This document shows, piece after piece, positions 1-64,000 of a DNA stretch of 64,000 nucleotides (its first letter is position 1; every line of letters begins with the position of its first letter). Origin of the DNA: Sulfuricella denitrificans skB26 (lineage in GTDB: Bacteria; Pseudomonadota; Gammaproteobacteria; Burkholderiales; Sulfuricellaceae); assembly GCF_000297055.2 (NCBI RefSeq), contig NC_022357.1:1116001-1180000 (forward strand), in the 5' to 3' direction. Both the position numbers and the translations under genes were made by a program. Below the pieces are notes generated by a model. It was given only the letters and a program-made list of their open reading frames with translations. It was not told the DNA's origin and made no database searches.

Positions 1-340
1 ACACTACGCTGGGGCTTTTCCGATGTGGCTGGCGCCGCGGCAAATGGTGGTCATGAATATCACCGATGCCCAGGCGGATTATGCGCGTGAGGTGGTGGCT
101 GAGCTCAAAAAGAATGGTCTGCGCGCCGAGGCGGACTTGAGAAATGAGAAAATAACCTATAAAATACGGGAACATAGTTTGCAAAGGTTGCCTTATCTCC
201 TGATTGTGGGGGACAAAGAGGTGGCTTCGAAACAGGTTGCCGTGCGTACTCGTAAGGGCGAAGACCTAGGCCAGATGCCGCTGGAAGCGTTGATTCAGCG
301 GCTCAAGGGCGAGGTTGCCGAGAGGGTAGGCGCGGTTTAA
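1..340 (+). CDS. thrS: Threonyl-tRNA synthetase, C-terminal part (partial at window start)
   Basis: The window opens inside this gene; the frame is open from base 2 and ends at a TAA (338-340). The visible ~112 residues are the class IIa anticodon-binding domain: the block [11 protein letters not shown] followed by VVMNITDAQ is characteristic of ThrS, and [20 protein letters not shown] near the end matches the terminal strand/helix of the domain. ThrS charges tRNA-Thr in the cytoplasm. The catalytic core and the N-terminal editing domains lie upstream of the window. It is followed by infC after a 24-bp gap, the usual thrS-infC-rpmI-rplT order, so co-transcription is likely. Confidence 0.95.
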
Positions 341-364
341 TTTTTTTGATTTGGAGGTTTTGCT

Positions 365-883
365 ATCGCTCAGGAAAAAGAATCACGAATTAATGGCGAG
401 ATTAATGCGCCCGAAATTCGTTTGGTCGGTGTGGAAGGTGAGCCGCTAGGCATAGTTAGCCTGGCAGTGGCCATGGGTATGGCGGAAGAGGCCGAGATCG
501 ATTTGGTCGAGATCGCTCCGCAAGCTCAGCCGCCGGTGTGCCGTTTGATGGATTACGGCAAGTTCAAGTACCGCGAAAGCAAGAAGCAGCACGAAGCCAA
601 GCTGAAACAGATCCAGATCAAGGTCAAGGAAATCAAATTCCGTCCGGGAACGGACGAAGGCGACTACCAGATCAAGTTGCGCAATCTGATCAAATTTCTG
701 GAAGAGGGCGACAAGTGCAAGATCACGTTGCGCTTCCGCGGTCGGGAGATGGCGCACCAGGAGATCGGTTTGCGGCTCCTCAAGCGCGTTGAGGCCGATC
801 TTCTGGAACATGGTACGGTCGAGCAGTTTCCGAAAATGGAAGGCCGTCAGATGGTGATGGTGCTGTCGCCGAAGAAGAAATAG
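365..883 (+). CDS. infC: Translation initiation factor IF-3 (AUC start codon)
   Basis: IF-3 binds the 30S subunit, blocks premature 50S joining and proofreads the start codon. No ATG/GTG/TTG fits the expected N-terminus; the frame reaches back to an ATC at 365 placed six bases after a strong GGAGGT (353-358). From there the protein reads (M)[13 protein letters not shown], a normal IF-3 N-terminus, giving 172 residues. A non-canonical start is a known infC trait (AUU in E. coli) that lets IF-3 repress its own translation, so the same autoregulation is inferred. N-domain about residues 1-75, then a lysine-rich linker, then the C-domain with the conserved [15 protein letters not shown] stretch. 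First methionine-type codons inside the frame would truncate the N-domain. Confidence 0.95.
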
Positions 884-896
884 TAGTTGTAAGTCC

Positions 897-981
897 AGCT
901 GGCAGCGTAAGTTGTCAGCTAAAAAGAAGTGGTGTTCAGGCTACCAAGTTTCCCCGCAGGGGAGCGCCTGACATCAAGCTA
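897..981 (+). promoter_or_regulatory. Structured leader upstream of rpmI-rplT (possible L20 autoregulatory site)
   Basis: The 115-bp gap between infC and rpmI can fold into two hairpins: AGCTGGCA (897-904) with TGTCAGCT (913-920), and a nested stem TCAGGC (936-941)/GCCTGA (966-971) that encloses TCCCC-GCA-GGGGA (951-963). In other bacteria ribosomal protein L20 represses rpmI-rplT through structured RNA in this interval. The folding is read directly; the L20 role is inferred by position only. Confidence 0.4.
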
Positions 982-998
982 AAATGTAGGAGTTGTAA

Positions 999-1196
999 AT
1001 GCCTAAGATGAAAACCAAGAGCGGCGCTGCCAAGCGCTTCAAGTCTCTGGGTGGCGGCGGTATCAAGCGCACCCATTCCCACCTGCGCCACATCCTGACC
1101 AAAAAGACGACCAAGCGTAAGCGTCAGCTGCGCGGTACTTCGATGGTTTGTGCGAGCGACATGAAGTCGGTTCGCGCCATGATGCCCTACGCGTAA
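999..1196 (+). CDS. rpmI: 50S ribosomal protein L35
   Basis: A 65-residue basic protein starting [14 protein letters not shown] and continuing with the [18 protein letters not shown] block, which is diagnostic of L35. The length is normal for the family. A GGAG motif (TAGGAGTTGTAA) lies just upstream of the ATG. It sits 12 bp before rplT, with which it is normally cotranscribed and translationally coupled. It is a structural component of the large ribosomal subunit. Confidence 0.97.
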
Positions 1197-1208
1197 GGAG
1201 ACTGAAAA

Positions 1209-1568
1209 ATGCCAAGAGTTAAACGTGGAGTAACGGCGCGCGCGCGCCACAAGAAAGTTCTGGTACAGGCCAAGGGTTTCCGTGGTCGTCGCAAGAACGT
1301 TTACCGCATCGCCAAACAGGCGGTGATGAAAGCCGGTCAGTATGCTTATCGCGACCGTCGCCAGAAGAAGCGTCAATTTCGTGCCCTGTGGATTGTCCGC
1401 ATCAACGCGGCAGCTCGCGAACTAGGCCTGACTTACAGCGTGTTCATGAACGGCATTAAGAAAGCCGCGATTGAAGTGGATCGCAAGGTCCTGGCTGATC
1501 TGGCTGTGTTCGACAAGCCCGCTTTTGCACACATCGTGAATCAGGTAAAAGCTCGCCTCGCTGCTTAA
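1209..1568 (+). CDS. rplT: 50S ribosomal protein L20
   Basis: A 119-residue protein beginning [16 protein letters not shown]; the long basic N-terminal helix, the [16 protein letters not shown] block and the globular C-terminal half ([16 protein letters not shown]) are all standard for L20. L20 binds 23S rRNA early in 50S assembly and usually represses its own operon. The SD AAGGAGA precedes the start. A rho-independent hairpin follows the gene directly. Confidence 0.97.
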
Positions 1569-1580
1569 GCTGTAGTCAAG

Positions 1581-1611
1581 AAAAAGGAGGCTGAGAAGCC
1601 TCCTTTTTTTG
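1581..1611 (+). terminator. Rho-independent terminator/attenuator between rplT and pheS
   Basis: Perfect 7-bp stem GGAGGCT (1586-1592)/AGCCTCC (1597-1603) with a GAGA loop and a run of eight T. It ends the infC-rpmI-rplT transcript and also sits ahead of pheST, where enterobacteria have an attenuator. No leader peptide rich in Phe was found here, so a simple terminator is the more cautious reading. Confidence 0.85.
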
Positions 1612-1655
1612 TTTGGGTTTAAGGGCAAAAAATCGTTAGCTCCAATATAAATTGA

Positions 1656-2675
<1,020 letters not shown>

Positions 2676-5033
2676 ATGAAATTTTCCGAAAATTGGCTGC
2701 GTGCCTACGTCAATCCCGAACTCGACAGTGACCGACTCGCCCATGCCCTGACTATGGCGGGGCTGGAGGTGGAAGCGCTGGAAACGGTTGCGCCTCCCTT
2801 CGACAAAGTGGTGGTGGGAGAAGTTTTGTCGCTGGAGAAACATCCCGATGCCGACCGGCTGAATGTCTGCCGGGTCGATGTCGGTGCCGGCGAGCCATTG
2901 CAGATCGTGTGCGGTGCGGCCAATGTTCATGCCGGAGCGAAGGTGCCGTGCGCCCTGGTCGGCGCGCAACTGCCGAAGATGGCGATCAAGCAGGCTAAAG
3001 TGCGCGGTGTAGAATCCTCCGGCATGCTGTGTTCCGAGTCAGAGCTGGGACTGGCTGAAGAAAGCAGCGGCCTGTTGCTGCTGCCGGCCGACGCGACGGT
3101 CGGGCAGTCGATCCGTGATTATCTTGGCCTCGACGACAAGTTGTACACCCTCAAGCTCACTCCCAACCGTAGCGATTGCCTGAGTGTGACTGGTGTGGCG
3201 CGCGAAGTAGCGGCGGTGACGGGCGCAGCATTGAATTTACCGAATGCGGTGGTGGTGCCTGCCTCAATTTCTGACCGGATCGCTGTGGTGGTGGATGAGC
3301 CTGTGGCATGTCCAAGTTACTGCGGTCGGGTGCTGAAAGGCTTGGATGCTGCAGCAACGACGCCGGAATGGATGGCGCGCCGGCTGAAAAGAAGCGGACT
3401 GCGTCCGATCAGTGCGGTTGTGGATGTGACCAATTACGTTTTACTGGAACTGGGTCAACCCCTGCATGCGTTTGACCTGGCTAAAATTCAGGGTGGCATC
3501 AGTGTGCGTTTCGCCCGTCCCGGAGAGCAACTGGAACTGCTTAACCAGCAGACGGCGGCACTGGATTCCGACATGCTGGTCATCGGCGATACTCACCAAG
3601 CTCTGGCACTGGCAGGCGTGATGGGCGGTCAAGCCAGCGCGGTGTCCGATGCGACCGTCGATATTTTTCTGGAAAGCGCGTTCTTCAGCCCTGATACAAT
3701 CGCCGGCAAGGCGCGCCGGCTGACTCTTTCCACCGATTCTTCCTATCGTTTCGAGCGGGGTGTGGATTTCGCTGCAACGCGCGTTGCGCTGGAGCGGGCC
3801 ACGCAGTTGTTGCTGGAAATCTGCGGTGGCGCGGCGGGCGAGATCACCGAAGTAATAGCCGAATTGCCGCAGCGTACGCCGATCCGGCTACGGGTGGCAC
3901 GCGTCAGCCAGGTGCTGGGCATAGATTTAAGTGCGGTCCAAATAGTGGCGCTGCTCACTCGTCTGCAATTCAATTTTGCCGAAGACGGCGGCGCATTCCA
4001 GGTCACGCCGCCGAGCTATCGATTCGATCTGTCCATCGAGGCCGACCTGATCGAGGAAATGGCACGGCTCTATGGTTACGACAATATTCCCGCACTGCCG
4101 CCCCGAGGCAGCCTGAACATGCTGGCCCAGTCCGAGGCGGCGCGGGGGCGGGATTCGTTGCGGGCGCTGCTGACTGCGCGCGATTACCAGGAAGTGATCA
4201 ATTACAGCTTTGTCGATGCGGCATGGGAGCGCGATATTGCCGGCAACGACAGTCCGCTGTCGCTAAAAAATCCGATTGCCAGCCAGATGGGCGTGATGCG
4301 CTCGACTCTGTTCGGCGGGTTGATCGATAATCTGTGCTTCAATCTCAACCGCAAGCAGGAGCGTGTGCGCCTGTTTGAAACCGGGTGCTGCTTCACCCAA
4401 TCGGCGGATGGATTTATTCAGCCAGAAAAAATCGCCGGTCTGTGTTACGGCAATGCTAAGCCCGAGCAGTGGGGCGAGGCCGTGCGCGGAGTGGATTTTT
4501 ATGACGCCAAGGCGGATGTGGAAGCCCTGTTCTGGCCGTCGGTTCCCCGCTTTGAGTCCGGCTCGCATCCGGCGTTGCATCCTGGCCAGTCGGCAAAGGT
4601 GTGGCTGGAGGGTGAGTTTATTGGCTGGGTTGGCACGCTGCATCCGAAGTGGCAGCAGAAATACGAGCTGCCGGCCGCGCCGGTCGTGTTCGAACTGAAT
4701 ATGGCCGTACTGCTGAGGGGCAGGGTTCCGTCGTTTGCTGAAATATCGAAGTTTCAGGTGGTGCGCCGTGATATTGCGGTGGTCGTGGACGAAGGAGTCA
4801 GCGTGCAGGACTTGCTTGACGGCATGAGTGAGCACTTGCCGGACGCCGTAACCGAGCTTAAGTTGTTTGATGTGTATCGTGGCAAAGGCATTGATTTAGG
4901 TAAAAAAAGTCTTGCATTCCGGGTGTTGATGCAAGATACTCGACAGACTCTGACCGATGAAGAAGTAGACGCGGTAACCGCGCAACTTGCTGAAGTTTTG
5001 GCTTCCCGCTATGGCGCGAAGTTACGTAATTGA
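2676..5033 (+). CDS. pheT: Phenylalanyl-tRNA synthetase beta subunit
   Basis: 785 residues, normal for bacterial PheT. Domains in order: EMAP-like tRNA-binding domain (about 40-150), B3/B4 editing domain (about 210-385), B5 domain (about 400-475), catalytic-like core, and an FDX-ACB domain in the last ~95 residues that binds the tRNA anticodon stem. It partners PheS immediately upstream and is followed 9 bp later by ihfA, the usual proteobacterial order. Confidence 0.97.
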   Translation: MKFSENWLRAYVNPELDSDRLAHALTMAGLEVEALETVAPPFDKVVVGEVLSLEKHPDADRLNVCRVDVGAGEPLQIVCGAANVHAGAKVPCALVGAQLPKMAIKQAKVRGVESSGMLCSESELGLAEESSGLLLLPADATVGQSIRDYLGLDDKLYTLKLTPNRSDCLSVTGVAREVAAVTGAALNLPNAVVVPASISDRIAVVVDEPVACPSYCGRVLKGLDAAATTPEWMARRLKRSGLRPISAVVDVTNYVLLELGQPLHAFDLAKIQGGISVRFARPGEQLELLNQQTAALDSDMLVIGDTHQALALAGVMGGQASAVSDATVDIFLESAFFSPDTIAGKARRLTLSTDSSYRFERGVDFAATRVALERATQLLLEICGGAAGEITEVIAELPQRTPIRLRVARVSQVLGIDLSAVQIVALLTRLQFNFAEDGGAFQVTPPSYRFDLSIEADLIEEMARLYGYDNIPALPPRGSLNMLAQSEAARGRDSLRALLTARDYQEVINYSFVDAAWERDIAGNDSPLSLKNPIASQMGVMRSTLFGGLIDNLCFNLNRKQERVRLFETGCCFTQSADGFIQPEKIAGLCYGNAKPEQWGEAVRGVDFYDAKADVEALFWPSVPRFESGSHPALHPGQSAKVWLEGEFIGWVGTLHPKWQQKYELPAAPVVFELNMAVLLRGRVPSFAEISKFQVVRRDIAVVVDEGVSVQDLLDGMSEHLPDAVTELKLFDVYRGKGIDLGKKSLAFRVLMQDTRQTLTDEEVDAVTAQLAEVLASRYGAKLRN

Positions 5034-5042
5034 GGAACAAAC

Positions 5043-5369
5043 ATGACATTAACAAAAGCCGAACTTGCAGACATGCTGTTCGAAAAAGTAGGGTTGAACA
5101 AACGGGAAGCCAAGGACATGGTTGAATCCTTCTTTGAAGAGATTCGCGTATCCCTGGAACAAGGGGAAGGCGTCAAGCTGTCCGGGTTCGGCAACTTCGA
5201 ATTGCGCGACAAGCCTGAACGCCCAGGCCGCAATCCCAAAACCGGTGAAGAAATTCCTATCACCGCGCGGCGCGTGGTGACCTTTCATGCCAGCCAGAAG
5301 CTGAAAGGGTTGGTGGAAGATTCCTATCAATTAGAGGCCGCAAATGGCGGAACTCGCAAGCAAGCCTGA
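5043..5369 (+). CDS. ihfA: Integration host factor subunit alpha
   Basis: A 108-residue HU/IHF-family protein. It begins [20 protein letters not shown] and carries the beta-arm signature [20 protein letters not shown] that inserts into the minor groove. IHF bends DNA strongly as an alpha/beta heterodimer and is used in transcription, replication and recombination. Position right after pheT distinguishes alpha from beta. The last 26 bp overlap the MerR-family gene. Confidence 0.95.
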
Positions 5370-5727
5370 TTTACCGCCGATTCCGGCAAAGCGTTACTTC
5401 ACGATTGGTGAAGTGAGCGAGTTGTGCGGAGTCAAGCCCCACGTGCTGCGTTACTGGGAGCAGGAGTTTACCCAGCTCAAGCCGGTGAAACGACGCGGCA
5501 ACCGGCGCTACTACCAGCACCACGAGGTGCTGCTGGTGCGCCGCATCCGCGACCTGCTGTACGAGCAGGGTTTCACCATCAGCGGTGCGCGCCATCGCCT
5601 GGAAGAAGCGGGTGAGCGCGAAGCACCGGCAGGGGTTGCAGACGCTATGCATGAAGCGGGCAATGGTATGGATATGGCGTTGCTAAGGCGGGAAATTAAA
5701 AGCGTGCTGGAACTGCTTCAAATCTAG
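5344..5727 (+). CDS. MerR-family transcriptional regulator
   Basis: A 127-residue protein with a winged helix-turn-helix at about residues 17-85 ([22 protein letters not shown], then [13 protein letters not shown]). No C-terminal metal-binding cysteines are visible, so this is not a classical metal sensor; the tail is a short helix predicted to dimerise. It overlaps the 3' end of ihfA by 26 bp and is probably expressed with it. A merR-type gene between ihfA and tRNA-Pro is commonly seen in betaproteobacteria; the effector is unknown. Confidence 0.88.
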
Positions 5728-5758
5728 TTCGAATGTAGCCGAGCCCGGAGGTTTCGGC

Positions 5759-5764
5759 TATAAT
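5759..5764 (+). promoter_or_regulatory. Candidate -10 element for tRNA-Pro
   Basis: A perfect TATAAT lies 15 bases before the mature tRNA, followed by a GC-rich discriminator, as in stringently controlled stable-RNA promoters. No good -35 hexamer is seen at the expected distance. Confidence 0.5.
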
Positions 5765-5773
5765 GCCGTCTCT

Positions 5774-5851
<78 letters not shown>

Positions 5852-5923
5852 CTTATAACTGAAGTGAAAGCCCGAAAGGGTGTTCCACTTAGAGACTTCA
5901 CTGGCCAACCGTAAAAATCAACG

Positions 5924-6661
5924 ATGCGGATTCTGTTGAGTAACGATGACGGTTATTTCGCTCCTGGCTTGGCCTGCCTTGCCGAAACACTTTCCTCCCT
6001 TGCCGATATCACTGTAGTCGCTCCTGAGCGAGATCGCAGCGGCGCCAGCAACTCGCTCACGCTTGATCGCCCACTCAGCTTACGCAAAGCCCACAGCGGC
6101 TTCTATTATGTTAACGGCACCCCAACCGACTGCGTCCACCTCGCTGTGACCGGCATGCTGGATCATCTGCCGGACATGGTGATTTCAGGCATCAATCACG
6201 GCGCCAACATGGGTGACGACACGATTTATTCCGGTACGGTGGCGGCGGCAACTGAAGGCTATTTGTTGGGTATCCCCTCAATCGCTGTATCCTTGGTGAG
6301 CAAGGGGGCTGGCAATTATGAAACTGCGGCGCGCGTGGTCGCCGAGATTATCAAGCGCCACCAGGACCACCCCTTCACCAGTCCGGTGCTGTTGAACGTC
6401 AATGTACCGGACGTTCCCTATGATCAGCTCCAGGGCCGGGAAGTCACGCGGCTGGGCAGGCGGCACAAGGCAGAGCCGGTGGTGAAGTCGGTTAACCCGC
6501 GTGGTGAAACGGTATACTGGGTGGGCGCGGCCGGCGCTGCGCAGGATGCCGGGGCTGGCACGGATTTCGGCGCGGTGGCGCGCGGCATGGTCTCTGTGAC
6601 CCCGTTGCAGATTGACTTGACTCATTATGGGCAGATGGACGTGATTAAAGGGTGGTTATGA
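5924..6661 (+). CDS. surE: 5'/3'-nucleotidase SurE
   Basis: Metal-dependent nucleoside monophosphate phosphatase linked to stationary-phase survival. 245 residues. The metal site is visible: LLSNDDG at the N-terminus (Asp-Asp), S/N residues of the SGASNSLT block, and [25 protein letters not shown] is also family-typical. It starts the surE-pcm-nlpD-rpoS block; its stop overlaps the pcm ATG (ATGA, 6658-6661). Confidence 0.96.
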
Positions 6662-7314
6662 GTGCGAACCTCAGTGGCATCGGCATGACTTCCCAGCGTA
6701 CCCGGGTGCGCATGGTGGAGCGCTTGCGCAGCCAGGGTATCAAGGACGAGGTGGTGCTCGATGCGATGGCTTCTGTGCCGCGCCATATTTTCGTGGACGA
6801 GGCACTGGCCACCCGCGCCTATGAAGACTGCTCGCTGCCGATTGGTTTCGGTCAGACGATTTCCAACCCCCAAACCGTTGCACGCATGTCTGAACTGCTA
6901 CGCGGTGGCAGGTCACTGGGTAAAGTGCTGGAAATCGGCACGGGCTGTGGTTACCAGACTGCCGTGCTGGCCCGTCTGGCACAGGAAGTGTATTCCGTGG
7001 AACGGATCGCGCCGCTACTGATGAAGGCGCGTGGACATCTGCGCGAAATTCGTGCTGCCAACGTCAGGGTCAAGCATGCAGATGGCTCTCTCGGATTGGC
7101 GGAACTCGGGCCATTCGACGGGATCATCATGACTGCGGCTGCCACTCACGTGCCGGAGGCGCTGCTGTCACAATTGGCCGAGGGTGGTCGGATGGTGTTC
7201 CCGATTGGAACCGGCGAACAGCGCTTGTGTCTGATAGAGCATACTGCTGAAGAATATCGTCAGACAACGCTGGAGGCAGTGAAGTTCGTGCCGCTATTGC
7301 CGGGGTTGGTATGA
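6658..7314 (+). CDS. pcm: Protein-L-isoaspartate O-methyltransferase
   Basis: Repairs isoaspartyl residues in aged proteins by SAM-dependent methylation. 218 residues from the ATG at 6658; a GTG two codons earlier is also open, but the ATGA overlap with surE favours 6658. The family block [17 protein letters not shown] and the SAM-binding motif [16 protein letters not shown] are present. Its TGA overlaps the ATG of nlpD (7311-7314). Confidence 0.95.
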
Positions 7315-8204
7315 TTGCTGGTACCGTTCTGATCGCTGGTGTGTTTGCCCTGCTGATCAGCGGTTGCGCATCAACCAAGTCGAGTGCGCCTGTGCTCGAG
7401 CGTGCTTCCATGGCTCAGAAATCACCCACCAAAACCAGGAATGACGGGGACTTGCGCCCACAGACCTATACCGTTCAGAAGGGTGATACTCTGTATGGCA
7501 TTGCGCTGGAGCATGGCTTCGACTACAAAGAAGTGGCTGAATGGAACGGCATAACTCCGCCCTACACCATACATATCGGCCAGTCTGTGAAGTTTAAAGA
7601 TTCTCCGCAGACGGTAGTGGTCACTCCGTTGAAAACCGGAGCGATGGCGGAAACCCGGCAAGCCGGCGAGGATGCGTTGCTGAAGACCCAACCCAAGGCG
7701 CTCAAGCTGGCTTACTCAGAACAGGCGGAAAAAGCTTCCACGGCCAGGACAGAATCCCAGGACAAGCCGGTACCGGCTGAATTGCCGGCAGAGAAAAAAG
7801 AGGGTAACCAGGCCGAGGATGATGAGCGGGTCGAGTGGAACTGGCCCACCACAGGCAAAGTAATCACGTCGTTCAATGAGGCATCCGGTTCTGGCAAGGG
7901 CCTGGACATCGGCGGGAAGAGTGGCCAGCCTGTTCTCGCCGCTGGACCGGGTAAAGTGGTTTATAGTGGCAGCGGACTGCGCGGCTATGGAAAACTGGTG
8001 ATCATCAAGCACAACAAGACCTATTTGAGTGCCTACGCGCACAATCACAAGATCCTGGTCAAGGAAGGGCAGAGTGTGACCAAGGGTCAGAAAATTGCCG
8101 AAATGGGTGATTCTGATGCCGATCAGGTCAAGCTGCATTTCGAGATACGGCGGTTTGGCAAGCCGGTCGACCCGATGAAATATCTGCCCAGCGATAAATC
8201 CTGA
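7311..8204 (+). CDS. nlpD: NlpD-like lipoprotein: LysM plus M23 peptidase-like domain
   Basis: 297 residues. Signal peptide with lipobox LISGC (Cys about residue 19) predicts an outer- or inner-membrane lipoprotein. A LysM domain (about 53-97, [17 protein letters not shown]) binds peptidoglycan; residues about 180-290 form an M23/LytM domain. The metal ligands of active M23 enzymes are not convincingly conserved ([12 protein letters not shown] lacks the usual HxGxD), so, like E. coli NlpD, it is probably an activator of a cell-wall amidase rather than a peptidase. In E. coli the main rpoS promoter lies inside nlpD; the same is plausible here. Confidence 0.92.
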
Positions 8205-9163
8205 TGAGCGAAGATCCTTACAGCGACGACGATGAGTTCCTGAGCGATGACAAGTCCCCTCTGGAAGAGGAGAAGGTCGAGGCGCTACCGGAGCGGCTTG
8301 AAGTGCCTGAACTGTCTGATCTGCCTGGCGAGTCGCGGCATGACCCGACCCTGATTTACCTGAATGAAATCGGGCAGAATGCCTTGCTGACCGCTACAGA
8401 GGAGTACAGCCTGGCGTGCCGGGTAATCCAGGGTGATTTCGAGGCCCGCCAGAGGATGATTGAGTGCAATCTCCGGCTAGTGGTCAATGTCGCCAAACAT
8501 TATGTCAATCGTGGTATGGCGCTGCTGGACCTGATCGAGGAAGGTAATCTGGGGCTCATCCATGCCCTGGAAAAATTCGATCCGGAACGGGGTTTCCGCT
8601 TTTCTACCTACGCCACCTGGTGGATACGGCAGAATATCGAACGCGCCATCATGAATCAGTCGCGCACTATCCGCATTCCGGTGCATGTGATCCGGGAGAT
8701 GAATACTTGCTTGCAGGCGTTCCGTCACCTTGAGTCCCACAAAGGCAACGAACCCAGCGTGGAAGAGGTGGCGCACATGCTAGGCAAGCCGGTGGCCGAT
8801 GTGCGCTATGTGCTGAACCTGAATGAGCGCATAGCCTCCCTGGATACGCCGCTGGATATTGACCCTGGACTCTCTTTGAGTGATGCGATTCCCGACGAGA
8901 ATACCCTTTCGCCCGAATTGCAACTGCAGCATACAGAGCTCGAGGCGCTCGTGCGTCAGTGGCTGGAGGAACTGGGAGATAAACAGCGCCGCGTTATAGA
9001 GCGGCGTTTTGGCCTGAACGGACATGCCATTCACACCCTGGAGGAAGTGGCTGACACCTTGGGCATCACCCGCGAGCGGGTGCGCCAGATTCAGGTGGAA
9101 GCTTTGAAACTTTTGCGCCGCAGCCTAAAGCGCAAGGGGATATCACGAGACGACACCCTCTGA
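8204..9163 (+). CDS. rpoS: RNA polymerase sigma factor RpoS
   Basis: Stationary-phase/general stress sigma factor, 319 residues. Acidic N-terminus, region 1.2 (DPTLIYLNEIG), region 2 (NLRLVVNVAKHYVNRG, then FSTYATWWIRQNIERAI), region 3 and region 4 HTH (TLEEVADTLGITRERVRQIQ). The loss of region 1.1 and the nlpD neighbour separate it from RpoD. The start ATG shares one base with the nlpD stop. No hairpin was seen immediately downstream. Confidence 0.96.
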   Translation: MSEDPYSDDDEFLSDDKSPLEEEKVEALPERLEVPELSDLPGESRHDPTLIYLNEIGQNALLTATEEYSLACRVIQGDFEARQRMIECNLRLVVNVAKHYVNRGMALLDLIEEGNLGLIHALEKFDPERGFRFSTYATWWIRQNIERAIMNQSRTIRIPVHVIREMNTCLQAFRHLESHKGNEPSVEEVAHMLGKPVADVRYVLNLNERIASLDTPLDIDPGLSLSDAIPDENTLSPELQLQHTELEALVRQWLEELGDKQRRVIERRFGLNGHAIHTLEEVADTLGITRERVRQIQVEALKLLRRSLKRKGISRDDTL

Positions 9164-9329
9164 AAAACTGAGTTCATTGGAAAAATCGGTCTTCAAGGAA
9201 TTTGCCGGTTATCGTAGATATACCGGTTTATTGCAGCTGGTATAGCGCTGTTATCCATTTTATGCGGCATGGATATTTCCTCTGCGCACAAAAACTTGAC
9301 CCGCTCGATTTCGCTAGTCCCTATCAAGT

Positions 9330-9989
9330 CTAAACATGGGAGGTGCGCGTGCTCAGGCCTGACAAATGTGCCATAACGCGTGCAGCCATGTCCTGCAGTG
9401 GCACGACCGCATCGACGCCACCAATGAGGATCGCCTCTTTGGGCATGCCGAACACGATGCAGCTGGCTTCATCCTGGGCGAAGTTGAAGGCGCCTGCCTG
9501 CTTCATCTCCAACATCCCCCTGGCACCATCCTTGCCCATGCCGGTAAAGATCACGCCAATTGCATTCTTGCCTGCATGATTAGCAGCGGAGCGGAACAGG
9601 ACGTCCACCGAGGGGCGATGCCGATTGACGGGCGGACCGTCGGATAGTTCGCAGATGTAATTGGCGCCGCTGCGCTTTACCAGCAAGTGGGAATGTCCCG
9701 GCGCGATATAGGCATGCCCTGGCAGGATGCGGTCGCCATGTTCGGCTTCCTTCACCAATATTTTGCATAGTGTATCGAGGCGCTGGGCGAACGATTTGGT
9801 GAAGTTTTCCGGCATGTGCTGAGTGATGACGATACCAGGGCAGTCCGGCGGCAATTTGATGAGGAATTCCTTGATCGCTTCGGTTCCACCCGTGGAAGCG
9901 CCAACGATAATCAATTTTTCTGTCGAGGTGATATGGTTGGACAGGGAGGGCAGTATGACATCGGCTGTCAGACTCTTCTGAACTATCAT
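9330..9989 (-). CDS. cheB: CheB methylesterase catalytic domain, receiver domain missing
   Basis: Removes methyl groups from chemoreceptor glutamates (and deamidates glutamines). The 219-residue frame contains only the C-terminal CheB_methylest domain: catalytic Ser in GASTGGTEA, His in ITQHMPEN and Asp in GMGKDGARG are all present. The N-terminal CheY-like receiver found in normal CheB (~350 residues) is absent. Translating upstream in the same frame gives more CheB linker ([18 protein letters not shown]) back to an in-frame stop, showing that the gene was longer. The ATG at 9989 overlaps the stop of the short cheD-derived frame (ATGA), so a receiver-less enzyme could still be made. Without the receiver the domain should be unregulated. 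Confidence 0.85.
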
Positions 9990-10108
9990 GCTTGGAATAC
10001 GGCTAAGACGCGCCTTGGCAGCGAAACGAATTTTATCGGCAATCTCATCGCTGTAGCCCTGTCATAGAAATGGGGCAAGGGGGTTCCATGATAATCCGTA
10101 GGGTTCAT
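9986..10108 (-). pseudogene. cheD: cheD N-terminal remnant joined out of frame to cheB linker (deletion scar)
   Basis: An ATG at 10108 overlaps the cheR stop (ATGA), exactly where cheD would begin in a cheR-cheD-cheB operon. The first 17 codons read [17 protein letters not shown], resembling a CheD N-terminus. After about position 10060 the DNA instead encodes the CheB interdomain linker in another frame, and the cheD frame closes after 40 codons at 9986. I infer one deletion that removed nearly all of cheD and the cheB receiver (roughly 0.9-1 kb). CheD is a receptor glutamine deamidase. The identification of the 17 codons as CheD rests on position and weak similarity. Confidence 0.6.
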
Positions 10109-10989
10109 GGCGTTTCCCTTCGGTTAGTCATGGGGGCAGCGAGGAGCTTGGCCTGGGGTGATAGTTCATAGACGGTCTTGCCCAGCGACTTGAACAAATC
10201 GGCGGCGTGATAAAAGCTTTCCGAGTGGCCGGCGAACATCAAGCCATCCTTGTGCAGCAACGGAACGAACTTCTTCAGCACATCGTATTGAGTTTTTTTG
10301 TCGAAATAGATCATGACATTGCGGCAGAATATCGCATCGAATGGTCCGCGCATCGGCCAGGATTCATCGAGCAGGTTGATTTTCCTGAAGGTAATCATAT
10401 CGCGCAATTCCTTGCGCACCTGGGCTTGGCCTTCCTGTATGCCAGCACCCTTGAGGAAAAACTTTTTTACTGTTTCCGCCGGCATTTTTTCAAGCCGATC
10501 CAGCGGATAGATGCCTTTCTGGGCTTTTTGCAATACCGTGGTGTCCAAGTCCGTTGCCAGGATGTGCACTGGTGGCGTGAAGGTGCCGAAAAGATCCACC
10601 ATGGTCATGGCCATGGAATAGGGTTCTTCACCGGTAGAGGCGGCAGAGCACCAGAGTGAGATCGGGTGGTGCCGACCCATTTTTTTAACATGCTCGGCCA
10701 AGAGCGGGAAATGATGCTGCTCGCGAAAAAAGGAGGTGAGATTGGTGGTGAGCGAGTTGGTGAAAGCTTCCATTTCCACATCGTCGCCACGCTCCAGGCG
10801 AATCAGATATTCATTAAAGGAAGGTATTCGTGTCGCGCGCAAACGCCGCGCCAGTCGGCTGTAGACCATGTCCTGCTTGACGGGTGACAGGGAAATCCCC
10901 GCCCGATCATAGATCAGCTTGCGGATGCGTTCGAAATCCTGTGCCGTGAAATGGAACTCGCGTGTGTCGTTAATTGGAGATTCTGCCAT
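10105..10989 (-). CDS. cheR: CheR-type chemoreceptor glutamate methyltransferase
   Basis: SAM-dependent methyltransferase acting on chemoreceptors. 294 residues from the ATG at 10989 (MAESPINDTREF); a TTG at 11040 would add 17 residues, and neither has a good ribosome site. N-terminal all-helical domain (about 10-80, FERIRKLIYDRAGISL), then the SAM-binding domain with WCSAASTGEEPYSMAM and the late CRNVMIYFD motif. It appears intact although the downstream cheD-cheB region is deleted. No cheA, cheW or cheY is in the window. Confidence 0.92.
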   Translation of the reverse strand: MAESPINDTREFHFTAQDFERIRKLIYDRAGISLSPVKQDMVYSRLARRLRATRIPSFNEYLIRLERGDDVEMEAFTNSLTTNLTSFFREQHHFPLLAEHVKKMGRHHPISLWCSAASTGEEPYSMAMTMVDLFGTFTPPVHILATDLDTTVLQKAQKGIYPLDRLEKMPAETVKKFFLKGAGIQEGQAQVRKELRDMITFRKINLLDESWPMRGPFDAIFCRNVMIYFDKKTQYDVLKKFVPLLHKDGLMFAGHSESFYHAADLFKSLGKTVYELSPQAKLLAAPMTNRRETP

Positions 10990-11257
10990 GGCTGATTTAT
11001 TGAATGCTGAGTGAGGTAGGTTGACAATAATGAACGCCAATGGCTTCTTGCCGACAGGGTATTTTACGCAGTTTCCCTATATGCAAAAAATATATTTTGT
11101 GATTGTGACTTTATTGATTTCATGATTTCATAGCGTGCGGTCTGCTCCGCTATGGGGCCCGGCCCTGCGAATAGGAATTTCCACCGAACCCTACCGCGAT
11201 TGATGGGGTTTTTATAGATAGTGCCGAGTGAAAATCAGTCCTGAGCCCTTAAATAAA

Positions 11258-11911
11258 ATGCTTGATTGGAACGCCATACAGACCGTTTTCCTCGATATGG
11301 ACGGTACCCTGCTCGACCTGCATTTCGACAACCATTTCTGGCTCGAGCACGTCCCGCTGCGGTACGCCGAAAAACACAGTCTGAGCCATCAGGCAGCGCA
11401 GGATGCATTGGCGCCGCGCTACCACAAGGTGGTGGGTACCATGGAATGGTACTGTGTGGATTACTGGACGCGCGAACTGGGGCTGGACATCGCCCAGCTC
11501 AAGGAGGAAGTAGAGCATCTCATCGCCGTGCATCCGCATGTCACCGATTTTCTTGCGGCGTTACGCGGCAGCCGTCGGCACATCGTGCTGGTAACCAACG
11601 CCCACCACAAGAGCCTGGCCTTGAAAATGCGAAAAACCCGTCTGGATGGTTTTTTCGACTCGGTCATCTGTGCCCACGACATCGGTGTGCCCAAAGAGCA
11701 TCCCGGGTTCTGGGACAAGCTTCAGTCCGCTGAACGCTATGATCCTCTTGCCACGCTGCTGGTGGACGACAGCTTGCCGGTGCTGCGCTCGGCACGGAAT
11801 TATGGCATCGCCCATCTGCTCGCGGTGCATCGGCCGGACACGCAACTGCCTGCCAAGGATGTGGCGGAATTCGATGCCATTCATGACTTTCTGGAAATTA
11901 TTCCGCGATGA
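11258..11911 (+). CDS. yrfG: HAD-superfamily hydrolase, YrfG-like GMP/IMP nucleotidase
   Basis: Cytoplasmic HAD phosphatase; E. coli YrfG dephosphorylates GMP/IMP. Motif I VFLDMDGTLLDL with both catalytic Asp, motif II VLVTNAHHKS, motif III Lys in GVPKEHPGFW, motif IV LLVDDSLPVL. From ATG 11258 the protein is 217 residues and its N-terminus aligns with YrfG; a GTG at 11228 would add ten residues. No clear ribosome site for either. The substrate call rests on overall resemblance to YrfG. Confidence 0.82.
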   Translation: MLDWNAIQTVFLDMDGTLLDLHFDNHFWLEHVPLRYAEKHSLSHQAAQDALAPRYHKVVGTMEWYCVDYWTRELGLDIAQLKEEVEHLIAVHPHVTDFLAALRGSRRHIVLVTNAHHKSLALKMRKTRLDGFFDSVICAHDIGVPKEHPGFWDKLQSAERYDPLATLLVDDSLPVLRSARNYGIAHLLAVHRPDTQLPAKDVAEFDAIHDFLEIIPR

Positions 11912-11926
11912 GTGCATGGGTTTTTG

Positions 11927-12057
11927 ACCGCAGAGACGCTGAGCGTTTTTTGTTTCAGATAAGTTGTGGCCAAGGGCAGCGTTAAACGGGGTTGTGGATG
12001 GAAAACAGGTTAACCATCTGGCGCATGGTTTTCTCTGTGTCTCCGCGCCTCTGTGGT
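11927..12057 (+). repeat. Degenerate inverted repeat between yrfG-like gene and GGDEF-EAL gene
   Basis: The left end (11927-11943, ACCGCAGAGACGCTGAG) is the near reverse complement of the right end (12041-12057, CTCCGCGCCTCTGTGGT), matching at about 13 of 17 positions, with about 97 bp between. Elements with such CGCAGAG/CTCTGTG ends recur between genes in many proteobacteria. It carries no coding capacity and reads as a decayed palindromic repeat. Confidence 0.5.
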
Positions 12058-12068
12058 AGATTTATGAA

Positions 12069-14915
12069 ATGTTTGGATCAGGGGGTGCTGGCGCAGTGCG
12101 AAAACCGGGACAATTAGTGGCGTTATGGGGAAGGGTCGGGCTATTGCCTCGTCTGATGCTCGCCATTGTGCTGGTGATACTGACTGCGGCCAGCACGCGT
12201 AGCTATCTCCTGATTGTCGACGAGAGTGCCTACTTTAGCGGCCACCTTCAGGCGGAAATGCGCGAGACCGGGAACTCCCTGGCGTTATTACTGGCCGAGC
12301 CGGAGGCGATCGGTGATTTTGCCAGGATCCGAAAATTGCTCGATTCCCAAATCGGGGAGCGCGAATATATCAGTCACATCGAGTGGAAGTCGCGCTCTGG
12401 TTCGCTACTTGCCCAACGGCCTGTGCCGGTGCGGCTTGAAGCGCCTGACTGGTTTCTGCGCATTGCCGCCATTTCCGATATGGAAACATCGTTCCCCATC
12501 GAGTCTGACGGAGTGAACTACGGCACGCTGACACTGCGTGCCGATTCTGCCCCGGTACTCAATATCGTGTGGGGCCATCTGGTTGTTCAGATCAAAATTG
12601 TTTGCGTAGTGATGCTGATTATTCTGCTGCTGACTTCGTGGGCGCTTCGCAGCAACCTGAAAACGCTGAGCCAGTTATCGGCTGCTGCCCTTCGTTTCGA
12701 GCGGGGTGATCGTGCCGTGCGGGTGGAGGCCAGAGGCGCCACGGAAATCCGGGCTGTCGCCTATGCCTTCAATAGTATGGTGGGGAAAGTGGAACAGCTG
12801 CTGCAGTCGTTGCTGCAAAGCGAGAACAATCTCAGTACCGAGAGATCGCGCGTCCAGGCCACTCTGGCCTCGATTAGCGAGGCGATGATCTCCACCGACA
12901 TGTCGGGGCAGGTGGAGTATCTCAATCCACAGGCGGAGCAGATGACGGGCTGGAGCGTGGCAGAAGCACAGGGGCGGTCACTGCACGAGGTGTTCAAAGT
13001 CATCGGCGAAACTACCCGATTGCCGCTGAATCTCACCTGCCAGGCGATACTCTATGGCGAGGTGGTCAAGTCGGAAATCAATTCCCTGCTGGTGACGCGC
13101 GCCGGCCATGAATTCGCTATCGATTTTTCCTTCGCGCAGATTTGCCATCAGGATGGCAGCGTGATGGGTTGCGTGCTGACCTTTCGTGACGTTAGCGACA
13201 AACTCAAGCTGATCAAGCAAATTACCTGGCAGGCTGGGCACGACCCGCTGACCGGGTTGCCTAACCGTTCCCTGCTGTCCGACCGGCTGGATCAGGCGAT
13301 TTCCAATTCGGAACGGCAGGACAAATTGCTGGTGTTGGCCCTTGTCGATCTGGACGGATTCAAGGAGGTCAACGATCTCTATGGACATGATCTGGGCGAC
13401 CAGTTGTTGAAAGAGGTGGCGCAACGCTTCCTGCATGACGTGCGCGGAGGGGATACGGTGGCCCGGCTGGGTGGGGACGAGTTCGTGCTGCTGCTCAACG
13501 ATGTTGAAGATATTGACGATATGGAGGTGGCGCTGGACCGGATTCTGATCGATGTTGCCAGGCCCTACTATATCGACGGTCGGGAGGTGCAGCTATCCGC
13601 CAGTATCGGTGTGACGGTGTACCCGCTCAACGATGCCGACCCAGAAAGCCTGTTGCGTCACGCCGATCAGGCCATGTATCAGGCCAAGCAGGCGGGCCGC
13701 AATCGCTATTCCATTTTCGATGTGTCGCTCGACCAGCAGACGCGTTCCCGTTTTCGCGAGAAGGAACGTGTTGCCCAGGCGCTTCGACAGGGAGAACTGC
13801 GGCTATATTATCAGCCCAAGGTGAACATGCGCACCGGCCAGGTTATCGGTTTCGAGGGGCTGCTGCGCTGGCAGCATCCGGAGCGCGGGTTGGTCGGGCC
13901 GCTGGATTTTCTGCCTCAGGTTGAACATACCGATCTGATCGTGGAAATCGGCTTATGGGTTTTGCAGGAAGCCTTGCGCCAGCTTGCGGTATGGGAGAAA
14001 GCGGGGATGCGCACCACGGTGAGCGTCAATATCGCGGCGCGCCATTTTCAGAACGCGGATTTGGTCGACCAGTTGCGCGACCTGTTTGAGTTATATCCCA
14101 CGGTTTCGCCCGGTTCTCTGGAACTGGAAATTCTGGAAAGCGCCGCGCTCGAGGATATACAGTCGGTGCGGGCGATCATGGCAGCCTGCCAGAAGCAGGG
14201 TGTCAAATTCGCGCTGGACGATTTCGGTACCGGATATTCATCGTTGTCTTACCTGAAGCGCCTGCCCTCCAATACCCTGAAAATCGACCAGTCGTTCGTG
14301 CGCGACATGCTGGAAGACCCGGATGATCTGGCCCTTATCGAGGGCGTGGTGAGTCTGGCGAGTATTTTCAAGCTCGGCGTGATCGCCGAAGGGGTCGAAA
14401 CAACGGAGCATGGCGTGATGCTGATGCGCCTGGGCTGCGATGAGGTGCAGGGCTATGGCATAGCCCGCCCCATGCCCGCAGTCGACGTGCCGGCATGGTG
14501 TACGCAGTTCAGACCCGATCCAGCCTGGCTGCGCTGGGCGGACATGCGCTGGGATCTGGCTGACTTCCCGCTGCTGGTGGCGCAGCAGGATCATTTGAAA
14601 TGGGTCAAACAGGTGACGACAGCGGTTAGCAGTGCCGCGATGGTGCTGGCTGAGGCAGAGTTGACGGACCACCACCACTGCCGTTTCGGTTTATGGTTCG
14701 ATAGTATAGGCAGTGAGCGCTACGGCCATCTGCCGGTTTTTGCCGAGTTGGAGCCGATTCACGCCCATGTGCATGAGGTCGGTTCGGAAATCATTCGATT
14801 GCGCGACGCTGGCGATATCCAGGCGGCAGAAGCACTATGTCCGCAGCTGCTGATACTGAAGGATCAGGTGCTGGATAAACTGGCGGATCTGCAGAATGCC
14901 ATGGTGATTTATTAG
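12069..14915 (+). CDS. Membrane GGDEF-EAL protein with PAS and C-terminal CZB domain (paralogue 1)
   Basis: 948 residues, c-di-GMP turnover. Order: TM helix about 28-50; periplasmic region about 50-170; TM about 175-195; HAMP; PAS about 255-370; GGDEF about 380-545 with intact RLGGDEF (~467); EAL about 560-800; then a C-terminal ~120-residue CZB domain with the HHHCRFGLW motif (~867) and later HAHVHE, candidate zinc ligands (3 His, 1 Cys). The EAL signature reads EGL, but the metal-ligand Glu, DDFGTGYSS, the Lys of LKIDQ and EGVET remain. So both synthase and hydrolase could work. The downstream gene is a paralogue. The start is uncertain; a GTG at 12096 aligns with the paralogue's N-terminus. 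Confidence 0.88.
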   Translation: MFGSGGAGAVRKPGQLVALWGRVGLLPRLMLAIVLVILTAASTRSYLLIVDESAYFSGHLQAEMRETGNSLALLLAEPEAIGDFARIRKLLDSQIGEREYISHIEWKSRSGSLLAQRPVPVRLEAPDWFLRIAAISDMETSFPIESDGVNYGTLTLRADSAPVLNIVWGHLVVQIKIVCVVMLIILLLTSWALRSNLKTLSQLSAAALRFERGDRAVRVEARGATEIRAVAYAFNSMVGKVEQLLQSLLQSENNLSTERSRVQATLASISEAMISTDMSGQVEYLNPQAEQMTGWSVAEAQGRSLHEVFKVIGETTRLPLNLTCQAILYGEVVKSEINSLLVTRAGHEFAIDFSFAQICHQDGSVMGCVLTFRDVSDKLKLIKQITWQAGHDPLTGLPNRSLLSDRLDQAISNSERQDKLLVLALVDLDGFKEVNDLYGHDLGDQLLKEVAQRFLHDVRGGDTVARLGGDEFVLLLNDVEDIDDMEVALDRILIDVARPYYIDGREVQLSASIGVTVYPLNDADPESLLRHADQAMYQAKQAGRNRYSIFDVSLDQQTRSRFREKERVAQALRQGELRLYYQPKVNMRTGQVIGFEGLLRWQHPERGLVGPLDFLPQVEHTDLIVEIGLWVLQEALRQLAVWEKAGMRTTVSVNIAARHFQNADLVDQLRDLFELYPTVSPGSLELEILESAALEDIQSVRAIMAACQKQGVKFALDDFGTGYSSLSYLKRLPSNTLKIDQSFVRDMLEDPDDLALIEGVVSLASIFKLGVIAEGVETTEHGVMLMRLGCDEVQGYGIARPMPAVDVPAWCTQFRPDPAWLRWADMRWDLADFPLLVAQQDHLKWVKQVTTAVSSAAMVLAEAELTDHHHCRFGLWFDSIGSERYGHLPVFAELEPIHAHVHEVGSEIIRLRDAGDIQAAEALCPQLLILKDQVLDKLADLQNAMVIY

Positions 14916-15009
14916 AGGTCAGAGAATAACCGCTATAGGGACTGAAAATGCTGTTAGAATATTTGAAATGAATAGCTTGCTCGGATAATAATTAAACCCG
15001 GGAGTGAAC

Positions 15010-18000
15010 GTGGTGAGTAATCCAGGGAAATTCCTAGTGTTATGGAACAAGATCGGGCTGCTGCCCCGCTTGCTGTTCTTTGTGGTACTGGTGATTTTTT
15101 CTTCGGGTGGCCTGCTCAGCTATCTACAGATGGCGGATGAAAGCGCCTATGTGCGCGAACACCATCTGACTGAGCTGCGAGATACCCAGCGTTTCCTTGA
15201 TCAGTTGTTGCCGAAGTACGTGGTTAACAATAATGTCGCCGCTATTCAGCAAGTGTTTGGCGCTCAGATCGGAGAGCCTAGTAATATTGGTCGTATTGAG
15301 TGGCAGTCAGGCTCCGGCTTGCAGGTCATTCAGGACGGCGGCAAAGTGCCGCTTTCCGCGCCCGAGTGGTTTGTTCGTTTCGCTCCTATTCCCCCTGAGG
15401 AGCTGATTTCATCCATCAATGTCGGTGAAGCGAATTTCGGTACGCTGAAGCTGCGCATCGATCCAGTGCCGTCGATCAATCGGCTGTGGCAGCATTTGTC
15501 AACGCAGCTCAAGATTATTGCACTGGCGAATTTTGCCGTCATCCTGCTCCTTGTTTTATTGCTGCGCGGCAACCTGAAAACGTTGCGCCAGTTGTCGATT
15601 TCCGCTATCCGTTTCAAGCGGGGCGACTACAGTGCGCGGGTCGAGGCTGGAGGCGACCCAGAAATCAACGGGGCGGCTCAGGCCTTCAACCGAATGGCGG
15701 AGGAGGTGGAGCATTTGCTGCAGTCGCTGGATCAGAGCGAGAACAGGTTTCGGGCAATTTTCGATCAAACATTCCAGTTCGCTGGCCTGCTAGACAGGGA
15801 AGGCATATTGCTGGAAGCCAATCAGGGCGTCCTGGATGCTGCCGGGATCCGCGCCAGCGAGGTGGTTGGCCGCCCGCTCTGGGATACGCCATGGTGGGAC
15901 CCTGCGGAAGCGCCGCGTCTGCGCGAGGCGGTTGAGCGCGCCGCCCACGGTGAATTCGTTCGCTACGAAACCTATTTCCTGGGGTCGGATGGGATGCCTC
16001 GCGCCGTGGATTTTTCCCTGAAGCCATTTCGTGAGAAAAACAAGGAGATTACCTGGCTGATTGCGGAAGGCCGCGATATCACTTCTCTCAAGCAGGCGGA
16101 AGCGGAGCTTCGCGCCGAAAAGGTGCGAGCACAGGTGACTTTGTCCTCGATAGGCGATGCGGTCATTACCACCGATGCGATGGGGCGTGTGGAATACCTC
16201 AACCCGGTGGCGGAACAGTTGACTGGTTGGGCATCCTGGGAAGCACATGGTCTCGAATTGCAGAAGGTCTTCAACGTGGTCGGTGAAACTCCACGACTTC
16301 CATTGGCAACTCACGCGGCGCGCATGCTGGTTCCGGGTACGGTGATCGAACTGGAGAGCAACGGTTTACTGCGTACTCGTGGCGGGCGTGAGGTTTCTAT
16401 CGAGGAGTCCGTTGCGCCGATCCGCGATGGCAATGGCGATGTGCTAGGTTGTGTGCTGGTGTTTCATGACGTCAGCGAAAAGCGCCGACTGATGCAGCAA
16501 ATCACCTGGCAGGCGGGGCACGATGCCTTGACCAAGCTGCCCAATCGCTCCTTGCTGGCTGACCGTCTCGAACTGGCGATTTCCAGCGCTAAACGCATGG
16601 ACAAGCTGCTGATGGTCGGTTTCATCGACCTGGATAAATTCAAGGAAATTAACGATCTCTACGGACACGAACTGGGTGACCTGCTGCTGATCGAGGTGGC
16701 GCACCGCCTGACGCTCAGCGTGCGCGGTGGTGATACGGTATCTCGTCTGGGGGGCGACGAGTTCGTGCTGTTGCTTACCAATGTTGCCGATCTGGAGGAG
16801 GCGGAAGCGGCGCTACAGCGGATTTTGCTGGATATTGCGCGGCCCTATCAAGTCAACGGTTTGATTATGCAGTTGACCGCCAGCATTGGCGCGACTATCT
16901 ATCCGCTCAACGATACCGATTCCGGCAACCTGCTGCGCCATGCCGACCAAGCGTTGTATCAGGCCAAGCAAACCGGGCGCAACCGTTTTTGCCTGTTCGA
17001 TATTTCACTCGACAAAGAGGTTCGCTTCCTTTACCAGGAGCAGGAGCGGATTGCTCAGGCGCTGGCGCAGGGTGAAATGGAGCTTTACTACCAGCCCAAG
17101 GTGAACATGCGCACCGGCGAGGTGTTTGGCTTCGAAGCGTTGCTGCGCTGGAATCATCCGGAACGCGGCCTGGTGATGCCGATGGAATACCTGCCGCTGA
17201 TCGAGCAGACCGATCTGATCAAGGATATCGGGATGTGGGTGATGCGGGATGTGCTGCGCCAGTTGGCGGTGTGGCGAGCAGAGGGACTGAACACCCTGGT
17301 GAGTATCAACCTTGGGGCGTGCCATTTCAGAAGCATGGAATTTGTCGATCAACTGCGGGATGTGCTTGCGGAATATCCCTCGGTTCCGCCCAGCTCACTG
17401 GAACTGGAGATTCTGGAATGCGCTGCGCTCGACGATATCCAGACGGTGCGTTCCATCATGCTGGGCTGTCAGGAACTGGGCGTAAGCTTCGCGTTGGACG
17501 ACTTCGGCGCGGGCTATTCGTCGCTGGCTTATCTCAAGCGTCTGCCCGCCAATATGCTGAAAATTGACCGGTCATTCATCCACAACATGCTGGAAGATTC
17601 GGGCGATCTCACCATCATCGAAGGGGTGGTAAGCATGGCGAGCATTTTCAATCTGGATGTGATTGCGGAGGGCGTCGAAACCATGGAGCAGGGCGTGATG
17701 CTGATGCGCCTGGGTTGTGGCAAGGCGCAGGGCTATGGCATTGCTCACCCCATGCCGGCTTCGAAGGTGCCGTACTGGATTGAGCAGTTCAAGCCTGATC
17801 CGGGTTGGCTGCGCTGGGCAAATACGCGTTGGGATCTGGCCGATTTTCCGTTGCTGATGGCGCAATCCGATCATGTGCAATGGGTCAAGCGGGTGATGAT
17901 GGCGATCGAAGGCGCCACCTTGATGCTGAGCGAGGGGGAACTGAAAAGTCACCATCATTGCCGATTCGGCCACTGGTATTACGGCCATGGCAAGGAACGC

Positions 18001-18201
18001 TATGGCCATCTGACCGGCTACTATGACCTTGAGCCGATCCATACCATGGTGCATGAAGTCGGTGCGGAACTCATTCGTTTGCGTGGTGCTGGTGAGGTTG
18101 AGGCTGTCGCTGAGTTATGTCCCAAGTTGATGAAATTGAATGGCGAGGTGCTGGATAAGCTGGCCGACCTGCAGAAGGCCGTGATCAGGACATTGCGATA
18201 A
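15010..18201 (+). CDS. Membrane GGDEF-EAL protein with two PAS and C-terminal CZB domain (paralogue 2)
   Basis: 1063 residues from GTG 15010; a GGAG at 15001-15004 supports 15010 or the next GTG at 15013. Same plan as the upstream gene (two TM helices around a periplasmic domain, HAMP, PAS, GGDEF, EAL, CZB) but with one extra PAS inserted after HAMP (about 245-370). RLGGDEF (~580) and a canonical EAL (FEALLRW, ~708) are both intact, as are DDFGAGYSS and EGVET. The CZB motif HHHCRFGHW (~980) and HTMVHE predict zinc binding. Similarity along the whole length shows tandem duplication, with later insertion or loss of one PAS. Confidence 0.88.
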   Translation: MVSNPGKFLVLWNKIGLLPRLLFFVVLVIFSSGGLLSYLQMADESAYVREHHLTELRDTQRFLDQLLPKYVVNNNVAAIQQVFGAQIGEPSNIGRIEWQSGSGLQVIQDGGKVPLSAPEWFVRFAPIPPEELISSINVGEANFGTLKLRIDPVPSINRLWQHLSTQLKIIALANFAVILLLVLLLRGNLKTLRQLSISAIRFKRGDYSARVEAGGDPEINGAAQAFNRMAEEVEHLLQSLDQSENRFRAIFDQTFQFAGLLDREGILLEANQGVLDAAGIRASEVVGRPLWDTPWWDPAEAPRLREAVERAAHGEFVRYETYFLGSDGMPRAVDFSLKPFREKNKEITWLIAEGRDITSLKQAEAELRAEKVRAQVTLSSIGDAVITTDAMGRVEYLNPVAEQLTGWASWEAHGLELQKVFNVVGETPRLPLATHAARMLVPGTVIELESNGLLRTRGGREVSIEESVAPIRDGNGDVLGCVLVFHDVSEKRRLMQQITWQAGHDALTKLPNRSLLADRLELAISSAKRMDKLLMVGFIDLDKFKEINDLYGHELGDLLLIEVAHRLTLSVRGGDTVSRLGGDEFVLLLTNVADLEEAEAALQRILLDIARPYQVNGLIMQLTASIGATIYPLNDTDSGNLLRHADQALYQAKQTGRNRFCLFDISLDKEVRFLYQEQERIAQALAQGEMELYYQPKVNMRTGEVFGFEALLRWNHPERGLVMPMEYLPLIEQTDLIKDIGMWVMRDVLRQLAVWRAEGLNTLVSINLGACHFRSMEFVDQLRDVLAEYPSVPPSSLELEILECAALDDIQTVRSIMLGCQELGVSFALDDFGAGYSSLAYLKRLPANMLKIDRSFIHNMLEDSGDLTIIEGVVSMASIFNLDVIAEGVETMEQGVMLMRLGCGKAQGYGIAHPMPASKVPYWIEQFKPDPGWLRWANTRWDLADFPLLMAQSDHVQWVKRVMMAIEGATLMLSEGELKSHHHCRFGHWYYGHGKERYGHLTGYYDLEPIHTMVHEVGAELIRLRGAGEVEAVAELCPKLMKLNGEVLDKLADLQKAVIRTLR

Positions 18202-18258
18202 TTCAGGGCAAGATAGAGTGTCTGGCGCTTGGCGCCAGGTTTTTTCTAGCCTCTTCCT

Positions 18259-18630
18259 CTAACCCAGCAACAGCGCCGCTGCCACCTTTCTGCCCTCGGA
18301 CGCGAGGATGTTGTAGGTGCGGCAGGCAGCTGGGGTGTCCATCACCTCCACGCCGATATACGCCCGGATCAGTGCGTCCGTCAGGCGGGGGTGAGGAAAG
18401 CGCAGGGTGCTGCCGGTGCCGAGCAGTACGATCTCCGGCATAAACTCCAGGATGGCTTCAAAATGGGCGGCTCCCAACGCTGCAAAGCTTTGCGGCGGCC
18501 ATGTTTCGACGATCCGATCCGGCAGCACGATCAGGCTGGCTTGATAGTGTTGATGGTTGACCGCGACATAATCGATGTCGTAGCCAGTGAAAAGATTTAA
18601 GCCGGCATCGTCGGCCAGGTGGAATTTCAA
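18259..18630 (-). CDS. Mth938-like (DUF498) domain protein, TTG start
   Basis: 123 residues: a single Mth938/NDUFAF3-like domain (KFHLADDAGLNLFTGYDIDY at the start, IVLLGTGSTLRF in the middle). Relatives in mitochondria help assemble complex I; the bacterial role is not established. The TTG start at 18630 is chosen because GGAGG (complement of 18637-18641) sits six bases upstream and the protein then begins where the family begins; an upstream ATG adds eight unsupported residues. Divergent from alaA. Confidence 0.85.
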   Translation of the reverse strand: MKFHLADDAGLNLFTGYDIDYVAVNHQHYQASLIVLPDRIVETWPPQSFAALGAAHFEAILEFMPEIVLLGTGSTLRFPHPRLTDALIRAYIGVEVMDTPAACRTYNILASEGRKVAAALLLG

Positions 18631-18735
18631 GGTGGGCCTCCATTTGCGGGACAAGGGACGGTCGGGTAAGATTATACCTTTTTAGCGCATTCTGTGGGGC
18701 GACCCGGTCGCCAGCGCAAAAAGGGGCTCGAAGCC

Positions 18736-19962
18736 ATGCAACCCGTACTCAAATCCAGCAAGCTCGCCAACGTCTGCTACGACATCCGTGGACCGGTGAT
18801 GGCGCGTGCCCGGCAGATGGAGGAGGACGGGCATCGCATTATCAAACTCAACATCGGCAATACGGCACCGTTCGGTTTTGAAGTGCCGGAGGAAATCCTG
18901 CAGGATGTGATCCATAATCTGCCCAATGCCTCCGGGTATTGCGAATCCAAAGGGCTGTTCGCCGCGCGCAAGGCGATCATGCACTACACCCAGGAAAAGA
19001 AAATCGCCGATGTGACGATGGAGGATATCTACATCGGCAACGGCGTGTCCGAGCTGATCGTGATGGCGATGCAGGGTTTGCTGAACACTGGAGATGAAGT
19101 ACTGGTGCCGATGCCTGACTATCCGCTGTGGACAGCGGCGGTAACACTGGCCGGCGGCACGCCCCACCATTACATCTGCGACGAGCAGTCTGGCTGGCTG
19201 CCAGATCTGAACGATATTCGCGGCAAAATCGGGCCAAATACCCGTGCGATTGTTCTGATCAACCCGAATAATCCGACCGGTGCGCTTTATCCGGTTGAAC
19301 TGCTGCGAGAGGTCGTGGAGATCGCGCGACAACACCAGCTGATCATCTACTCCGACGAGATCTACGACAAGGTCTTGTATGACGGTGCGACCCATACCTC
19401 GATTGCGTCTCTGGCAGACGACGTGCTGTTCATTACCTTCAACGGACTTTCCAAGAATTACCGTGCAGCCGGTTATCGTGCGGGATGGCTGGTGGTGTCG
19501 GGCGAAAAAAAGCATGCCAGAGATTACATTGAAGGCTTAACCATGCTCGCCTCGATGCGATTGTGTTCCAACGTGCCGGCGCAGTACGGAATACAGACTG
19601 CACTTGGCGGCTACCAGAGCATCAATGATCTGGTCGCGCCCGGGGGGCGTCTGACCAAGCAACGCGACCTGGCCTATCAGTTGCTCACCGATATTCCCGG
19701 TGTAACCTGCGTCAAGCCGCAGGGCGCCATGTATTTGTTCCCCCGGCTTGATGCCAAGATGTACCCGATTGCCGATGACCAGGAATTCATCCTTGAGTTG
19801 CTGCTTGAGGAAAAGGTGTTGCTGGTGCAGGGCAGCGGTTTCAACTGGCCAAACCCCGATCATTTCCGGGTGGTGTTCCTGCCCAACGTAGACGACCTCA
19901 CCGAGGCCATAGGTCGTATTGCACACTTTCTTGAGCACTATCGCAAGCGGCATGGTTCCTAA
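18736..19962 (+). CDS. alaA: Alanine/glutamate-pyruvate aminotransferase (AlaA type)
   Basis: PLP enzyme making alanine from pyruvate with glutamate. 408 residues from ATG 18736 (MQPVLKSSKLANVCYDIRGP), colinear with E. coli AlaA; an earlier in-frame start adds 14 residues without support. PLP-binding features: YIGNGVSELI, NPNNPTGA, and the Schiff-base Lys in FNGLSKNYRAAGYR. It is followed by hom and thrC, the usual amino-acid cluster of betaproteobacteria. Confidence 0.93.
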   Translation: MQPVLKSSKLANVCYDIRGPVMARARQMEEDGHRIIKLNIGNTAPFGFEVPEEILQDVIHNLPNASGYCESKGLFAARKAIMHYTQEKKIADVTMEDIYIGNGVSELIVMAMQGLLNTGDEVLVPMPDYPLWTAAVTLAGGTPHHYICDEQSGWLPDLNDIRGKIGPNTRAIVLINPNNPTGALYPVELLREVVEIARQHQLIIYSDEIYDKVLYDGATHTSIASLADDVLFITFNGLSKNYRAAGYRAGWLVVSGEKKHARDYIEGLTMLASMRLCSNVPAQYGIQTALGGYQSINDLVAPGGRLTKQRDLAYQLLTDIPGVTCVKPQGAMYLFPRLDAKMYPIADDQEFILELLLEEKVLLVQGSGFNWPNPDHFRVVFLPNVDDLTEAIGRIAHFLEHYRKRHGS

Positions 19963-19990
19963 CTAAATTATTGTTAACTGAAAACTCATT

Positions 19991-21307
19991 ATGAAACCCA
20001 TCAACGTAGGTTTGTTAGGCCTGGGTACCGTCGGCGGCGGCACCCTCACAGTATTGCGGCGCAATGCCGGAGAAATTACCCGCCGTGCCGGGCGCGAAAT
20101 CAAGGTGACCATGGCGGCGGTACGCGATCTGGAAAAGGCGCGGAAACTTGCCGGCCCCGAGCTGGAAATTACCACTGACCCGATGGCGGTAGTGAATAAC
20201 ACGGACATCGATATCGTCGTCGAGTTGATCGGCGGTACGTCGTTGGCCAAGGACCTGGTCCTGAAGGCGATCGCCAACGGCAAGCACGTGGTCACGGCGA
20301 ACAAGGCGCTGTTGGCGATGCATGGCAACGAAATTTTCCAGGCGGCACAGGCCAAGGGCGTGATGGTAGCCTTCGAGGCGGCCGTGGCAGGCGGCATCCC
20401 GATCATCAAGGCGTTGCGCGAGGGCCTCACCGCCAACCGCATCGAATGGATCGCCGGCATCATCAACGGTACTACCAACTTCATCCTGACCGAAATGCGC
20501 GACAAGGGCCTGGCCTTCGATGCCGTGCTTCAACAGGCGCAGGAACTCGGCTATGCAGAGGCCGATCCGACCTTCGATATCGAAGGCGTCGACGCGGCGC
20601 ACAAGCTCACCATTATGGCGGCGATTGGTTTCGGTATTCCGATGCAGTTCGACAAAGCTTACACCGAGGGCATCAGCAAGCTCACCAAAGAAGATATCGC
20701 TTATGCCGAACAACTGGGCTACCGCATTAAGCTGCTCGGCATCACCAAACGTACCGAACAGGGCATTGAACTGCGTGTTCATCCGACGCTGATCCCGGCC
20801 AAGCGCCTGATCGCCAATGTGGAAGGCGTGATGAATGCGGTGCTGGTCAAAGGCGATGCCGTTGGCGCGACCATGTATTACGGCCGCGGCGCCGGTGCTG
20901 AGCCGACTGCGAGTTCCGTGGTGGCGGACCTGGTCGATGTGACCCGGATGCTGACCTCCGATCCGGAAAACCGCGTGCCGCACCTGGCCTTCCAGCCGGA
21001 CGCCTTGTCCGATGTGCCGGTGCTGGCAATCGACGAAGTCCGTACTTCCTACTACTTGCGCCTGCGTGTTTTCGACAAGCCCGGCGTGCTGGCTGATGTA
21101 ACGCGGATTCTGGCCGATCTGGGGATCTCGATTGATGCCATGATCCAGAAAGAGCCTGCCGAAGGCGAAGAGCAGGCTGACGTGATCTTGTTGACCCATA
21201 TCACGGTAGAAAAATTCATCAACCAGGCGATCGCCAAAATTGAGGCGTTGTCTTCGATTTCCGGCAAGGTGACGCGGATACGTCTGGAAGAACTAAGCTC
21301 GAATTAA
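19991..21307 (+). CDS. hom: Homoserine dehydrogenase
   Basis: Reduces aspartate semialdehyde to homoserine in the threonine/methionine pathway. 438 residues: N-terminal Rossmann NAD(P) motif GLLGLGTVGGG, catalytic domain with IAGIINGTTNFILTEM, and a C-terminal ACT domain (about 350-430) that normally mediates feedback inhibition by threonine. Monofunctional: no aspartokinase part. thrC follows after a gap of about 26 bp. Confidence 0.96.
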   Translation: MKPINVGLLGLGTVGGGTLTVLRRNAGEITRRAGREIKVTMAAVRDLEKARKLAGPELEITTDPMAVVNNTDIDIVVELIGGTSLAKDLVLKAIANGKHVVTANKALLAMHGNEIFQAAQAKGVMVAFEAAVAGGIPIIKALREGLTANRIEWIAGIINGTTNFILTEMRDKGLAFDAVLQQAQELGYAEADPTFDIEGVDAAHKLTIMAAIGFGIPMQFDKAYTEGISKLTKEDIAYAEQLGYRIKLLGITKRTEQGIELRVHPTLIPAKRLIANVEGVMNAVLVKGDAVGATMYYGRGAGAEPTASSVVADLVDVTRMLTSDPENRVPHLAFQPDALSDVPVLAIDEVRTSYYLRLRVFDKPGVLADVTRILADLGISIDAMIQKEPAEGEEQADVILLTHITVEKFINQAIAKIEALSSISGKVTRIRLEELSSN

Positions 21308-21333
21308 TCAACAGCAATTTGACGGTTATAAAT

Positions 21334-22737
21334 ATGAAATACTTGAGCACCCGCGGCGGCATGCAGCCTAAAACCTTCACCGAAATCCTGCTCGGAGGCC
21401 TCGCTACCGATGGTGGCCTGACCATCTCAGAAGCTTACCCCCGATTCAGCAAGGAAGAACTCGCCGCGATGCGTGACATGAGCTACCGCGAGCTGGCATT
21501 CGAGGTAATACGCCGCTTCGCAGACGATATTCCCGCCGCCGACCTCAGGGCCATCGTCGACAAGACCTATACCGCAGAGATTTTCCGCAGCGACGAGATT
21601 ACGCCGGTGAAAACGCTGGAGCCGGGGTTGCACCTGCTCGGGCTGTCTTACGGCCCGACGCTGGCTTTCAAGGATGTGGCGATGCAGTTGCTCGGCAACT
21701 TGTTCGAGTACGTGCTTGCCAAGGAAAATTCCGAGATCAACATCCTCGGTGCGACTTCGGGCGATACCGGCAGCGCGGCGGAATATGCCATGCGCGGCAA
21801 GCGTGGCATCAAGGTTTTCATGCTTTCACCGCAGGGAAAGATGAGTCCGTTCCAGACTGCCCAGATGTTCTCTCTGCAGGACCCGAACATTTTCAACATC
21901 GCCGTGAAGGGCGTGTTCGATGATTGCCAGGACATCGTCAAGGCGGTCTCCAATGACCTCGACTTCAAGGCCAAACACAAGATCGGCGCAGTCAACTCGA
22001 TCAACTGGGCGCGCGTCACGGCCCAGGTGGTGTACTACTTCAAGGCCTATTTCGCGGTGACCCAAAGCAACGACGAGGAAGTGTCTTTCTCCGTGCCGTC
22101 GGGCAATTTCGGCAACGTCTGCGCCGGCCACATCGCCCGTCAGATGGGCCTGCCGATCAAGAAACTGATCGTTGCAACCAACGAGAACGACGTGCTCGAC
22201 GAGTTCTTCCGCACTGGCGTTTATCGTCCTCGTCCGCAAACCGAGCATACCAGCAGCCCGTCGATGGATATCTCCAAGGCGTCCAACTTCGAGCGCTTTG
22301 TTTACGATCTGGTCGGACGCGATCCGGCAGTGGTGAACGAGCTATGGAAGGAAGTGGACGCGGGTGGCAGCTTCGATCTTTCGAAAACGCCGTATTTCGC
22401 CAGAGTCAGGGAATTCGGCTTCGAATCCGGCTCCAGCAGCCATGCAAACCGGCTGGAAACCATACGCCACATGCACCAGAAATACGGCGTGATGATCGAC
22501 ACCCACACTGCCGACGGCGTGAAGGTTGGCCTGGAGCACCGTGAAGCCAACGTGCCCATGGTCTGCCTGGAAACTGCATTGCCCGCCAAATTCGAGGAAA
22601 CCATCCGCGAAGCGCTGGGTTGCGAGCCTGAGCGCCCGGCCGATATGGTGGGGATAGAGAACCTGCCGCAGCGCTTCGAAGTCATGGCGGCGGATGCCGA
22701 AGCAGTGAAGCGCTTCATCGTTCAGCACACCGGCTAA
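21334..22737 (+). CDS. thrC: Threonine synthase
   Basis: PLP enzyme converting O-phosphohomoserine to threonine. 467 residues from ATG 21334 (MKYLSTRGGMQPKTF), the family's usual N-terminus; a TTG five codons earlier is not needed. The PLP Lys lies in SYGPTLAFKDVAMQ, and ATSGDTGSAAEYAM is the phosphate-binding block. Length fits the long (gamma/beta-type) subfamily. Cotranscribed with hom by position. Confidence 0.96.
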   Translation: MKYLSTRGGMQPKTFTEILLGGLATDGGLTISEAYPRFSKEELAAMRDMSYRELAFEVIRRFADDIPAADLRAIVDKTYTAEIFRSDEITPVKTLEPGLHLLGLSYGPTLAFKDVAMQLLGNLFEYVLAKENSEINILGATSGDTGSAAEYAMRGKRGIKVFMLSPQGKMSPFQTAQMFSLQDPNIFNIAVKGVFDDCQDIVKAVSNDLDFKAKHKIGAVNSINWARVTAQVVYYFKAYFAVTQSNDEEVSFSVPSGNFGNVCAGHIARQMGLPIKKLIVATNENDVLDEFFRTGVYRPRPQTEHTSSPSMDISKASNFERFVYDLVGRDPAVVNELWKEVDAGGSFDLSKTPYFARVREFGFESGSSSHANRLETIRHMHQKYGVMIDTHTADGVKVGLEHREANVPMVCLETALPAKFEETIREALGCEPERPADMVGIENLPQRFEVMAADAEAVKRFIVQHTG

Positions 22738-22761
22738 CTCTTTTCTGCAAGATCGACTGGC

Positions 22762-23667
22762 ATGAATAATCTTATCCTGCTGGTCGCCTGTTTCATTTTC
22801 GGTATGGCGCTGCGCAAGGGTGGGCGCATGCCTGACAACGCGCCTTCTGCGCTGAACAGCTTCATCATCCACATCTCCCTGCCGGCACTGGTTCTGCTCT
22901 ACATTCATGATATCCATTTCACGCGCGAGCTAGCGTATGCGGCCGCCATGCCCTGGATATTATTTGCTATGGGCGCCGGGTTCTTCTGGATGGCAGGACG
23001 GGTGCTCAAATTGCCGCGCGCGACTGTCGGTGCCTTGATGCTCACCGGAGGGTTAGGTAACACTTCGTTTATTGGTTTGCCCATGATCGAAACCTTTTAC
23101 GGGCACGAGGGCATTGCAACCGGGATCATTGCTGACCAGTTGGGCTCCTTCCTGGCACTGTCCACAGTCGGGATCATTGTTGCCGGCCTGTATTCCTCCG
23201 GTGCCCCGGACGCCCGAACCATCGCACGCAAAATCATGTTGTTTCCGCCTTTCATCGCATTGGTGGTTGCTGTACTGCTGATCCCGGTGGATTATCCATT
23301 ATGGTTTTCAGCTGTTCTGAAGCGTCTGGGCGACACCCTGGCGCCGCTCGCACTGGTGTCGGTGGGCTTACAGTTGCAGCTAGGGCACTTGGCGGGCAAT
23401 GGCCGCAACTTGGCGCTGGGCTTGGTGTTCAAATTATTTCTCGCACCGCTGCTGCTGTGTTTTTTGTTGGTGGGCGCGCTCGGGGGGCACGGGCTGGTAA
23501 CGCAAGTAACGCTGTTCGAAGCCGCCATGGGGCCCATGATTACCGGCGCTATTGTGGCGATCGAACATGATCTCGATCCTCCTCTCGTCACTCTGATGGT
23601 GGCTGTGGGGATAGCCCTGTCCTTTTTTACGCTGACCGCTTGGTGGTGGGTATTGCGGGCCGTGTAA
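22762..23667 (+). CDS. AEC-family transporter (auxin efflux carrier type)
   Basis: 301-residue integral membrane protein with about ten hydrophobic segments. The family block LTGGLGNTSFIGLPMIETFYG in the middle (half-way membrane loop) and ISLPALVLLYI near the start identify the AEC/MEM transport family, secondary carriers for malate, amino acids or similar anions. It starts 24 bp after thrC. A role in amino-acid export is possible from context only. Confidence 0.85.
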   Translation: MNNLILLVACFIFGMALRKGGRMPDNAPSALNSFIIHISLPALVLLYIHDIHFTRELAYAAAMPWILFAMGAGFFWMAGRVLKLPRATVGALMLTGGLGNTSFIGLPMIETFYGHEGIATGIIADQLGSFLALSTVGIIVAGLYSSGAPDARTIARKIMLFPPFIALVVAVLLIPVDYPLWFSAVLKRLGDTLAPLALVSVGLQLQLGHLAGNGRNLALGLVFKLFLAPLLLCFLLVGALGGHGLVTQVTLFEAAMGPMITGAIVAIEHDLDPPLVTLMVAVGIALSFFTLTAWWWVLRAV

Positions 23668-23849
23668 AACGCTGCATCTGCCGCAGATCCTTGCTTACGT
23701 GTGGGCTGCGCTATATCCGAGCAAAAATCATATACTCGAATCTTAATAGATCAGATATAAATTATGTATACTCCATGGAGCGCGTCCCAAGTAAGTATCT
23801 GGAAAGAATTGTTTCAATTAACCGTATGATTATTATTGGAGAATACCAT

Positions 23850-25089
23850 ATGAAAAAGACTTTAATTGCAACGCTGCTGCTGGGTATGTTTGCTGTTCCT
23901 TCGTTTGCCGCTGATGCCATCAAGATTGCAATTACCGGCCCATTTAGTGGCGGTTCGGCTCCGATGGGCATATCCATGAGGGACGGCGCCAAACTCGCGA
24001 TTTCCGAGATCAACGCGGCGGGCGGTATCAGTGTCGGCAGCAAGAAGATGAAAATCGAGATAATCGAACGGGACGATGAAGGCAAGAACGAGCGTGGCGC
24101 TCTGATCGGGCAGGAACTGGCCTCGATGGGCGATTTGTCCGGCGTGATCGGCACCGTGAATACGGGGGGTCGTGCTCGCGGGCGACAAGCATTTGCAGGA
24201 TAAAGGAATCACCAAAATAATCACGCCTGCAGCTGGCTCCGCCTCCATGACTCAGTGGAGCAAGGCAGGGGTGAAGGATTTGTCGATTTTCCGTTTTTCC
24301 GCGAATGACGGCATTCAGTCCGCCATGGTGATTGAAGAGGCGATCAACCGTAAATTTACCAAAGTGGCGATCCTGCACGACGCAACCAACTACGGTGTTT
24401 CCGGTCGTGACGACCTGCTGGAGCAAATCAAGAAGCAGGGTGACAAACTGCAGGTGGTTGCCACCGAAAAATACAACATCGGCGACAAGGACATGACGGC
24501 GCAGTTGATGCGTGCGAAAGCCGGTGGTGCACAGGCGATCCTGCTCTGGGGGATTGGACCCGAGATGGCCGCCCTTGCTAACGGTATGGCAAAAATGGGC
24601 ATGAAAGAGCCGCTGATCGGCGGCTGGACCCTCTCTATGTCCAACTTCATCGATAACGCAGGCAAGAGCGGCGATGGTGCCTTGATGCCGCAGACCTTCA
24701 TTGAGGAGCCGATTACGCCCAAGGCCAAGAGTTTCATCGAAGGCTACCACAAGGCTTATGGGGTCAGCCGCATGGCATCCCCGATGTCTGCAGCCCAGGG
24801 TTATGATGCCGTTTATATTTTTGCAGCTGCCGTGAAACAGGCGCAAAGCGATGACACCCACAAGATCAAGGAAGCGCTTGAGGATTTGAAAGAACCCGTG
24901 AAAGGCGTGATCGCTACCTGGCTGCGCCCCTTCAGTAAATGGGATCCTGCCAACGAGCAGACCCATGAAGCTTTCCGTCGTGATCAGGTGGTGATGGGTA
25001 TGGTCAAGGATGGTCGCGTCGTTTTCGCCAATGAGGCTGAAAAGCAGCGTCTCATCAAAAGCGCAACGGAAGTGAAGAAAGGTAAGTAA
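23850..25089 (+). pseudogene. Branched-chain amino-acid-type ABC transporter substrate-binding protein, frameshifted
   Basis: Periplasmic binding protein (Peripla_BP_6, LivJ-like). Signal peptide MKKTLIATLLLGMFAVPSFAA, then IKIAITGPFSGGSAPMG. The frame breaks at the six-G run 24164-24169: the upstream frame reads VNTGGRARG while the other frame continues VLAGDKHLQDKG to the stop at 25089. Removing one G gives VNTGVVLAGDKH and a continuous protein of ~412 residues. So the gene carries a +1 G, either a true lesion or a homopolymer assembly error. The rest of the transporter looks intact, which favours an error. Confidence 0.88.
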
Positions 25090-25139
25090 AGCTGTGGAAG
25101 GGGGGTTCCCCCTTCCACGGTTCACACAAAGCAATCATC

Positions 25140-26018
25140 ATGGAATCAATCATTATCGCCCAGATGGCTGTGAGCGGGGCCTTCATGGGCCTTGTTTACG
25201 CGCTTATCGCCTACGGCTTTCAGCTGACATACGCTACCAGCAAAAGCATCAATTTCGGTCAGGGCGAGTTGGTAATGGTTTCCGCTTTCTTTAGCCTGAC
25301 CCTCATTAATGTCGGGTTGCCCTACTGGCTGGTGGTACCCGGTGGCTTGCTTTTCGGCGCAGTCCTCGGCCTGTTCGTCGAGCGTGCCGGGGTGCGCCTT
25401 GCGCTTGAGCAGAAAAGCGAGGGCTGGATACTTCTGACCATCATTATCGGGCTATTCGGTTTTTCTGCGGCCGAGAATATTTGGGGGAGGGATGATCGTC
25501 CATTCCCCACGCCCATTCCATCCGAGTCATTCCAGGTTTTCGGCGTCAGTATTACTCCGCTAGAAATCTCCGTGGCCATCGGCGTTCTCGCCGTGATGGG
25601 GCTGATCGAGTTGTTCAAGCGCAAGACCCTGCTGGGAAAGGCGTTTGAGGCTGTTTCGGCGGACCGTGATGCGGCTGAACTGATGGGGGTTTCGGCCACC
25701 CGAACGATCATGCTCTCTTACGGCTTGTCCGGGATGGTGGCGGCGATGGCGGGTATTCTGGTTTCGCCGATTACTACCGTGGGTCCTACCATGGCATCCG
25801 CCCTCATCCTGAAGGCTTTTGCGGTTGCCGTGGTTGCGGGCCTCGATTCCGGTTTCGGCGTGGTCCTGATCGGTTTGTTCCTGGGCGCTCTGGAAAGCCT
25901 GGCGAGTTTCTATATCGGTAGCGGCTGGCGCGAAGCACCGGGTTTGATTTTGCTCATTCTTGCCTTGGCCGTGCGCCCGAATGGGGTCTTCGGCAAGGCC
26001 AGCATCAGGAAAGTCTGA
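25140..26018 (+). CDS. livH: Liv-type ABC transporter permease (LivH-like)
   Basis: 292-residue inner-membrane permease of the branched-chain amino-acid type, with about eight hydrophobic segments. Motif SINFGQGELVM near residue 40 and GVSATRTIMLSYGLSGMVAAMAG in the cytoplasmic coupling region are typical of LivH. It lies 50 bp after the binding-protein gene. Actual cargo could be branched-chain amino acids, amides or urea-like solutes. Confidence 0.9.
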   Translation: MESIIIAQMAVSGAFMGLVYALIAYGFQLTYATSKSINFGQGELVMVSAFFSLTLINVGLPYWLVVPGGLLFGAVLGLFVERAGVRLALEQKSEGWILLTIIIGLFGFSAAENIWGRDDRPFPTPIPSESFQVFGVSITPLEISVAIGVLAVMGLIELFKRKTLLGKAFEAVSADRDAAELMGVSATRTIMLSYGLSGMVAAMAGILVSPITTVGPTMASALILKAFAVAVVAGLDSGFGVVLIGLFLGALESLASFYIGSGWREAPGLILLILALAVRPNGVFGKASIRKV

Positions 26019-26145
26019 ACTGACTTGGGTGCCGTTCTCCGTAGCGACCGGCACTCTTGAGCAGAAACAGACAAGGTAACGGGAACAACAATTTTCAGCG
26101 GCATGCTTCACTGACGCAATCAACTAATCGTAAAACTGACCGACC

Positions 26146-28101
26146 ATGTGGAAACGCCTGTTATTCATTCGCGGAACAGAGCTCGTTGCTCTCGCCCTGC
26201 TTGCCTCCATACCCCTGGCAGTGGACAACTCCTATGTCCTGGGGTTGCTGACCCTGCTGGCGATCTATGGCATTCTTCTCATCGGTCTGGACGTGACCGT
26301 GGGCTACCTCGGTCAAGTCAACCTGGCGCAAGCCGCGTTCCTGGGACTCGGCGCCTATGCCGCGGGGTTGAGTGTTTCCCTGCTCGGTTTCGGGATATTT
26401 GGCGCGCTTGCCGTCAGTCTTCTGGTGGGGCTGGTTCTTGGCGGCCTGCTGGCGTTTCCGGCGCTACGACTGGAGGGGCCGCAATTTGCCCTGGCAACAC
26501 TGAGCTTTTCAGCCCTGAGCGTAACCGTTCTTAACGAGTGGGAGTCACTCACCGGCGGAGCACAGGGCTTGCACGTGACTCGCCCCGATCTTTTCGGTTT
26601 CGATCTAAAAGCCCAGGGGTTTTATTGGCTGTGCCTGATCCTTCTGGCCCTGGTCTGGATGGCGATGCGTAACCTGCTCTCCTCGCAATGGGGTCGCGCC
26701 TTCGAAGCGTTGCGCGACAGCCCGATCGCTACCGATGCGATGGGGGTCGGGACCTTTCGTCACAAGGTGGCGGGCTTCGCCCTGGGATCTGGACTCGGCG
26801 GCTTGGCGGGCGGGCTGTACGCCTTCAATTTCGAGTATCTGCAACCGCAAACCTATGTTTATGACCTTATGGTGATTTTGCTCCTCGGCGTTGTTCTGGG
26901 GGGACGTAAAAGCCTGTGGGGCGCTTTTGTCGGGGCTTCGCTGATCGCCCTGCTGCCCAATCTGCTGTCCAACTGGCTTATGTTCGAAGTAATTTCGGCG
27001 CTTGGTTTGCTGGTGGCCTTGGCGGCGGGGGTGCGCGGGCTGATGAAAAAGACCACCAAACCGTTTCAGGCTATCGCGCCTATCATCGCCATGGGTTTGC
27101 TCGTTGGAGGAGGCTTTCTGGTGGAGAACACTGAAAATTGGCGCAAGGCGATCTTTGCCCTGATGCTGTTTGCAGTGGTGGTAGGACTACCGGAAGGCTT
27201 GATGGGATTCGCCTCCCGCTTTCTGGCGCAGTTGTTCCGCATTGATCCGCCTGCGCTCCCCGCGCCGGCTGAGCTGAATACCGTGCTGGCGGCCAAGGCG
27301 GCCAATGGCGAAGCGCTGCTCGAATTGCGGGATTTGAAGCGCTACTTCGGCGGTGTCAAAGCTGTCGACGGCGTGTCCATGACGGTGCGTGCCGGACAGG
27401 TGCACGGCTTGATCGGCCCCAACGGATCCGGCAAGAGTACCGCCGTAAACGTTATTTCAGGGCTTTATGCCCCGACTGCGGGCGAAATCCTGCTGCATGG
27501 CAGGGCGCTGCCGCAAGGAAGCCTGTTCAAGGTAGCACGGGTCGGCGTTTCGCGTACCTTCCAGAACCTGCAACTGTTCGGCGAACTGACCGCGCTGGAT
27601 AACGTCATGGTCGCGCTGAAAGGGGTTTATCGCAGTCCGCTGCCCCTCGTGCTGCTGGGATTTGCCCGGGGGGAGGAAAAACGTGCCCAGGCCGAGTCCC
27701 TGGCGCTGCTGGAACTGGTCGACCTCAAAGACCAGGCCCGCACACGGGCAAAAGACCTCACCTATGGCGCACAGCGTTTCCTGGAAATTGCCCGTGCGCT
27801 GGCGCGAAAACCCGATCTCCTGATTCTGGACGAACCCGCTGCCGGTCTTGCTCATCCGGATGTGAACAATTTGGTGGAGATCATCAAACGCATCCGCCAG
27901 CGTGGTATCACGATCGTTTTGATCGAGCATCACATGGATGTTGTGAGCGAGTTGTGCGATGCGGTGACTGTCCTTGATGGCGGCCAGGTGATTGCCGAAG
28001 GCACGCCGGATGAAGTGAAACGCGATCCCAAGGTCATCGAGGCCTACCTGGGGGTTGTCAGCGAGGCGGAAGCGCCTGACGCTATACCGTCGCCGGCTTA
28101 A
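26146..28101 (+). CDS. Fused Liv-type permease and ATPase (LivM-LivG)
   Basis: 651 residues combining two subunits. Residues about 1-350 are a LivM-like permease (GYLGQVNLAQAAFLGLGAYAAG, ten or so hydrophobic segments); about 380-640 are a LivG ATPase with Walker A GPNGSGKST, an ABC signature LTYGAQR, Walker B LLILDEP and the switch His in LIEHHMDVV. The join is through a hydrophobic stretch and a short charged linker. Similar fusions occur in other betaproteobacteria. It lies between livH and livF. Confidence 0.92.
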   Translation: MWKRLLFIRGTELVALALLASIPLAVDNSYVLGLLTLLAIYGILLIGLDVTVGYLGQVNLAQAAFLGLGAYAAGLSVSLLGFGIFGALAVSLLVGLVLGGLLAFPALRLEGPQFALATLSFSALSVTVLNEWESLTGGAQGLHVTRPDLFGFDLKAQGFYWLCLILLALVWMAMRNLLSSQWGRAFEALRDSPIATDAMGVGTFRHKVAGFALGSGLGGLAGGLYAFNFEYLQPQTYVYDLMVILLLGVVLGGRKSLWGAFVGASLIALLPNLLSNWLMFEVISALGLLVALAAGVRGLMKKTTKPFQAIAPIIAMGLLVGGGFLVENTENWRKAIFALMLFAVVVGLPEGLMGFASRFLAQLFRIDPPALPAPAELNTVLAAKAANGEALLELRDLKRYFGGVKAVDGVSMTVRAGQVHGLIGPNGSGKSTAVNVISGLYAPTAGEILLHGRALPQGSLFKVARVGVSRTFQNLQLFGELTALDNVMVALKGVYRSPLPLVLLGFARGEEKRAQAESLALLELVDLKDQARTRAKDLTYGAQRFLEIARALARKPDLLILDEPAAGLAHPDVNNLVEIIKRIRQRGITIVLIEHHMDVVSELCDAVTVLDGGQVIAEGTPDEVKRDPKVIEAYLGVVSEAEAPDAIPSPA

Positions 28102-28120
28102 CGAACAGAAAGAAGCACAG

Positions 28121-28837
28121 ATGCTAGTCGTCGAAAATCTGCATGCAGGATATGGCACCAGCGAGGTGCTGGTAGGTACTTCGCTGGAAGTGAAGCAGGG
28201 CACGGTCGTAGCTTTGATCGGAGCCAACGGTGCCGGAAAAACCACCACCATGCGTGCTATCTCGGGGATGTTGAAGCCGACCAAAGGCCGCGTCATTCTA
28301 GATGGCAAGCCGGTGCAGGGTCTGGATGCCTCGCGTATTGCCAGGCTGGGTTTGGCTCATGCACCGGAAGGGCGCAAGGTATTTGGACCTTTGTCGGTGG
28401 AGGACAACCTGCTCCTCGGTGCCTACAGTCATCTGCCCCTGTTTTTCGGCTTCCGCAGCAAGGCGGTAGGTGACCTGGAACGAGTTTACGATCTTTTTCC
28501 GCGCCTGCGGGAACGGCGTCAGCAGGCTGCCGGTACGCTGTCCGGTGGCGAACAGCAGATGCTGGCCATCGGACGTGCGCTCATGGCCAACCCCAAGGTC
28601 ATGTTGCTGGATGAACCGTCCATGGGGCTAGCGCCAGTCATCGTGCAGGAAGTCTTCAACACCATCCGGCGTCTGAAAGAAGCCGGGATCACCTTGCTGC
28701 TGGTGGAACAATTCGCCAAAAGCGCATTGGAAGTGGCGGACTATGCCTATGTAATGGAGCATGGCTGTATCGCCGTCGAGGGAAGTCCTGCCGAGTTGCA
28801 CAAGAACGAACGTGTGCTTGCCGCCTATCTGGGGTAG
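28121..28837 (+). CDS. livF: Liv-type ABC transporter ATP-binding protein (LivF-like)
   Basis: 238 residues from ATG 28121 (MLVVENLHAGYGTSEVL), the normal LivF start; the frame is open further upstream but overlaps the previous gene. Walker A GANGAGKTT, signature LSGGEQQML, Walker B VMLLDEPSMGLAP. It pairs with the ATPase half of the preceding fusion protein. The last gene of the transporter operon; a palindromic element follows. Confidence 0.94.
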   Translation: MLVVENLHAGYGTSEVLVGTSLEVKQGTVVALIGANGAGKTTTMRAISGMLKPTKGRVILDGKPVQGLDASRIARLGLAHAPEGRKVFGPLSVEDNLLLGAYSHLPLFFGFRSKAVGDLERVYDLFPRLRERRQQAAGTLSGGEQQMLAIGRALMANPKVMLLDEPSMGLAPVIVQEVFNTIRRLKEAGITLLLVEQFAKSALEVADYAYVMEHGCIAVEGSPAELHKNERVLAAYLG

Positions 28838-28844
28838 TTTCTGA

Positions 28845-28986
28845 GGGAGCCTCTAAATAATCCAGATTTCATCCCAACTGCCGCGTTGCGTAAAAAATTT
28901 CTTACTTACATATCAACCATATGCTGCGCTGCGAAATTTTTTCCGCGCCTTGCATTTGGGCGAACTCTGAATTTTTAGAGGCACCC
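28845..28986. repeat. 142-bp imperfect palindrome (MITE- or REP-like)
   Basis: Ends GGGAGCCTCTAAA (28845-28857) and TTTAGAGGCACCC (28974-28986) are inverted repeats differing at one central base. The two arms remain partly complementary inward, including AAAAAATTTC against GAAATTTTTT, so the whole element can fold into one long hairpin. It fills the gap between livF and nadC, which converge on it. No open frame. It may act as a bidirectional terminator and/or be a mobile miniature element. Confidence 0.75.
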
Positions 28987-28990
28987 TGGT

Positions 28991-29827
28991 CTAGCGGGTT
29001 TTAAATCGCATCGACAAATCCACCGCCTTGATGTCCTTGGTCAGGCTGCCGATGGAGATGCGGTGCACGCCCGTCTCGGCGATGGCGCGTACGGTTTCCA
29101 GGGTGATGCCGCCGGAAGCCTCCAGTTCGGCCCTAGTGCCGGCCAGCTTTACCGCCGCGCGCAGGCTTTCCAGGTTGAAGTTGTCGAGCAGGATCAATTT
29201 CGCCCCTGCTGCCAGCGCCTGATCCAGTTCGTCCAGGCTTTCCACTTCGATCTGTATCGATATCCCCGCTGTGGCGATATTCGTGGCCTGCGTCAGCGCC
29301 TCGCGAACGCCGCCCGCTGCCAGGATGTGGTTTTCCTTGATCAGGATGCCATCGTAAAGCCCTACTCGCTGGTTTTCCCCTCCACCGCACTTGACCGCAT
29401 ATTTCTGCGCGACACGCAGGCCGGGCAGGGTCTTGCGCGTATCCATGATTTTGGCGTGAGTATCCCTGATCAAATCGACATATTGCCGTGTTGCGGTAGC
29501 GGTGGCGGACAGGGTTTGCAGGAAATTCAGCGCCGGTCGCTCGGCGCTGAGCAGGGCGCGCGCGTTGCCGCTGATTTCGGCCAGAGTTTGCCCGGCGGCC
29601 ACAGCTTCGCCGTCGCGGGCAAACCATTTTATTTCTACCTCGGCATCCAGCCTGCGGAAGCAGGCCTCGAACCAGGCCACGCCGCAAAGCACCGCCGCTT
29701 CGCGGCTGATGATGGTGGAGCGTGCCTCTTGCCCCGTCGGGATCAGTTGCGCGGTCAGATCGCCACTGCCGATATCCTCGACCAATGCGGCTTCAACGTT
29801 GCTTTCGACGTGTGCAGTCAAGTCCAT
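28991..29827 (-). CDS. nadC: Nicotinate-nucleotide (quinolinate) pyrophosphorylase
   Basis: Converts quinolinate and PRPP to nicotinate mononucleotide in de novo NAD synthesis. 278 residues, normal length. The active-site block MDTRKTLPGLR followed by KYAVKCGGGENQRVGLYD and ILIKENH is diagnostic, as is EVESLDELDQAL in the barrel. No nadA or nadB in the window. Confidence 0.96.
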   Translation of the reverse strand: MDLTAHVESNVEAALVEDIGSGDLTAQLIPTGQEARSTIISREAAVLCGVAWFEACFRRLDAEVEIKWFARDGEAVAAGQTLAEISGNARALLSAERPALNFLQTLSATATATRQYVDLIRDTHAKIMDTRKTLPGLRVAQKYAVKCGGGENQRVGLYDGILIKENHILAAGGVREALTQATNIATAGISIQIEVESLDELDQALAAGAKLILLDNFNLESLRAAVKLAGTRAELEASGGITLETVRAIAETGVHRISIGSLTKDIKAVDLSMRFKTR

Positions 29828-30035
29828 GCTTTTAGCCTTTTTGCCAAACTATTCATCCCGGTTCACTCTGATTAATCTGCGCAATGGTTCCATTATCGGT
29901 CATTTTTGAGTCTTTCTGGACTGTTTCAAGTCCGAAGTGAGTTAGCGCATTGATTTCCATGGCGGCATCAAGGTTGTTATTCTATTCAAACTCTGCTGAA
30001 ATCAATATTCTGACTAATTTACTCAATTTATTGGC

Positions 30036-31526
30036 ATGACGGCAGAAAAGACCGCAATTAATCCGCATGCCCACGCTCAAGAAGCCCTGCTAAAGGGGCT
30101 TCTTTCTTTGCTGCCCGCTTCATTGGTATTGACCGACCCTGAAGATTTACGCCCGTTCGAGTGCGATGGGCTATCTGTATACCGTCGTTTGCCGCTGGTC
30201 GTGGTTTTGCCGGAAACAATCGCGCAGGTGCAAGCCATCATGAGTTTGTGTCATAAGTTACAGGTACCGGTAGTGGCGCGTGGCGCGGGCACCGGTCTGT
30301 CCGGTGGGGCGCTGCCATCGAGTGATGGCGTGTTGCTGAGTCTGGCCAAGTTCAAGAAAATTCTGAATGTCGATCCGCACAATGCGCAGGCAACGGTGCA
30401 GCCGGGCGTGCGCAACCTGGCCATTTCCGAAGCGGCAGCCGTGCATGGTATGTATTACGCTCCTGATCCTTCTTCTCAAATTGCCTGCACCATAGGCGGC
30501 AATGTTGCAGAAAATTCCGGTGGCGTGCATTGCCTCAAGTATGGCCTTACCGTACACAATATCCTGATGCTGAAGGTCGTCACCATGGAGGGGGAGTTAC
30601 TCACTATCGGTGCTGAAACGCTGGATGCGCCGGGCTATGATCTGCTTGCCCTGATGACAGGTTCCGAAGGCATGCTGGGCATTATTGTCGAGGTGACGGT
30701 AAAGCTATTGGCCAGGCCTGAGCGTGCGCAGGTTGTCCTCGCCGCTTTTGATGATGTGGTGAAGGCCGGTGAAGCCGTCGGTGCCATCATCGCTGCCGGC
30801 ATTATTCCTGCGGGCCTGGAGATGATGGACAAGCTCGCCATCCAGGCCGCTGAAGATTTTGCCCATGCGGGCTACCCGCGCGATGCCGAAGCAATACTGC
30901 TGTGCGAATTGGATGGGACGAATGCAGAGGTATCCGAATACATAATGGCCGTGCGCAAAGTGCTGACACAGAGTGGTGCCACCGAAGTACGCACTGCGGT
31001 GGATGAAGCCGAACGGCAACTTTTCTGGAAGGGACGCAAATCGGCCTTTCCAGCAGTGGGCCGCATTTCTCCGGATTATTACTGCATGGATGGCACTATC
31101 CCGCGCCGCCATCTGCCACGGGTATTGCGTCAGATCAGTCAGTGGTCGGCGGAATATGGCCTGCCGGTGGCCAATGTCTTTCATGCCGGCGACGGCAATC
31201 TGCATCCACTGATTCTGTTCGATGCCAACAAGCCGGGTGAGCTGGCGAGCACTGAGGAATTTGGTCGCCGCATCCTGCAATTATGTGTAGAGGTCGGTGG
31301 CACGATCACCGGTGAACATGGCGTCGGGATGGAAAAGATAGACCAGATGTGCATCCAGTTCCAGAGTGGCGAGCTCAGTCAGTTCCACGCAGTCAAGGCC
31401 GCCTTTGATCCTGCTGGCTTGCTCAACCCCGGCAAGGCAGTGCCCACCCTGCACCGCTGTGCTGAATTGGGTGCCATGCATGTGCATCATGGCCAGCTTC
31501 CTCACCCTGAACTGGATCGCTTCTGA
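30036..31526 (+). CDS. glcD: Glycolate oxidase FAD subunit GlcD
   Basis: FAD-linked subunit oxidising glycolate to glyoxylate. 496 residues. FAD_binding_4 domain (about 50-225) with VVARGAGTGLSGGALPS and GGNVAENSGGVHCLKYG; C-terminal FAD-oxidase domain with NVFHAGDGNLHPLI and TITGEHGVGMEK. The stop overlaps the glcE ATG (31524-31528 region). With glcE and glcF it forms the membrane-associated complex that passes electrons to quinone. In an autotroph it salvages 2-phosphoglycolate from RuBisCO oxygenation (inference). Confidence 0.95.
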   Translation: MTAEKTAINPHAHAQEALLKGLLSLLPASLVLTDPEDLRPFECDGLSVYRRLPLVVVLPETIAQVQAIMSLCHKLQVPVVARGAGTGLSGGALPSSDGVLLSLAKFKKILNVDPHNAQATVQPGVRNLAISEAAAVHGMYYAPDPSSQIACTIGGNVAENSGGVHCLKYGLTVHNILMLKVVTMEGELLTIGAETLDAPGYDLLALMTGSEGMLGIIVEVTVKLLARPERAQVVLAAFDDVVKAGEAVGAIIAAGIIPAGLEMMDKLAIQAAEDFAHAGYPRDAEAILLCELDGTNAEVSEYIMAVRKVLTQSGATEVRTAVDEAERQLFWKGRKSAFPAVGRISPDYYCMDGTIPRRHLPRVLRQISQWSAEYGLPVANVFHAGDGNLHPLILFDANKPGELASTEEFGRRILQLCVEVGGTITGEHGVGMEKIDQMCIQFQSGELSQFHAVKAAFDPAGLLNPGKAVPTLHRCAELGAMHVHHGQLPHPELDRF

Positions 31527-32590
31527 TGGCTGACATGGATAGAAGCGCAGCGCTGCAGCAGCAAGTACACAACGCCATCCATGCAGGTACGGCACTGAAT
31601 ATCCGCGGCAGCAACAGCAAACACTTTCTGGGGCGCGTAGCAGACGGCGAAGTGCTGTCACTGTCAGAACATCGCGGCATGATTGAATATGACCCGCGCG
31701 AGCTGGTGCTGACAGCCCGTGCAGGCACGCCTCTGGCAGAGATTGAAAGCGCATTGGCCGAGGCAAGCCAGATGCTGACCTTCGAGCCGCCGCATTTTGG
31801 CGAATACGCCACTCTGGGCGGCACCATCGCTTGTGGCCTGTCCGGCCCGCGCCGTCCTTATGCCGGGGCCGCACGCGATGCAGTATTGGGATGCAAGCTG
31901 ATCAATGGCAAGGGCGAGTTGCTGCGCTTCGGCGGACAGGTCATGAAAAATGTGGCGGGATACGATGTCTCGCGACTGATGGTCGGAGCACATGGCACAC
32001 TTGGCGTGCTGCTGGAAGTCAGCTTGAAAGTCTTGCCCCGTCCCGCCTCCAGCCTTACTGTAATCCATGAATGTCCACAGGCCGAGGCGATCAACCAGAT
32101 GAGTCATCTGTTGTCGCAACCTGTGCCGGTGGATGCAGCCTGTTATCACTCCGGACATTGCTATGTCCGTCTGGCCGGAAGCGAGCAGGCCGTCAGGCAC
32201 GCACAGAAACAGTTGGGGGGAGAAGCCCTTGAAAAATCCGCACCTTTCTGGCTGGCGCTGCGCGAACACCAGCTGTCATTTTTCCAGAGCAGCAAGCCGC
32301 TGTATCGCGTGCTGGTGAAACCTGCCACACCGCCTCTGCCGGTTGCAGGAAGCTGGCTGCTGGATTGGGGTGGTGCGCAGCGCTGGCTAGTGAGCGATGA
32401 GCCTGTCGCCGTTATTCGCGAAAGCGTTGCTGCTGCTGGTGGGCATGTCAGCCAGTTTCGGGCTTCTGCGCAGGATGAGGCAGTGTTTCAACCCCTGTCT
32501 GCCGCGCTGCTCACCATCCATCAACGCCTGAAAAACAGCTTTGACCCGCACCGGATTTTTAATCCCGGGCGCATGGTTTCAGGGCTATAA
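31526..32590 (+). CDS. glcE: Glycolate oxidase subunit GlcE
   Basis: Second FAD-binding subunit, 354 residues. The FAD_binding_4 fold is visible as LNIRGSNSKHFLG, YDPRELVLTARAGTPLAEIE and ATLGGTIACGLSGPRRPYAGA, with GQVMKNVAGYDVSRLMVG. Shorter than GlcD and lacking its full C-terminal cap, as usual. Translationally coupled to glcD (ATGA overlap) and followed four bases later by glcF. Confidence 0.94.
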   Translation: MADMDRSAALQQQVHNAIHAGTALNIRGSNSKHFLGRVADGEVLSLSEHRGMIEYDPRELVLTARAGTPLAEIESALAEASQMLTFEPPHFGEYATLGGTIACGLSGPRRPYAGAARDAVLGCKLINGKGELLRFGGQVMKNVAGYDVSRLMVGAHGTLGVLLEVSLKVLPRPASSLTVIHECPQAEAINQMSHLLSQPVPVDAACYHSGHCYVRLAGSEQAVRHAQKQLGGEALEKSAPFWLALREHQLSFFQSSKPLYRVLVKPATPPLPVAGSWLLDWGGAQRWLVSDEPVAVIRESVAAAGGHVSQFRASAQDEAVFQPLSAALLTIHQRLKNSFDPHRIFNPGRMVSGL

Positions 32591-32594
32591 GATC

Positions 32595-33818
32595 ATGCAA
32601 ACCGCAATTGCTGATAGTATTTTACAGCGCGCAGAAATTGCCGAAGCCGACGCGGTTTTGCGTGCCTGCGTACATTGCGGGTTTTGCAACGCCACCTGCC
32701 CCACTTATCAGTTGCTGGGTTCCGAACTGGATGGACCACGCGGACGGATTTATCTGATCAAGGAAATGCTGGAAGGCAATCAATCCAGCGCCAAGACACG
32801 TTTGCATCTGGATCGCTGCCTGACCTGCCGCTCCTGCGAAACCACCTGCCCATCCGGCGTGCAGTTTGGTCGTCTCATTGATATCGGGCGCCAGGAGATC
32901 GAAAGGCGTTCACCACGCTTGCTGTGGGCCGGTATGGCGCGGCACGTGTTGCTGGGCGTATTGCCTTACACTTCTCGCCTACGCGTTGCATTTGCCTTGG
33001 GCAGGCTTGCGCGCCCGCTGTTGCCGGCAATGCTGCGCCACAAACTACCGCGCGCGCGCAAACCCTTGCCGCGTCCTCAAACACAAAATCAACGCCGCAT
33101 GCTAGTGCTGGAAGGCTGCGTGCAGCCGCTGGCGGCCCCCACAACCAATGCTGCTGCTGCAAGTGTGCTGGATAAGCTCGGCATTGGCCTGGTCAGCGCG
33201 CCCCAAGCCGGTTGCTGCGGCGCCATGCACCAGCATTTGGCGGCGGCCGATAGCGCGCGAGAAATGATGCGCCGCAACATTGATGCGTGGTGGCCTTATG
33301 TCGAGCAAGGAATTGAAGCAATCGTGATGACCGCGAGCGGCTGCGGTGTGATGGTGAAGGATTATGGGTACGCCCTCAAGGACGACACGGCCTACGCTGC
33401 CAAGGCGGCTCGCATCAGCGCCCTCACCCGTGATTTGAGCGAGATTCTGCGCGATGAAAATCTGGACCTGTTTGCCGGCATCGGAAAGGGGCGACGCGTT
33501 GCATGTCAGTCTTCCTGCACGCTGCAGCACGGACAGAAACTGGGCGGCGAGGTTGAAAAGATTCTGCAATATTGCGGTTATACGCTCACGCCGGTTGCAG
33601 ACAGCCATCTGTGCTGTGGTGCTGCGGGTACTTACACCCTGCTGCAGCCGGCATTGTCGCAACAACTGCTGAATCAAAAGATTACCGCGTTGCTGCAGGC
33701 TGAACCCGATGTGATTATCACCAGCAATATCGGCTGCCAGTTACATCTGGAAAGCGCCAGCAAGGTGCCGGTGCGACACTGGATCGAATTACTGGTACAC
33801 CCTCAATCCTCAATCTAA
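32595..33818 (+). CDS. glcF: Glycolate oxidase iron-sulfur subunit GlcF
   Basis: 407 residues from ATG 32595 (MQTAIADSILQRAEI); the frame is open further up but overlaps glcE. Two [4Fe-4S] motifs, CVHCGFCNATCP and CLTCRSCETTCPSG, in the first ~100 residues, then two CCG domains (GCCGAMHQH and LCCGAAGTY). It carries electrons from the flavin subunits toward the quinone pool. Confidence 0.95.
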   Translation: MQTAIADSILQRAEIAEADAVLRACVHCGFCNATCPTYQLLGSELDGPRGRIYLIKEMLEGNQSSAKTRLHLDRCLTCRSCETTCPSGVQFGRLIDIGRQEIERRSPRLLWAGMARHVLLGVLPYTSRLRVAFALGRLARPLLPAMLRHKLPRARKPLPRPQTQNQRRMLVLEGCVQPLAAPTTNAAAASVLDKLGIGLVSAPQAGCCGAMHQHLAAADSAREMMRRNIDAWWPYVEQGIEAIVMTASGCGVMVKDYGYALKDDTAYAAKAARISALTRDLSEILRDENLDLFAGIGKGRRVACQSSCTLQHGQKLGGEVEKILQYCGYTLTPVADSHLCCGAAGTYTLLQPALSQQLLNQKITALLQAEPDVIITSNIGCQLHLESASKVPVRHWIELLVHPQSSI

Positions 33819-33846
33819 ACTTGTTAACCTCTGAAAAGGAAACAGC

Positions 33847-35028
33847 ATGGCGATCAAATCATTTCACCCCCCTCAACGCATACTGATGGGCCCCGGCCCC
33901 TCCGATGTCAGCCCACGTGTGCTGGCTGCGATGGCACGCCCCACCATTGGCCATCTCGATCCTGTATTCGTGACCATGATGGATGAGATGAAGGCTTTGC
34001 TGAAATACGCATTTAAAACGGAAAACGAATTGACCATGCCGGTTTCCGCACCGGGTTCTGCAGGCATGGAAACCTGCTTCGTCAATCTGGTTGAACCCGG
34101 TGACAAGGTCATCGTGTGCCAGAATGGCGTGTTTGGCGGGCGCATGAAAGAAAACGTCGAGCGTTGCGGTGGTATCGCAGTGATGGTGCAGGACGATTGG
34201 GGACGCGCGGTTGACCCGCAGAAGCTGGAAGATGCACTCAAAGCTAACCCGGACGCCAGGATCGTCGCCTTTGTTCACGCCGAAACCTCTACTGGTGCGC
34301 TGTCAGATGCAAAAACGCTGGTTGAGATTGCACACCAACACAACTGCCTGGCTATCGTGGACGCAGTGACTTCACTGGGTGGCTCGCCGCTCAAGGTGGA
34401 TGAATGGATGATCGATGCGATCTATTCCGGTACGCAGAAGTGTCTGTCGTGCACCCCCGGGCTATCGCCGGTGAGCTTCAGCACTCGTGCATTGGAAAAA
34501 ATCAAGAGTCGGAAATCACCCGTGCAAAGCTGGTTCATGGATTTGAATCTGGTCATGGGCTACTGGGGCGGAGCCGCCAAACGCGCTTATCACCACACTG
34601 CGCCGATCAACTCGCTATATGGCCTGCACGAAGCGCTGGTGATCTTGCAGGAAGAGGGCCTGGAAAATTCCTGGGCGCGCCACCAGAAAAACCATCTCGC
34701 ACTGCGCGCGGGTCTGGAAGCGATGGGGCTGAATTTCGTCGTGCCGGTAAAAGATCGCCTGCCGCAATTGAATGCGATCAGCATACCGGACGGAGTAGAT
34801 GAGGTTGCAGTGCGCAATATCCTGCTTAATGATTATCAACTGGAGATCGGTGCTGGCCTGGGTGCAATGGCCGGCAAGGTATGGCGTATCGGCTTGATGG
34901 GGCACGCCTCGAACCCTCGCAACATACTGGTGTGTCTCGCTGCGCTGGACGATGCGCTCGGACGCGCCAAAGCCCCTGTCAAACGCGGTGTCGCAGTGGA
35001 TGCTGCGCAAAAGGTGTTGGCTGGCTGA
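33847..35028 (+). CDS. Serine/alanine-glyoxylate aminotransferase family protein
   Basis: Class V PLP aminotransferase, 393 residues. N-terminal MGPGPSDVSPRVL and the PLP Lys in YSGTQKCLSCTPG are characteristic of the AGT/SGAT family. Amino donor (serine, alanine or other) cannot be decided from sequence. Sitting directly behind glcDEF, it most likely converts the glyoxylate they make into glycine, completing a photorespiration-like salvage. A GGAAA ribosome site lies just before the start; a terminator follows. Confidence 0.9.
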   Translation: MAIKSFHPPQRILMGPGPSDVSPRVLAAMARPTIGHLDPVFVTMMDEMKALLKYAFKTENELTMPVSAPGSAGMETCFVNLVEPGDKVIVCQNGVFGGRMKENVERCGGIAVMVQDDWGRAVDPQKLEDALKANPDARIVAFVHAETSTGALSDAKTLVEIAHQHNCLAIVDAVTSLGGSPLKVDEWMIDAIYSGTQKCLSCTPGLSPVSFSTRALEKIKSRKSPVQSWFMDLNLVMGYWGGAAKRAYHHTAPINSLYGLHEALVILQEEGLENSWARHQKNHLALRAGLEAMGLNFVVPVKDRLPQLNAISIPDGVDEVAVRNILLNDYQLEIGAGLGAMAGKVWRIGLMGHASNPRNILVCLAALDDALGRAKAPVKRGVAVDAAQKVLAG

Positions 35029-35043
35029 GTCATGGACGAACTA

Positions 35044-35073
35044 CAAAAAAACCCGCCTTGCGCGGGTTTTTTT
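35044..35073. terminator. Bidirectional rho-independent terminator
   Basis: Stem ACCCGC (35051-35056)/GCGGGT (35062-35067), preceded by seven A and followed by seven T, so it can stop transcripts from both sides. It separates the converging glycolate cluster and the TlpA-like gene. Confidence 0.88.
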
Positions 35074-35142
35074 CTGGGTGGTTCGTCTTTGGTGAGGTGC
35101 GTTTGTGTCATTCCAGGCAACTTTGGCTTGGCGGTCGCCACG

Positions 35143-35637
35143 CTAAGGTAGCAATTCCACTATTTTCTGCAGATACTCTGGAGCGTCCCATTCAGCTCCA
35201 CCCTGCAGGGCATAGCGAATGTTGCCCTTAGGGTCGACCAGAAAGGTGGAGGGGGCGACAAAAACCTTCCAGGCGCTCAGTGCCATGCCGTCGCTATCCA
35301 TCAGGATGGTGAAATCGACATTCACTTTGACGAGAAAATCCTTCACCTCTTTTTCGGTTTCGCCCATGTTGACGGCGAGGATGACGAAAGGCTTGCCGGC
35401 CAGTTTGGCCTGGAGCCGCATCATGGAGGGCATTTCCTTGAGGCAGGGCGGGCAATAGGTGGCCCAGAACTGCACCATCACTACCTTGCCGCGATAATCT
35501 TCCAGCTTGAGCGGTTTGCCGTTGAGGCCGTTCAGTGCCAGCGGTGGAGTAGGGCCGCCTTTCCAGGCTTTGAGATCCTGCGCCTGTGCGGAGGTCAGCA
35601 GGAACAGACATGAAATGAAAAGGATCAGCTTTTTCAT
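35143..35637 (-). CDS. TlpA-like thiol-disulfide oxidoreductase
   Basis: 164 residues: signal peptide MKKLILFISCLFLLTSAQAQ, then an AhpC/TSA-Redoxin (TlpA-like) fold. The active site is CPPC in FWATYCPPCLKEMP, and the cis-Pro loop is FVAPSTFLVD. Periplasmic, possibly in cytochrome c or cysteine-oxidation control. It overlaps the upstream gene by four bases (35634-35637), so the two are coupled. A second TlpA-like gene lies at 39623. Confidence 0.88.
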   Translation of the reverse strand: MKKLILFISCLFLLTSAQAQDLKAWKGGPTPPLALNGLNGKPLKLEDYRGKVVMVQFWATYCPPCLKEMPSMMRLQAKLAGKPFVILAVNMGETEKEVKDFLVKVNVDFTILMDSDGMALSAWKVFVAPSTFLVDPKGNIRYALQGGAEWDAPEYLQKIVELLP

Positions 35638-36395
35638 CGGGCAGCCTCCAGTTGTTTGATCGCATCCAGTATCAGTTCGGGCAGTCTGTCAGTCATCGCT
35701 TTTTCTTCCTCAGTAGGATCCTGCACCGAATAGAAAAATCCACGCACGTTGGGCAATACCTTGCTTGAGATCTTGCTGCCGCCAAGGCTGAACTCTACCT
35801 TGAGGTGCTCCAGCCACCACCGCGCTGGGGAGCGCTGGCCCTGATAAATAAACACCGGCAGGGAGGTTCTGGATACGATGCTGTGATAACGCGCCTCCAC
35901 GCCTGGTGCGGGTTTGACGGAATAGAGTTCCGGGCTGAACAGGATGATGCCTGTCAGGGCGGCCCGCTCTTGAGGTGTGGCCTGATTCTGCCACATGTAT
36001 GCACCCTGGAGGATAGGCAGGGCGCCACGTCCGGTAGTGACCAGCACGACCTTCTTGCCGGACAGCTTGATGGTCTGGCCGATGACTTCGGCGATTTCCA
36101 GGGGCGGGAGCTGATCCATGCTGCTAGCCAATGCCGGCAAGGAGTGTGCGCCCAGCATGTCCGGCAGCCAGGCTTCCAGCCCGAGTCGGGCCAGCGACTG
36201 CGATGCCCGTGCCTCCTCGGTGCCGAGCCCCTCGTCGCAGGGAAAGCCTAGCATCAGGGTGTTTCCTTCGCCGGGAAAGGTGCGCAGGAAAATTTCCGAA
36301 CCCGTGGACGTGCGCAGGGAGGCGGGTGCGGCCCATGCACCGGAGATGCCAAGAAATAACGCCAGGCAGAGAGTGAAAAGTCGGGAAGTCAGCAT
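35634..36395 (-). CDS. Secreted alpha/beta-hydrolase-like protein of unknown function
   Basis: 253 residues from ATG 36395, chosen because it begins a clear signal peptide (MLTSRLFTLCLALFLGISGAWA); the open frame extends 21 codons further. The body resembles an alpha/beta hydrolase: VVLVTTGRGALPIL sits where the nucleophile elbow would be, but with Gly-Arg-Gly instead of GxSxG, so catalysis is doubtful. PVFIYQGQRSPARWW follows. Coupled to the TlpA-like gene downstream; divergent from clpB. Function not recognised. Confidence 0.65.
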   Translation of the reverse strand: MLTSRLFTLCLALFLGISGAWAAPASLRTSTGSEIFLRTFPGEGNTLMLGFPCDEGLGTEEARASQSLARLGLEAWLPDMLGAHSLPALASSMDQLPPLEIAEVIGQTIKLSGKKVVLVTTGRGALPILQGAYMWQNQATPQERAALTGIILFSPELYSVKPAPGVEARYHSIVSRTSLPVFIYQGQRSPARWWLEHLKVEFSLGGSKISSKVLPNVRGFFYSVQDPTEEEKAMTDRLPELILDAIKQLEAAR

Positions 36396-36491
36396 GGAGT
36401 ACACCCGGGTTGTATAGTGGCAAGTGTAGCGCAAACTCATTGCTCTGTGACGGCTCATCGGCCCAGCTTATTGCTGAATGTCCTATTTGGT

Positions 36492-36520
36492 CTTGAAATT
36501 CCCCGATAATTCCCTATATA
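36492..36520 (+). promoter_or_regulatory. Sigma-32 heat-shock promoter of clpB
   Basis: -35 CTTGAAA (36492-36498), 13-base spacer, -10 CCCTATATA (36512-36520). This matches the heat-shock sigma consensus (CTTGAAA, 11-16 bases, CCCCATNT) closely and lies about 40 bases before the clpB start. Confidence 0.85.
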
Positions 36521-36558
36521 GGAGTTATATGTCTATTTATTATTGAGAGGGATTGACG

Positions 36559-39171
<2,613 letters not shown>

Positions 39172-39203
39172 AATACCAACTTGCCGGCTTTTTATTGATT
39201 TCA

Positions 39204-39626
39204 ATGCAACAAGCGCACCATCAACTGACTGTTTTTTCTTCCCAAGGTCGAGGCCTGTATGAGTTCACCCATGAGCTGCGCGACTGGGTGCGTTCGTCGG
39301 ACATTCAGGCGGGCCTGCTGACGGTGTTTGTTCAGCACACTTCCGCCAGTCTGCTCATACAGGAGAATGCAGACCCGACAGTGCAGGCCGATCTGGAGCG
39401 TTTTTTTGCACGGCTGGTGCCGGATGGTGACCCGATTTTTCGGCATCGCCAGGAAGGGAATGATGATATGGCTGCCCATGCACGTGCGGCATTGACCCAG
39501 ACCCATCTCGCCATCCCGATTGTCGGCGGCGCGCCGGTGCTGGGTACCTGGCAGGGCGTTTTTCTCTACGAGCACCGTTACGATCCGCAGCATCGTAAGG
39601 TAATGATCCATTTGATCGGCGAATGA
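39204..39626 (+). CDS. yjbQ: YjbQ-family protein (secondary thiamine-phosphate synthase fold)
   Basis: 140 residues from ATG 39204 (MQQAHHQLTVFSSQG). The UPF0047/YjbQ block VQHTSASLLIQENADPTV and the C-terminal WQGVFLYEHR are conserved. Members have weak thiamine-phosphate synthase activity in vitro; the physiological role is unclear. An upstream in-frame start would overlap the clpB end. Its stop overlaps the start of the next gene (ATGA at 39623-39626). Confidence 0.9.
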   Translation: MQQAHHQLTVFSSQGRGLYEFTHELRDWVRSSDIQAGLLTVFVQHTSASLLIQENADPTVQADLERFFARLVPDGDPIFRHRQEGNDDMAAHARAALTQTHLAIPIVGGAPVLGTWQGVFLYEHRYDPQHRKVMIHLIGE

Positions 39627-40486
39627 ATATGGCAATTCAAAATATCCTGAAACTTGCGTTGGTCTTGGCGGCGTGCCTGACCTGCGTGCCTGCCATTGCG
39701 GCCAAACCAAACGATGCTGCGGCCATACCGCACCTCGACAGCGGGGGAAAGGAAGGCTTCAGGGAGTTTCTTACAGCGGGGAAACACCGTGCCTTCGTGA
39801 TCGCGCCAGGGGGCGCATGGGCCTGGAAAGGGGGTGAGCTGACTGTTGATTCGGCTGTCGATGGGGCGATTCAGGCATGCCAGAATGGAACTGAACAGCC
39901 CTGTGTGCCCTATGTCGTCAACGATAAGATAGTGTTCGATGCCAAGCGCTGGACGACTCTGTGGGGCCCCTACCAGAATCGAGCCAAAGCCGCTAAGGCT
40001 TACACTGGCAAGGAGCGGGGCAGCCGCTTCTTCGACCTCGCCATCAAGAGCCCTACTGGCAAGCCGATGAAGCTCTCCGACCTGCGCGGCAAGGTGGTGG
40101 TGTTGCATTTCTGGGGAACATGGTGCCCACCCTGCCGACGCGAAATGCCGGAATTGCAGGAGCTTTATCAGGAACTGGGCGCTTCCTCCGGTGTGCAATT
40201 GGTCCTGCTGCAAATGCGGGAGGATTTTGCCACCGCACACCAGTGGGCACAGCAACGGCATTTATCCCTGCCTTTGCATGACTCCGGGGTTACGGAAATG
40301 GGCACTGAGTCCCTGGCTCTGGCCAACGGCAAGGCCATACCTGATCGCAGATTGGCGGTTGCATTCCCTACCACCTATGTCCTCGACAAGCATGGTATCG
40401 TGGTATTTTCGCATGTCGGGCCGATTGAGGGCTGGTTGCAATATCTCCCCTTCTTGCAGGACGTAGCGGCAAAATCGGGGAAATAG
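39623..40486 (+). CDS. Periplasmic TlpA-like thioredoxin with N-terminal extra domain
   Basis: 287 residues. Signal peptide MNMAIQNILKLALVLAACLTCVPAIA; residues about 35-125 form a small domain (AFVIAPGGAWAWKGG, then two Cys in AIQACQNGTEQPCVPYVV, probably a disulfide); residues about 140-280 are a TlpA/ResA-like thioredoxin with active site CPPC in HFWGTWCPPCRREMP and cis-Pro in AVAFPTTYVLD. The N-terminal part is not an assigned family to me. It likely handles periplasmic disulfides or haem-ligation thiols. Coupled to yjbQ. Confidence 0.82.
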   Translation: MNMAIQNILKLALVLAACLTCVPAIAAKPNDAAAIPHLDSGGKEGFREFLTAGKHRAFVIAPGGAWAWKGGELTVDSAVDGAIQACQNGTEQPCVPYVVNDKIVFDAKRWTTLWGPYQNRAKAAKAYTGKERGSRFFDLAIKSPTGKPMKLSDLRGKVVVLHFWGTWCPPCRREMPELQELYQELGASSGVQLVLLQMREDFATAHQWAQQRHLSLPLHDSGVTEMGTESLALANGKAIPDRRLAVAFPTTYVLDKHGIVVFSHVGPIEGWLQYLPFLQDVAAKSGK

Positions 40487-40585
40487 ATTGTAGCCGTTCT
40501 GGCCCATCCAAATGGGTGGTGTAGTGGTGTCAGTTTCCAACCGACCAAGATAGGCTCAGGTTGGCAGACCCTATTGAAGTGCAGA

Positions 40586-41011
40586 TCAGTAACCGGTGTA
40601 AACGACGTTTCCGCCGATTGCGCTCCCAACGACTGCGCCAATCGCGGTGGCGGCGATTCGCCCGTTGCCCCTGCCGACCTGATTTCCAAGGGCACCACCG
40701 GCAATCGCGCCGATAACCTGGCCAACCAATCGGTTCGATCTATCCCCTGAATAAGCGGCTGGCTGCTCGTAGTAGCGCGGCTCGGCTTCATAATAGACCG
40801 GACGGTCGCGGTACACGACGCGTTCGCGATAAACGACCGGCGGCGCCTGGTAGATGACCTCGGGCTCTTCATAGACGTGATGCACGACCACGTACTTTTC
40901 CTGGTGATGGCGACGATGCTCCCGGTAGTCGTCATCCCAGCCGCGGTCTGCGAAGGCGTTGGCGCTGAAAACTGCTGTGGCAATTATTGCTGGAATCAAA
41001 AGCCTGTTCAT
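40586..41011 (-). CDS. Glycine-zipper 2TM domain surface protein
   Basis: 141 residues. Signal peptide MNRLLIPAIIATAVFSANAFA, a Tyr/Arg/Pro-rich middle (repeated VVYRERVVYRDRPVYY pattern) and a C-terminal glycine zipper (VIGAIAGGALGNQVGRGNGR followed by GAVVGSAIGG). This is the Rickettsia 17-kDa surface-antigen-like/2TM architecture, usually outer-membrane associated. No lipobox is seen. Function unknown; monocistronic by position. Confidence 0.8.
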   Translation of the reverse strand: MNRLLIPAIIATAVFSANAFADRGWDDDYREHRRHHQEKYVVVHHVYEEPEVIYQAPPVVYRERVVYRDRPVYYEAEPRYYEQPAAYSGDRSNRLVGQVIGAIAGGALGNQVGRGNGRIAATAIGAVVGSAIGGNVVYTGY

Positions 41012-41606
41012 GTTTATTCCTTATCAGTGGTGTGTGCGTTTGCCTGATTAACGCACATCACCCCGAATCCGTGCACAGGTAAATGTTAAGGAATTGTAAG
41101 CATGTGTATTGGCGCAAAAGGGTACTGTGTGGCAGCCGCAATATCGCTGTGCCTTGAGATCGTAAAGACATTCACTTGCACTTCATCTTGATCCAAATTC
41201 TGTTAATAAAACAATTGCACAGCAAATTTAGGGGAAACCCTGATGGCCAAGTGATGCTCTGATGCGATAGGGTGTGACTTGAGATTTTCAATCTCCATGG
41301 CCGGATCAGGTGCGACGTCTCATGCAGCGTTTTGAGATAAGTAATCCAAATTTGACAGTTCATTCAAACGGCTGTTGCGTTTACCCGGAGCGGTCCTCAG
41401 GCTGATTCGGCCAAAGATTTTTAACGTGTTCGATCAGGCCTTCAAGTTCGTTCCATATTCACAAGGGCTTACTTGATCAAGTAAATGCGAAAGCGCATCA
41501 TTTGGCAGGTGTCCTGGCATTACCGGTATCTTGAAGCACGTCGAAAGGGGGGCATGCTAACTACTTTAGTTCATTGGGTGGCAGCGGATCGCGTTTGCCA
41601 CAAGAA
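41012..41606. other. 595-bp non-coding interval
   Basis: AT-richer than its flanks, and I see no supported gene. It must hold the promoters of the divergent glycine-zipper and histidine-kinase genes. Two adjacent palindromes are visible about 110-135 bp before the kinase: a perfect ACTTGATCAAGT (41471-41482) and a small stem ATGCG-AAAG-CGCAT (41485-41498). They could be an operator or a small hairpin; no regulator can be named. Confidence 0.5.
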
Positions 41607-44600
41607 ATGCAGACATACAGCCGGCGTTTTCATACGGCGGGATATGTGCGGGTGATACTAGCTACCGGATATCGCTTCTTCGGCGAAAAGGCGCGCCCTT
41701 GGCTGTTTGCCTTGCTGGCCGTGTTGCTGGTGCTCGCTACGGAACAGGTCGTCGAGCATTTCGCTCGTCAGAGCGATCTGGAGCAGGAAAGAAATGATGT
41801 GCTCAACCGCCTTTCCACTCTGCGCGCCCGTCTAGAGGGGGTGATTAATGCCAACCTGTTCCTGGTGCATGGCCTCACCGCTGTCATCGAGAACCGGCCG
41901 GACATTGATCAGGCCGGTTTTAGCGCCATTGCCAGTAATCTGGTGGACGAACGCCATGCTCTGCGCAATATCGCCGCCGCGCCGGATATGGTGATTTCCC
42001 TGATGTACCCGCTTCAGGGTAACGAGGCCGCGCTGGGCCTGGATTTCCGTACTCATCCCACGCAACGGGAGAGCGCCCTGCGCGCGCGGGACAGCGGCAA
42101 AACGGTAATCGCCGGGCCGCTGTCGTTGCAGCAGGGCGGCATTGCCATTATCGTTCGTAAGCCGTTGTTCCTGGTTCCCGCCCAATCTGGTGGAAAGCGG
42201 CATTTCTGGGGGCTGGTCTCGGCCGTTATCGACGCTGAAACACTCTATCGAATGGCCGGGTTGCGCGACCCCGACCTCGGCCTGCGTCTGGCACTGCGCG
42301 GCACAGACGGCACCGGTTCGCACGGCCCGGTGTTCTTCGGCGACGCGAAGCTTTTCGGCAACCAGTCGGTGACCCTGGATATCACGCTACCGGGCGGATC
42401 CTGGCAGATGGCCGCCACCCCGGTCGACGGCTGGGAACAGGTGGGTATGAGTATCATCCTGTTCCGTCTGATGGGATTGCTGACAGCGCTGGCAGCTGGG
42501 ATCATGGTCAATCGGCTGGTGCGCGATTCCCAAGCTTTGGTTAGCCACAGCGCCAAACTGCGCGCTCTGCTGAACACCATTCCGGACATGATCTGGCTGA
42601 AGGATGCCCACGGCGTGTATCTCACTTGCAATCCACGTTTCGAGCAATTATTTGGAGCTCGCGAGGTAGATATCAGGGGCAAAACCGACCATGATTTTGT
42701 GCCGGCCGACCTGGCCGATTTCTTCCGCGAAAAAGACCTGGCTGCCATTACAGCCGGCGGCCCCAGCACCAATGAGGAATGGGTCACCTTCGCCAGCGAT
42801 GGCCACCGCGAACTGCTCGAAACCATCAAGACACCGGTATACGACAACAAAGGGGATGTGTTGGGCGTGCTGGGGATCGCCCGGAACATCACCGAGCGCC
42901 AGAGGCAGGAAGAGGAGATGAAACGGCTGCATGCCACACTGCATGCCTTGGTGGAAGGCAGCACGGACGCGATCTTCGTTAAGGATAGGGAGGGCCGCTA
43001 CGTCGTCGGCAACCAGGCAACGGCGACCCTGCTCGGCCGGCCCATGGCGGAAATCCTGGGAGCGGACGATTGCAACCTGTTCCCGGCTGAAGTCGCCGAG
43101 AGCTTTCAGTCTGACGACCGGCGCGTGATGCAACGGGGCGCGACCGAGACTTACGAAGAAGCCGTCGTTGTCGAAGGTAAGACTTTGCCTTACCTGACCA
43201 CCAAAGGCCCACTGCTGATCGATGGGAAGGTAGAGGGTGTGTTTGGCATTGCCCGTGACATCTCACCACTGAAGCAGTCCGAAATCGCCGTGCGGGAGAG
43301 CGAGGCACGTTATCGCACGCTGTTCGAGTACGCGCCGGACGGCATTGTTATCGCCGATCAGGAAAGCTATTACCTCGATGCCAATCCGGCAATATGTCGG
43401 ATGCTTGGGTATAACCGAGAGGAATTGATCGGCCTGCACGCCTCTGACATTGTGGTGGCAGCAGAACTTACGAATATTGTGCCAGCGTTGGAGGTCATTA
43501 AAGGTAAGAAGGATTACCAGAGAGAGTGGCAATTCCGGCGCAAAGATGGCTCGACTTTCGTGGCCGAAGTGATTGCGACCACGATGCCCGACGGCAATCT
43601 GCTTGGGGTGATCCGCGACATCACCGAGCGCAAGCAGGCCGAAGCGGCGCTGCAGGAAAGCGAAACCAGGCTGCGACTGTTCATCGAACACGCGCCGGCT
43701 GCTTTGGCCATGTTCGACCGCGAGATGCGCTATCTGGTCGTCAGCCGCCGCTGGCTGACTGACTATAGTCTGGAAGGCAGTAACATTCTCGGTCGATCCC
43801 ATTACGAAATCTTCCCAGAAATTTCAGAGCGCTGGAAGACTGTACATCGTCGTGGGCTGGCCGGCGAGGTGGTGCGGGCCGACGAGGACCGATTCGAACG
43901 CGGGGACGGCACCGTTCAGTGGCTGTGCTGGGAAGTGCGGCCCTGGCATGCCGCCGATGGCGCCGTGGGTGGTATCGTGATCTTTTCCGAGGATATCACC
44001 GAGCGAAAACAGGCCGAACAGGTGTTGCAGGAGAGCGAAGCCCGCTATCGGTCCTTGCTCGAAATGGCTCCCTTTCCCGCTGTGCTTTCCCGCTTACGGG
44101 ATGGCATATTGCTTTACGGTAATCACCGCGCGGAAATCCAGTACGGGATATCGCGCGAGCAAGGCATCGGCCAGCCCGCAGACAGGTTTTATCAGAACCC
44201 GGCGCAGCGTGATCGTTTCATTGAGCATTTGCGAAAAGACGGTCGCGTGGATGATCTTGAGGTGGGCATGGTAACCATGGACGGGCGCCCCTTCTTGGCC
44301 CTCGTTTCTGCGTCGATTGTGAATTTCGAGCATGAGCCGGCTGTCTTCGCCGCCATCAATGACATCACCGCGCGCAAGCGCATGGAAGATGATATTCGCC
44401 AGCTCAACGACGAACTGGAGGAGCGGGTACGCCAGCGCACTGCCGAACTGGACACGGCAAACCAGGAACTGGAGACCTTCACCTATTCCGTGTCCCATGA
44501 CCTGAAGGCCCCACTGCGCGGCATTGACGGCTACAGCCGGCTGCTGCTGGAGCAATACCAGACTCTTCTGGATGAAGAGGGCCGTCTGTTCCTGAACAAT

Positions 44601-45134
44601 GTGCGTCATGGCGTGGAGCAGATGAGCCTGCTGATCGAGGATCTGCTCGTCTATTCCCGCATGGAACGGCGCAGTCTTACCGGCCAGAGCGTGGATCTGG
44701 CTCGTCTGGTGGTAGGCGTTCTTGACGAGCGGCGCAAGGATATCGAAGCACGAGGCATGATTGTCGAGGCGCAAGGATTGCAGGAGTTGCCTGTTCGCGC
44801 CGACCCGGAAGGTCTAGCCATGGTGCTGCGCAACCTGGTCGACAACGCCCTCAAGTTCACTCGCGACAGCAAGCCGCCAACGCTGACGATCCGTGGAACG
44901 GCCTCGGAAAAATCTGTTATCCTTAAACTACATGACAACGGGATCGGCTTTGACATGCAGTTTCACGATCGCATCTTCGATATCTTTCAGCGCCTGCAGC
45001 GCGTAGAAGATTACCCCGGTACGGGCGTTGGCTTGGCCATCGTCCGCAAGGCCATGCAGCGTATGGGCGGGCGGGTCTGGGCCGAGAGTGCGCCTGGCCA
45101 GGGCGCCACATTCTATCTGGAGTTACCGCGATGA
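41607..45134 (+). CDS. Sensor histidine kinase: CHASE, five PAS, HisKA, HATPase
   Basis: 1175 residues from ATG 41607 (MQTYSRRFH); a TTG at 41574 is also open. TM helix about 30-48, a CHASE-like periplasmic sensor (about 50-275), TM about 280-300, then five PAS/PAC units to about 930, several ending in the DITERK signature, a short coiled coil, HisKA with phospho-acceptor His964 in SVSHDLKAPLRG, and an HATPase (NLVDNALKFT, GTGVGLAIVRKAMQRMGG). Its TGA overlaps the ATG of the response regulator. Kinase type resembles those paired with Rcp1-like regulators. Stimulus unknown. Confidence 0.9.
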   Translation: MQTYSRRFHTAGYVRVILATGYRFFGEKARPWLFALLAVLLVLATEQVVEHFARQSDLEQERNDVLNRLSTLRARLEGVINANLFLVHGLTAVIENRPDIDQAGFSAIASNLVDERHALRNIAAAPDMVISLMYPLQGNEAALGLDFRTHPTQRESALRARDSGKTVIAGPLSLQQGGIAIIVRKPLFLVPAQSGGKRHFWGLVSAVIDAETLYRMAGLRDPDLGLRLALRGTDGTGSHGPVFFGDAKLFGNQSVTLDITLPGGSWQMAATPVDGWEQVGMSIILFRLMGLLTALAAGIMVNRLVRDSQALVSHSAKLRALLNTIPDMIWLKDAHGVYLTCNPRFEQLFGAREVDIRGKTDHDFVPADLADFFREKDLAAITAGGPSTNEEWVTFASDGHRELLETIKTPVYDNKGDVLGVLGIARNITERQRQEEEMKRLHATLHALVEGSTDAIFVKDREGRYVVGNQATATLLGRPMAEILGADDCNLFPAEVAESFQSDDRRVMQRGATETYEEAVVVEGKTLPYLTTKGPLLIDGKVEGVFGIARDISPLKQSEIAVRESEARYRTLFEYAPDGIVIADQESYYLDANPAICRMLGYNREELIGLHASDIVVAAELTNIVPALEVIKGKKDYQREWQFRRKDGSTFVAEVIATTMPDGNLLGVIRDITERKQAEAALQESETRLRLFIEHAPAALAMFDREMRYLVVSRRWLTDYSLEGSNILGRSHYEIFPEISERWKTVHRRGLAGEVVRADEDRFERGDGTVQWLCWEVRPWHAADGAVGGIVIFSEDITERKQAEQVLQESEARYRSLLEMAPFPAVLSRLRDGILLYGNHRAEIQYGISREQGIGQPADRFYQNPAQRDRFIEHLRKDGRVDDLEVGMVTMDGRPFLALVSASIVNFEHEPAVFAAINDITARKRMEDDIRQLNDELEERVRQRTAELDTANQELETFTYSVSHDLKAPLRGIDGYSRLLLEQYQTLLDEEGRLFLNNVRHGVEQMSLLIEDLLVYSRMERRSLTGQSVDLARLVVGVLDERRKDIEARGMIVEAQGLQELPVRADPEGLAMVLRNLVDNALKFTRDSKPPTLTIRGTASEKSVILKLHDNGIGFDMQFHDRIFDIFQRLQRVEDYPGTGVGLAIVRKAMQRMGGRVWAESAPGQGATFYLELPR

Positions 45135-45562
45135 TCCCCGGTTCCATCCTGCGTCCCATCCTGCTGGTGGAGGACAATCCGGTCGATCTGGATCTGACCC
45201 TGCGCGCCTTCGCGCATCACAACCTGGCAAGCCCGATCCAGGTGGCCCGCGACGGTCAGGAAGCGCTGGACTGGATTCCACGCTGGGAAGCGGGCGAAAT
45301 CCTGCCTCTGGTGATCCTGCTGGATCTGAAGCTGCCCCGCGTGGATGGCCTGGAAGTGTTGCGCCAGTTGCGTGCACACCCGGTGAGCTGCGACCTGCCT
45401 GTGGTGGTTCTGACTTCGTCCAGCGAAGATCGGGACGTGAAGGCAGCATATCGCCTCCACGCCAATTCCTACATCGTCAAGCCAGTCAATTTCGAAAAAT
45501 TCATGGATGTGGCGACCCAGATCGAATTGTACTGGCTGCTCATCAACCATCCGCCGCGATAA
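45131..45562 (+). CDS. Single-domain response regulator (Rcp1-like)
   Basis: 143 residues, receiver only. Acidic pair in LLVEDNPVDLDL, phospho-acceptor Asp in ILLDLKLPRVDG, Thr/Ser in VVLTSSSEDRD and Lys in YIVKPVNFEKF are all present. No output domain, so it likely shuttles phosphate or binds a partner, here plausibly the next gene's receivers. The ATG overlaps the kinase stop (ATGA) and the next gene starts 7 bp downstream. Confidence 0.93.
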   Translation: MIPGSILRPILLVEDNPVDLDLTLRAFAHHNLASPIQVARDGQEALDWIPRWEAGEILPLVILLDLKLPRVDGLEVLRQLRAHPVSCDLPVVVLTSSSEDRDVKAAYRLHANSYIVKPVNFEKFMDVATQIELYWLLINHPPR

Positions 45563-45569
45563 CGAAAAC

Positions 45570-48500
45570 ATGACCCTGCGCATCCTGCATGTCGAAGACA
45601 GCCCGGACGATGCCGACCTGACCCGGCGGCACCTGTCGCGCCATGCCCCCGACATCGAACTGACCCAGGCGGCCACACTGGCCGAAGCACTGGTCTGTCT
45701 GCAGGCGCCCGCCAGTTTCGATGTGGCCCTGGTAGATCTGAAACTGCCGGATGGATCCGGGTTTGAACTGATGAACTGGATCCGGCAACACTCCCTGCCC
45801 ATGGCGGTGGTCATGCTCACCGGTTCGGGCGACCAGCAAGCGGTGGTCGCTGCACTCCAGGCCGGCGCCGATGACTACCTGAGCAAGGGCGCTACATCCC
45901 TGGAGCGCCTGCCCGCCATCCTGCACGATGCCAGCAAACGTTTCCAGGCAGCACGTATCCGTCGGTCCCGATTTTTACGCGTACTGTATGCTGAGCGCAC
46001 TGCTAGCGATATCGACCTGACCCGGCGTCATCTGGCCCGTTTCGCTCCCCACATCCGACTGACTGTAGTGGGGGATGCCACCGAGGTCTTGCAGCTTTTG
46101 CCAGTGGATGGAACAACGCCAGCGGACTTCGATGTGGTGTTGCTGGACTATCGCCTGCCCGGACTGGATGCCCTGGAGGTGGTCAAGGTGCTGCGCACCG
46201 AGCGCGGCTTGGACATCCCCATCGTCATCGTCTCCGGGCAGGGCAGTGAGGAGGTGGCAGCGAAGGCCATCCATCTCGGGGTAGACGATTACATCGCCAA
46301 ACACCCCGGCTATCTGCACGAACTGCCTGCCACCCTGGAAAAGGTGCTGCGCCAAGTGGAACTGTTGCGGGAGCGCAGCGCCCTGCGGGAGGTCTCGGAA
46401 CGCCTGGGGCGGGCCTTGACCACCAGCCCGGTGATTCTTTATACCCTGCGCCTGGATCCGGAAGGTGCCACGCCTGTCTGGGTCAGCAGTAATATCGAGC
46501 GCCTGCTGGGATACACAGAGGCGCAGGCGCTACAACCCGGGTGGTGGTCGAGCCGCCTGCATCCCGATGACCGCGACGCGGCACTGGCCCGAATGGGAGA
46601 ATTGCCGGGCGCAGGGCAGATTGCGCATGAGTACCGGTTCTTCGACGGTCATGGCCGGATCCGCTGGATACACGACGAGTTGCGTCTGTCGCAAGTCGGC
46701 GAGGGGATCGGCGCCTGGCTCGACGTTACCGAGGCCAAGATGGCCGACCAATTACGGGAAACACGGGTTGCCATGCTGGATGGCCTGGTGGCCGGTCGTC
46801 CCCTGTCCATGATCCTGGAAGAAATCGTTACCCGCCTGGAAAGCATACATCCGGAATTGATGGTCTCTATCCTGGTGCGAGATACGCGCAGCGGCCAACT
46901 ATATACCGCTGCCGCCCCCAGTCTGCCTGCTTTCTTCAACGCCGCCGTGGATGGTCTGAAGCCCGGAGTTGGGCAGGGTTCCTGCGGGACATCGGCGGCC
47001 ACCGGCGAGATGGTCATCGTCGAGGATATTCGCACCCATCCTTATTGGGCGCCATACACTGATCTGGCCGAACGTGCCGAGCTGCGTGCCTGCTGGTCTA
47101 TCCCTTTCAAGGACGGCGCCGGTCAGGTGCTGGGCACCTTCGGCATCTATTATCGGCAACCGCGTTCACCCGACCCGGTGGAGCTGGACCTGATCAGCGA
47201 GTTTGCCCGCATCGCCGGGCTGGCCGTGGAGCGGAGTCGTGCCGATGCTGCCCTGCGCCTGGCAGCGGCGGTACTGGAGAGTGTCGGCGAGGGTGTGATG
47301 GTCACCGATCTGCAATCTCTCATCGTCTCCGTCAACAGTGCCTTCACGACCATCACCGGTTACACCGAGGCCGAGGTGCTGGGCCGCAATCCGGGACTGC
47401 TGCGGTCAGGGCGCGAGGATCAGGCGTTTTACCGGGCCATGTGGAGCAGCATCAAAGACACCGGCGCCTGGCAGGGTGAACTCTGGAACCGGCGCAAGAA
47501 CGGCGAACTTTTTGCGCAGTTGCTCATCATCAGCACCGTGTACGACAGCGACGGCCTGCCCGGCAACTACGTGGGCGTGATGACCGATCTCAGTCAGCTC
47601 AAGGATTCGGAGGCCAGATTCGAGCACCTCGTCCACTATGACCCACTGACAGCTTTGCCCAACCGTCAGCTGTTGCAATCCCGTCTGCAGCACGCCCTGG
47701 CCACTGCCGAGTTGCACAAGCAGCGCCTTGCGGTGCTGTATATTGACCTGGACCGCTTCAAGAACATTAACGACAGTCTGGGCCACCCGGTGGGTGACGA
47801 ACTGCTGGAAGCCTTGGCCCGGCGCATGGGGGAGCAGCTGCGGGGCGAGGGCATTCTGGGTCGCCTGGGTGGCGACGAGTTTCTGCTGATCATGGAGGAT
47901 CTGCAACGCCCGGAGGAGGCAGCGGGTGTCGCCAAGGATCTGATCGGCTTGCTGGATCAACCCTTCCACCTGCCTAGCGGACACGAAGTCTTTATCGGAG
48001 CCAGCATCGGTATCAGCCTGTTTCCGGAAGATGGCGCTTCCTGCACCAAACTCGTCCAGCACGCCGATGTGGCCGTGTATCAGGCCAAGGAATCGGGCCG
48101 CAACACCTACGCCTTCTACACGCCGTCCCTGACCGTGATAGCCAACGAAAAGCTGGATCTGGAAGCGCGCCTGCGGCATGCACTGACCCAGGGTGAATTC
48201 TTGCTGCATTACCAGCCCCAACTGGACATCCAAAGCGGTGGCTTGATCGGCTGTGAGGCCCTGGTGCGCTGGAATAACCCGCAACAGGGCTTGATCTCGC
48301 CGGCCCGCTTTATCCCACTGGCGGAGGAGACCGGCCTCATCGTGCCTTTGGGCGAATGGGTGTTGCGCCAGGCCTGCTCTCAGGCGCGGGCCTGGCTCGA
48401 TGCCGGTATGCCGAACCTGTCGATGGCCGTTAATCTTTCCGCGCGCCAGTTGCAGCAGCCCGATATCGTCGCTCGCGTCGCCGCCATCCTGGAAGAAACC

Positions 48501-48929
48501 GGACTGCCCGCCGAGACGCTCAAGCTGGAACTCACCGAAAGCATGATCATGGGCCATGGCGAAGAGGTGGTCGTCCTGTTGCAGGACTTGAAAGCGCTGG
48601 GCATACGTCTGTCCATAGATGATTTCGGCACCGGTTATTCCTCCCTGGCCTATCTGAAGCGTTTTCCCATCGATGAGATCAAGATCGATCAGGGCTTTGT
48701 GCACGACATCCCGAATGACAGCAATGACAATCAAATCGCTATCGCCATCATCGGCATGGCGCACGGCCTGAGCTTGAAGGTTATGGCGGAAGGCGTGGAA
48801 ACCGAAGCCCAGCGAGACTTCCTGGCGCAACATGGTTGCGATGCGTTCCAGGGCTATCTGTTCAGTCGCCCGCTGCCTGCGGAGGAATTTACTCGCTTCT
48901 TGAGCGGGACTGGTCCACTGCAATCGTGA
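45570..48929 (+). CDS. Response-regulator c-di-GMP enzyme: REC-REC-PAS-GAF-PAS-GGDEF-EAL
   Basis: 1119 residues from ATG 45570 (MTLRILHVEDSPDDADL); upstream in-frame starts overlap the previous gene. REC1 (about 1-120, Asp in ALVDLKLPDG), REC2 (about 130-250, Asp in VLLDYRLPG but a weaker acidic pair), PAS (about 285-390), GAF (about 395-545, GQGSCGTSAATGEMV), PAS (about 555-670), GGDEF with RLGGDEF (~766) and EAL with CEALVRW (~894), NLSARQL, DDFGTGYSS, EGVET. Both enzymatic sites look active. Third gene of the kinase operon, so phosphorelay control of c-di-GMP is inferred. Confidence 0.92.
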   Translation: MTLRILHVEDSPDDADLTRRHLSRHAPDIELTQAATLAEALVCLQAPASFDVALVDLKLPDGSGFELMNWIRQHSLPMAVVMLTGSGDQQAVVAALQAGADDYLSKGATSLERLPAILHDASKRFQAARIRRSRFLRVLYAERTASDIDLTRRHLARFAPHIRLTVVGDATEVLQLLPVDGTTPADFDVVLLDYRLPGLDALEVVKVLRTERGLDIPIVIVSGQGSEEVAAKAIHLGVDDYIAKHPGYLHELPATLEKVLRQVELLRERSALREVSERLGRALTTSPVILYTLRLDPEGATPVWVSSNIERLLGYTEAQALQPGWWSSRLHPDDRDAALARMGELPGAGQIAHEYRFFDGHGRIRWIHDELRLSQVGEGIGAWLDVTEAKMADQLRETRVAMLDGLVAGRPLSMILEEIVTRLESIHPELMVSILVRDTRSGQLYTAAAPSLPAFFNAAVDGLKPGVGQGSCGTSAATGEMVIVEDIRTHPYWAPYTDLAERAELRACWSIPFKDGAGQVLGTFGIYYRQPRSPDPVELDLISEFARIAGLAVERSRADAALRLAAAVLESVGEGVMVTDLQSLIVSVNSAFTTITGYTEAEVLGRNPGLLRSGREDQAFYRAMWSSIKDTGAWQGELWNRRKNGELFAQLLIISTVYDSDGLPGNYVGVMTDLSQLKDSEARFEHLVHYDPLTALPNRQLLQSRLQHALATAELHKQRLAVLYIDLDRFKNINDSLGHPVGDELLEALARRMGEQLRGEGILGRLGGDEFLLIMEDLQRPEEAAGVAKDLIGLLDQPFHLPSGHEVFIGASIGISLFPEDGASCTKLVQHADVAVYQAKESGRNTYAFYTPSLTVIANEKLDLEARLRHALTQGEFLLHYQPQLDIQSGGLIGCEALVRWNNPQQGLISPARFIPLAEETGLIVPLGEWVLRQACSQARAWLDAGMPNLSMAVNLSARQLQQPDIVARVAAILEETGLPAETLKLELTESMIMGHGEEVVVLLQDLKALGIRLSIDDFGTGYSSLAYLKRFPIDEIKIDQGFVHDIPNDSNDNQIAIAIIGMAHGLSLKVMAEGVETEAQRDFLAQHGCDAFQGYLFSRPLPAEEFTRFLSGTGPLQS

Positions 48930-49061
48930 AGCTCGCGTGACGGTGAGCGTTCAGACAAGTCAGTTATGGAACTCATACGGCGCCCCTTCCCGCTATAGGC
49001 GTGGACCGAGAGGGAACCGAGCCTGCCCCGTTATTCATCGGAACTGATTGCATTCACGCAA

Positions 49062-49097
49062 CAAAAAAATGGCCACTAAAATTAGTGGCCATTTTTT
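49062..49097. terminator. Bidirectional rho-independent terminator
   Basis: Perfect 11-bp stem ATGGCCACTAA (49069-49079)/TTAGTGGCCAT (49082-49092), flanked by an A run on the left and a T run on the right. It ends the cytochrome cluster on the minus strand and can also stop the kinase operon from the plus side. Confidence 0.92.
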
Positions 49098-49112
49098 GTT
49101 TGCGAGGGGAGG

Positions 49113-49860
49113 CTAGTTAATCCACCTCTTCCCATCCGGTAATCATCGCCTTGATGTGCGAAGTCGGGGTATGACCGGCCGTTGTCAGGTAGACGTGGGC
49201 GATCAGGAACAGCAGCATCATGAACGCGCCGGCGGTGTGGAAGAAAGCCACCCACTCCAGGGAGATATACTTATCCAATCCCCATGCCGTCCAGTCACTG
49301 AAGAACAGATAGAGCCATCCGGTGAGCCACAGTAAGGGTCCGATGAACAGCAACACCCCAAGATAGGCCAGGCGCTGCAGCGGGTTGTGTTTCTTCAGCG
49401 TGGTCGCCTTGAACGGATGCGGCGCATTGGTGAAGATGCCGACCGAATAGAACTTGATCATGGCCACCACCTTGTCCGTGGTCGGGATGTACTGTTTCCA
49501 CTCGCCGGTAGTGAAGTGCCAGAAGATGGCAAACACCCACAGGCCGATCAGCGACCAGGCGGCGATGGTGTGCAGACTCGTCGCCTTGGCGAAGCCGAGG
49601 AAATGATAGGAGCCATGCACCTCGAAGCCGGTAATCAGCATGAAGATAATGAGCGAGGCCTGACCCCAGTGCCAGAAGCGCTCGAAGCGTTTGAAAACGT
49701 AGATTCTTTCGACGGTCATGATCTTATCCTTTCCTGTGGGCATAGATGCGGCCAGCGCCGTGGATCAGCACGCCGATCAGGGTCAGCAGGGCAAGCGCCC
49801 AGCCAGCCATGTCGAGCAGATGATTGTTGTCGCCTCGGCCCGGCATGTAGATGCCTTTGA
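49113..49860 (-). repeat. 748-bp direct repeat, copy 1 (cytochrome b plus octaheme C-terminus)
   Basis: Matches 54587-55334 at an offset of 5474 bp with one difference noticed (A at 49174, G at 54648). It covers the whole cytochrome b gene, the intergenic gap and the last ~44 codons of the octaheme cytochrome; similarity drops sharply outside. Same orientation in both copies. Confidence 0.95.
49117..49719 (-). CDS. Membrane cytochrome b (Ni/Fe-hydrogenase/thiosulfate-reductase type), copy 1
   Basis: 200 residues from the ATG at 49719 (MTVERIYVFKRFERFWHWGQ) with AAGGAT upstream; a further ATG adds eight residues that overlap the previous stop. Four hydrophobic helices, with haem-ligand candidates His17, the His in SLHTIAAW, FWHFTTG and FFHTAGAF/LIAHVYL. 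This b-type quinone-linked subunit (cytochrome b561/Ni_hydr_CYTB family) should exchange electrons between the quinone pool and the octaheme cytochrome encoded four bases upstream. The protein is identical to copy 2. Confidence 0.9.
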   Translation of the reverse strand: MTVERIYVFKRFERFWHWGQASLIIFMLITGFEVHGSYHFLGFAKATSLHTIAAWSLIGLWVFAIFWHFTTGEWKQYIPTTDKVVAMIKFYSVGIFTNAPHPFKATTLKKHNPLQRLAYLGVLLFIGPLLWLTGWLYLFFSDWTAWGLDKYISLEWVAFFHTAGAFMMLLFLIAHVYLTTAGHTPTSHIKAMITGWEEVD

Positions 49861-51358
49861 TTTCTTTCAGGCGGCCTCCAGTCTTGGCGTCGTGGCACTG
49901 CACGCAGGACAGGGCCTTCTCTTTTGGCGCGACCATGTGGGTGATGGGCCAGAACATTTCGGTCTTGATGAAATCGACCTTGCCTGAGAATGGGGCGCCC
50001 ATGTTCTGCATGCCACTGGTAATGGATACTTCCCAGTCAAAATTTTTCCAGTAGGCGATTTTGTCGTCGCCGGCGGTATCCGGCATAACCAGGGTATGGT
50101 TGACCGGGTCGAAGGGCTGCTTGCCGCGCATTACCTTCATTGGCCAGATCATCGACTTGCCATCGGTTGGGCTGCCGCCGATACGGTTGATCGGGGTTGC
50201 GACATCGCTCTTGCTGACCTTGTCGCTGAGCAGGGTGTATGTCACCTTGCCGTTGAACCAGTAGTATTCCGGGACGACATTTTCAGCAAGTACGAAATCC
50301 CCTTTCTTGGAATCATAGGTGGCATGGCCTTTCTTGTCTTTCTTGGTCATGGGTTTTCCATCTGGTCCCATCTTGCCGGCAGTTGACCAGTCCCAGGACA
50401 TTTTGGTGGGCACGCCACCGCGCGCGAATTCCGGAATATGACAGGTCTGGCAGGCGATCTTGTTGGTGTGTTCATTCAACTTTTTGCCATGATTGTCGAA
50501 TTTGGTCAGATTGACCGGATGCGGCTGATCGCCATGGCAGGCTTGGCAGGTAGCCGGGTTGCTGCTGTCCGCCTTGCCGCGCATGTGGGCGCCGCCCTTG
50601 TCCTGCGCGGTGGGCGTGTAACGACTGCCCGGCACTTCGTGGCTGGAAGTCTTGTGGCAGGTACCGCAGGTGAAATCGGCGCCGGAAGCATCCATGTGGA
50701 CGTCGAGTTCCTTTTCAGGCGCAGCCAGCGAGCTATCCATATCGCCGTGTTTCACGCCATCGCCGCCACCGCCCTTGAAGTGGCAGGCGCCACAGGTGTC
50801 ACGGCTGGTCTTTCCAACTTTCTGGGCGACCTTGGTCAGGTCCACCGGCTTGAGGATCTTGCCGGAGCCGGGAGGAAATTCCATTTCCTTGTATACCGGG
50901 TGCCCGGCAAGGCCGGGTGGTTTGTTGTAATTGCCGGTGCGGTCGTGGCAGACCAGGCAGTCGACATTAATTTCCGAGCTGAAGTCGAAGTTCTTGTCCT
51001 TCCAGCCATAACCGGCATGGCAGGAAGTGCAGGTGGCATAATTCTGCGAAATGGAGATACAGAAATTGTTAATGACATTCTTTTTGCCCAGGCGCTGATT
51101 ATTCTCCGGGTTGAGAAATTCCCAGGTCCAGTGTTTGGTTTTGTGCACCTGCTTGGCGGCTTCGGTATGACAGGAGAGGCAGGCCTTGGTGACATCCGGG
51201 CCGGTTGCGAACGGCTGCTGCAGTGCCTTGAACTTGCTGTGGTCGGCAGTGGATGTATTGGCGGCGCCAGCCATGCTGCTCATGGTCAGGGCGCACAGTG
51301 TGGCCAGCCAGCCGGCAAATGCGATGACGGTGGACCATTGGGGGCGCTGGGTTTTCAT
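49724..51358 (-). CDS. Octaheme c-type cytochrome, tetrathionate-reductase (OTR) family, copy 1
   Basis: 544 residues. Signal peptide at the N-terminus (ends about SSMAGAA), eight CxxCH haem-binding motifs (CLSCH, CTSCH, CLVCH, CGACH, CGTCH, CQACH, CQTCH, CVQCH) and a C-terminal membrane helix (MAGWALALLTLIGVLIHG). The pattern and spacing match OTR-family octaheme cytochromes, which in Shewanella reduce tetrathionate, nitrite or hydroxylamine in vitro. The direction and substrate in this organism are unknown. It faces the periplasm, anchored beside cytochrome b. The head differs clearly from copy 2; the tail is identical. Confidence 0.9.
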   Translation of the reverse strand: MKTQRPQWSTVIAFAGWLATLCALTMSSMAGAANTSTADHSKFKALQQPFATGPDVTKACLSCHTEAAKQVHKTKHWTWEFLNPENNQRLGKKNVINNFCISISQNYATCTSCHAGYGWKDKNFDFSSEINVDCLVCHDRTGNYNKPPGLAGHPVYKEMEFPPGSGKILKPVDLTKVAQKVGKTSRDTCGACHFKGGGGDGVKHGDMDSSLAAPEKELDVHMDASGADFTCGTCHKTSSHEVPGSRYTPTAQDKGGAHMRGKADSSNPATCQACHGDQPHPVNLTKFDNHGKKLNEHTNKIACQTCHIPEFARGGVPTKMSWDWSTAGKMGPDGKPMTKKDKKGHATYDSKKGDFVLAENVVPEYYWFNGKVTYTLLSDKVSKSDVATPINRIGGSPTDGKSMIWPMKVMRGKQPFDPVNHTLVMPDTAGDDKIAYWKNFDWEVSITSGMQNMGAPFSGKVDFIKTEMFWPITHMVAPKEKALSCVQCHDAKTGGRLKEIKGIYMPGRGDNNHLLDMAGWALALLTLIGVLIHGAGRIYAHRKG

Positions 51359-51416
51359 GGCGTATCCTTCCGAAGCATGATGTCAGTGAAAGATCTGATT
51401 GTTGTCGCAACAGGAT

Positions 51417-51440
51417 CAAGACGGGTGGTCACCCGCCTTG
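51417..51440 (-). other. Intercistronic hairpin between rhodanese and octaheme genes
   Basis: CAAG-A-CGGGT-GGTC-ACCCG-C-CTTG forms a 9-bp stem with one mismatch in the 93-bp gap. No T run follows on the minus strand, so it is more likely an mRNA processing or stability element than a terminator. Confidence 0.45.
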
Positions 51441-51451
51441 AAGCCGTGGAT

Positions 51452-52606
51452 TTATTTGCCGCGTTCCTTGATGCTGAACGTGCCATCCGCGTTGAATTTC
51501 ATTTCTGCATCAATGAAATATACCTGCAGTTCGCTACGCAGCAGTTTTGCCGTGTCATAGGCTTCTCCTGAACGAGCTCCCGTGCCACACAGAAAGACGA
51601 TGGGTTTGTCCTTGGGCAGGATTGAGATCTTTTTCTCCAGATCGCCGATGCTAATGTTGATTGCCCCCTTGACGGTGCCTGCCTTGAATTCCTTGGCATC
51701 GCGCACATCCACCAGCAGCAGGGAATCCGGATTTTCCTTCATGATGCGTTCGAAGGACGCCACCGAGATGCTGCCTTTTTCCTTACCGGCCTCAATGCTG
51801 GCCGCAGCCTTGGCTGTCTCGCCAGCGCCGCTGGCAACGGTCGGAACTACTGCTTCACCATACAGTTTGGCCCACTCCGGATAGCCTTCAACATAAGTTT
51901 TGACGTCGGTATAACCCAGCTTGCGTGCCTTTTCCGCAGATTTGACGCTAAGTACACATTCCAGGCCGCCGCAGTAGTAAATCAGAGACGCGGCCTTGTC
52001 AGCGGGCAGTTTGTCCACATGCTTGTCAAATTCGCTGTCTGAAATATTTACTGCGCCTGGAATGGCACCCTTGTCGAACGTACGCTTGGGCCGGGCATCT
52101 ATCAGCATGAAATTGGCTTTTTCGTCTTGCAGCTTCTTGATGTAGGCCGCGGAGACGGCTTGTCCCGTGCCCTTGGCCGCCCAGTCGGGAGAACCGTCGG
52201 CATAAACACGGATATTGGTGTAGCCGAGCTTTTCCGCCTTGAAGGCAGAGTTGTGGCTCAGCATGCACTCCACGCCACCACAGTAGAAAATCAGCAGCGT
52301 GCTCTTGTCCTGAGGCAGGCTGCCGGCCATCTGGTCGAATTTGCTATCCGGGATGCTTAACGCGCCGGGGATGTGGCCGGGGTCGTATTGACGTGCTGCA
52401 GGGCGGGAGTCAATCAGCATAACGTCCTTCTTGGGGGGGATGTCGACGTTCTGTTTGACAAATTCGATATCCACCAGTTTGTTGTACCAGCCTTCCTTCG
52501 CCTTGACCTGTTCTGCATGAGCCGGTGTCAGCCAAGATACGGTCGGCAGGGCGATGAACAGCGACAAAACCAGGGTAAGTCCCAGATTATGCAGTTTCAA
52601 GTTCAT
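51452..52606 (-). CDS. Periplasmic protein with three rhodanese domains
   Basis: 384 residues. Signal peptide (cleavage about AHA-EQ, residues 31-32) and three tandem rhodanese domains with candidate catalytic cysteines Cys109 (CGGVEC), Cys212 (CGGLEC) and Cys340 (CGTGARSG). The first two loops share an unusual CGGxEC pattern with a second cysteine four residues on; the third is a normal-looking loop. Rhodaneses carry sulfane sulfur as a persulfide, so this could pass sulfur between carriers in the periplasm. AAGGAG precedes the start. It lies between the YeeE/YedE transporter and the octaheme gene, same strand. Confidence 0.9.
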   Translation of the reverse strand: MNLKLHNLGLTLVLSLFIALPTVSWLTPAHAEQVKAKEGWYNKLVDIEFVKQNVDIPPKKDVMLIDSRPAARQYDPGHIPGALSIPDSKFDQMAGSLPQDKSTLLIFYCGGVECMLSHNSAFKAEKLGYTNIRVYADGSPDWAAKGTGQAVSAAYIKKLQDEKANFMLIDARPKRTFDKGAIPGAVNISDSEFDKHVDKLPADKAASLIYYCGGLECVLSVKSAEKARKLGYTDVKTYVEGYPEWAKLYGEAVVPTVASGAGETAKAAASIEAGKEKGSISVASFERIMKENPDSLLLVDVRDAKEFKAGTVKGAINISIGDLEKKISILPKDKPIVFLCGTGARSGEAYDTAKLLRSELQVYFIDAEMKFNADGTFSIKERGK

Positions 52607-52631
52607 TTGTGGACTCCTTGAAATTAAATTT

Positions 52632-53876
52632 TCAAATGACGGTAAATTTTTCAGTCGATTCGTTGTAGCGAACCAGGAGGTACCACACCAGCAGGATAGA
52701 ACCGCTAATCAGGTAGGTCCAGCCCCAGCCGCCCAGCATATCCGGGAGGTAGGCCTGGAAGCCGACAGCCGTCTTCTCGAAGGACTCCACATTGCTTTCA
52801 TCAATGGACGTGATCTTGAATTTCTTGAGCAGTGCGCTAGCGATGGAACCTGACCAGGAAAAGAAGAAAATCGTCACCCACAACTTGGCATGCCCTTCAC
52901 CCATGCGCCACAGAGAACCGGAAGCGCAGCCGCCGGCGAAGATCATGCCGATGCCGAAGATCAGCCCGCCCAACAGAGAGCCGATCCAGAAAGTCGCCGG
53001 AATGGCGACATAGGGATCGATGATTTTTTTCTGGAACAGCAGCGAGGATACGACCATGCCGATGGTCAGAGCCAGGATGACGGCCTTGGTCATGTCGCCT
53101 TCGGCGGTCATGAAAGGCTCTCGGAAGGAACGTGCAAAGCACAGGCGTGAACGATGCATGATGAAGCCGATAGCGAAACCCGCCAGGACGATCACAGCGC
53201 GGGCAGCCAGCTGCGTGTTGCTGGAGCCATACCACTGGGTGGCCCAGAACAGCACGCCCACGACCACGGCTAGCCCAAGCAAGGGATAGATGCGTAACAC
53301 GCCTTCCGGAAGCCTGATGGGGGGCGGAGCCACCATACCCCACTCGATATTTTCGAGCGTCCACATCAACAGTTTGAGGCCGATGGCTGCACCTAATAGC
53401 AAACCTGCCCACATGGCCCAGCCCGCCGGGGAGGCATGCAGAATCGGGTTGAAGAAGCCGCCGGTGGTGCAGCCACCGGCCAGCGCAGCGCCGATACCTA
53501 GCAGGCAGCCGCCTAGTGCGGCCCAGATGTACTCAAGTTTCGGTGGCCGACGCGGAAGAAACTGGCGTGACAGCAGCGCTGCACAGAATGCACCCAGCAC
53601 CAGCATGATGTTCATCAGCGACATGCGGTGCATGAGAAAGCTGTCGAGTTCCTGAGGTACGCCGAGAAGCGGCCCCAGACCGATCAGGTTGTTGAACCAG
53701 TCGCCCCAGAACTTGACTCCGCCGAACACCCCCCAGAACAGGCCGTTGATCATCAGGCCGATAATCACCAGCACCAGCAAGATACCGCCCAGATAGGGCG
53801 ACCAATCTTCGACAAAAATTGTTTCGTAGTCCGCCTTGAAGCCGGCGAGCCAAGCAGAACCATTTTCAGTACTCAT
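52632..53876 (-). CDS. YeeE/YedE-family sulfur transporter (TsuA-like)
   Basis: 414 residues, about ten or more membrane segments (Sulf_transp family). Three conserved cysteines sit where TsuA/YeeE has them: Cys136 in AGGCTTG, Cys246 in RLCFARSF and Cys317 in AGGCASGSLWRMGEG. TsuA-type proteins move thiosulfate across the inner membrane through a cysteine relay; whether this one imports thiosulfate or another sulfur species is not known. GAGGTG upstream of the ATG. It is followed 25 bp later by the triple-rhodanese gene, a natural sulfur-handing partner. Confidence 0.88.
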   Translation of the reverse strand: MSTENGSAWLAGFKADYETIFVEDWSPYLGGILLVLVIIGLMINGLFWGVFGGVKFWGDWFNNLIGLGPLLGVPQELDSFLMHRMSLMNIMLVLGAFCAALLSRQFLPRRPPKLEYIWAALGGCLLGIGAALAGGCTTGGFFNPILHASPAGWAMWAGLLLGAAIGLKLLMWTLENIEWGMVAPPPIRLPEGVLRIYPLLGLAVVVGVLFWATQWYGSSNTQLAARAVIVLAGFAIGFIMHRSRLCFARSFREPFMTAEGDMTKAVILALTIGMVVSSLLFQKKIIDPYVAIPATFWIGSLLGGLIFGIGMIFAGGCASGSLWRMGEGHAKLWVTIFFFSWSGSIASALLKKFKITSIDESNVESFEKTAVGFQAYLPDMLGGWGWTYLISGSILLVWYLLVRYNESTEKFTVI

Positions 53877-53901
53877 GGTAGCACCTCAGGCAAGTAACTC
53901 A

Positions 53902-53928
53902 CGGGAGCGCCGGGCGCTCCCGTTTTTT
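53902..53928. other. Stable hairpin with T run on plus strand
   Basis: CGGGAGCGC (53902-53910)/GCGCTCCCG (53914-53922) with a CGG loop and T6 on the plus side. On the plus strand it looks like a terminator, but no plus-strand gene precedes it. For the minus-strand operon it lacks a following T run, so it may limit or stabilise the message between the cytochrome c and the transporter. Confidence 0.5.
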
Positions 53929-53951
53929 ACAACACGATCAGGCTGTTTTGA

Positions 53952-54344
53952 TTAACTGCAACTGGCCGGGCTGTCGCCATCCTTCGCGCCTTTGATCACA
54001 AAGGCCTTGATGTCTTCCATGAGTTGCTGATCGGGTACATCGGCGAATTTCTCGGCAGCCTTGTTGGTGGCCTTGATGCTGGCGCGGTATTGCTGGCTGA
54101 TGTACTGCTTGACGCTGTCCTTGCCTTTGGCGTGTTTGTCTGCCTGAAGGTAGGCAGTCCATTCAGCCTTGGTCCTGGAAGTGGGTGCAATGGCTTTTTC
54201 TGTTTTTGCAACGTGGCAGCTGGTGCATACCTGACGGTAGTAAATGCGGCCGACTTTCCAGTCGCCATCATAGGCCTGTGCAGTGGTATAAGCCGTGGTG
54301 CCCAGTATGGCCAGGACAATTGAGATCGAAAGCTTGGTTTTCAT
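53952..54344 (-). CDS. Small periplasmic monoheme cytochrome c
   Basis: 130 residues from the ATG at 54344 (MKTKLSISIVLAILGTTAYT), supported by GAGGAG upstream and a signal peptide ending about TAQA; a longer open frame upstream has no family support. One CxxCH (CTSCH) near residue 40; the rest is helical, with a Cys two from the C-terminus (PASCS). Likely soluble electron carrier for the octaheme/rhodanese cluster. It has its own leader of 246 bp after the cytochrome b copy 2 terminator, so probably a separate promoter. Confidence 0.85.
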   Translation of the reverse strand: MKTKLSISIVLAILGTTAYTTAQAYDGDWKVGRIYYRQVCTSCHVAKTEKAIAPTSRTKAEWTAYLQADKHAKGKDSVKQYISQQYRASIKATNKAAEKFADVPDQQLMEDIKAFVIKGAKDGDSPASCS

Positions 54345-54534
54345 GTTAAGACTCTCCTCATAATTATTATTGAATATTAAAATGTAATCAATTGCCATCT
54401 CTTCATAAAATAATAGACTAACAGGATAACGATGTCCAATAAAAAAACAGGTATACGTTTTCAAATCCCGCTGCCTGAATAAAATGATGAACAGAGCTAA
54501 TCTCCAGTGAGAAATTATAGGAGACATATAAGCA

Positions 54535-54568
54535 ATAAAAAAGCCGGACAGTTTTCACTGTCCGGCTT
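54535..54568 (-). terminator. Rho-independent terminator after cytochrome b copy 2
   Basis: AAGCCGGACAG (54541-54551)/CTGTCCGGCTT (54558-54568), an 11-bp stem, followed on the minus strand by TTTTATTGC. It ends the DUF302-octaheme-cytochrome b transcript and insulates the downstream cytochrome c gene. Confidence 0.88.
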
Positions 54569-54586
54569 CTGGATGGAGGGAGGAGA

Positions 54587-55334
54587 CTAGTTAATCCACC
54601 TCTTCCCATCCGGTAATCATCGCCTTGATGTGCGAAGTCGGGGTATGGCCGGCCGTTGTCAGGTAGACGTGGGCGATCAGGAACAGCAGCATCATGAACG
54701 CGCCGGCGGTGTGGAAGAAAGCCACCCACTCCAGGGAGATATACTTATCCAATCCCCATGCCGTCCAGTCACTGAAGAACAGATAGAGCCATCCGGTGAG
54801 CCACAGTAAGGGTCCGATGAACAGCAACACCCCAAGATAGGCCAGGCGCTGCAGCGGGTTGTGTTTCTTCAGCGTGGTCGCCTTGAACGGATGCGGCGCA
54901 TTGGTGAAGATGCCGACCGAATAGAACTTGATCATGGCCACCACCTTGTCCGTGGTCGGGATGTACTGTTTCCACTCGCCGGTAGTGAAGTGCCAGAAGA
55001 TGGCAAACACCCACAGGCCGATCAGCGACCAGGCGGCGATGGTGTGCAGACTCGTCGCCTTGGCGAAGCCGAGGAAATGATAGGAGCCATGCACCTCGAA
55101 GCCGGTAATCAGCATGAAGATAATGAGCGAGGCCTGACCCCAGTGCCAGAAGCGCTCGAAGCGTTTGAAAACGTAGATTCTTTCGACGGTCATGATCTTA
55201 TCCTTTCCTGTGGGCATAGATGCGGCCAGCGCCGTGGATCAGCACGCCGATCAGGGTCAGCAGGGCAAGCGCCCAGCCAGCCATGTCGAGCAGATGATTG
55301 TTGTCGCCTCGGCCCGGCATGTAGATGCCTTTGA
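54587..55334 (-). repeat. 748-bp direct repeat, copy 2
   Basis: Near-identical to 49113-49860 (one difference seen at 54648). Covers cytochrome b copy 2 and the last ~44 codons of octaheme copy 2. Because both copies point the same way, recombination between them would delete a 5474-bp block. Confidence 0.95.
54591..55193 (-). CDS. Membrane cytochrome b (Ni/Fe-hydrogenase/thiosulfate-reductase type), copy 2
   Basis: 200 residues, the same amino-acid sequence as the protein at 49117-49719. Four helices and the same candidate haem histidines. It follows octaheme copy 2 by four bases and should be its quinone-linked partner. The DNA differs from copy 1 at one base noticed, silent in the protein. 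A terminator follows, unlike the context of copy 1, so the two copies are in separate transcripts. Confidence 0.9.
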   Translation of the reverse strand: MTVERIYVFKRFERFWHWGQASLIIFMLITGFEVHGSYHFLGFAKATSLHTIAAWSLIGLWVFAIFWHFTTGEWKQYIPTTDKVVAMIKFYSVGIFTNAPHPFKATTLKKHNPLQRLAYLGVLLFIGPLLWLTGWLYLFFSDWTAWGLDKYISLEWVAFFHTAGAFMMLLFLIAHVYLTTAGHTPTSHIKAMITGWEEVD

Positions 55335-56919
55335 CGTTCTGCAGACGGCCTCCCTTGCTATGGCACTGGGCGCAGGTGAGTGCGTCAGCCTTGGGTGCGA
55401 CCATGTGGGTGATCGGCCAGCTCATTTCGGTTTTGACGAAGCCGTATTTGCCGCTGTAAGGCTTATTTGTTGCCTTCATGCCAGCTGTCAAAGATTTATC
55501 CCAGTCGAAGTTCGACCAGTACGACGTATCATCATTACCGAAGGTGTGAGGTGCAACCAGTGTTTTATTAACTGTGTCAAAAGGTTGCTGTCCACGGAAT
55601 ACCTTGACCGGCCAGATCATGGATTTGCCGTCGGTAGGGCTGCCCTCGAAGCTATTGATCTTCACCACATGGGTGGGATCCAGCTTGGTGTCGCTCAGGG
55701 TGTAATTCACTTTGCCGTTGAACCAGATGTACTCCGGGATAACGTGGGATTCCCAAACAAAGTTGCCCTTTTTGCTGTCGTAGGCACTGTGCCCGGCGCT
55801 ATCCTTGATTGTAAAGGGCTTGCCTTCTGGCGTGAGCTTGCCGGCCGTCGACCAGTCCCAGCTCATCTTGGTGGCTTGGCCGCGAGCGTACTCCGGAATA
55901 TGGCAGGTCTGGCAAGCAATCTTGTCGGTATGCTCGTTCAGCTTGGTCATTTTTGCCGGATGCGGTTTGTTGCCGTGGCAGGACTGGCAACTGGCGGGGT
56001 TGCTGTTGTCAACCTTGCCGCGCATATGCGGAGGAATCGCGTCCTTGCTGTTGGCTCCTGCTACAGTTGGAGCGTAGCGACTGCCGGGAACCTGGTGGGC
56101 GGATGTCATGTGGCAAGTGCCGCAACTGAAGTTCAGCCCTTTTTTCTCCATGTGAATGTCGAGATATTTGGGCGGGTCTTTCAGAGTGCTGTCGATGTCG
56201 CCGTGCTTCACTGCATCACCGCCACCGCCATAGAAGTGGCATGCACCGCAGTTCGCACGACTGGTTTTTCCGACACTCTGAGCAACCTTGGCGAGATCAG
56301 GGGCTTTGACGATCTTGCCGGAATGTGGCGGGAATTCCATATCCTTGTACGCAGGATGTCCCGTCAACCCTGGAACTTTCCGGTATGTGCCGGTGGATTC
56401 ATGACAGACGACGCAGTCGACGTTTTCTTCAGCAGTGAAGTCGAACTTGTCGTCCTCCCAGCCGTAGCCGACGTGGCAGGCGTTGCAGAATTTCTGATTC
56501 GATTCCACGGCGGTGCAGAAGTTGTTGATGACGTTTCTTTTGCCCAGCTTTTGCTTGGTCTCGGGATTGATGAATTCAAAAGTCCAGTGCTTAGTCTTCT
56601 GAATCTGCTTGGCTGCCTCAGTGTGGCAGGTCAGGCAGGCCTTGGTGATTTCTGGCCCTGATTTGAAATCCTTCTGCAACTCCTTGAATTTGCTGTGGTC
56701 AGCGGTTGAGCTGCTTTCCTTTTTGACTATGGCTGCTGGATCTGCTGCCGCCGCTGGTGCAGACATTGCTGCATGCGCGGCCGCAGACATTGGTGCGGCC
56801 GGAGCTGCATTAGCCGCCGTCTGCGCGGGGGTAGGAGCTGGCGTGGCGAAAGCGGTCAGCGCTGCCACCGTGGCCCCTGCCACCAGTGTGGACAGGGCAA
56901 TTTTTAATTTAGACAACAT
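55198..56919 (-). CDS. Octaheme c-type cytochrome, tetrathionate-reductase (OTR) family, copy 2
   Basis: 573 residues. Signal peptide, then an Ala/Pro-rich spacer (about residues 27-70) absent from copy 1, eight CxxCH motifs (CLTCH, CNACH, CVVCH, CGACH, CGTCH, CQSCH, CQTCH, CAQCH), and a C-terminal membrane helix identical to copy 1. The head is clearly homologous to copy 1 but diverged, including insertions (GANSKDAIPPH) and a different haem-8 surrounding. AGGAGGT precedes the start. It likely takes the same electron route through cytochrome b but may act on a different substrate. Confidence 0.9.
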   Translation of the reverse strand: MLSKLKIALSTLVAGATVAALTAFATPAPTPAQTAANAAPAAPMSAAAHAAMSAPAAAADPAAIVKKESSSTADHSKFKELQKDFKSGPEITKACLTCHTEAAKQIQKTKHWTFEFINPETKQKLGKRNVINNFCTAVESNQKFCNACHVGYGWEDDKFDFTAEENVDCVVCHESTGTYRKVPGLTGHPAYKDMEFPPHSGKIVKAPDLAKVAQSVGKTSRANCGACHFYGGGGDAVKHGDIDSTLKDPPKYLDIHMEKKGLNFSCGTCHMTSAHQVPGSRYAPTVAGANSKDAIPPHMRGKVDNSNPASCQSCHGNKPHPAKMTKLNEHTDKIACQTCHIPEYARGQATKMSWDWSTAGKLTPEGKPFTIKDSAGHSAYDSKKGNFVWESHVIPEYIWFNGKVNYTLSDTKLDPTHVVKINSFEGSPTDGKSMIWPVKVFRGQQPFDTVNKTLVAPHTFGNDDTSYWSNFDWDKSLTAGMKATNKPYSGKYGFVKTEMSWPITHMVAPKADALTCAQCHSKGGRLQNVKGIYMPGRGDNNHLLDMAGWALALLTLIGVLIHGAGRIYAHRKG

Positions 56920-56983
56920 AGTACCTCCTGATACGATCTTTTTTGCGAATAATCCGCTTTAGGCATTTCTGGTACCTGGCTGC

Positions 56984-57529
56984 TTAGCAGCCGCCACCAC
57001 CACCTGTAGCTGCGCCACCGGCTGCGCCAGGCGTGCCTTTGATCATCGGGGGTGCAGGCTGGCTCGCATCGAAGATGATGAACTTGGCCTGATCATCTGC
57101 GACGTGGCCCATGACTTCGCCCACCAAGGGGCCGAACATCTTGCCCATCAGTCTGGCATTCATCCCTGCAATGTAGGTTTTGCCGTCATTTTTCTTGTAA
57201 ATGGAAATCTTGCAGGGCATCAGGATGGAGAGGAAACGGACGGTGTCGTCCCGGAGAATGGGGCCGGAGTACCTCGTGCTACAGGCTTCGACCATCAGTA
57301 CCGGCAAGGCATTGCCGCCATCATTTTCAACGGCTTTAGCCGGATTGCGCAGACCAGCCAGAGCCCAGCCGTTGCCGACATTCTGGATATTCTGCTGGAT
57401 ACGTGCGACGGTTTCTTCTACGCCGAAAGGGCTGGGCACTTCCCAGAACATCAGGCTGCTCATGAAGTTATAAGCCATGAACCCCACAAAGACTAGTGCA
57501 GCAATAAAACCACTGATAATTTTTAACAT
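56984..57529 (-). CDS. DUF302-domain membrane-anchored protein with Gly-rich Cys tail
   Basis: 181 residues. N-terminal signal anchor (MLKIISGFIAALVFVGFMAY), then a DUF302 domain (about 35-150, SPFGVEETVARIQQNIQ; MVEACSTRYSGPIL; FLSILMPCKISIY), and a C-terminal tail rich in Gly/Ala that ends GGGGGC. Conserved cysteines in EACS and MPCK fit a thiol or metal role known for some DUF302 proteins, but function is not established. GGAGAG upstream. First gene of the minus-strand cluster, 64 bp before octaheme copy 2, so probably co-transcribed. Confidence 0.82.
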   Translation of the reverse strand: MLKIISGFIAALVFVGFMAYNFMSSLMFWEVPSPFGVEETVARIQQNIQNVGNGWALAGLRNPAKAVENDGGNALPVLMVEACSTRYSGPILRDDTVRFLSILMPCKISIYKKNDGKTYIAGMNARLMGKMFGPLVGEVMGHVADDQAKFIIFDASQPAPPMIKGTPGAAGGAATGGGGGC

Positions 57530-57731
57530 TTTGGTTGCTCTCCATTTTTAGACTGATATTAAAACTTTGCCTTAAATAATATTATACATACCAACCCCAA
57601 GACCACATTTCTTAATTTTGATTATATTCTTATATTCGAATAATACAAGACATAAATATCTTGAAGTCCTTATTGATTTAATAGGGTGTAAATCCAGTAG
57701 AATTGGGCTTTCTGCTTGAATTGTCGCTGAC

Positions 57732-58916
57732 ATGATATCTCCATTTTCCATTTCGGGCCTGCCAAAAATTATTTTTGGTGAGGGTCGCCTGAGCGATGTG
57801 CCCGAGTTGCTCCAGTCACTGGGGAAACGTGTCCTGATCGTTACCGGAGGCAGGTCATTTCGTGCCTCGCTGTACTGGCAGGGATTGGTTGACGCCCTCA
57901 AGGGGAGGGGGCTGTCCTGGGAAGACATGGTGGTAGCGCAGGAACCCTCGCCTGGTTTGGTGGACCAGGCGGTCAGGGTATATCGCCATGCCGGCATCGA
58001 AATCGTGCTGGGCATCGGCGGTGGCAGCGTGCTGGATGCTGCCAAGGCGATTGCCGGGTTGCTGCCCCATGGCAATTCGGTGATGGACCACCTCGAAGGG
58101 GTGGGGCCGGAGTTACCTTATCGAGGGCCGTCGCTGCCCTTTATTGCGGTGCCGACTACCGCAGGTACCGGCTCTGAGGCCACCAAAAATGCCGTCCTCA
58201 GCATGCACGGGCCGGACGGTTTCAAGAAGTCCTTTCGCCACGACCTGCTGGTGGCGAAATATGCGGTAGTGGACCCGGCGCTGCTTGCCACCTGTCCGCC
58301 TGACCTGATCGCTGCCAACGGCATGGATGCGCTGACCCAGTTGCTGGAATCCACTGTTTCCACCCGGGCCAATCCCTTAGTTGATGCGCTGGCGCTGAGT
58401 GGTCTCGGTTACGTTCGCGAAGGTCTTCTGGATTGGTATGAGGACGGCGAAAAGGCGGCTGAGGGCAGGGCGGGAATGGCTTATGCCGCGTTGCTTTCGG
58501 GTATTACCCTGGCGCAGGTGGGGCTAGGGTCGGTGCACGGACTGGCGGCACCGTTGGGGGCACTCTTTCCAGTGCCGCATGGCGTGGCTTGCGGCGCGAC
58601 GGTGGCAGAGGCGACGGCGATCAATATTCGGGTGCTGGGGGAGCGCGAACCGCGCAGTCCTGCCTTGGAGAAATACGCCAAAATCGGTCGAATGTTCAGT
58701 CGCAAGCACCTGGACGATGACGCTGCGCGCTTGTTCCTGGTGGATATGCTCAGGGAATGGACAAGGAAAATGAAGGTGCAGGGCCTGGGTGCTTATGGCA
58801 TCCGTGAAGCCGATCTGGACCTGATCGTGGCGAACAGTCGTGGCAGCAGCATGAAGACCAACCCCATCGTGTTGACCGATGGGGAGGTCAGAGAAATTTT
58901 GCTGCGCTGTCTTTAA
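57732..58916 (+). CDS. Iron-containing (type III) alcohol dehydrogenase
   Basis: 394 residues of the Fe-ADH family. NAD-binding loop [35 protein letters not shown], and metal-site histidines in [22 protein letters not shown]. Substrate (alcohol, butanol, lactaldehyde or other) cannot be decided. Divergent from the cytochrome cluster, with a 200-bp AT-rich gap; stop overlaps the convergent fabI by four bases. Confidence 0.88.
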
Positions 58917-59716
58917 TTACCCGCTACAGCTTCCTCGGCGTTGCCCAGCGCGGTGATGTTGAAACCGCCGTCGACGTAGGTGATTTCGCCGGTCATGCCA
59001 CTGGCGAGGTCGCTGCACATGAAGGCGGCGACGTTGCCGACCTCCTCGATGGTGACGTTGCGACGCATCGGGGCGTGTTTCTCATTGTAGGAAAGCAACT
59101 TGCCGAAATCGGAGATGCCGCTTGCCGCCAGGGTCTTGATCGGGCCGGCGGAGAGGCCGTTGACGCGGATGCCTTTCGGACCCAGGCTCGCCGCCATGTA
59201 GCGCACGTTGGCTTCGAGGCTGGCCTTGGCGAGGCCCATCACGTTGTAGTGGGGAACGGTGCGTTCGGCGCCGAGGTAGCACAGGGTCAGCAGGGCGGCG
59301 TTGCGGCCCAGCATCATCGGCAGTCCGGCCTTGGCCAACGCGGTGAAGCTGTAGGAGCTGATGTCGTGGGCAATCTGGAAGTATTCGCGCGTGACGGAGT
59401 CGACGTAGTCGCCGGCCAGAGCCTGTTTCGGTACGAAGGCGATAGAGTGGATGATGCCGTCCAACCCGTCCCAGTGCTTGCCGAGGTCGATGAACAGCTG
59501 AGTGATTTCTTCGTCGCTGGCGACGTCGCAAGGGAAAACCAGGTCGGAACCAAACTCTTTCGCCAGGCCGGCAACGCGATCCCTGACCTTCTCGCCCTGG
59601 TAGGTGAAGGCGAGTTCGGCGCCTTCGCGCTTCATCGCAATGGCGATGCCGTAGGCGATGGAGCGGTTACTGATCATCCCGGTAATCAGGATTTTTTTGT
59701 TTGCCAGAAAGCCCAT
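58913..59716 (-). CDS. fabI: Enoyl-[acyl-carrier-protein] reductase (NADH)
   Basis: Last step of each fatty-acid elongation cycle. 267 residues of SDR fold: [19 protein letters not shown] at the NAD site and the FabI catalytic YxxxMxxxK as Y-NVMGLAK-A (Tyr and Lys present). [17 protein letters not shown] is the substrate-binding loop. AAGGGA precedes the start. Convergent with the alcohol dehydrogenase. Confidence 0.95.
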
Positions 59717-59836
59717 TGTTATTCCCTTAATCGCGGGTTGTTCGGAAATCGATATTTATTCCGCATTATAACCCAAATCTCCACATGGATATCGTTGCTT
59801 GGCACCCTGCCGTTGCTTGCGATACACTGAAACCCG

Positions 59837-61987
59837 ATGAAATTATCCCTGATAACTGCCTTGTTGACCGTGTTTCTGGCGGCCTGTGGCGCGCCGCCCT
59901 GGAACAGCCCCTATCCGGTCGCCGACGAGGGCAGAAATATCGCCTATTCATCGTTTTCAGAACGGCCCAAGCATCTTGATCCGGCGCAGTCCTACAGCTC
60001 CAACGAAATTACCTTTACTGGCCAGATTTACGAGCCGCCGCTGCAGTACCATTACCTGAAGCGCCCTTATACGCTGATTCCGCTCGGCGCCACCGAACTA
60101 CCCAAGCCGCTGTTCCTCGATACGCAGGGCCAGCCCTTGCCGGCCGATAGCGCACCGGAAAAAATCGCCTTCAGCGTGTACGAAATCCATATCAAGCCGG
60201 GCGTCCGTTATCAGCCGCACCCTGCTTTTGCCCGCGATGAGCAGGGGCGCTATCTGTATCACGATCTGAAACCGGAAGATCTGGCCAAGGTCTACAAGCT
60301 GGCGGATTTTCCTCATACCGGCACGCGCGAGCTGGAGGCGGCGGATTATGTTAATCAAATAAAGCGGTTGGCGCATCCTAAATTGAATTCGCCAATTTTT
60401 GGCATGATGGCCGAGTACATTGTTGGCTTGAAGGAGTATTCAAAGGTTCTGAATGATGCGCAGAAGACCATGCCGCCGGATGCTAGTCTGGATCTGACGC
60501 GCTACCCGCTGGCCGGTGTGGAGGTGGTGGATCGCTATACCTATCGGGTGAAACTCAAGGGCAAGTATCCACAATTTCTTTATTGGCTGGCGATGCCATT
60601 TTTCGCACCGGTGCCGCCGGAAGCGGACCGTTTCTACGGGCAGGCCGGTATGGCGGAGAAGAATCTCACCCTGGATTGGTATCCAATAGGCACTGGCCCT
60701 TACATGCTGACGGAAAACGACCCGAACCGGCGCATGGTGCTGGAGCGCAATCCGAACTTCCACGGCGAGACATATCCGACCGAAGGCGAGTCCGGCGACG
60801 CCGCTGCCGGTCTGTTGAATGATGCTGGTAAGCCACTGCCATTCATCGACAAGGCGGTGTACAGCCTGGAAAAAGAAAGCATTCCTTACTGGAACAAGTT
60901 TTTGCAGGGTTACTACGATGCCTCCGGCATCAGCTCCGACAGCTTCGATCAGGCGGTGCGCGTCGCCACCCAGGGTGAGGCGAATGTGACCGATACAATG
61001 AAAGAGAAGGGCATCCGCCTGCAAACTACGGTGACCGCCACCAACTATTATTATGGTTTCAATATGCTCGATCCGGTGGTGGGCGGACTTTCGGAGCGAG
61101 CGAAGAAGCTCAGGCAGGCGGTTTCCATCGCGATTGACTACGAGGAATTCATTTCGATTTTCGCCAACGGTCGCGGCATCCCTGCGCAGGGACCCATTCC
61201 GCCCGGGATTTTCGGTGCGCATGAGGGCGAGCAGGGCATCAATCCCTATATCTACGATTGGGTCGCCGGCAAGCCGAAGCGCAAGCCCCTCGAATACGCC
61301 AAAAAGCTGCTGGCCGAGGCCGGCTACCCGGGCGGGCGCGACGAGAAGACCGGCAAGCCGCTGATGTTGTACCTTGATATTACCGCCACCGGTCCGGACG
61401 ACAAGGCGCGGCTCGACTGGATACGCAAGCAGTTCCAGGCGGTCGACCTGCAGCTGGTGGTGCGCAACACCGACTACAACCGTTTCCAGGACAAGATTCG
61501 CAAGGGCAACGCGCAGATTTTCCACTGGGGCTGGAACGCCGATTACCCTGACCCGGAGAATTTCCTGTTTCTGCTTTATGGACCCAATGCGCGGGTGAAA
61601 GGTGAGGGGGAGAACTCGGCCAACTACGACAACCCGGAATTCAATCGTTTGTTCGAGCGAATGAAGAACATGGACAACGGGCCGGAGCGCCAGAAGATCA
61701 TCGACGAAATGCTCCTGGTCGCGCGCCAGGATGCACCCTGGATCTGGGGCTTCCACCCCAAGCAATACAGCCTTTTTCACGCTTGGTACCAGAACGTCAA
61801 GCCCAACCTGATGGCGAACAACGGACTGAAATACGTCCGCATCGATGCCGGTTTGCGTGCCAAAAAGCAGCGTGAGTGGAATGAGCCGATGCTGTGGCCA
61901 CTGGGTCTGCTGGCCGCCGTGCTAGTGGCCGGGCTGGTGCCGGCCGTCGCGGCTTACCGTCGCAAGGAAAGGCAGGCAGCCCGATGA
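59837..61987 (+). CDS. Peptide-type ABC transporter substrate-binding lipoprotein with C-terminal membrane helix
   Basis: 716 residues. Lipobox LAACGAPP at the N-terminus (Cys about 17); a large SBP_bac_5 domain with RPKHLDPAQSYSSNE, TGPYMLTENDPNRRMVLERN and HWGWNADYPDPENF; then a predicted TM helix near the end (WPLGLLAAVLVAGLVPAVAAY) and a basic tail. Binding proteins of this family are usually about 500-550 residues and free or lipid-anchored only, so the extra internal length and second anchor are unusual. Its stop overlaps the first permease start (ATGA). Substrate unknown. Confidence 0.85.
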   Translation: MKLSLITALLTVFLAACGAPPWNSPYPVADEGRNIAYSSFSERPKHLDPAQSYSSNEITFTGQIYEPPLQYHYLKRPYTLIPLGATELPKPLFLDTQGQPLPADSAPEKIAFSVYEIHIKPGVRYQPHPAFARDEQGRYLYHDLKPEDLAKVYKLADFPHTGTRELEAADYVNQIKRLAHPKLNSPIFGMMAEYIVGLKEYSKVLNDAQKTMPPDASLDLTRYPLAGVEVVDRYTYRVKLKGKYPQFLYWLAMPFFAPVPPEADRFYGQAGMAEKNLTLDWYPIGTGPYMLTENDPNRRMVLERNPNFHGETYPTEGESGDAAAGLLNDAGKPLPFIDKAVYSLEKESIPYWNKFLQGYYDASGISSDSFDQAVRVATQGEANVTDTMKEKGIRLQTTVTATNYYYGFNMLDPVVGGLSERAKKLRQAVSIAIDYEEFISIFANGRGIPAQGPIPPGIFGAHEGEQGINPYIYDWVAGKPKRKPLEYAKKLLAEAGYPGGRDEKTGKPLMLYLDITATGPDDKARLDWIRKQFQAVDLQLVVRNTDYNRFQDKIRKGNAQIFHWGWNADYPDPENFLFLLYGPNARVKGEGENSANYDNPEFNRLFERMKNMDNGPERQKIIDEMLLVARQDAPWIWGFHPKQYSLFHAWYQNVKPNLMANNGLKYVRIDAGLRAKKQREWNEPMLWPLGLLAAVLVAGLVPAVAAYRRKERQAAR

Positions 61988-62961
61988 TTAACTACATCAT
62001 CCGCCGCATTCTCTATGCCATTCCTATTCTGATCGGGGTGAACCTGCTCACCTTCGCCCTGTTCTTCGTGGTCAACACGCCGGATAACATGGCGCGCATC
62101 CACTTGGGCGTGAAGCATGTCACGCCTGAGGCAATCGCGAAGTGGAAGCACGAGCGCGGCTACGACAAACCGCTGATGTGGAACGGTGCGGCGCAAGGTG
62201 CGAAGCAGGCCAGCGACACCATTTTCTTCGAGAAATCCATCGGCATGTTCGCCTTCGATTTCGGCCGCTCCGATGAGGGGCGCGACATCGCCCACGACAT
62301 TAAAACGCGGATGTGGCCGAGCCTGGCGATTGCACTGCCGGTATTCGTGGTCGGGTTGGCGATCAATATTACTTTTGCCATGCTGATGGCCTTTTTCAGA
62401 GCCACGTACATTGATTTCTCCGGTGTGGTTTTATGTGTGGCGATGATGTCGATTTCAGGACTGTTCTACATCATCGGCGGGCAATATCTGGTGAGCAAAC
62501 TACTCCACCTGACGCCGATCTCCGGCTTCGATACCGGTAGCAGTGCGCTCAAGTTCCTCATCCTGCCGGTGCTGATCGGTGTCATCGGCGGCATCGGTTC
62601 GGGCGCACGCTGGTACCGCACTATCTTCCTTGAAGAAACCTCACGGGACTACGTCAGAACCGCCCGCGCCAAGGGGCTGTCGGAGCTTTCCGTGCTGTTC
62701 GGTCACGTGCTGAAAAATGCCATGATCCCCATCCTCACCGGCGCGGTGGTGGTGATCCCGCTGTTGTTCATGGGCAGCCTGATCTCGGAATCCTTCTTTG
62801 GCATCCCCGGCCTCGGCAGCTATACCATCGACGCCATCAATGCTCAGGATTTCGCCATCGTTCGCGCCATGGTGTTCCTCGGTTCGGTGCTGTACATCGT
62901 CGGCCTGATTCTGACGGATATTTCCTACACGCTGGTTGACCCGAGGATCAGGCTGGAATGA
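61984..62961 (+). CDS. Peptide-type ABC transporter permease (OppB/DppB-like)
   Basis: 325 residues from ATG 61984 (MINYIIRRILYAIPILIGVN), which overlaps the previous stop; the open frame extends upstream into that gene. Six hydrophobic segments and the coupling-helix motif DYVRTARAKGLSE-LSVLFGH, with EAA-like spacing. It should pair with the following permease. Stop overlaps the next ATG (62958-62961). Confidence 0.92.
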   Translation: MINYIIRRILYAIPILIGVNLLTFALFFVVNTPDNMARIHLGVKHVTPEAIAKWKHERGYDKPLMWNGAAQGAKQASDTIFFEKSIGMFAFDFGRSDEGRDIAHDIKTRMWPSLAIALPVFVVGLAINITFAMLMAFFRATYIDFSGVVLCVAMMSISGLFYIIGGQYLVSKLLHLTPISGFDTGSSALKFLILPVLIGVIGGIGSGARWYRTIFLEETSRDYVRTARAKGLSELSVLFGHVLKNAMIPILTGAVVVIPLLFMGSLISESFFGIPGLGSYTIDAINAQDFAIVRAMVFLGSVLYIVGLILTDISYTLVDPRIRLE

Positions 62962-64000
62962 TGCTATTTAAGCCCGTTCTTCTGTGGACCGACATGTTGC
63001 TCTGGCTGCTGCTGGTCAGCGTGGCGTTTTACATCTGGCGGGTGCGGCAGCGCGAGCATTTACTCCAGCCTTGGCGGCGCTTGCTGCGCAGCCGTAGCGG
63101 GGTGGCTTCCGCCTTGGTGCTGCTGGCGTTTGTCGCCGTCGGCGTGTTCGATTCTCTGCATTTCCGTCTGCCGCTGGAGAAACAGGGAAATGGTGCGGAG
63201 ACGCACTATTCGCCCGAGGTGTTGAGCGTATTCGACCTGATGGTTGGTCCGCTCAGAAAACAGGTGGAAAAAACCTATTCCGCGCCTTTCGCTGCCCATC
63301 TCTATACCAAGGAAACCATAGAACTGCCGGGAGGCAAGCAGGTACGCGACTATCCGCGCCTGAAGTACGGTGGGGCGCATTTGCGCGATCCAGTGCGGGA
63401 GCAGACGGGAGATGTGGTCGTTACGGCGCTGCGGGGGGGCGTTTATGCGCTTGCCTTGGGCGCGGGGCTGACTCTGGTCCTGGCGCTGTGGCTGGCGCGG
63501 CGTCGCGGCATCTCGATCGGCGCGGCCTGGGTGATGATCCGACATGGGCGCGACGAGATTCCCTGGCGCACCCTGCTGGCCACCATCGGGCTGCTGATTT
63601 TGTTCTGCTGTCTGGCCACGGTATTTTCCGTCAAGTATCACATTTTCGGCACCGACAAGGTCGGCCAGGATGTATTTTACCTGGCGCTGAAAAGCATCCG
63701 TACCGGCCTGATGATCGGCACGCTCACCACGCTGGTGATGCTGCCCTTTGCCCTGCTGCTCGGCATCATGGCGGGCTATTTTCGCGGCTGGGTGGATGAC
63801 GTGATCCAGTACACCTATACCACCCTCAGCTCGATTCCTGGCGTGTTGCTGATTGCGGCGGCTGTGCTGATCCTGCAGGTCTACATGGACAATAACCAGG
63901 AGCTGTTCGACACCGTGGCGGCACGCGCTGATCTCCGCCTGCTGTTCCTCTGCGTGATCCTTGGCATCACCAGCTGGACCGGGCTGTGCCGGCTGTTGCG
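62958..64000 (+). CDS. Peptide-type ABC transporter permease (OppC/DppC-like), partial at window end
   Basis: Starts at ATG 62958 (MMLFKPVLLWTDML), overlapping the stop of the previous permease; the frame stays open to base 64000 (347 codons seen). Two TM helices at the N-terminus enclose a large soluble loop of about 90 residues (ETHYSPEVLSVFDLMVGP), then TM segments with FGTDKVGQDVFYLALKSIRTG, the canonical OppC entry to the permease core, and AGYFRGWVDDVIQYTYTTLSS. The periplasmic insertion and longer N-terminus are not usual for OppC. The ATPase genes would lie further right. Confidence 0.9.
   Translation, partial: MMLFKPVLLWTDMLLWLLLVSVAFYIWRVRQREHLLQPWRRLLRSRSGVASALVLLAFVAVGVFDSLHFRLPLEKQGNGAETHYSPEVLSVFDLMVGPLRKQVEKTYSAPFAAHLYTKETIELPGGKQVRDYPRLKYGGAHLRDPVREQTGDVVVTALRGGVYALALGAGLTLVLALWLARRRGISIGAAWVMIRHGRDEIPWRTLLATIGLLILFCCLATVFSVKYHIFGTDKVGQDVFYLALKSIRTGLMIGTLTTLVMLPFALLLGIMAGYFRGWVDDVIQYTYTTLSSIPGVLLIAAAVLILQVYMDNNQELFDTVAARADLRLLFLCVILGITSWTGLCRLL

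Follow-up and report, generated by a model that had tools for sequence, protein, structure and literature searches.

On the minus strand of the window (the whole 64,000-nt stretch of Sulfuricella denitrificans DNA that was analysed), positions 57529 to 49117 carry, in order, a DUF302 gene, an octaheme cytochrome c gene of the OTR family (OTR1), a cytochrome b gene (cytb1), an intrinsic terminator, and genes for a small cytochrome c, a YeeE transporter, a triple rhodanese, a second octaheme (OTR2) and a second cytochrome b (cytb2) (Table 1). All ten features listed in the earlier note, whose octaheme 2 and cytochrome b 2 are our OTR1 and cytb1, were found on one strand at the coordinates given there, and its domain calls (DUF302, two octahemes, cytochrome b, YeeE/YedE transporter, triple rhodanese) were matched by Pfam/NCBIfam profiles. 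The first of its two terminators was returned by our terminator scan and the second, absent from the scan list, was recognized by eye; as the scan found 16 terminator-like sites in comparison to 13.1 expected in shuffles, the total count says little. No structured RNA matched Rfam at the gathering threshold within 48000-58000, neither TusA nor DsrE-like genes were found beside YeeE between 49117 and 57529 (ORFs and Pfam), and the genes of 49117-57529 include no molybdopterin catalytic subunit of the Psr/Phs type.

Table 1. Features of the locus and a thioredoxin gene near it, in window positions.
Feature	Position	Strand	Description and support
TlpA/ResA-like thioredoxin	39623..40486	+	WCPPC motif; 8.6 kb from cytb2; Redoxin/AhpC-TSA
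Terminator-like hairpin after cytb2	49062..49097	-	Hairpin and T run; read by eye
Homogenised tract, copy 2	49113..49860		OTR anchor and cytochrome b; 747/748 nt identical to copy 1
Cytochrome b561-type membrane subunit, copy 2 (cytb2)	49117..49719	-	PF01292; longest ORF start 49743
OTR2 octaheme cytochrome c	49724..51358	-	Module B (linked to YeeE); 544 aa; membrane anchor at the C-terminus; TIGR04315 627 bits; tree
Triple rhodanese, secreted	51452..52606	-	384 aa; PF00581, three stretches; loops CGGVEC (domain 1), CGGLEC (domain 2), CGTGAR (domain 3)
YeeE/YedE-family transporter	52632..53876	-	414 aa; halves ordered as in FdhT/YedE; cysteines 136, 246 and 317 conserved; PF04143 151.6 bits
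10-bp hairpin between cytc and YeeE	53901..53923		Terminator-like for + strand only
Small c-type cytochrome (cytc)	53952..54344	-	130 aa; one CXXCH; His71 and penultimate Cys129 invariant; low-confidence tail
Intrinsic terminator separating the two modules	54539..54570	-	14-bp stem, T-rich tail; scan
Homogenised tract, copy 1	54587..55334		OTR anchor and cytochrome b; 747/748 nt identical to copy 2
Cytochrome b561-type membrane subunit, copy 1 (cytb1)	54591..55193	-	PF01292 80.1 bits; longest ORF start 55217
OTR1 octaheme cytochrome c	55198..56919	-	Module A (clade linked to DUF302); 573 aa; membrane anchor at the C-terminus; TIGR04315 635 bits; 1SP3 E=3.5e-116; tree
DUF302 protein	56984..57529	-	Module A; 181 aa; membrane helix at the N-terminus; tail rich in Gly, with Cys181 as last residue; PF03625

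The locus is two adjacent modules, A (DUF302-OTR1-cytb) and B (OTR2-cytb-cytc-YeeE-rhodanese). One single operon was rejected, because the modules occur apart in three relatives and a terminator separates them here. They are 300 kb apart in G063 (a single-contig genome from another family); in G086 they are on different contigs and the rhodanese is on yet another; and in G044 module B occurs with neither the rhodanese nor module A. Of the 22 relatives that carry an OTR, 11 had module A as the only such module found.

Both OTR1 and OTR2 exceed the TIGR04315 cut-off of 375 bits across the entire model (1-440 of 440), have eight CXXCH motifs each, and align residues equivalent to K153 and C64 of 1SP3, which we take to be the active-site Lys and Cys of OTR. 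Of 95 homologous rows 93 cover the Lys site and all of these kept the Lys, and the Cys was kept in all rows except those of the Thiobacillus type, where it is Ser (second genome records included in both). These Thiobacillus-type OTRs still carry the module. Judged from their sequences, OTR1 and OTR2 are old paralogs. They belong to different lineages in a tree that left aside an 81-aa OTR fragment and six loci whose genomes were already represented by another record. The clade of 62 linked to YeeE reaches a support of only 0.52 in this tree, and the YeeE-linked OTRs L071, L137, L138, L139, and L145 fall outside the clade. The modules had been described as duplicated, a view that stands for the 748-nt anchor/cytochrome b stretch and fails for the ectodomains, which are 65% identical in DNA. 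We rejected a recent tandem duplication, since the two OTRs are in separate lineages and only the anchor and cytochrome b are alike.

The homogenised tract covers the OTR membrane anchor and the complete cytochrome b, its copies being offset by 5474 with 1 base different, and the two cytochrome b proteins are identical. The longest cytb ORFs begin inside OTR; starts at the ATGs at 55193 and 49719 would yield proteins of 200 aa. Among NCBIfam models, copy 1 came closest to that of thiosulfate reductase cytochrome b, scoring 122.8 bits against a cut-off of 204. In G063 the two modules share an anchor stretch (105/105 nt) and a 632-nt cytochrome b stretch (98.7% identical), with a diverged spacer separating the identical anchor patch from the cytochrome b patch (the cytochrome b comparison kept 73 of 89 rows, setting aside six loci and any match shorter than 150 aa). 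The near-identity of anchors and cytochromes b is best explained by gene conversion. An assembly error or very recent segmental duplication might be suspected from G010, G019, and G020, drafts whose contigs stop within the repeat, but we consider it far-fetched, as the single-contig G063 shares both patches between distant modules and OTR ectodomains are 27-35% different in DNA. The locus thereby shows two old enzymes that go on sharing the part that transfers electrons in the membrane, with catalytic domains that remain separate.

Among the other products of module B, the small cytochrome c scored 20.2 bits with PF00034, just under the cut-off of 21.3, and its penultimate Cys was present in 77/77 rows, five of them second genome records. 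The transporter had been called TsuA-like, a membership that did not hold up, and we rejected a TsuA orthologue: its score with NF052577 was 105 against a cut-off of 400 bits, and its halves are reversed relative to the solved TsuA structure 6LEO (query 230-342 corresponding to chain 6-116, and query 86-162 to chain 242-319). It is collinear with the YedE/FdhT model NF033796 over 20-335, yet scored 103 against a cut-off of 350 bits. The loop of the third rhodanese domain is a canonical six-residue active-site loop with Cys.

The DUF302 protein matched PF03625 (32.8 bits, cut-off 23) alone, with no match to the SoxY domain PF13501. A terminal Cys after a Gly-rich tail was present in 25/25 OTR-linked DUF302 proteins and 0/50 other DUF302 controls, 20 of which were divergent proteins hand-picked from a longer list. 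In the predicted structure the tail (residues 170-181) has a pLDDT of about 32. These OTR-linked proteins share with SoxY a flexible arm at the C-terminus that contains Gly and Cys, and we predict that the Cys-tailed DUF302 protein is a new sulfur carrier. The fold of the DUF302 domain was rejected as evidence for sulfur, since a fold search matched ordinary DUF302 structures (e.g., 1q9u). The earlier note had overlooked the thiol tails on DUF302 and on cytochrome c, as well as a SoxYZ link and a thioredoxin.

Our scan of relatives used the best 80 of 84 matches to two short patterns and reaches close relatives only; the 79 loci include second records (L082/L083 are one genome, as are L089/L091). 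Among the matches listed, 39 loci had full flanks (at least 6 kb either side of YeeE), and within 6 kb of these an OTR was found in 37, cytc in 35, cytb in 33 and the rhodanese in 31, with all four present in 26; the rhodanese was missing in 8 and the OTR in 2. YeeE, OTR, cytb, cytc, and rhodanese thus recur together in Betaproteobacteria, contrary to the outcome that the earlier note had named as refuting it, many of the hosts (among the matches listed) being in genera named for sulfur oxidation, and because the set recurs in other genomes a chance association is excluded. In class-wide OTR neighbourhoods a separate cytb adjoined the OTR in 29/33, and in one further neighbourhood (G447) OTR and cytb are naturally fused into a single protein of 736 aa. 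However, 23 of the 30 OTR-cytb pairs in this class sample (fusion included) had neither DUF302 nor rhodanese nearby. When same-strand ORFs of 80 aa or more were clustered, no other gene of carrier type was common to at least three class-wide OTR loci. OTR-cytb is therefore not accompanied by the carriers everywhere.

Links to sox genes and thioredoxin were also found. The order rhodanese-OTR-soxY-soxZ occurs in G457 and G447 and soxYZ lies near the module in G044, L104, and L111, making just five distinct genomes among the 147 loci scanned (second records included). In Sulfuricella itself a soxY gene is present, with neighbours resembling soxZ and soxA (both labelled by eye), and no match to SoxC was found in its genome. 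A TlpA-like thioredoxin lies near module A at 12 of 22 loci, one being Sulfuricella's own, and is missing near ten, three of which are at contig ends. The Sulfuricella thioredoxin is 44% identical to a module A neighbour in another genome (L190:8814-9626) and is its genome's best match to the module A thioredoxin, the next best having E=1.9e-9.

OTR is known mainly through in vitro activities on tetrathionate, nitrite, and hydroxylamine (PMC6449678, PMC4484225). The Beggiatoaceae enzyme BOGUAY_2386 reduces tetrathionate at up to 93 umol/min/mg, bearing out the activity earlier attributed to the family, and nitrite less than tetrathionate (PMC6449678); the Shewanella enzyme (1SP3) reduces nitrite and hydroxylamine (PMC4484225). 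OTR1 and OTR2 are in the same family as these two (TIGR04315, phmmer), with eight CXXCH and the equivalents of K153 and C64 of 1SP3, and the BOGUAY_2386 gene likewise has a gene for a thiosulfate reductase cytochrome b in its vicinity (PMC6449678). The Shewanella OTR is described as soluble and as interacting with the small tetraheme cytochrome (PMC6449678, PMC4484225), whereas those here have an anchor and their own cytochrome b, and ties to a Cys-tailed DUF302, rhodanese, and YeeE.

Several sulfur systems resemble parts of the locus. SoxY holds sulfur on the Cys of a swinging arm (PMC5336275) and soxYZ occurs in some module operons, but DUF302 is not SoxY and the enzyme here is an octaheme cytochrome with cytochrome b rather than SoxAX/SoxB/SoxCD. 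The transporter shares the Sulf_transp family and conserved GGC motifs with the YeeE/TsuA thiosulfate importer and the YTD cluster and may be related to SoxT, while the YTD cluster of sulfur disproportionators differs from the gene run here, which is without TusA or DsrE (PMC11582611, PMC13047784). In the psr operon of Desulfurivibrio dismutans a secreted three-domain rhodanese is also next to a sulfur reductase, there polysulfide reductase Psr and here OTR with cytochrome b (PMC12142623). The lucinid symbiont locus otr - soxY-S3 - soxZ has in common an OTR adjoining soxYZ; in the text of that study available to us, no module with cytc, YeeE, a triple rhodanese, or a Cys-tailed DUF302 is described (PMC11237559). 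SirA/Otr-like octahemes of Dethiobacter occur in clusters with rhodanese and one is upregulated with thiosulfate, but they have only about 20-23% identity to Otr/SirA, and the available portions of the report describe no cytochrome b/YeeE/DUF302 set (PMC10376724). The literature searched, mostly openly accessible papers and some in part, yielded no published description of the module and none joining octaheme, tetrathionate reductase, and DUF302.

From this evidence the earlier interpretation survives in so far as it proposed a conserved set of genes for periplasmic sulfur redox that probably works with quinone, and loses the duplicated origin, the TsuA-like transporter and the single system, as the modules also occur separately. 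Our preferred reading, to which we give a probability of roughly 0.45, is that the locus encodes a quinone-coupled periplasmic sulfur-redox system, made up of two old OTR-cytochrome b modules, in which OTR acts on carrier-held sulfur by reductive S-S cleavage. The C-terminal helix would anchor OTR beside cytochrome b561, which probably trades electrons with the quinone pool. Dedicated thiol carriers would hold the sulfur chains on which OTR works: for OTR1 the putative carrier is the DUF302 protein with its SoxY-like Gly-rich arm ending in Cys, and for OTR2 the triple rhodanese, perhaps with SoxYZ also in some species. In the likeliest direction, quinol would drive the reductive breaking of S-S bonds, either in tetrathionate or in carrier-bound thiosulfonates, releasing thiosulfate or setting the carrier free; the rhodanese may then accept sulfane sulfur, and YeeE may import sulfur to the cytoplasm for the Dsr pathway. 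The potential of the tetrathionate/thiosulfate couple is higher than that of ubiquinone, and because this couple, at +198 mV, exceeds ubiquinone the reductive direction is downhill. The value for the couple is a published one (PMC9562282). Counted against this reading are that the same parts could oxidise, the many hosts in genera named as sulfur oxidisers, the absence of carriers, soxYZ, and thioredoxin from part of the genomes and of the rhodanese or OTR from some YeeE loci, the Ser at C64 in the Thiobacillus type, and that OTRs reduce nitrite and hydroxylamine as well (PMC4484225).

Conversely, OTR-cytochrome b could be a quinone-reducing sulfane/thiosulfate dehydrogenase working on carrier-arm sulfur, doing the job of SoxAX or of the missing SoxCD. 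We regard this as credible if doubtful: the host names among the matches listed suggest sulfur oxidisers, Sulfuricella has SoxY and no SoxC match, some OTR operons include soxYZ, the G086 rhodanese is about 2 kb from fccAB-like genes, and sox operons of Acidithiobacillia without soxCD contain DUF302 genes (PMC5037610, PMC5248467), but the characterised OTRs considered here are reductases (PMC6449678, PMC4484225) and the Sox-Dsr-Soe pathway assigned to Sulfuricella strains makes a SoxCD replacement unneeded (PMC6397845). A broader proposal seems rather unlikely to us, namely that OTR-cytochrome b is a further periplasmic sulfur-redox route beside SoxAX/SoxCD and TsdA/DoxDA, here on protein-bound sulfur, with the ...GGGGGC-tailed DUF302 a new SoxY-like swinging-arm carrier and OTR a quinone-reducing carrier-sulfane oxidase in organisms lacking SoxCD.

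That OTR-cytochrome b is a quinol-dependent nitrite/hydroxylamine reductase or detoxifier with the sulfur genes as separate neighbours is consistent with the activity of the Shewanella OTR on both compounds (PMC4484225), that of the Beggiatoaceae OTR on nitrite, below tetrathionate (PMC6449678), and the class-sample pairs without nearby carriers. We think it unlikely, as it would hardly explain why OTR2 is linked to YeeE and rhodanese, why some OTRs are linked to SoxYZ, or why OTR1 is linked to a Cys-tailed protein and in many cases a thioredoxin. The linkages to thioredoxin and SoxYZ and the tail cysteines could also fit a role in redox sensing or thiol-damage repair, with a module that clears polysulfide or S-sulfonate adducts from periplasmic thiols, such as SoxY, aside from the main energy flux, but in our judgement an eight-haem enzyme with a membrane partner, in two copies, would be costly for that purpose and we consider this very unlikely.

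The partnership of OTR with cytochrome b and Cys-ended proteins gives this family a testable role in sulfur-oxidising bacteria, and the recurring gene set could explain the extracytoplasmic handling of sulfur-chain compounds in some of them.

The gene order that an earlier note had read along one strand of the window, from a DUF302 protein through two octaheme cytochromes c of the tetrathionate-reductase family (OTR1 and OTR2) to a second cytochrome b, was borne out by sequence and family matches. Hydropathy identified a hydrophobic N-terminal segment in DUF302, OTR1, OTR2 and the rhodanese, and a membrane helix at the C-terminus of both OTRs. The host genome comprises 3.22 Mb in two contigs, a plasmid has been reported for Sulfuricella denitrificans skB26 (accessible part of PMC6397845), and the nearest named relative of its YeeE, among the best 80 of 84 matches, is that of Sulfuricella sp. 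T08 (97% identity). Elsewhere in the window (12069-18201, plus strand), two adjacent LapD/MoxY-GGDEF-EAL proteins carry C-terminal CZB (chemoreceptor zinc-binding) domains.

Coordinates of the gene run, of neighboring genes and of related proteins at compared loci
Feature	Position	Strand	Remark
DUF302, OTR1, cytochrome b, terminator, small cytochrome c, YeeE-family transporter, secreted triple rhodanese, OTR2, second cytochrome b	57529-49117	minus	
CHASE-PAS histidine kinase, response regulator, GGDEF/EAL protein	41574-48929	plus	between thioredoxin and module B, convergent with module B
TlpA/ResA-like thioredoxin	39623-40486	plus	best match in genome; 8.6 kb from second cytochrome b; counterpart near DUF302-OTR-cytochrome b in distant genomes
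Half-size Sulf_transp proteins	L072:9385-9984 and L076:199-735		one also matches DUF6691

The run is two modules rather than one. Among 100 genomes, the window's own included, an OTR (E <= 1e-100) was present in 22 and a triple rhodanese (E <= 1e-60) in seven, the latter being exactly the genomes with two OTRs. By neighborhood reading, 11 of the 22 have DUF302-OTR-cytochrome b (module A) as their sole OTR module (in G002 the cytochrome b is cut off), and the second unit is OTR-cytochrome b-cytochrome c-YeeE, mostly with rhodanese (module B). The remaining four have OTR-cytochrome b without DUF302, accompanied by cytochrome c and YeeE in G044, with YeeE farther away in G040, and with neither in G017 and G083. 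The modules lie ~300 kb apart in G063 and on different contigs in G086. At three class-sample loci (L188, L193, and L196) a protein of 431-436 aa with at least one CXXCH (two ends seen) precedes OTR-cytochrome b by ~1.3-1.4 kb.

For module B we compared 79 YeeE loci (one genome per species, scanned with a YeeE alignment) drawn from the best 80 of 84 matches; all record titles bearing a taxon name Beta- or Gammaproteobacteria, including Sulfuritalea, Thiobacillus, Sulfurisoma, and Sulfuricellaceae, and also Gallionella, Propionivibrio, and Hydrogenophilus. An OTR lay no more than 6 kb from YeeE at 64 of these loci, a cytochrome b at 62, a cytochrome c at 72, and a rhodanese at 66. The joint occurrence of these families put forward in the earlier note recurred in other genomes, as the 39 loci flanked on each side by at least 6 kb of sequence had OTR in 37, cytochrome b in 33, cytochrome c in 35, rhodanese in 31, and all four in 26. 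OTR may lie upstream of YeeE in the same direction, upstream and divergent, or downstream, and since gene order varies the linkage is not merely inherited order. Some Rhodocyclales-type loci have two half-size Sulf_transp proteins between cytochrome c and YeeE (clusters in 11 and 9 loci). Class-wide, such a YeeE is rare (6/369 genomes at E <= 1e-90, the window's included), and OTR exceeded the family cut-off in 29/369.

In the OTR ectodomain tree, the 19 DUF302-linked OTRs group in a single clade (support 0.987) and 62 YeeE-linked OTRs in another with weak support (0.52), five YeeE-linked loci falling outside it; judged from sequence, OTR1 and OTR2 are old paralogs. The two cytochromes b of the window's genome are identical proteins, and those of G063 are sisters in a cytochrome b tree (support 0.89).

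DNA identity (%) of paired modules within each genome
Genome	Ectodomain	Anchor	Cytochrome b
Window's genome	65	100	99.8
G063	73	96	99.2
G019	70	86	98.7 (300 nt, up to contig end)
G010	66	100 (87 nt)	beyond coverage
G020	70	95	beyond coverage
G021	68	74	82
G086	67	60	72

From these figures we conclude that anchor and/or cytochrome b were homogenized in five of the seven two-module genomes and not in two, the values for G010, G019, and G020 being weaker because contigs of these drafts end within the repeat. The clearest case is G063, with an anchor identical over 105/105 nt, a diverged spacer behind it, and a cytochrome b of 98.7% identity over 632 nt. Gene conversion is the simplest account of the shared membrane part, and suggests a common membrane partner for both OTR enzymes.

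Both OTRs match the family model over its full length, and residues 81-527 of OTR1 align with the Shewanella OTR structure 1SP3. Both keep Lys at 1SP3 position 153 and Cys at 64, which we take to be the unusual heme ligand and the active-site Cys of the Shewanella enzyme. The Lys153 equivalent occurs in 93/93 rows covering it (95 homologous rows), and that of Cys64 is Ser in Thiobacillus-type rows (L137 and L145 among the rows listed, L138 also being flagged); the L137 and L145 loci keep the module despite this Ser.

The chief new result is the Cys-ended DUF302 and the conserved thiols. The module A DUF302 has a Gly/Ala-rich C-terminal tail with Cys as final residue, as do 19/19 DUF302 proteins (homologs of relatives, locus L133, and the window) and 6/6 OTR-linked DUF302 of the class sample; tail-end Cys was found in 0/30 other top-scoring class matches (one with Cys within the last four residues) and in 0/20 hand-picked divergent matches. 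Its predicted structure consists of a membrane helix, the DUF302 fold, and a disordered tail (170-181, pLDDT ~32). In the small cytochrome c the penultimate Cys is invariant (77/77 rows) and lies in a tail predicted with low confidence; one His beyond that of CXXCH is invariant as well, with no conserved Met in the alignment of homologs. Most of the 25 commonest rhodanese loop patterns listed (76 rows) have CxGxxC in the first two domains and a canonical loop in the third, a few rows deviating.

In G457 and G447, soxY and soxZ come after the triple rhodanese and OTR; no cytochrome b was found beside the rhodanese-linked OTR of G457, and within the G447 run OTR is naturally fused with cytochrome b into a 736-aa protein (L198:5790-8000, minus strand). 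A scan of 147 loci, a count that takes in second records, also placed soxYZ close to the module in G044, L104, and L111, and soxY-S3 and soxZ reportedly adjoin otr in lucinid symbionts (accessible part of PMC11237559). A SoxY variant near module B (L060:10672-11157) ends in Cys (TAGGC), resembling DUF302 tails. The window's genome has one SoxY with C-terminus GGCGG and, read by eye, soxZ- and soxA-like neighbors; SoxC had no match there. In G086 some 2 kb separate the rhodanese from genes for flavocytochrome c sulfide dehydrogenase. The thioredoxin scan, covering 22 of 25 collected module A loci, identified a nearby TlpA/ResA-like thioredoxin in 12, the window's included, the other 10 comprising three cut by contig ends; in the window's genome, the next-best match after the one at 39623-40486 is much weaker (E 1.9e-9). 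Another, weaker TlpA-like ORF of the window occupies 35143-35637 (minus strand).

Several parts have known counterparts in the accessible portions of the sources: OTR near thiosulfate reductase cytochrome b in Beggiatoaceae (PMC6449678), OTR with soxYZ in lucinid symbionts (PMC11237559), triple rhodanese in a psr operon (PMC12142623), octahemes with rhodaneses in Dethiobacter (PMC10376724), and DUF302 inside sox operons (PMC5037610, PMC5248467). No description of the module, of a DUF302 with the Cys tail, or of the homogenized membrane part was found in the literature searched, which covered subscription journals sparsely.

OTR-cytochrome b would probably exchange electrons between quinone and sulfur. 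An oxidative direction is an alternative that suits the hosts at least as well as the reductive one. Because the OTRs characterized in these sources are reductases (accessible parts of PMC6449678, PMC4484225) and the potential of the tetrathionate couple is +198 mV (PMC9562282, likewise), reductive S-S cleavage by OTR seems most likely. Such cleavage would be followed by sulfur transfer by the rhodanese and then YeeE import to Dsr. DUF302 and rhodanese are both absent near 23/30 OTR-cytochrome b pairs of the class sample, which speaks against a general carrier rule. The Cys-tailed proteins, SoxYZ, rhodanese, and thioredoxin argue that sulfur may be protein-bound along part of its path.
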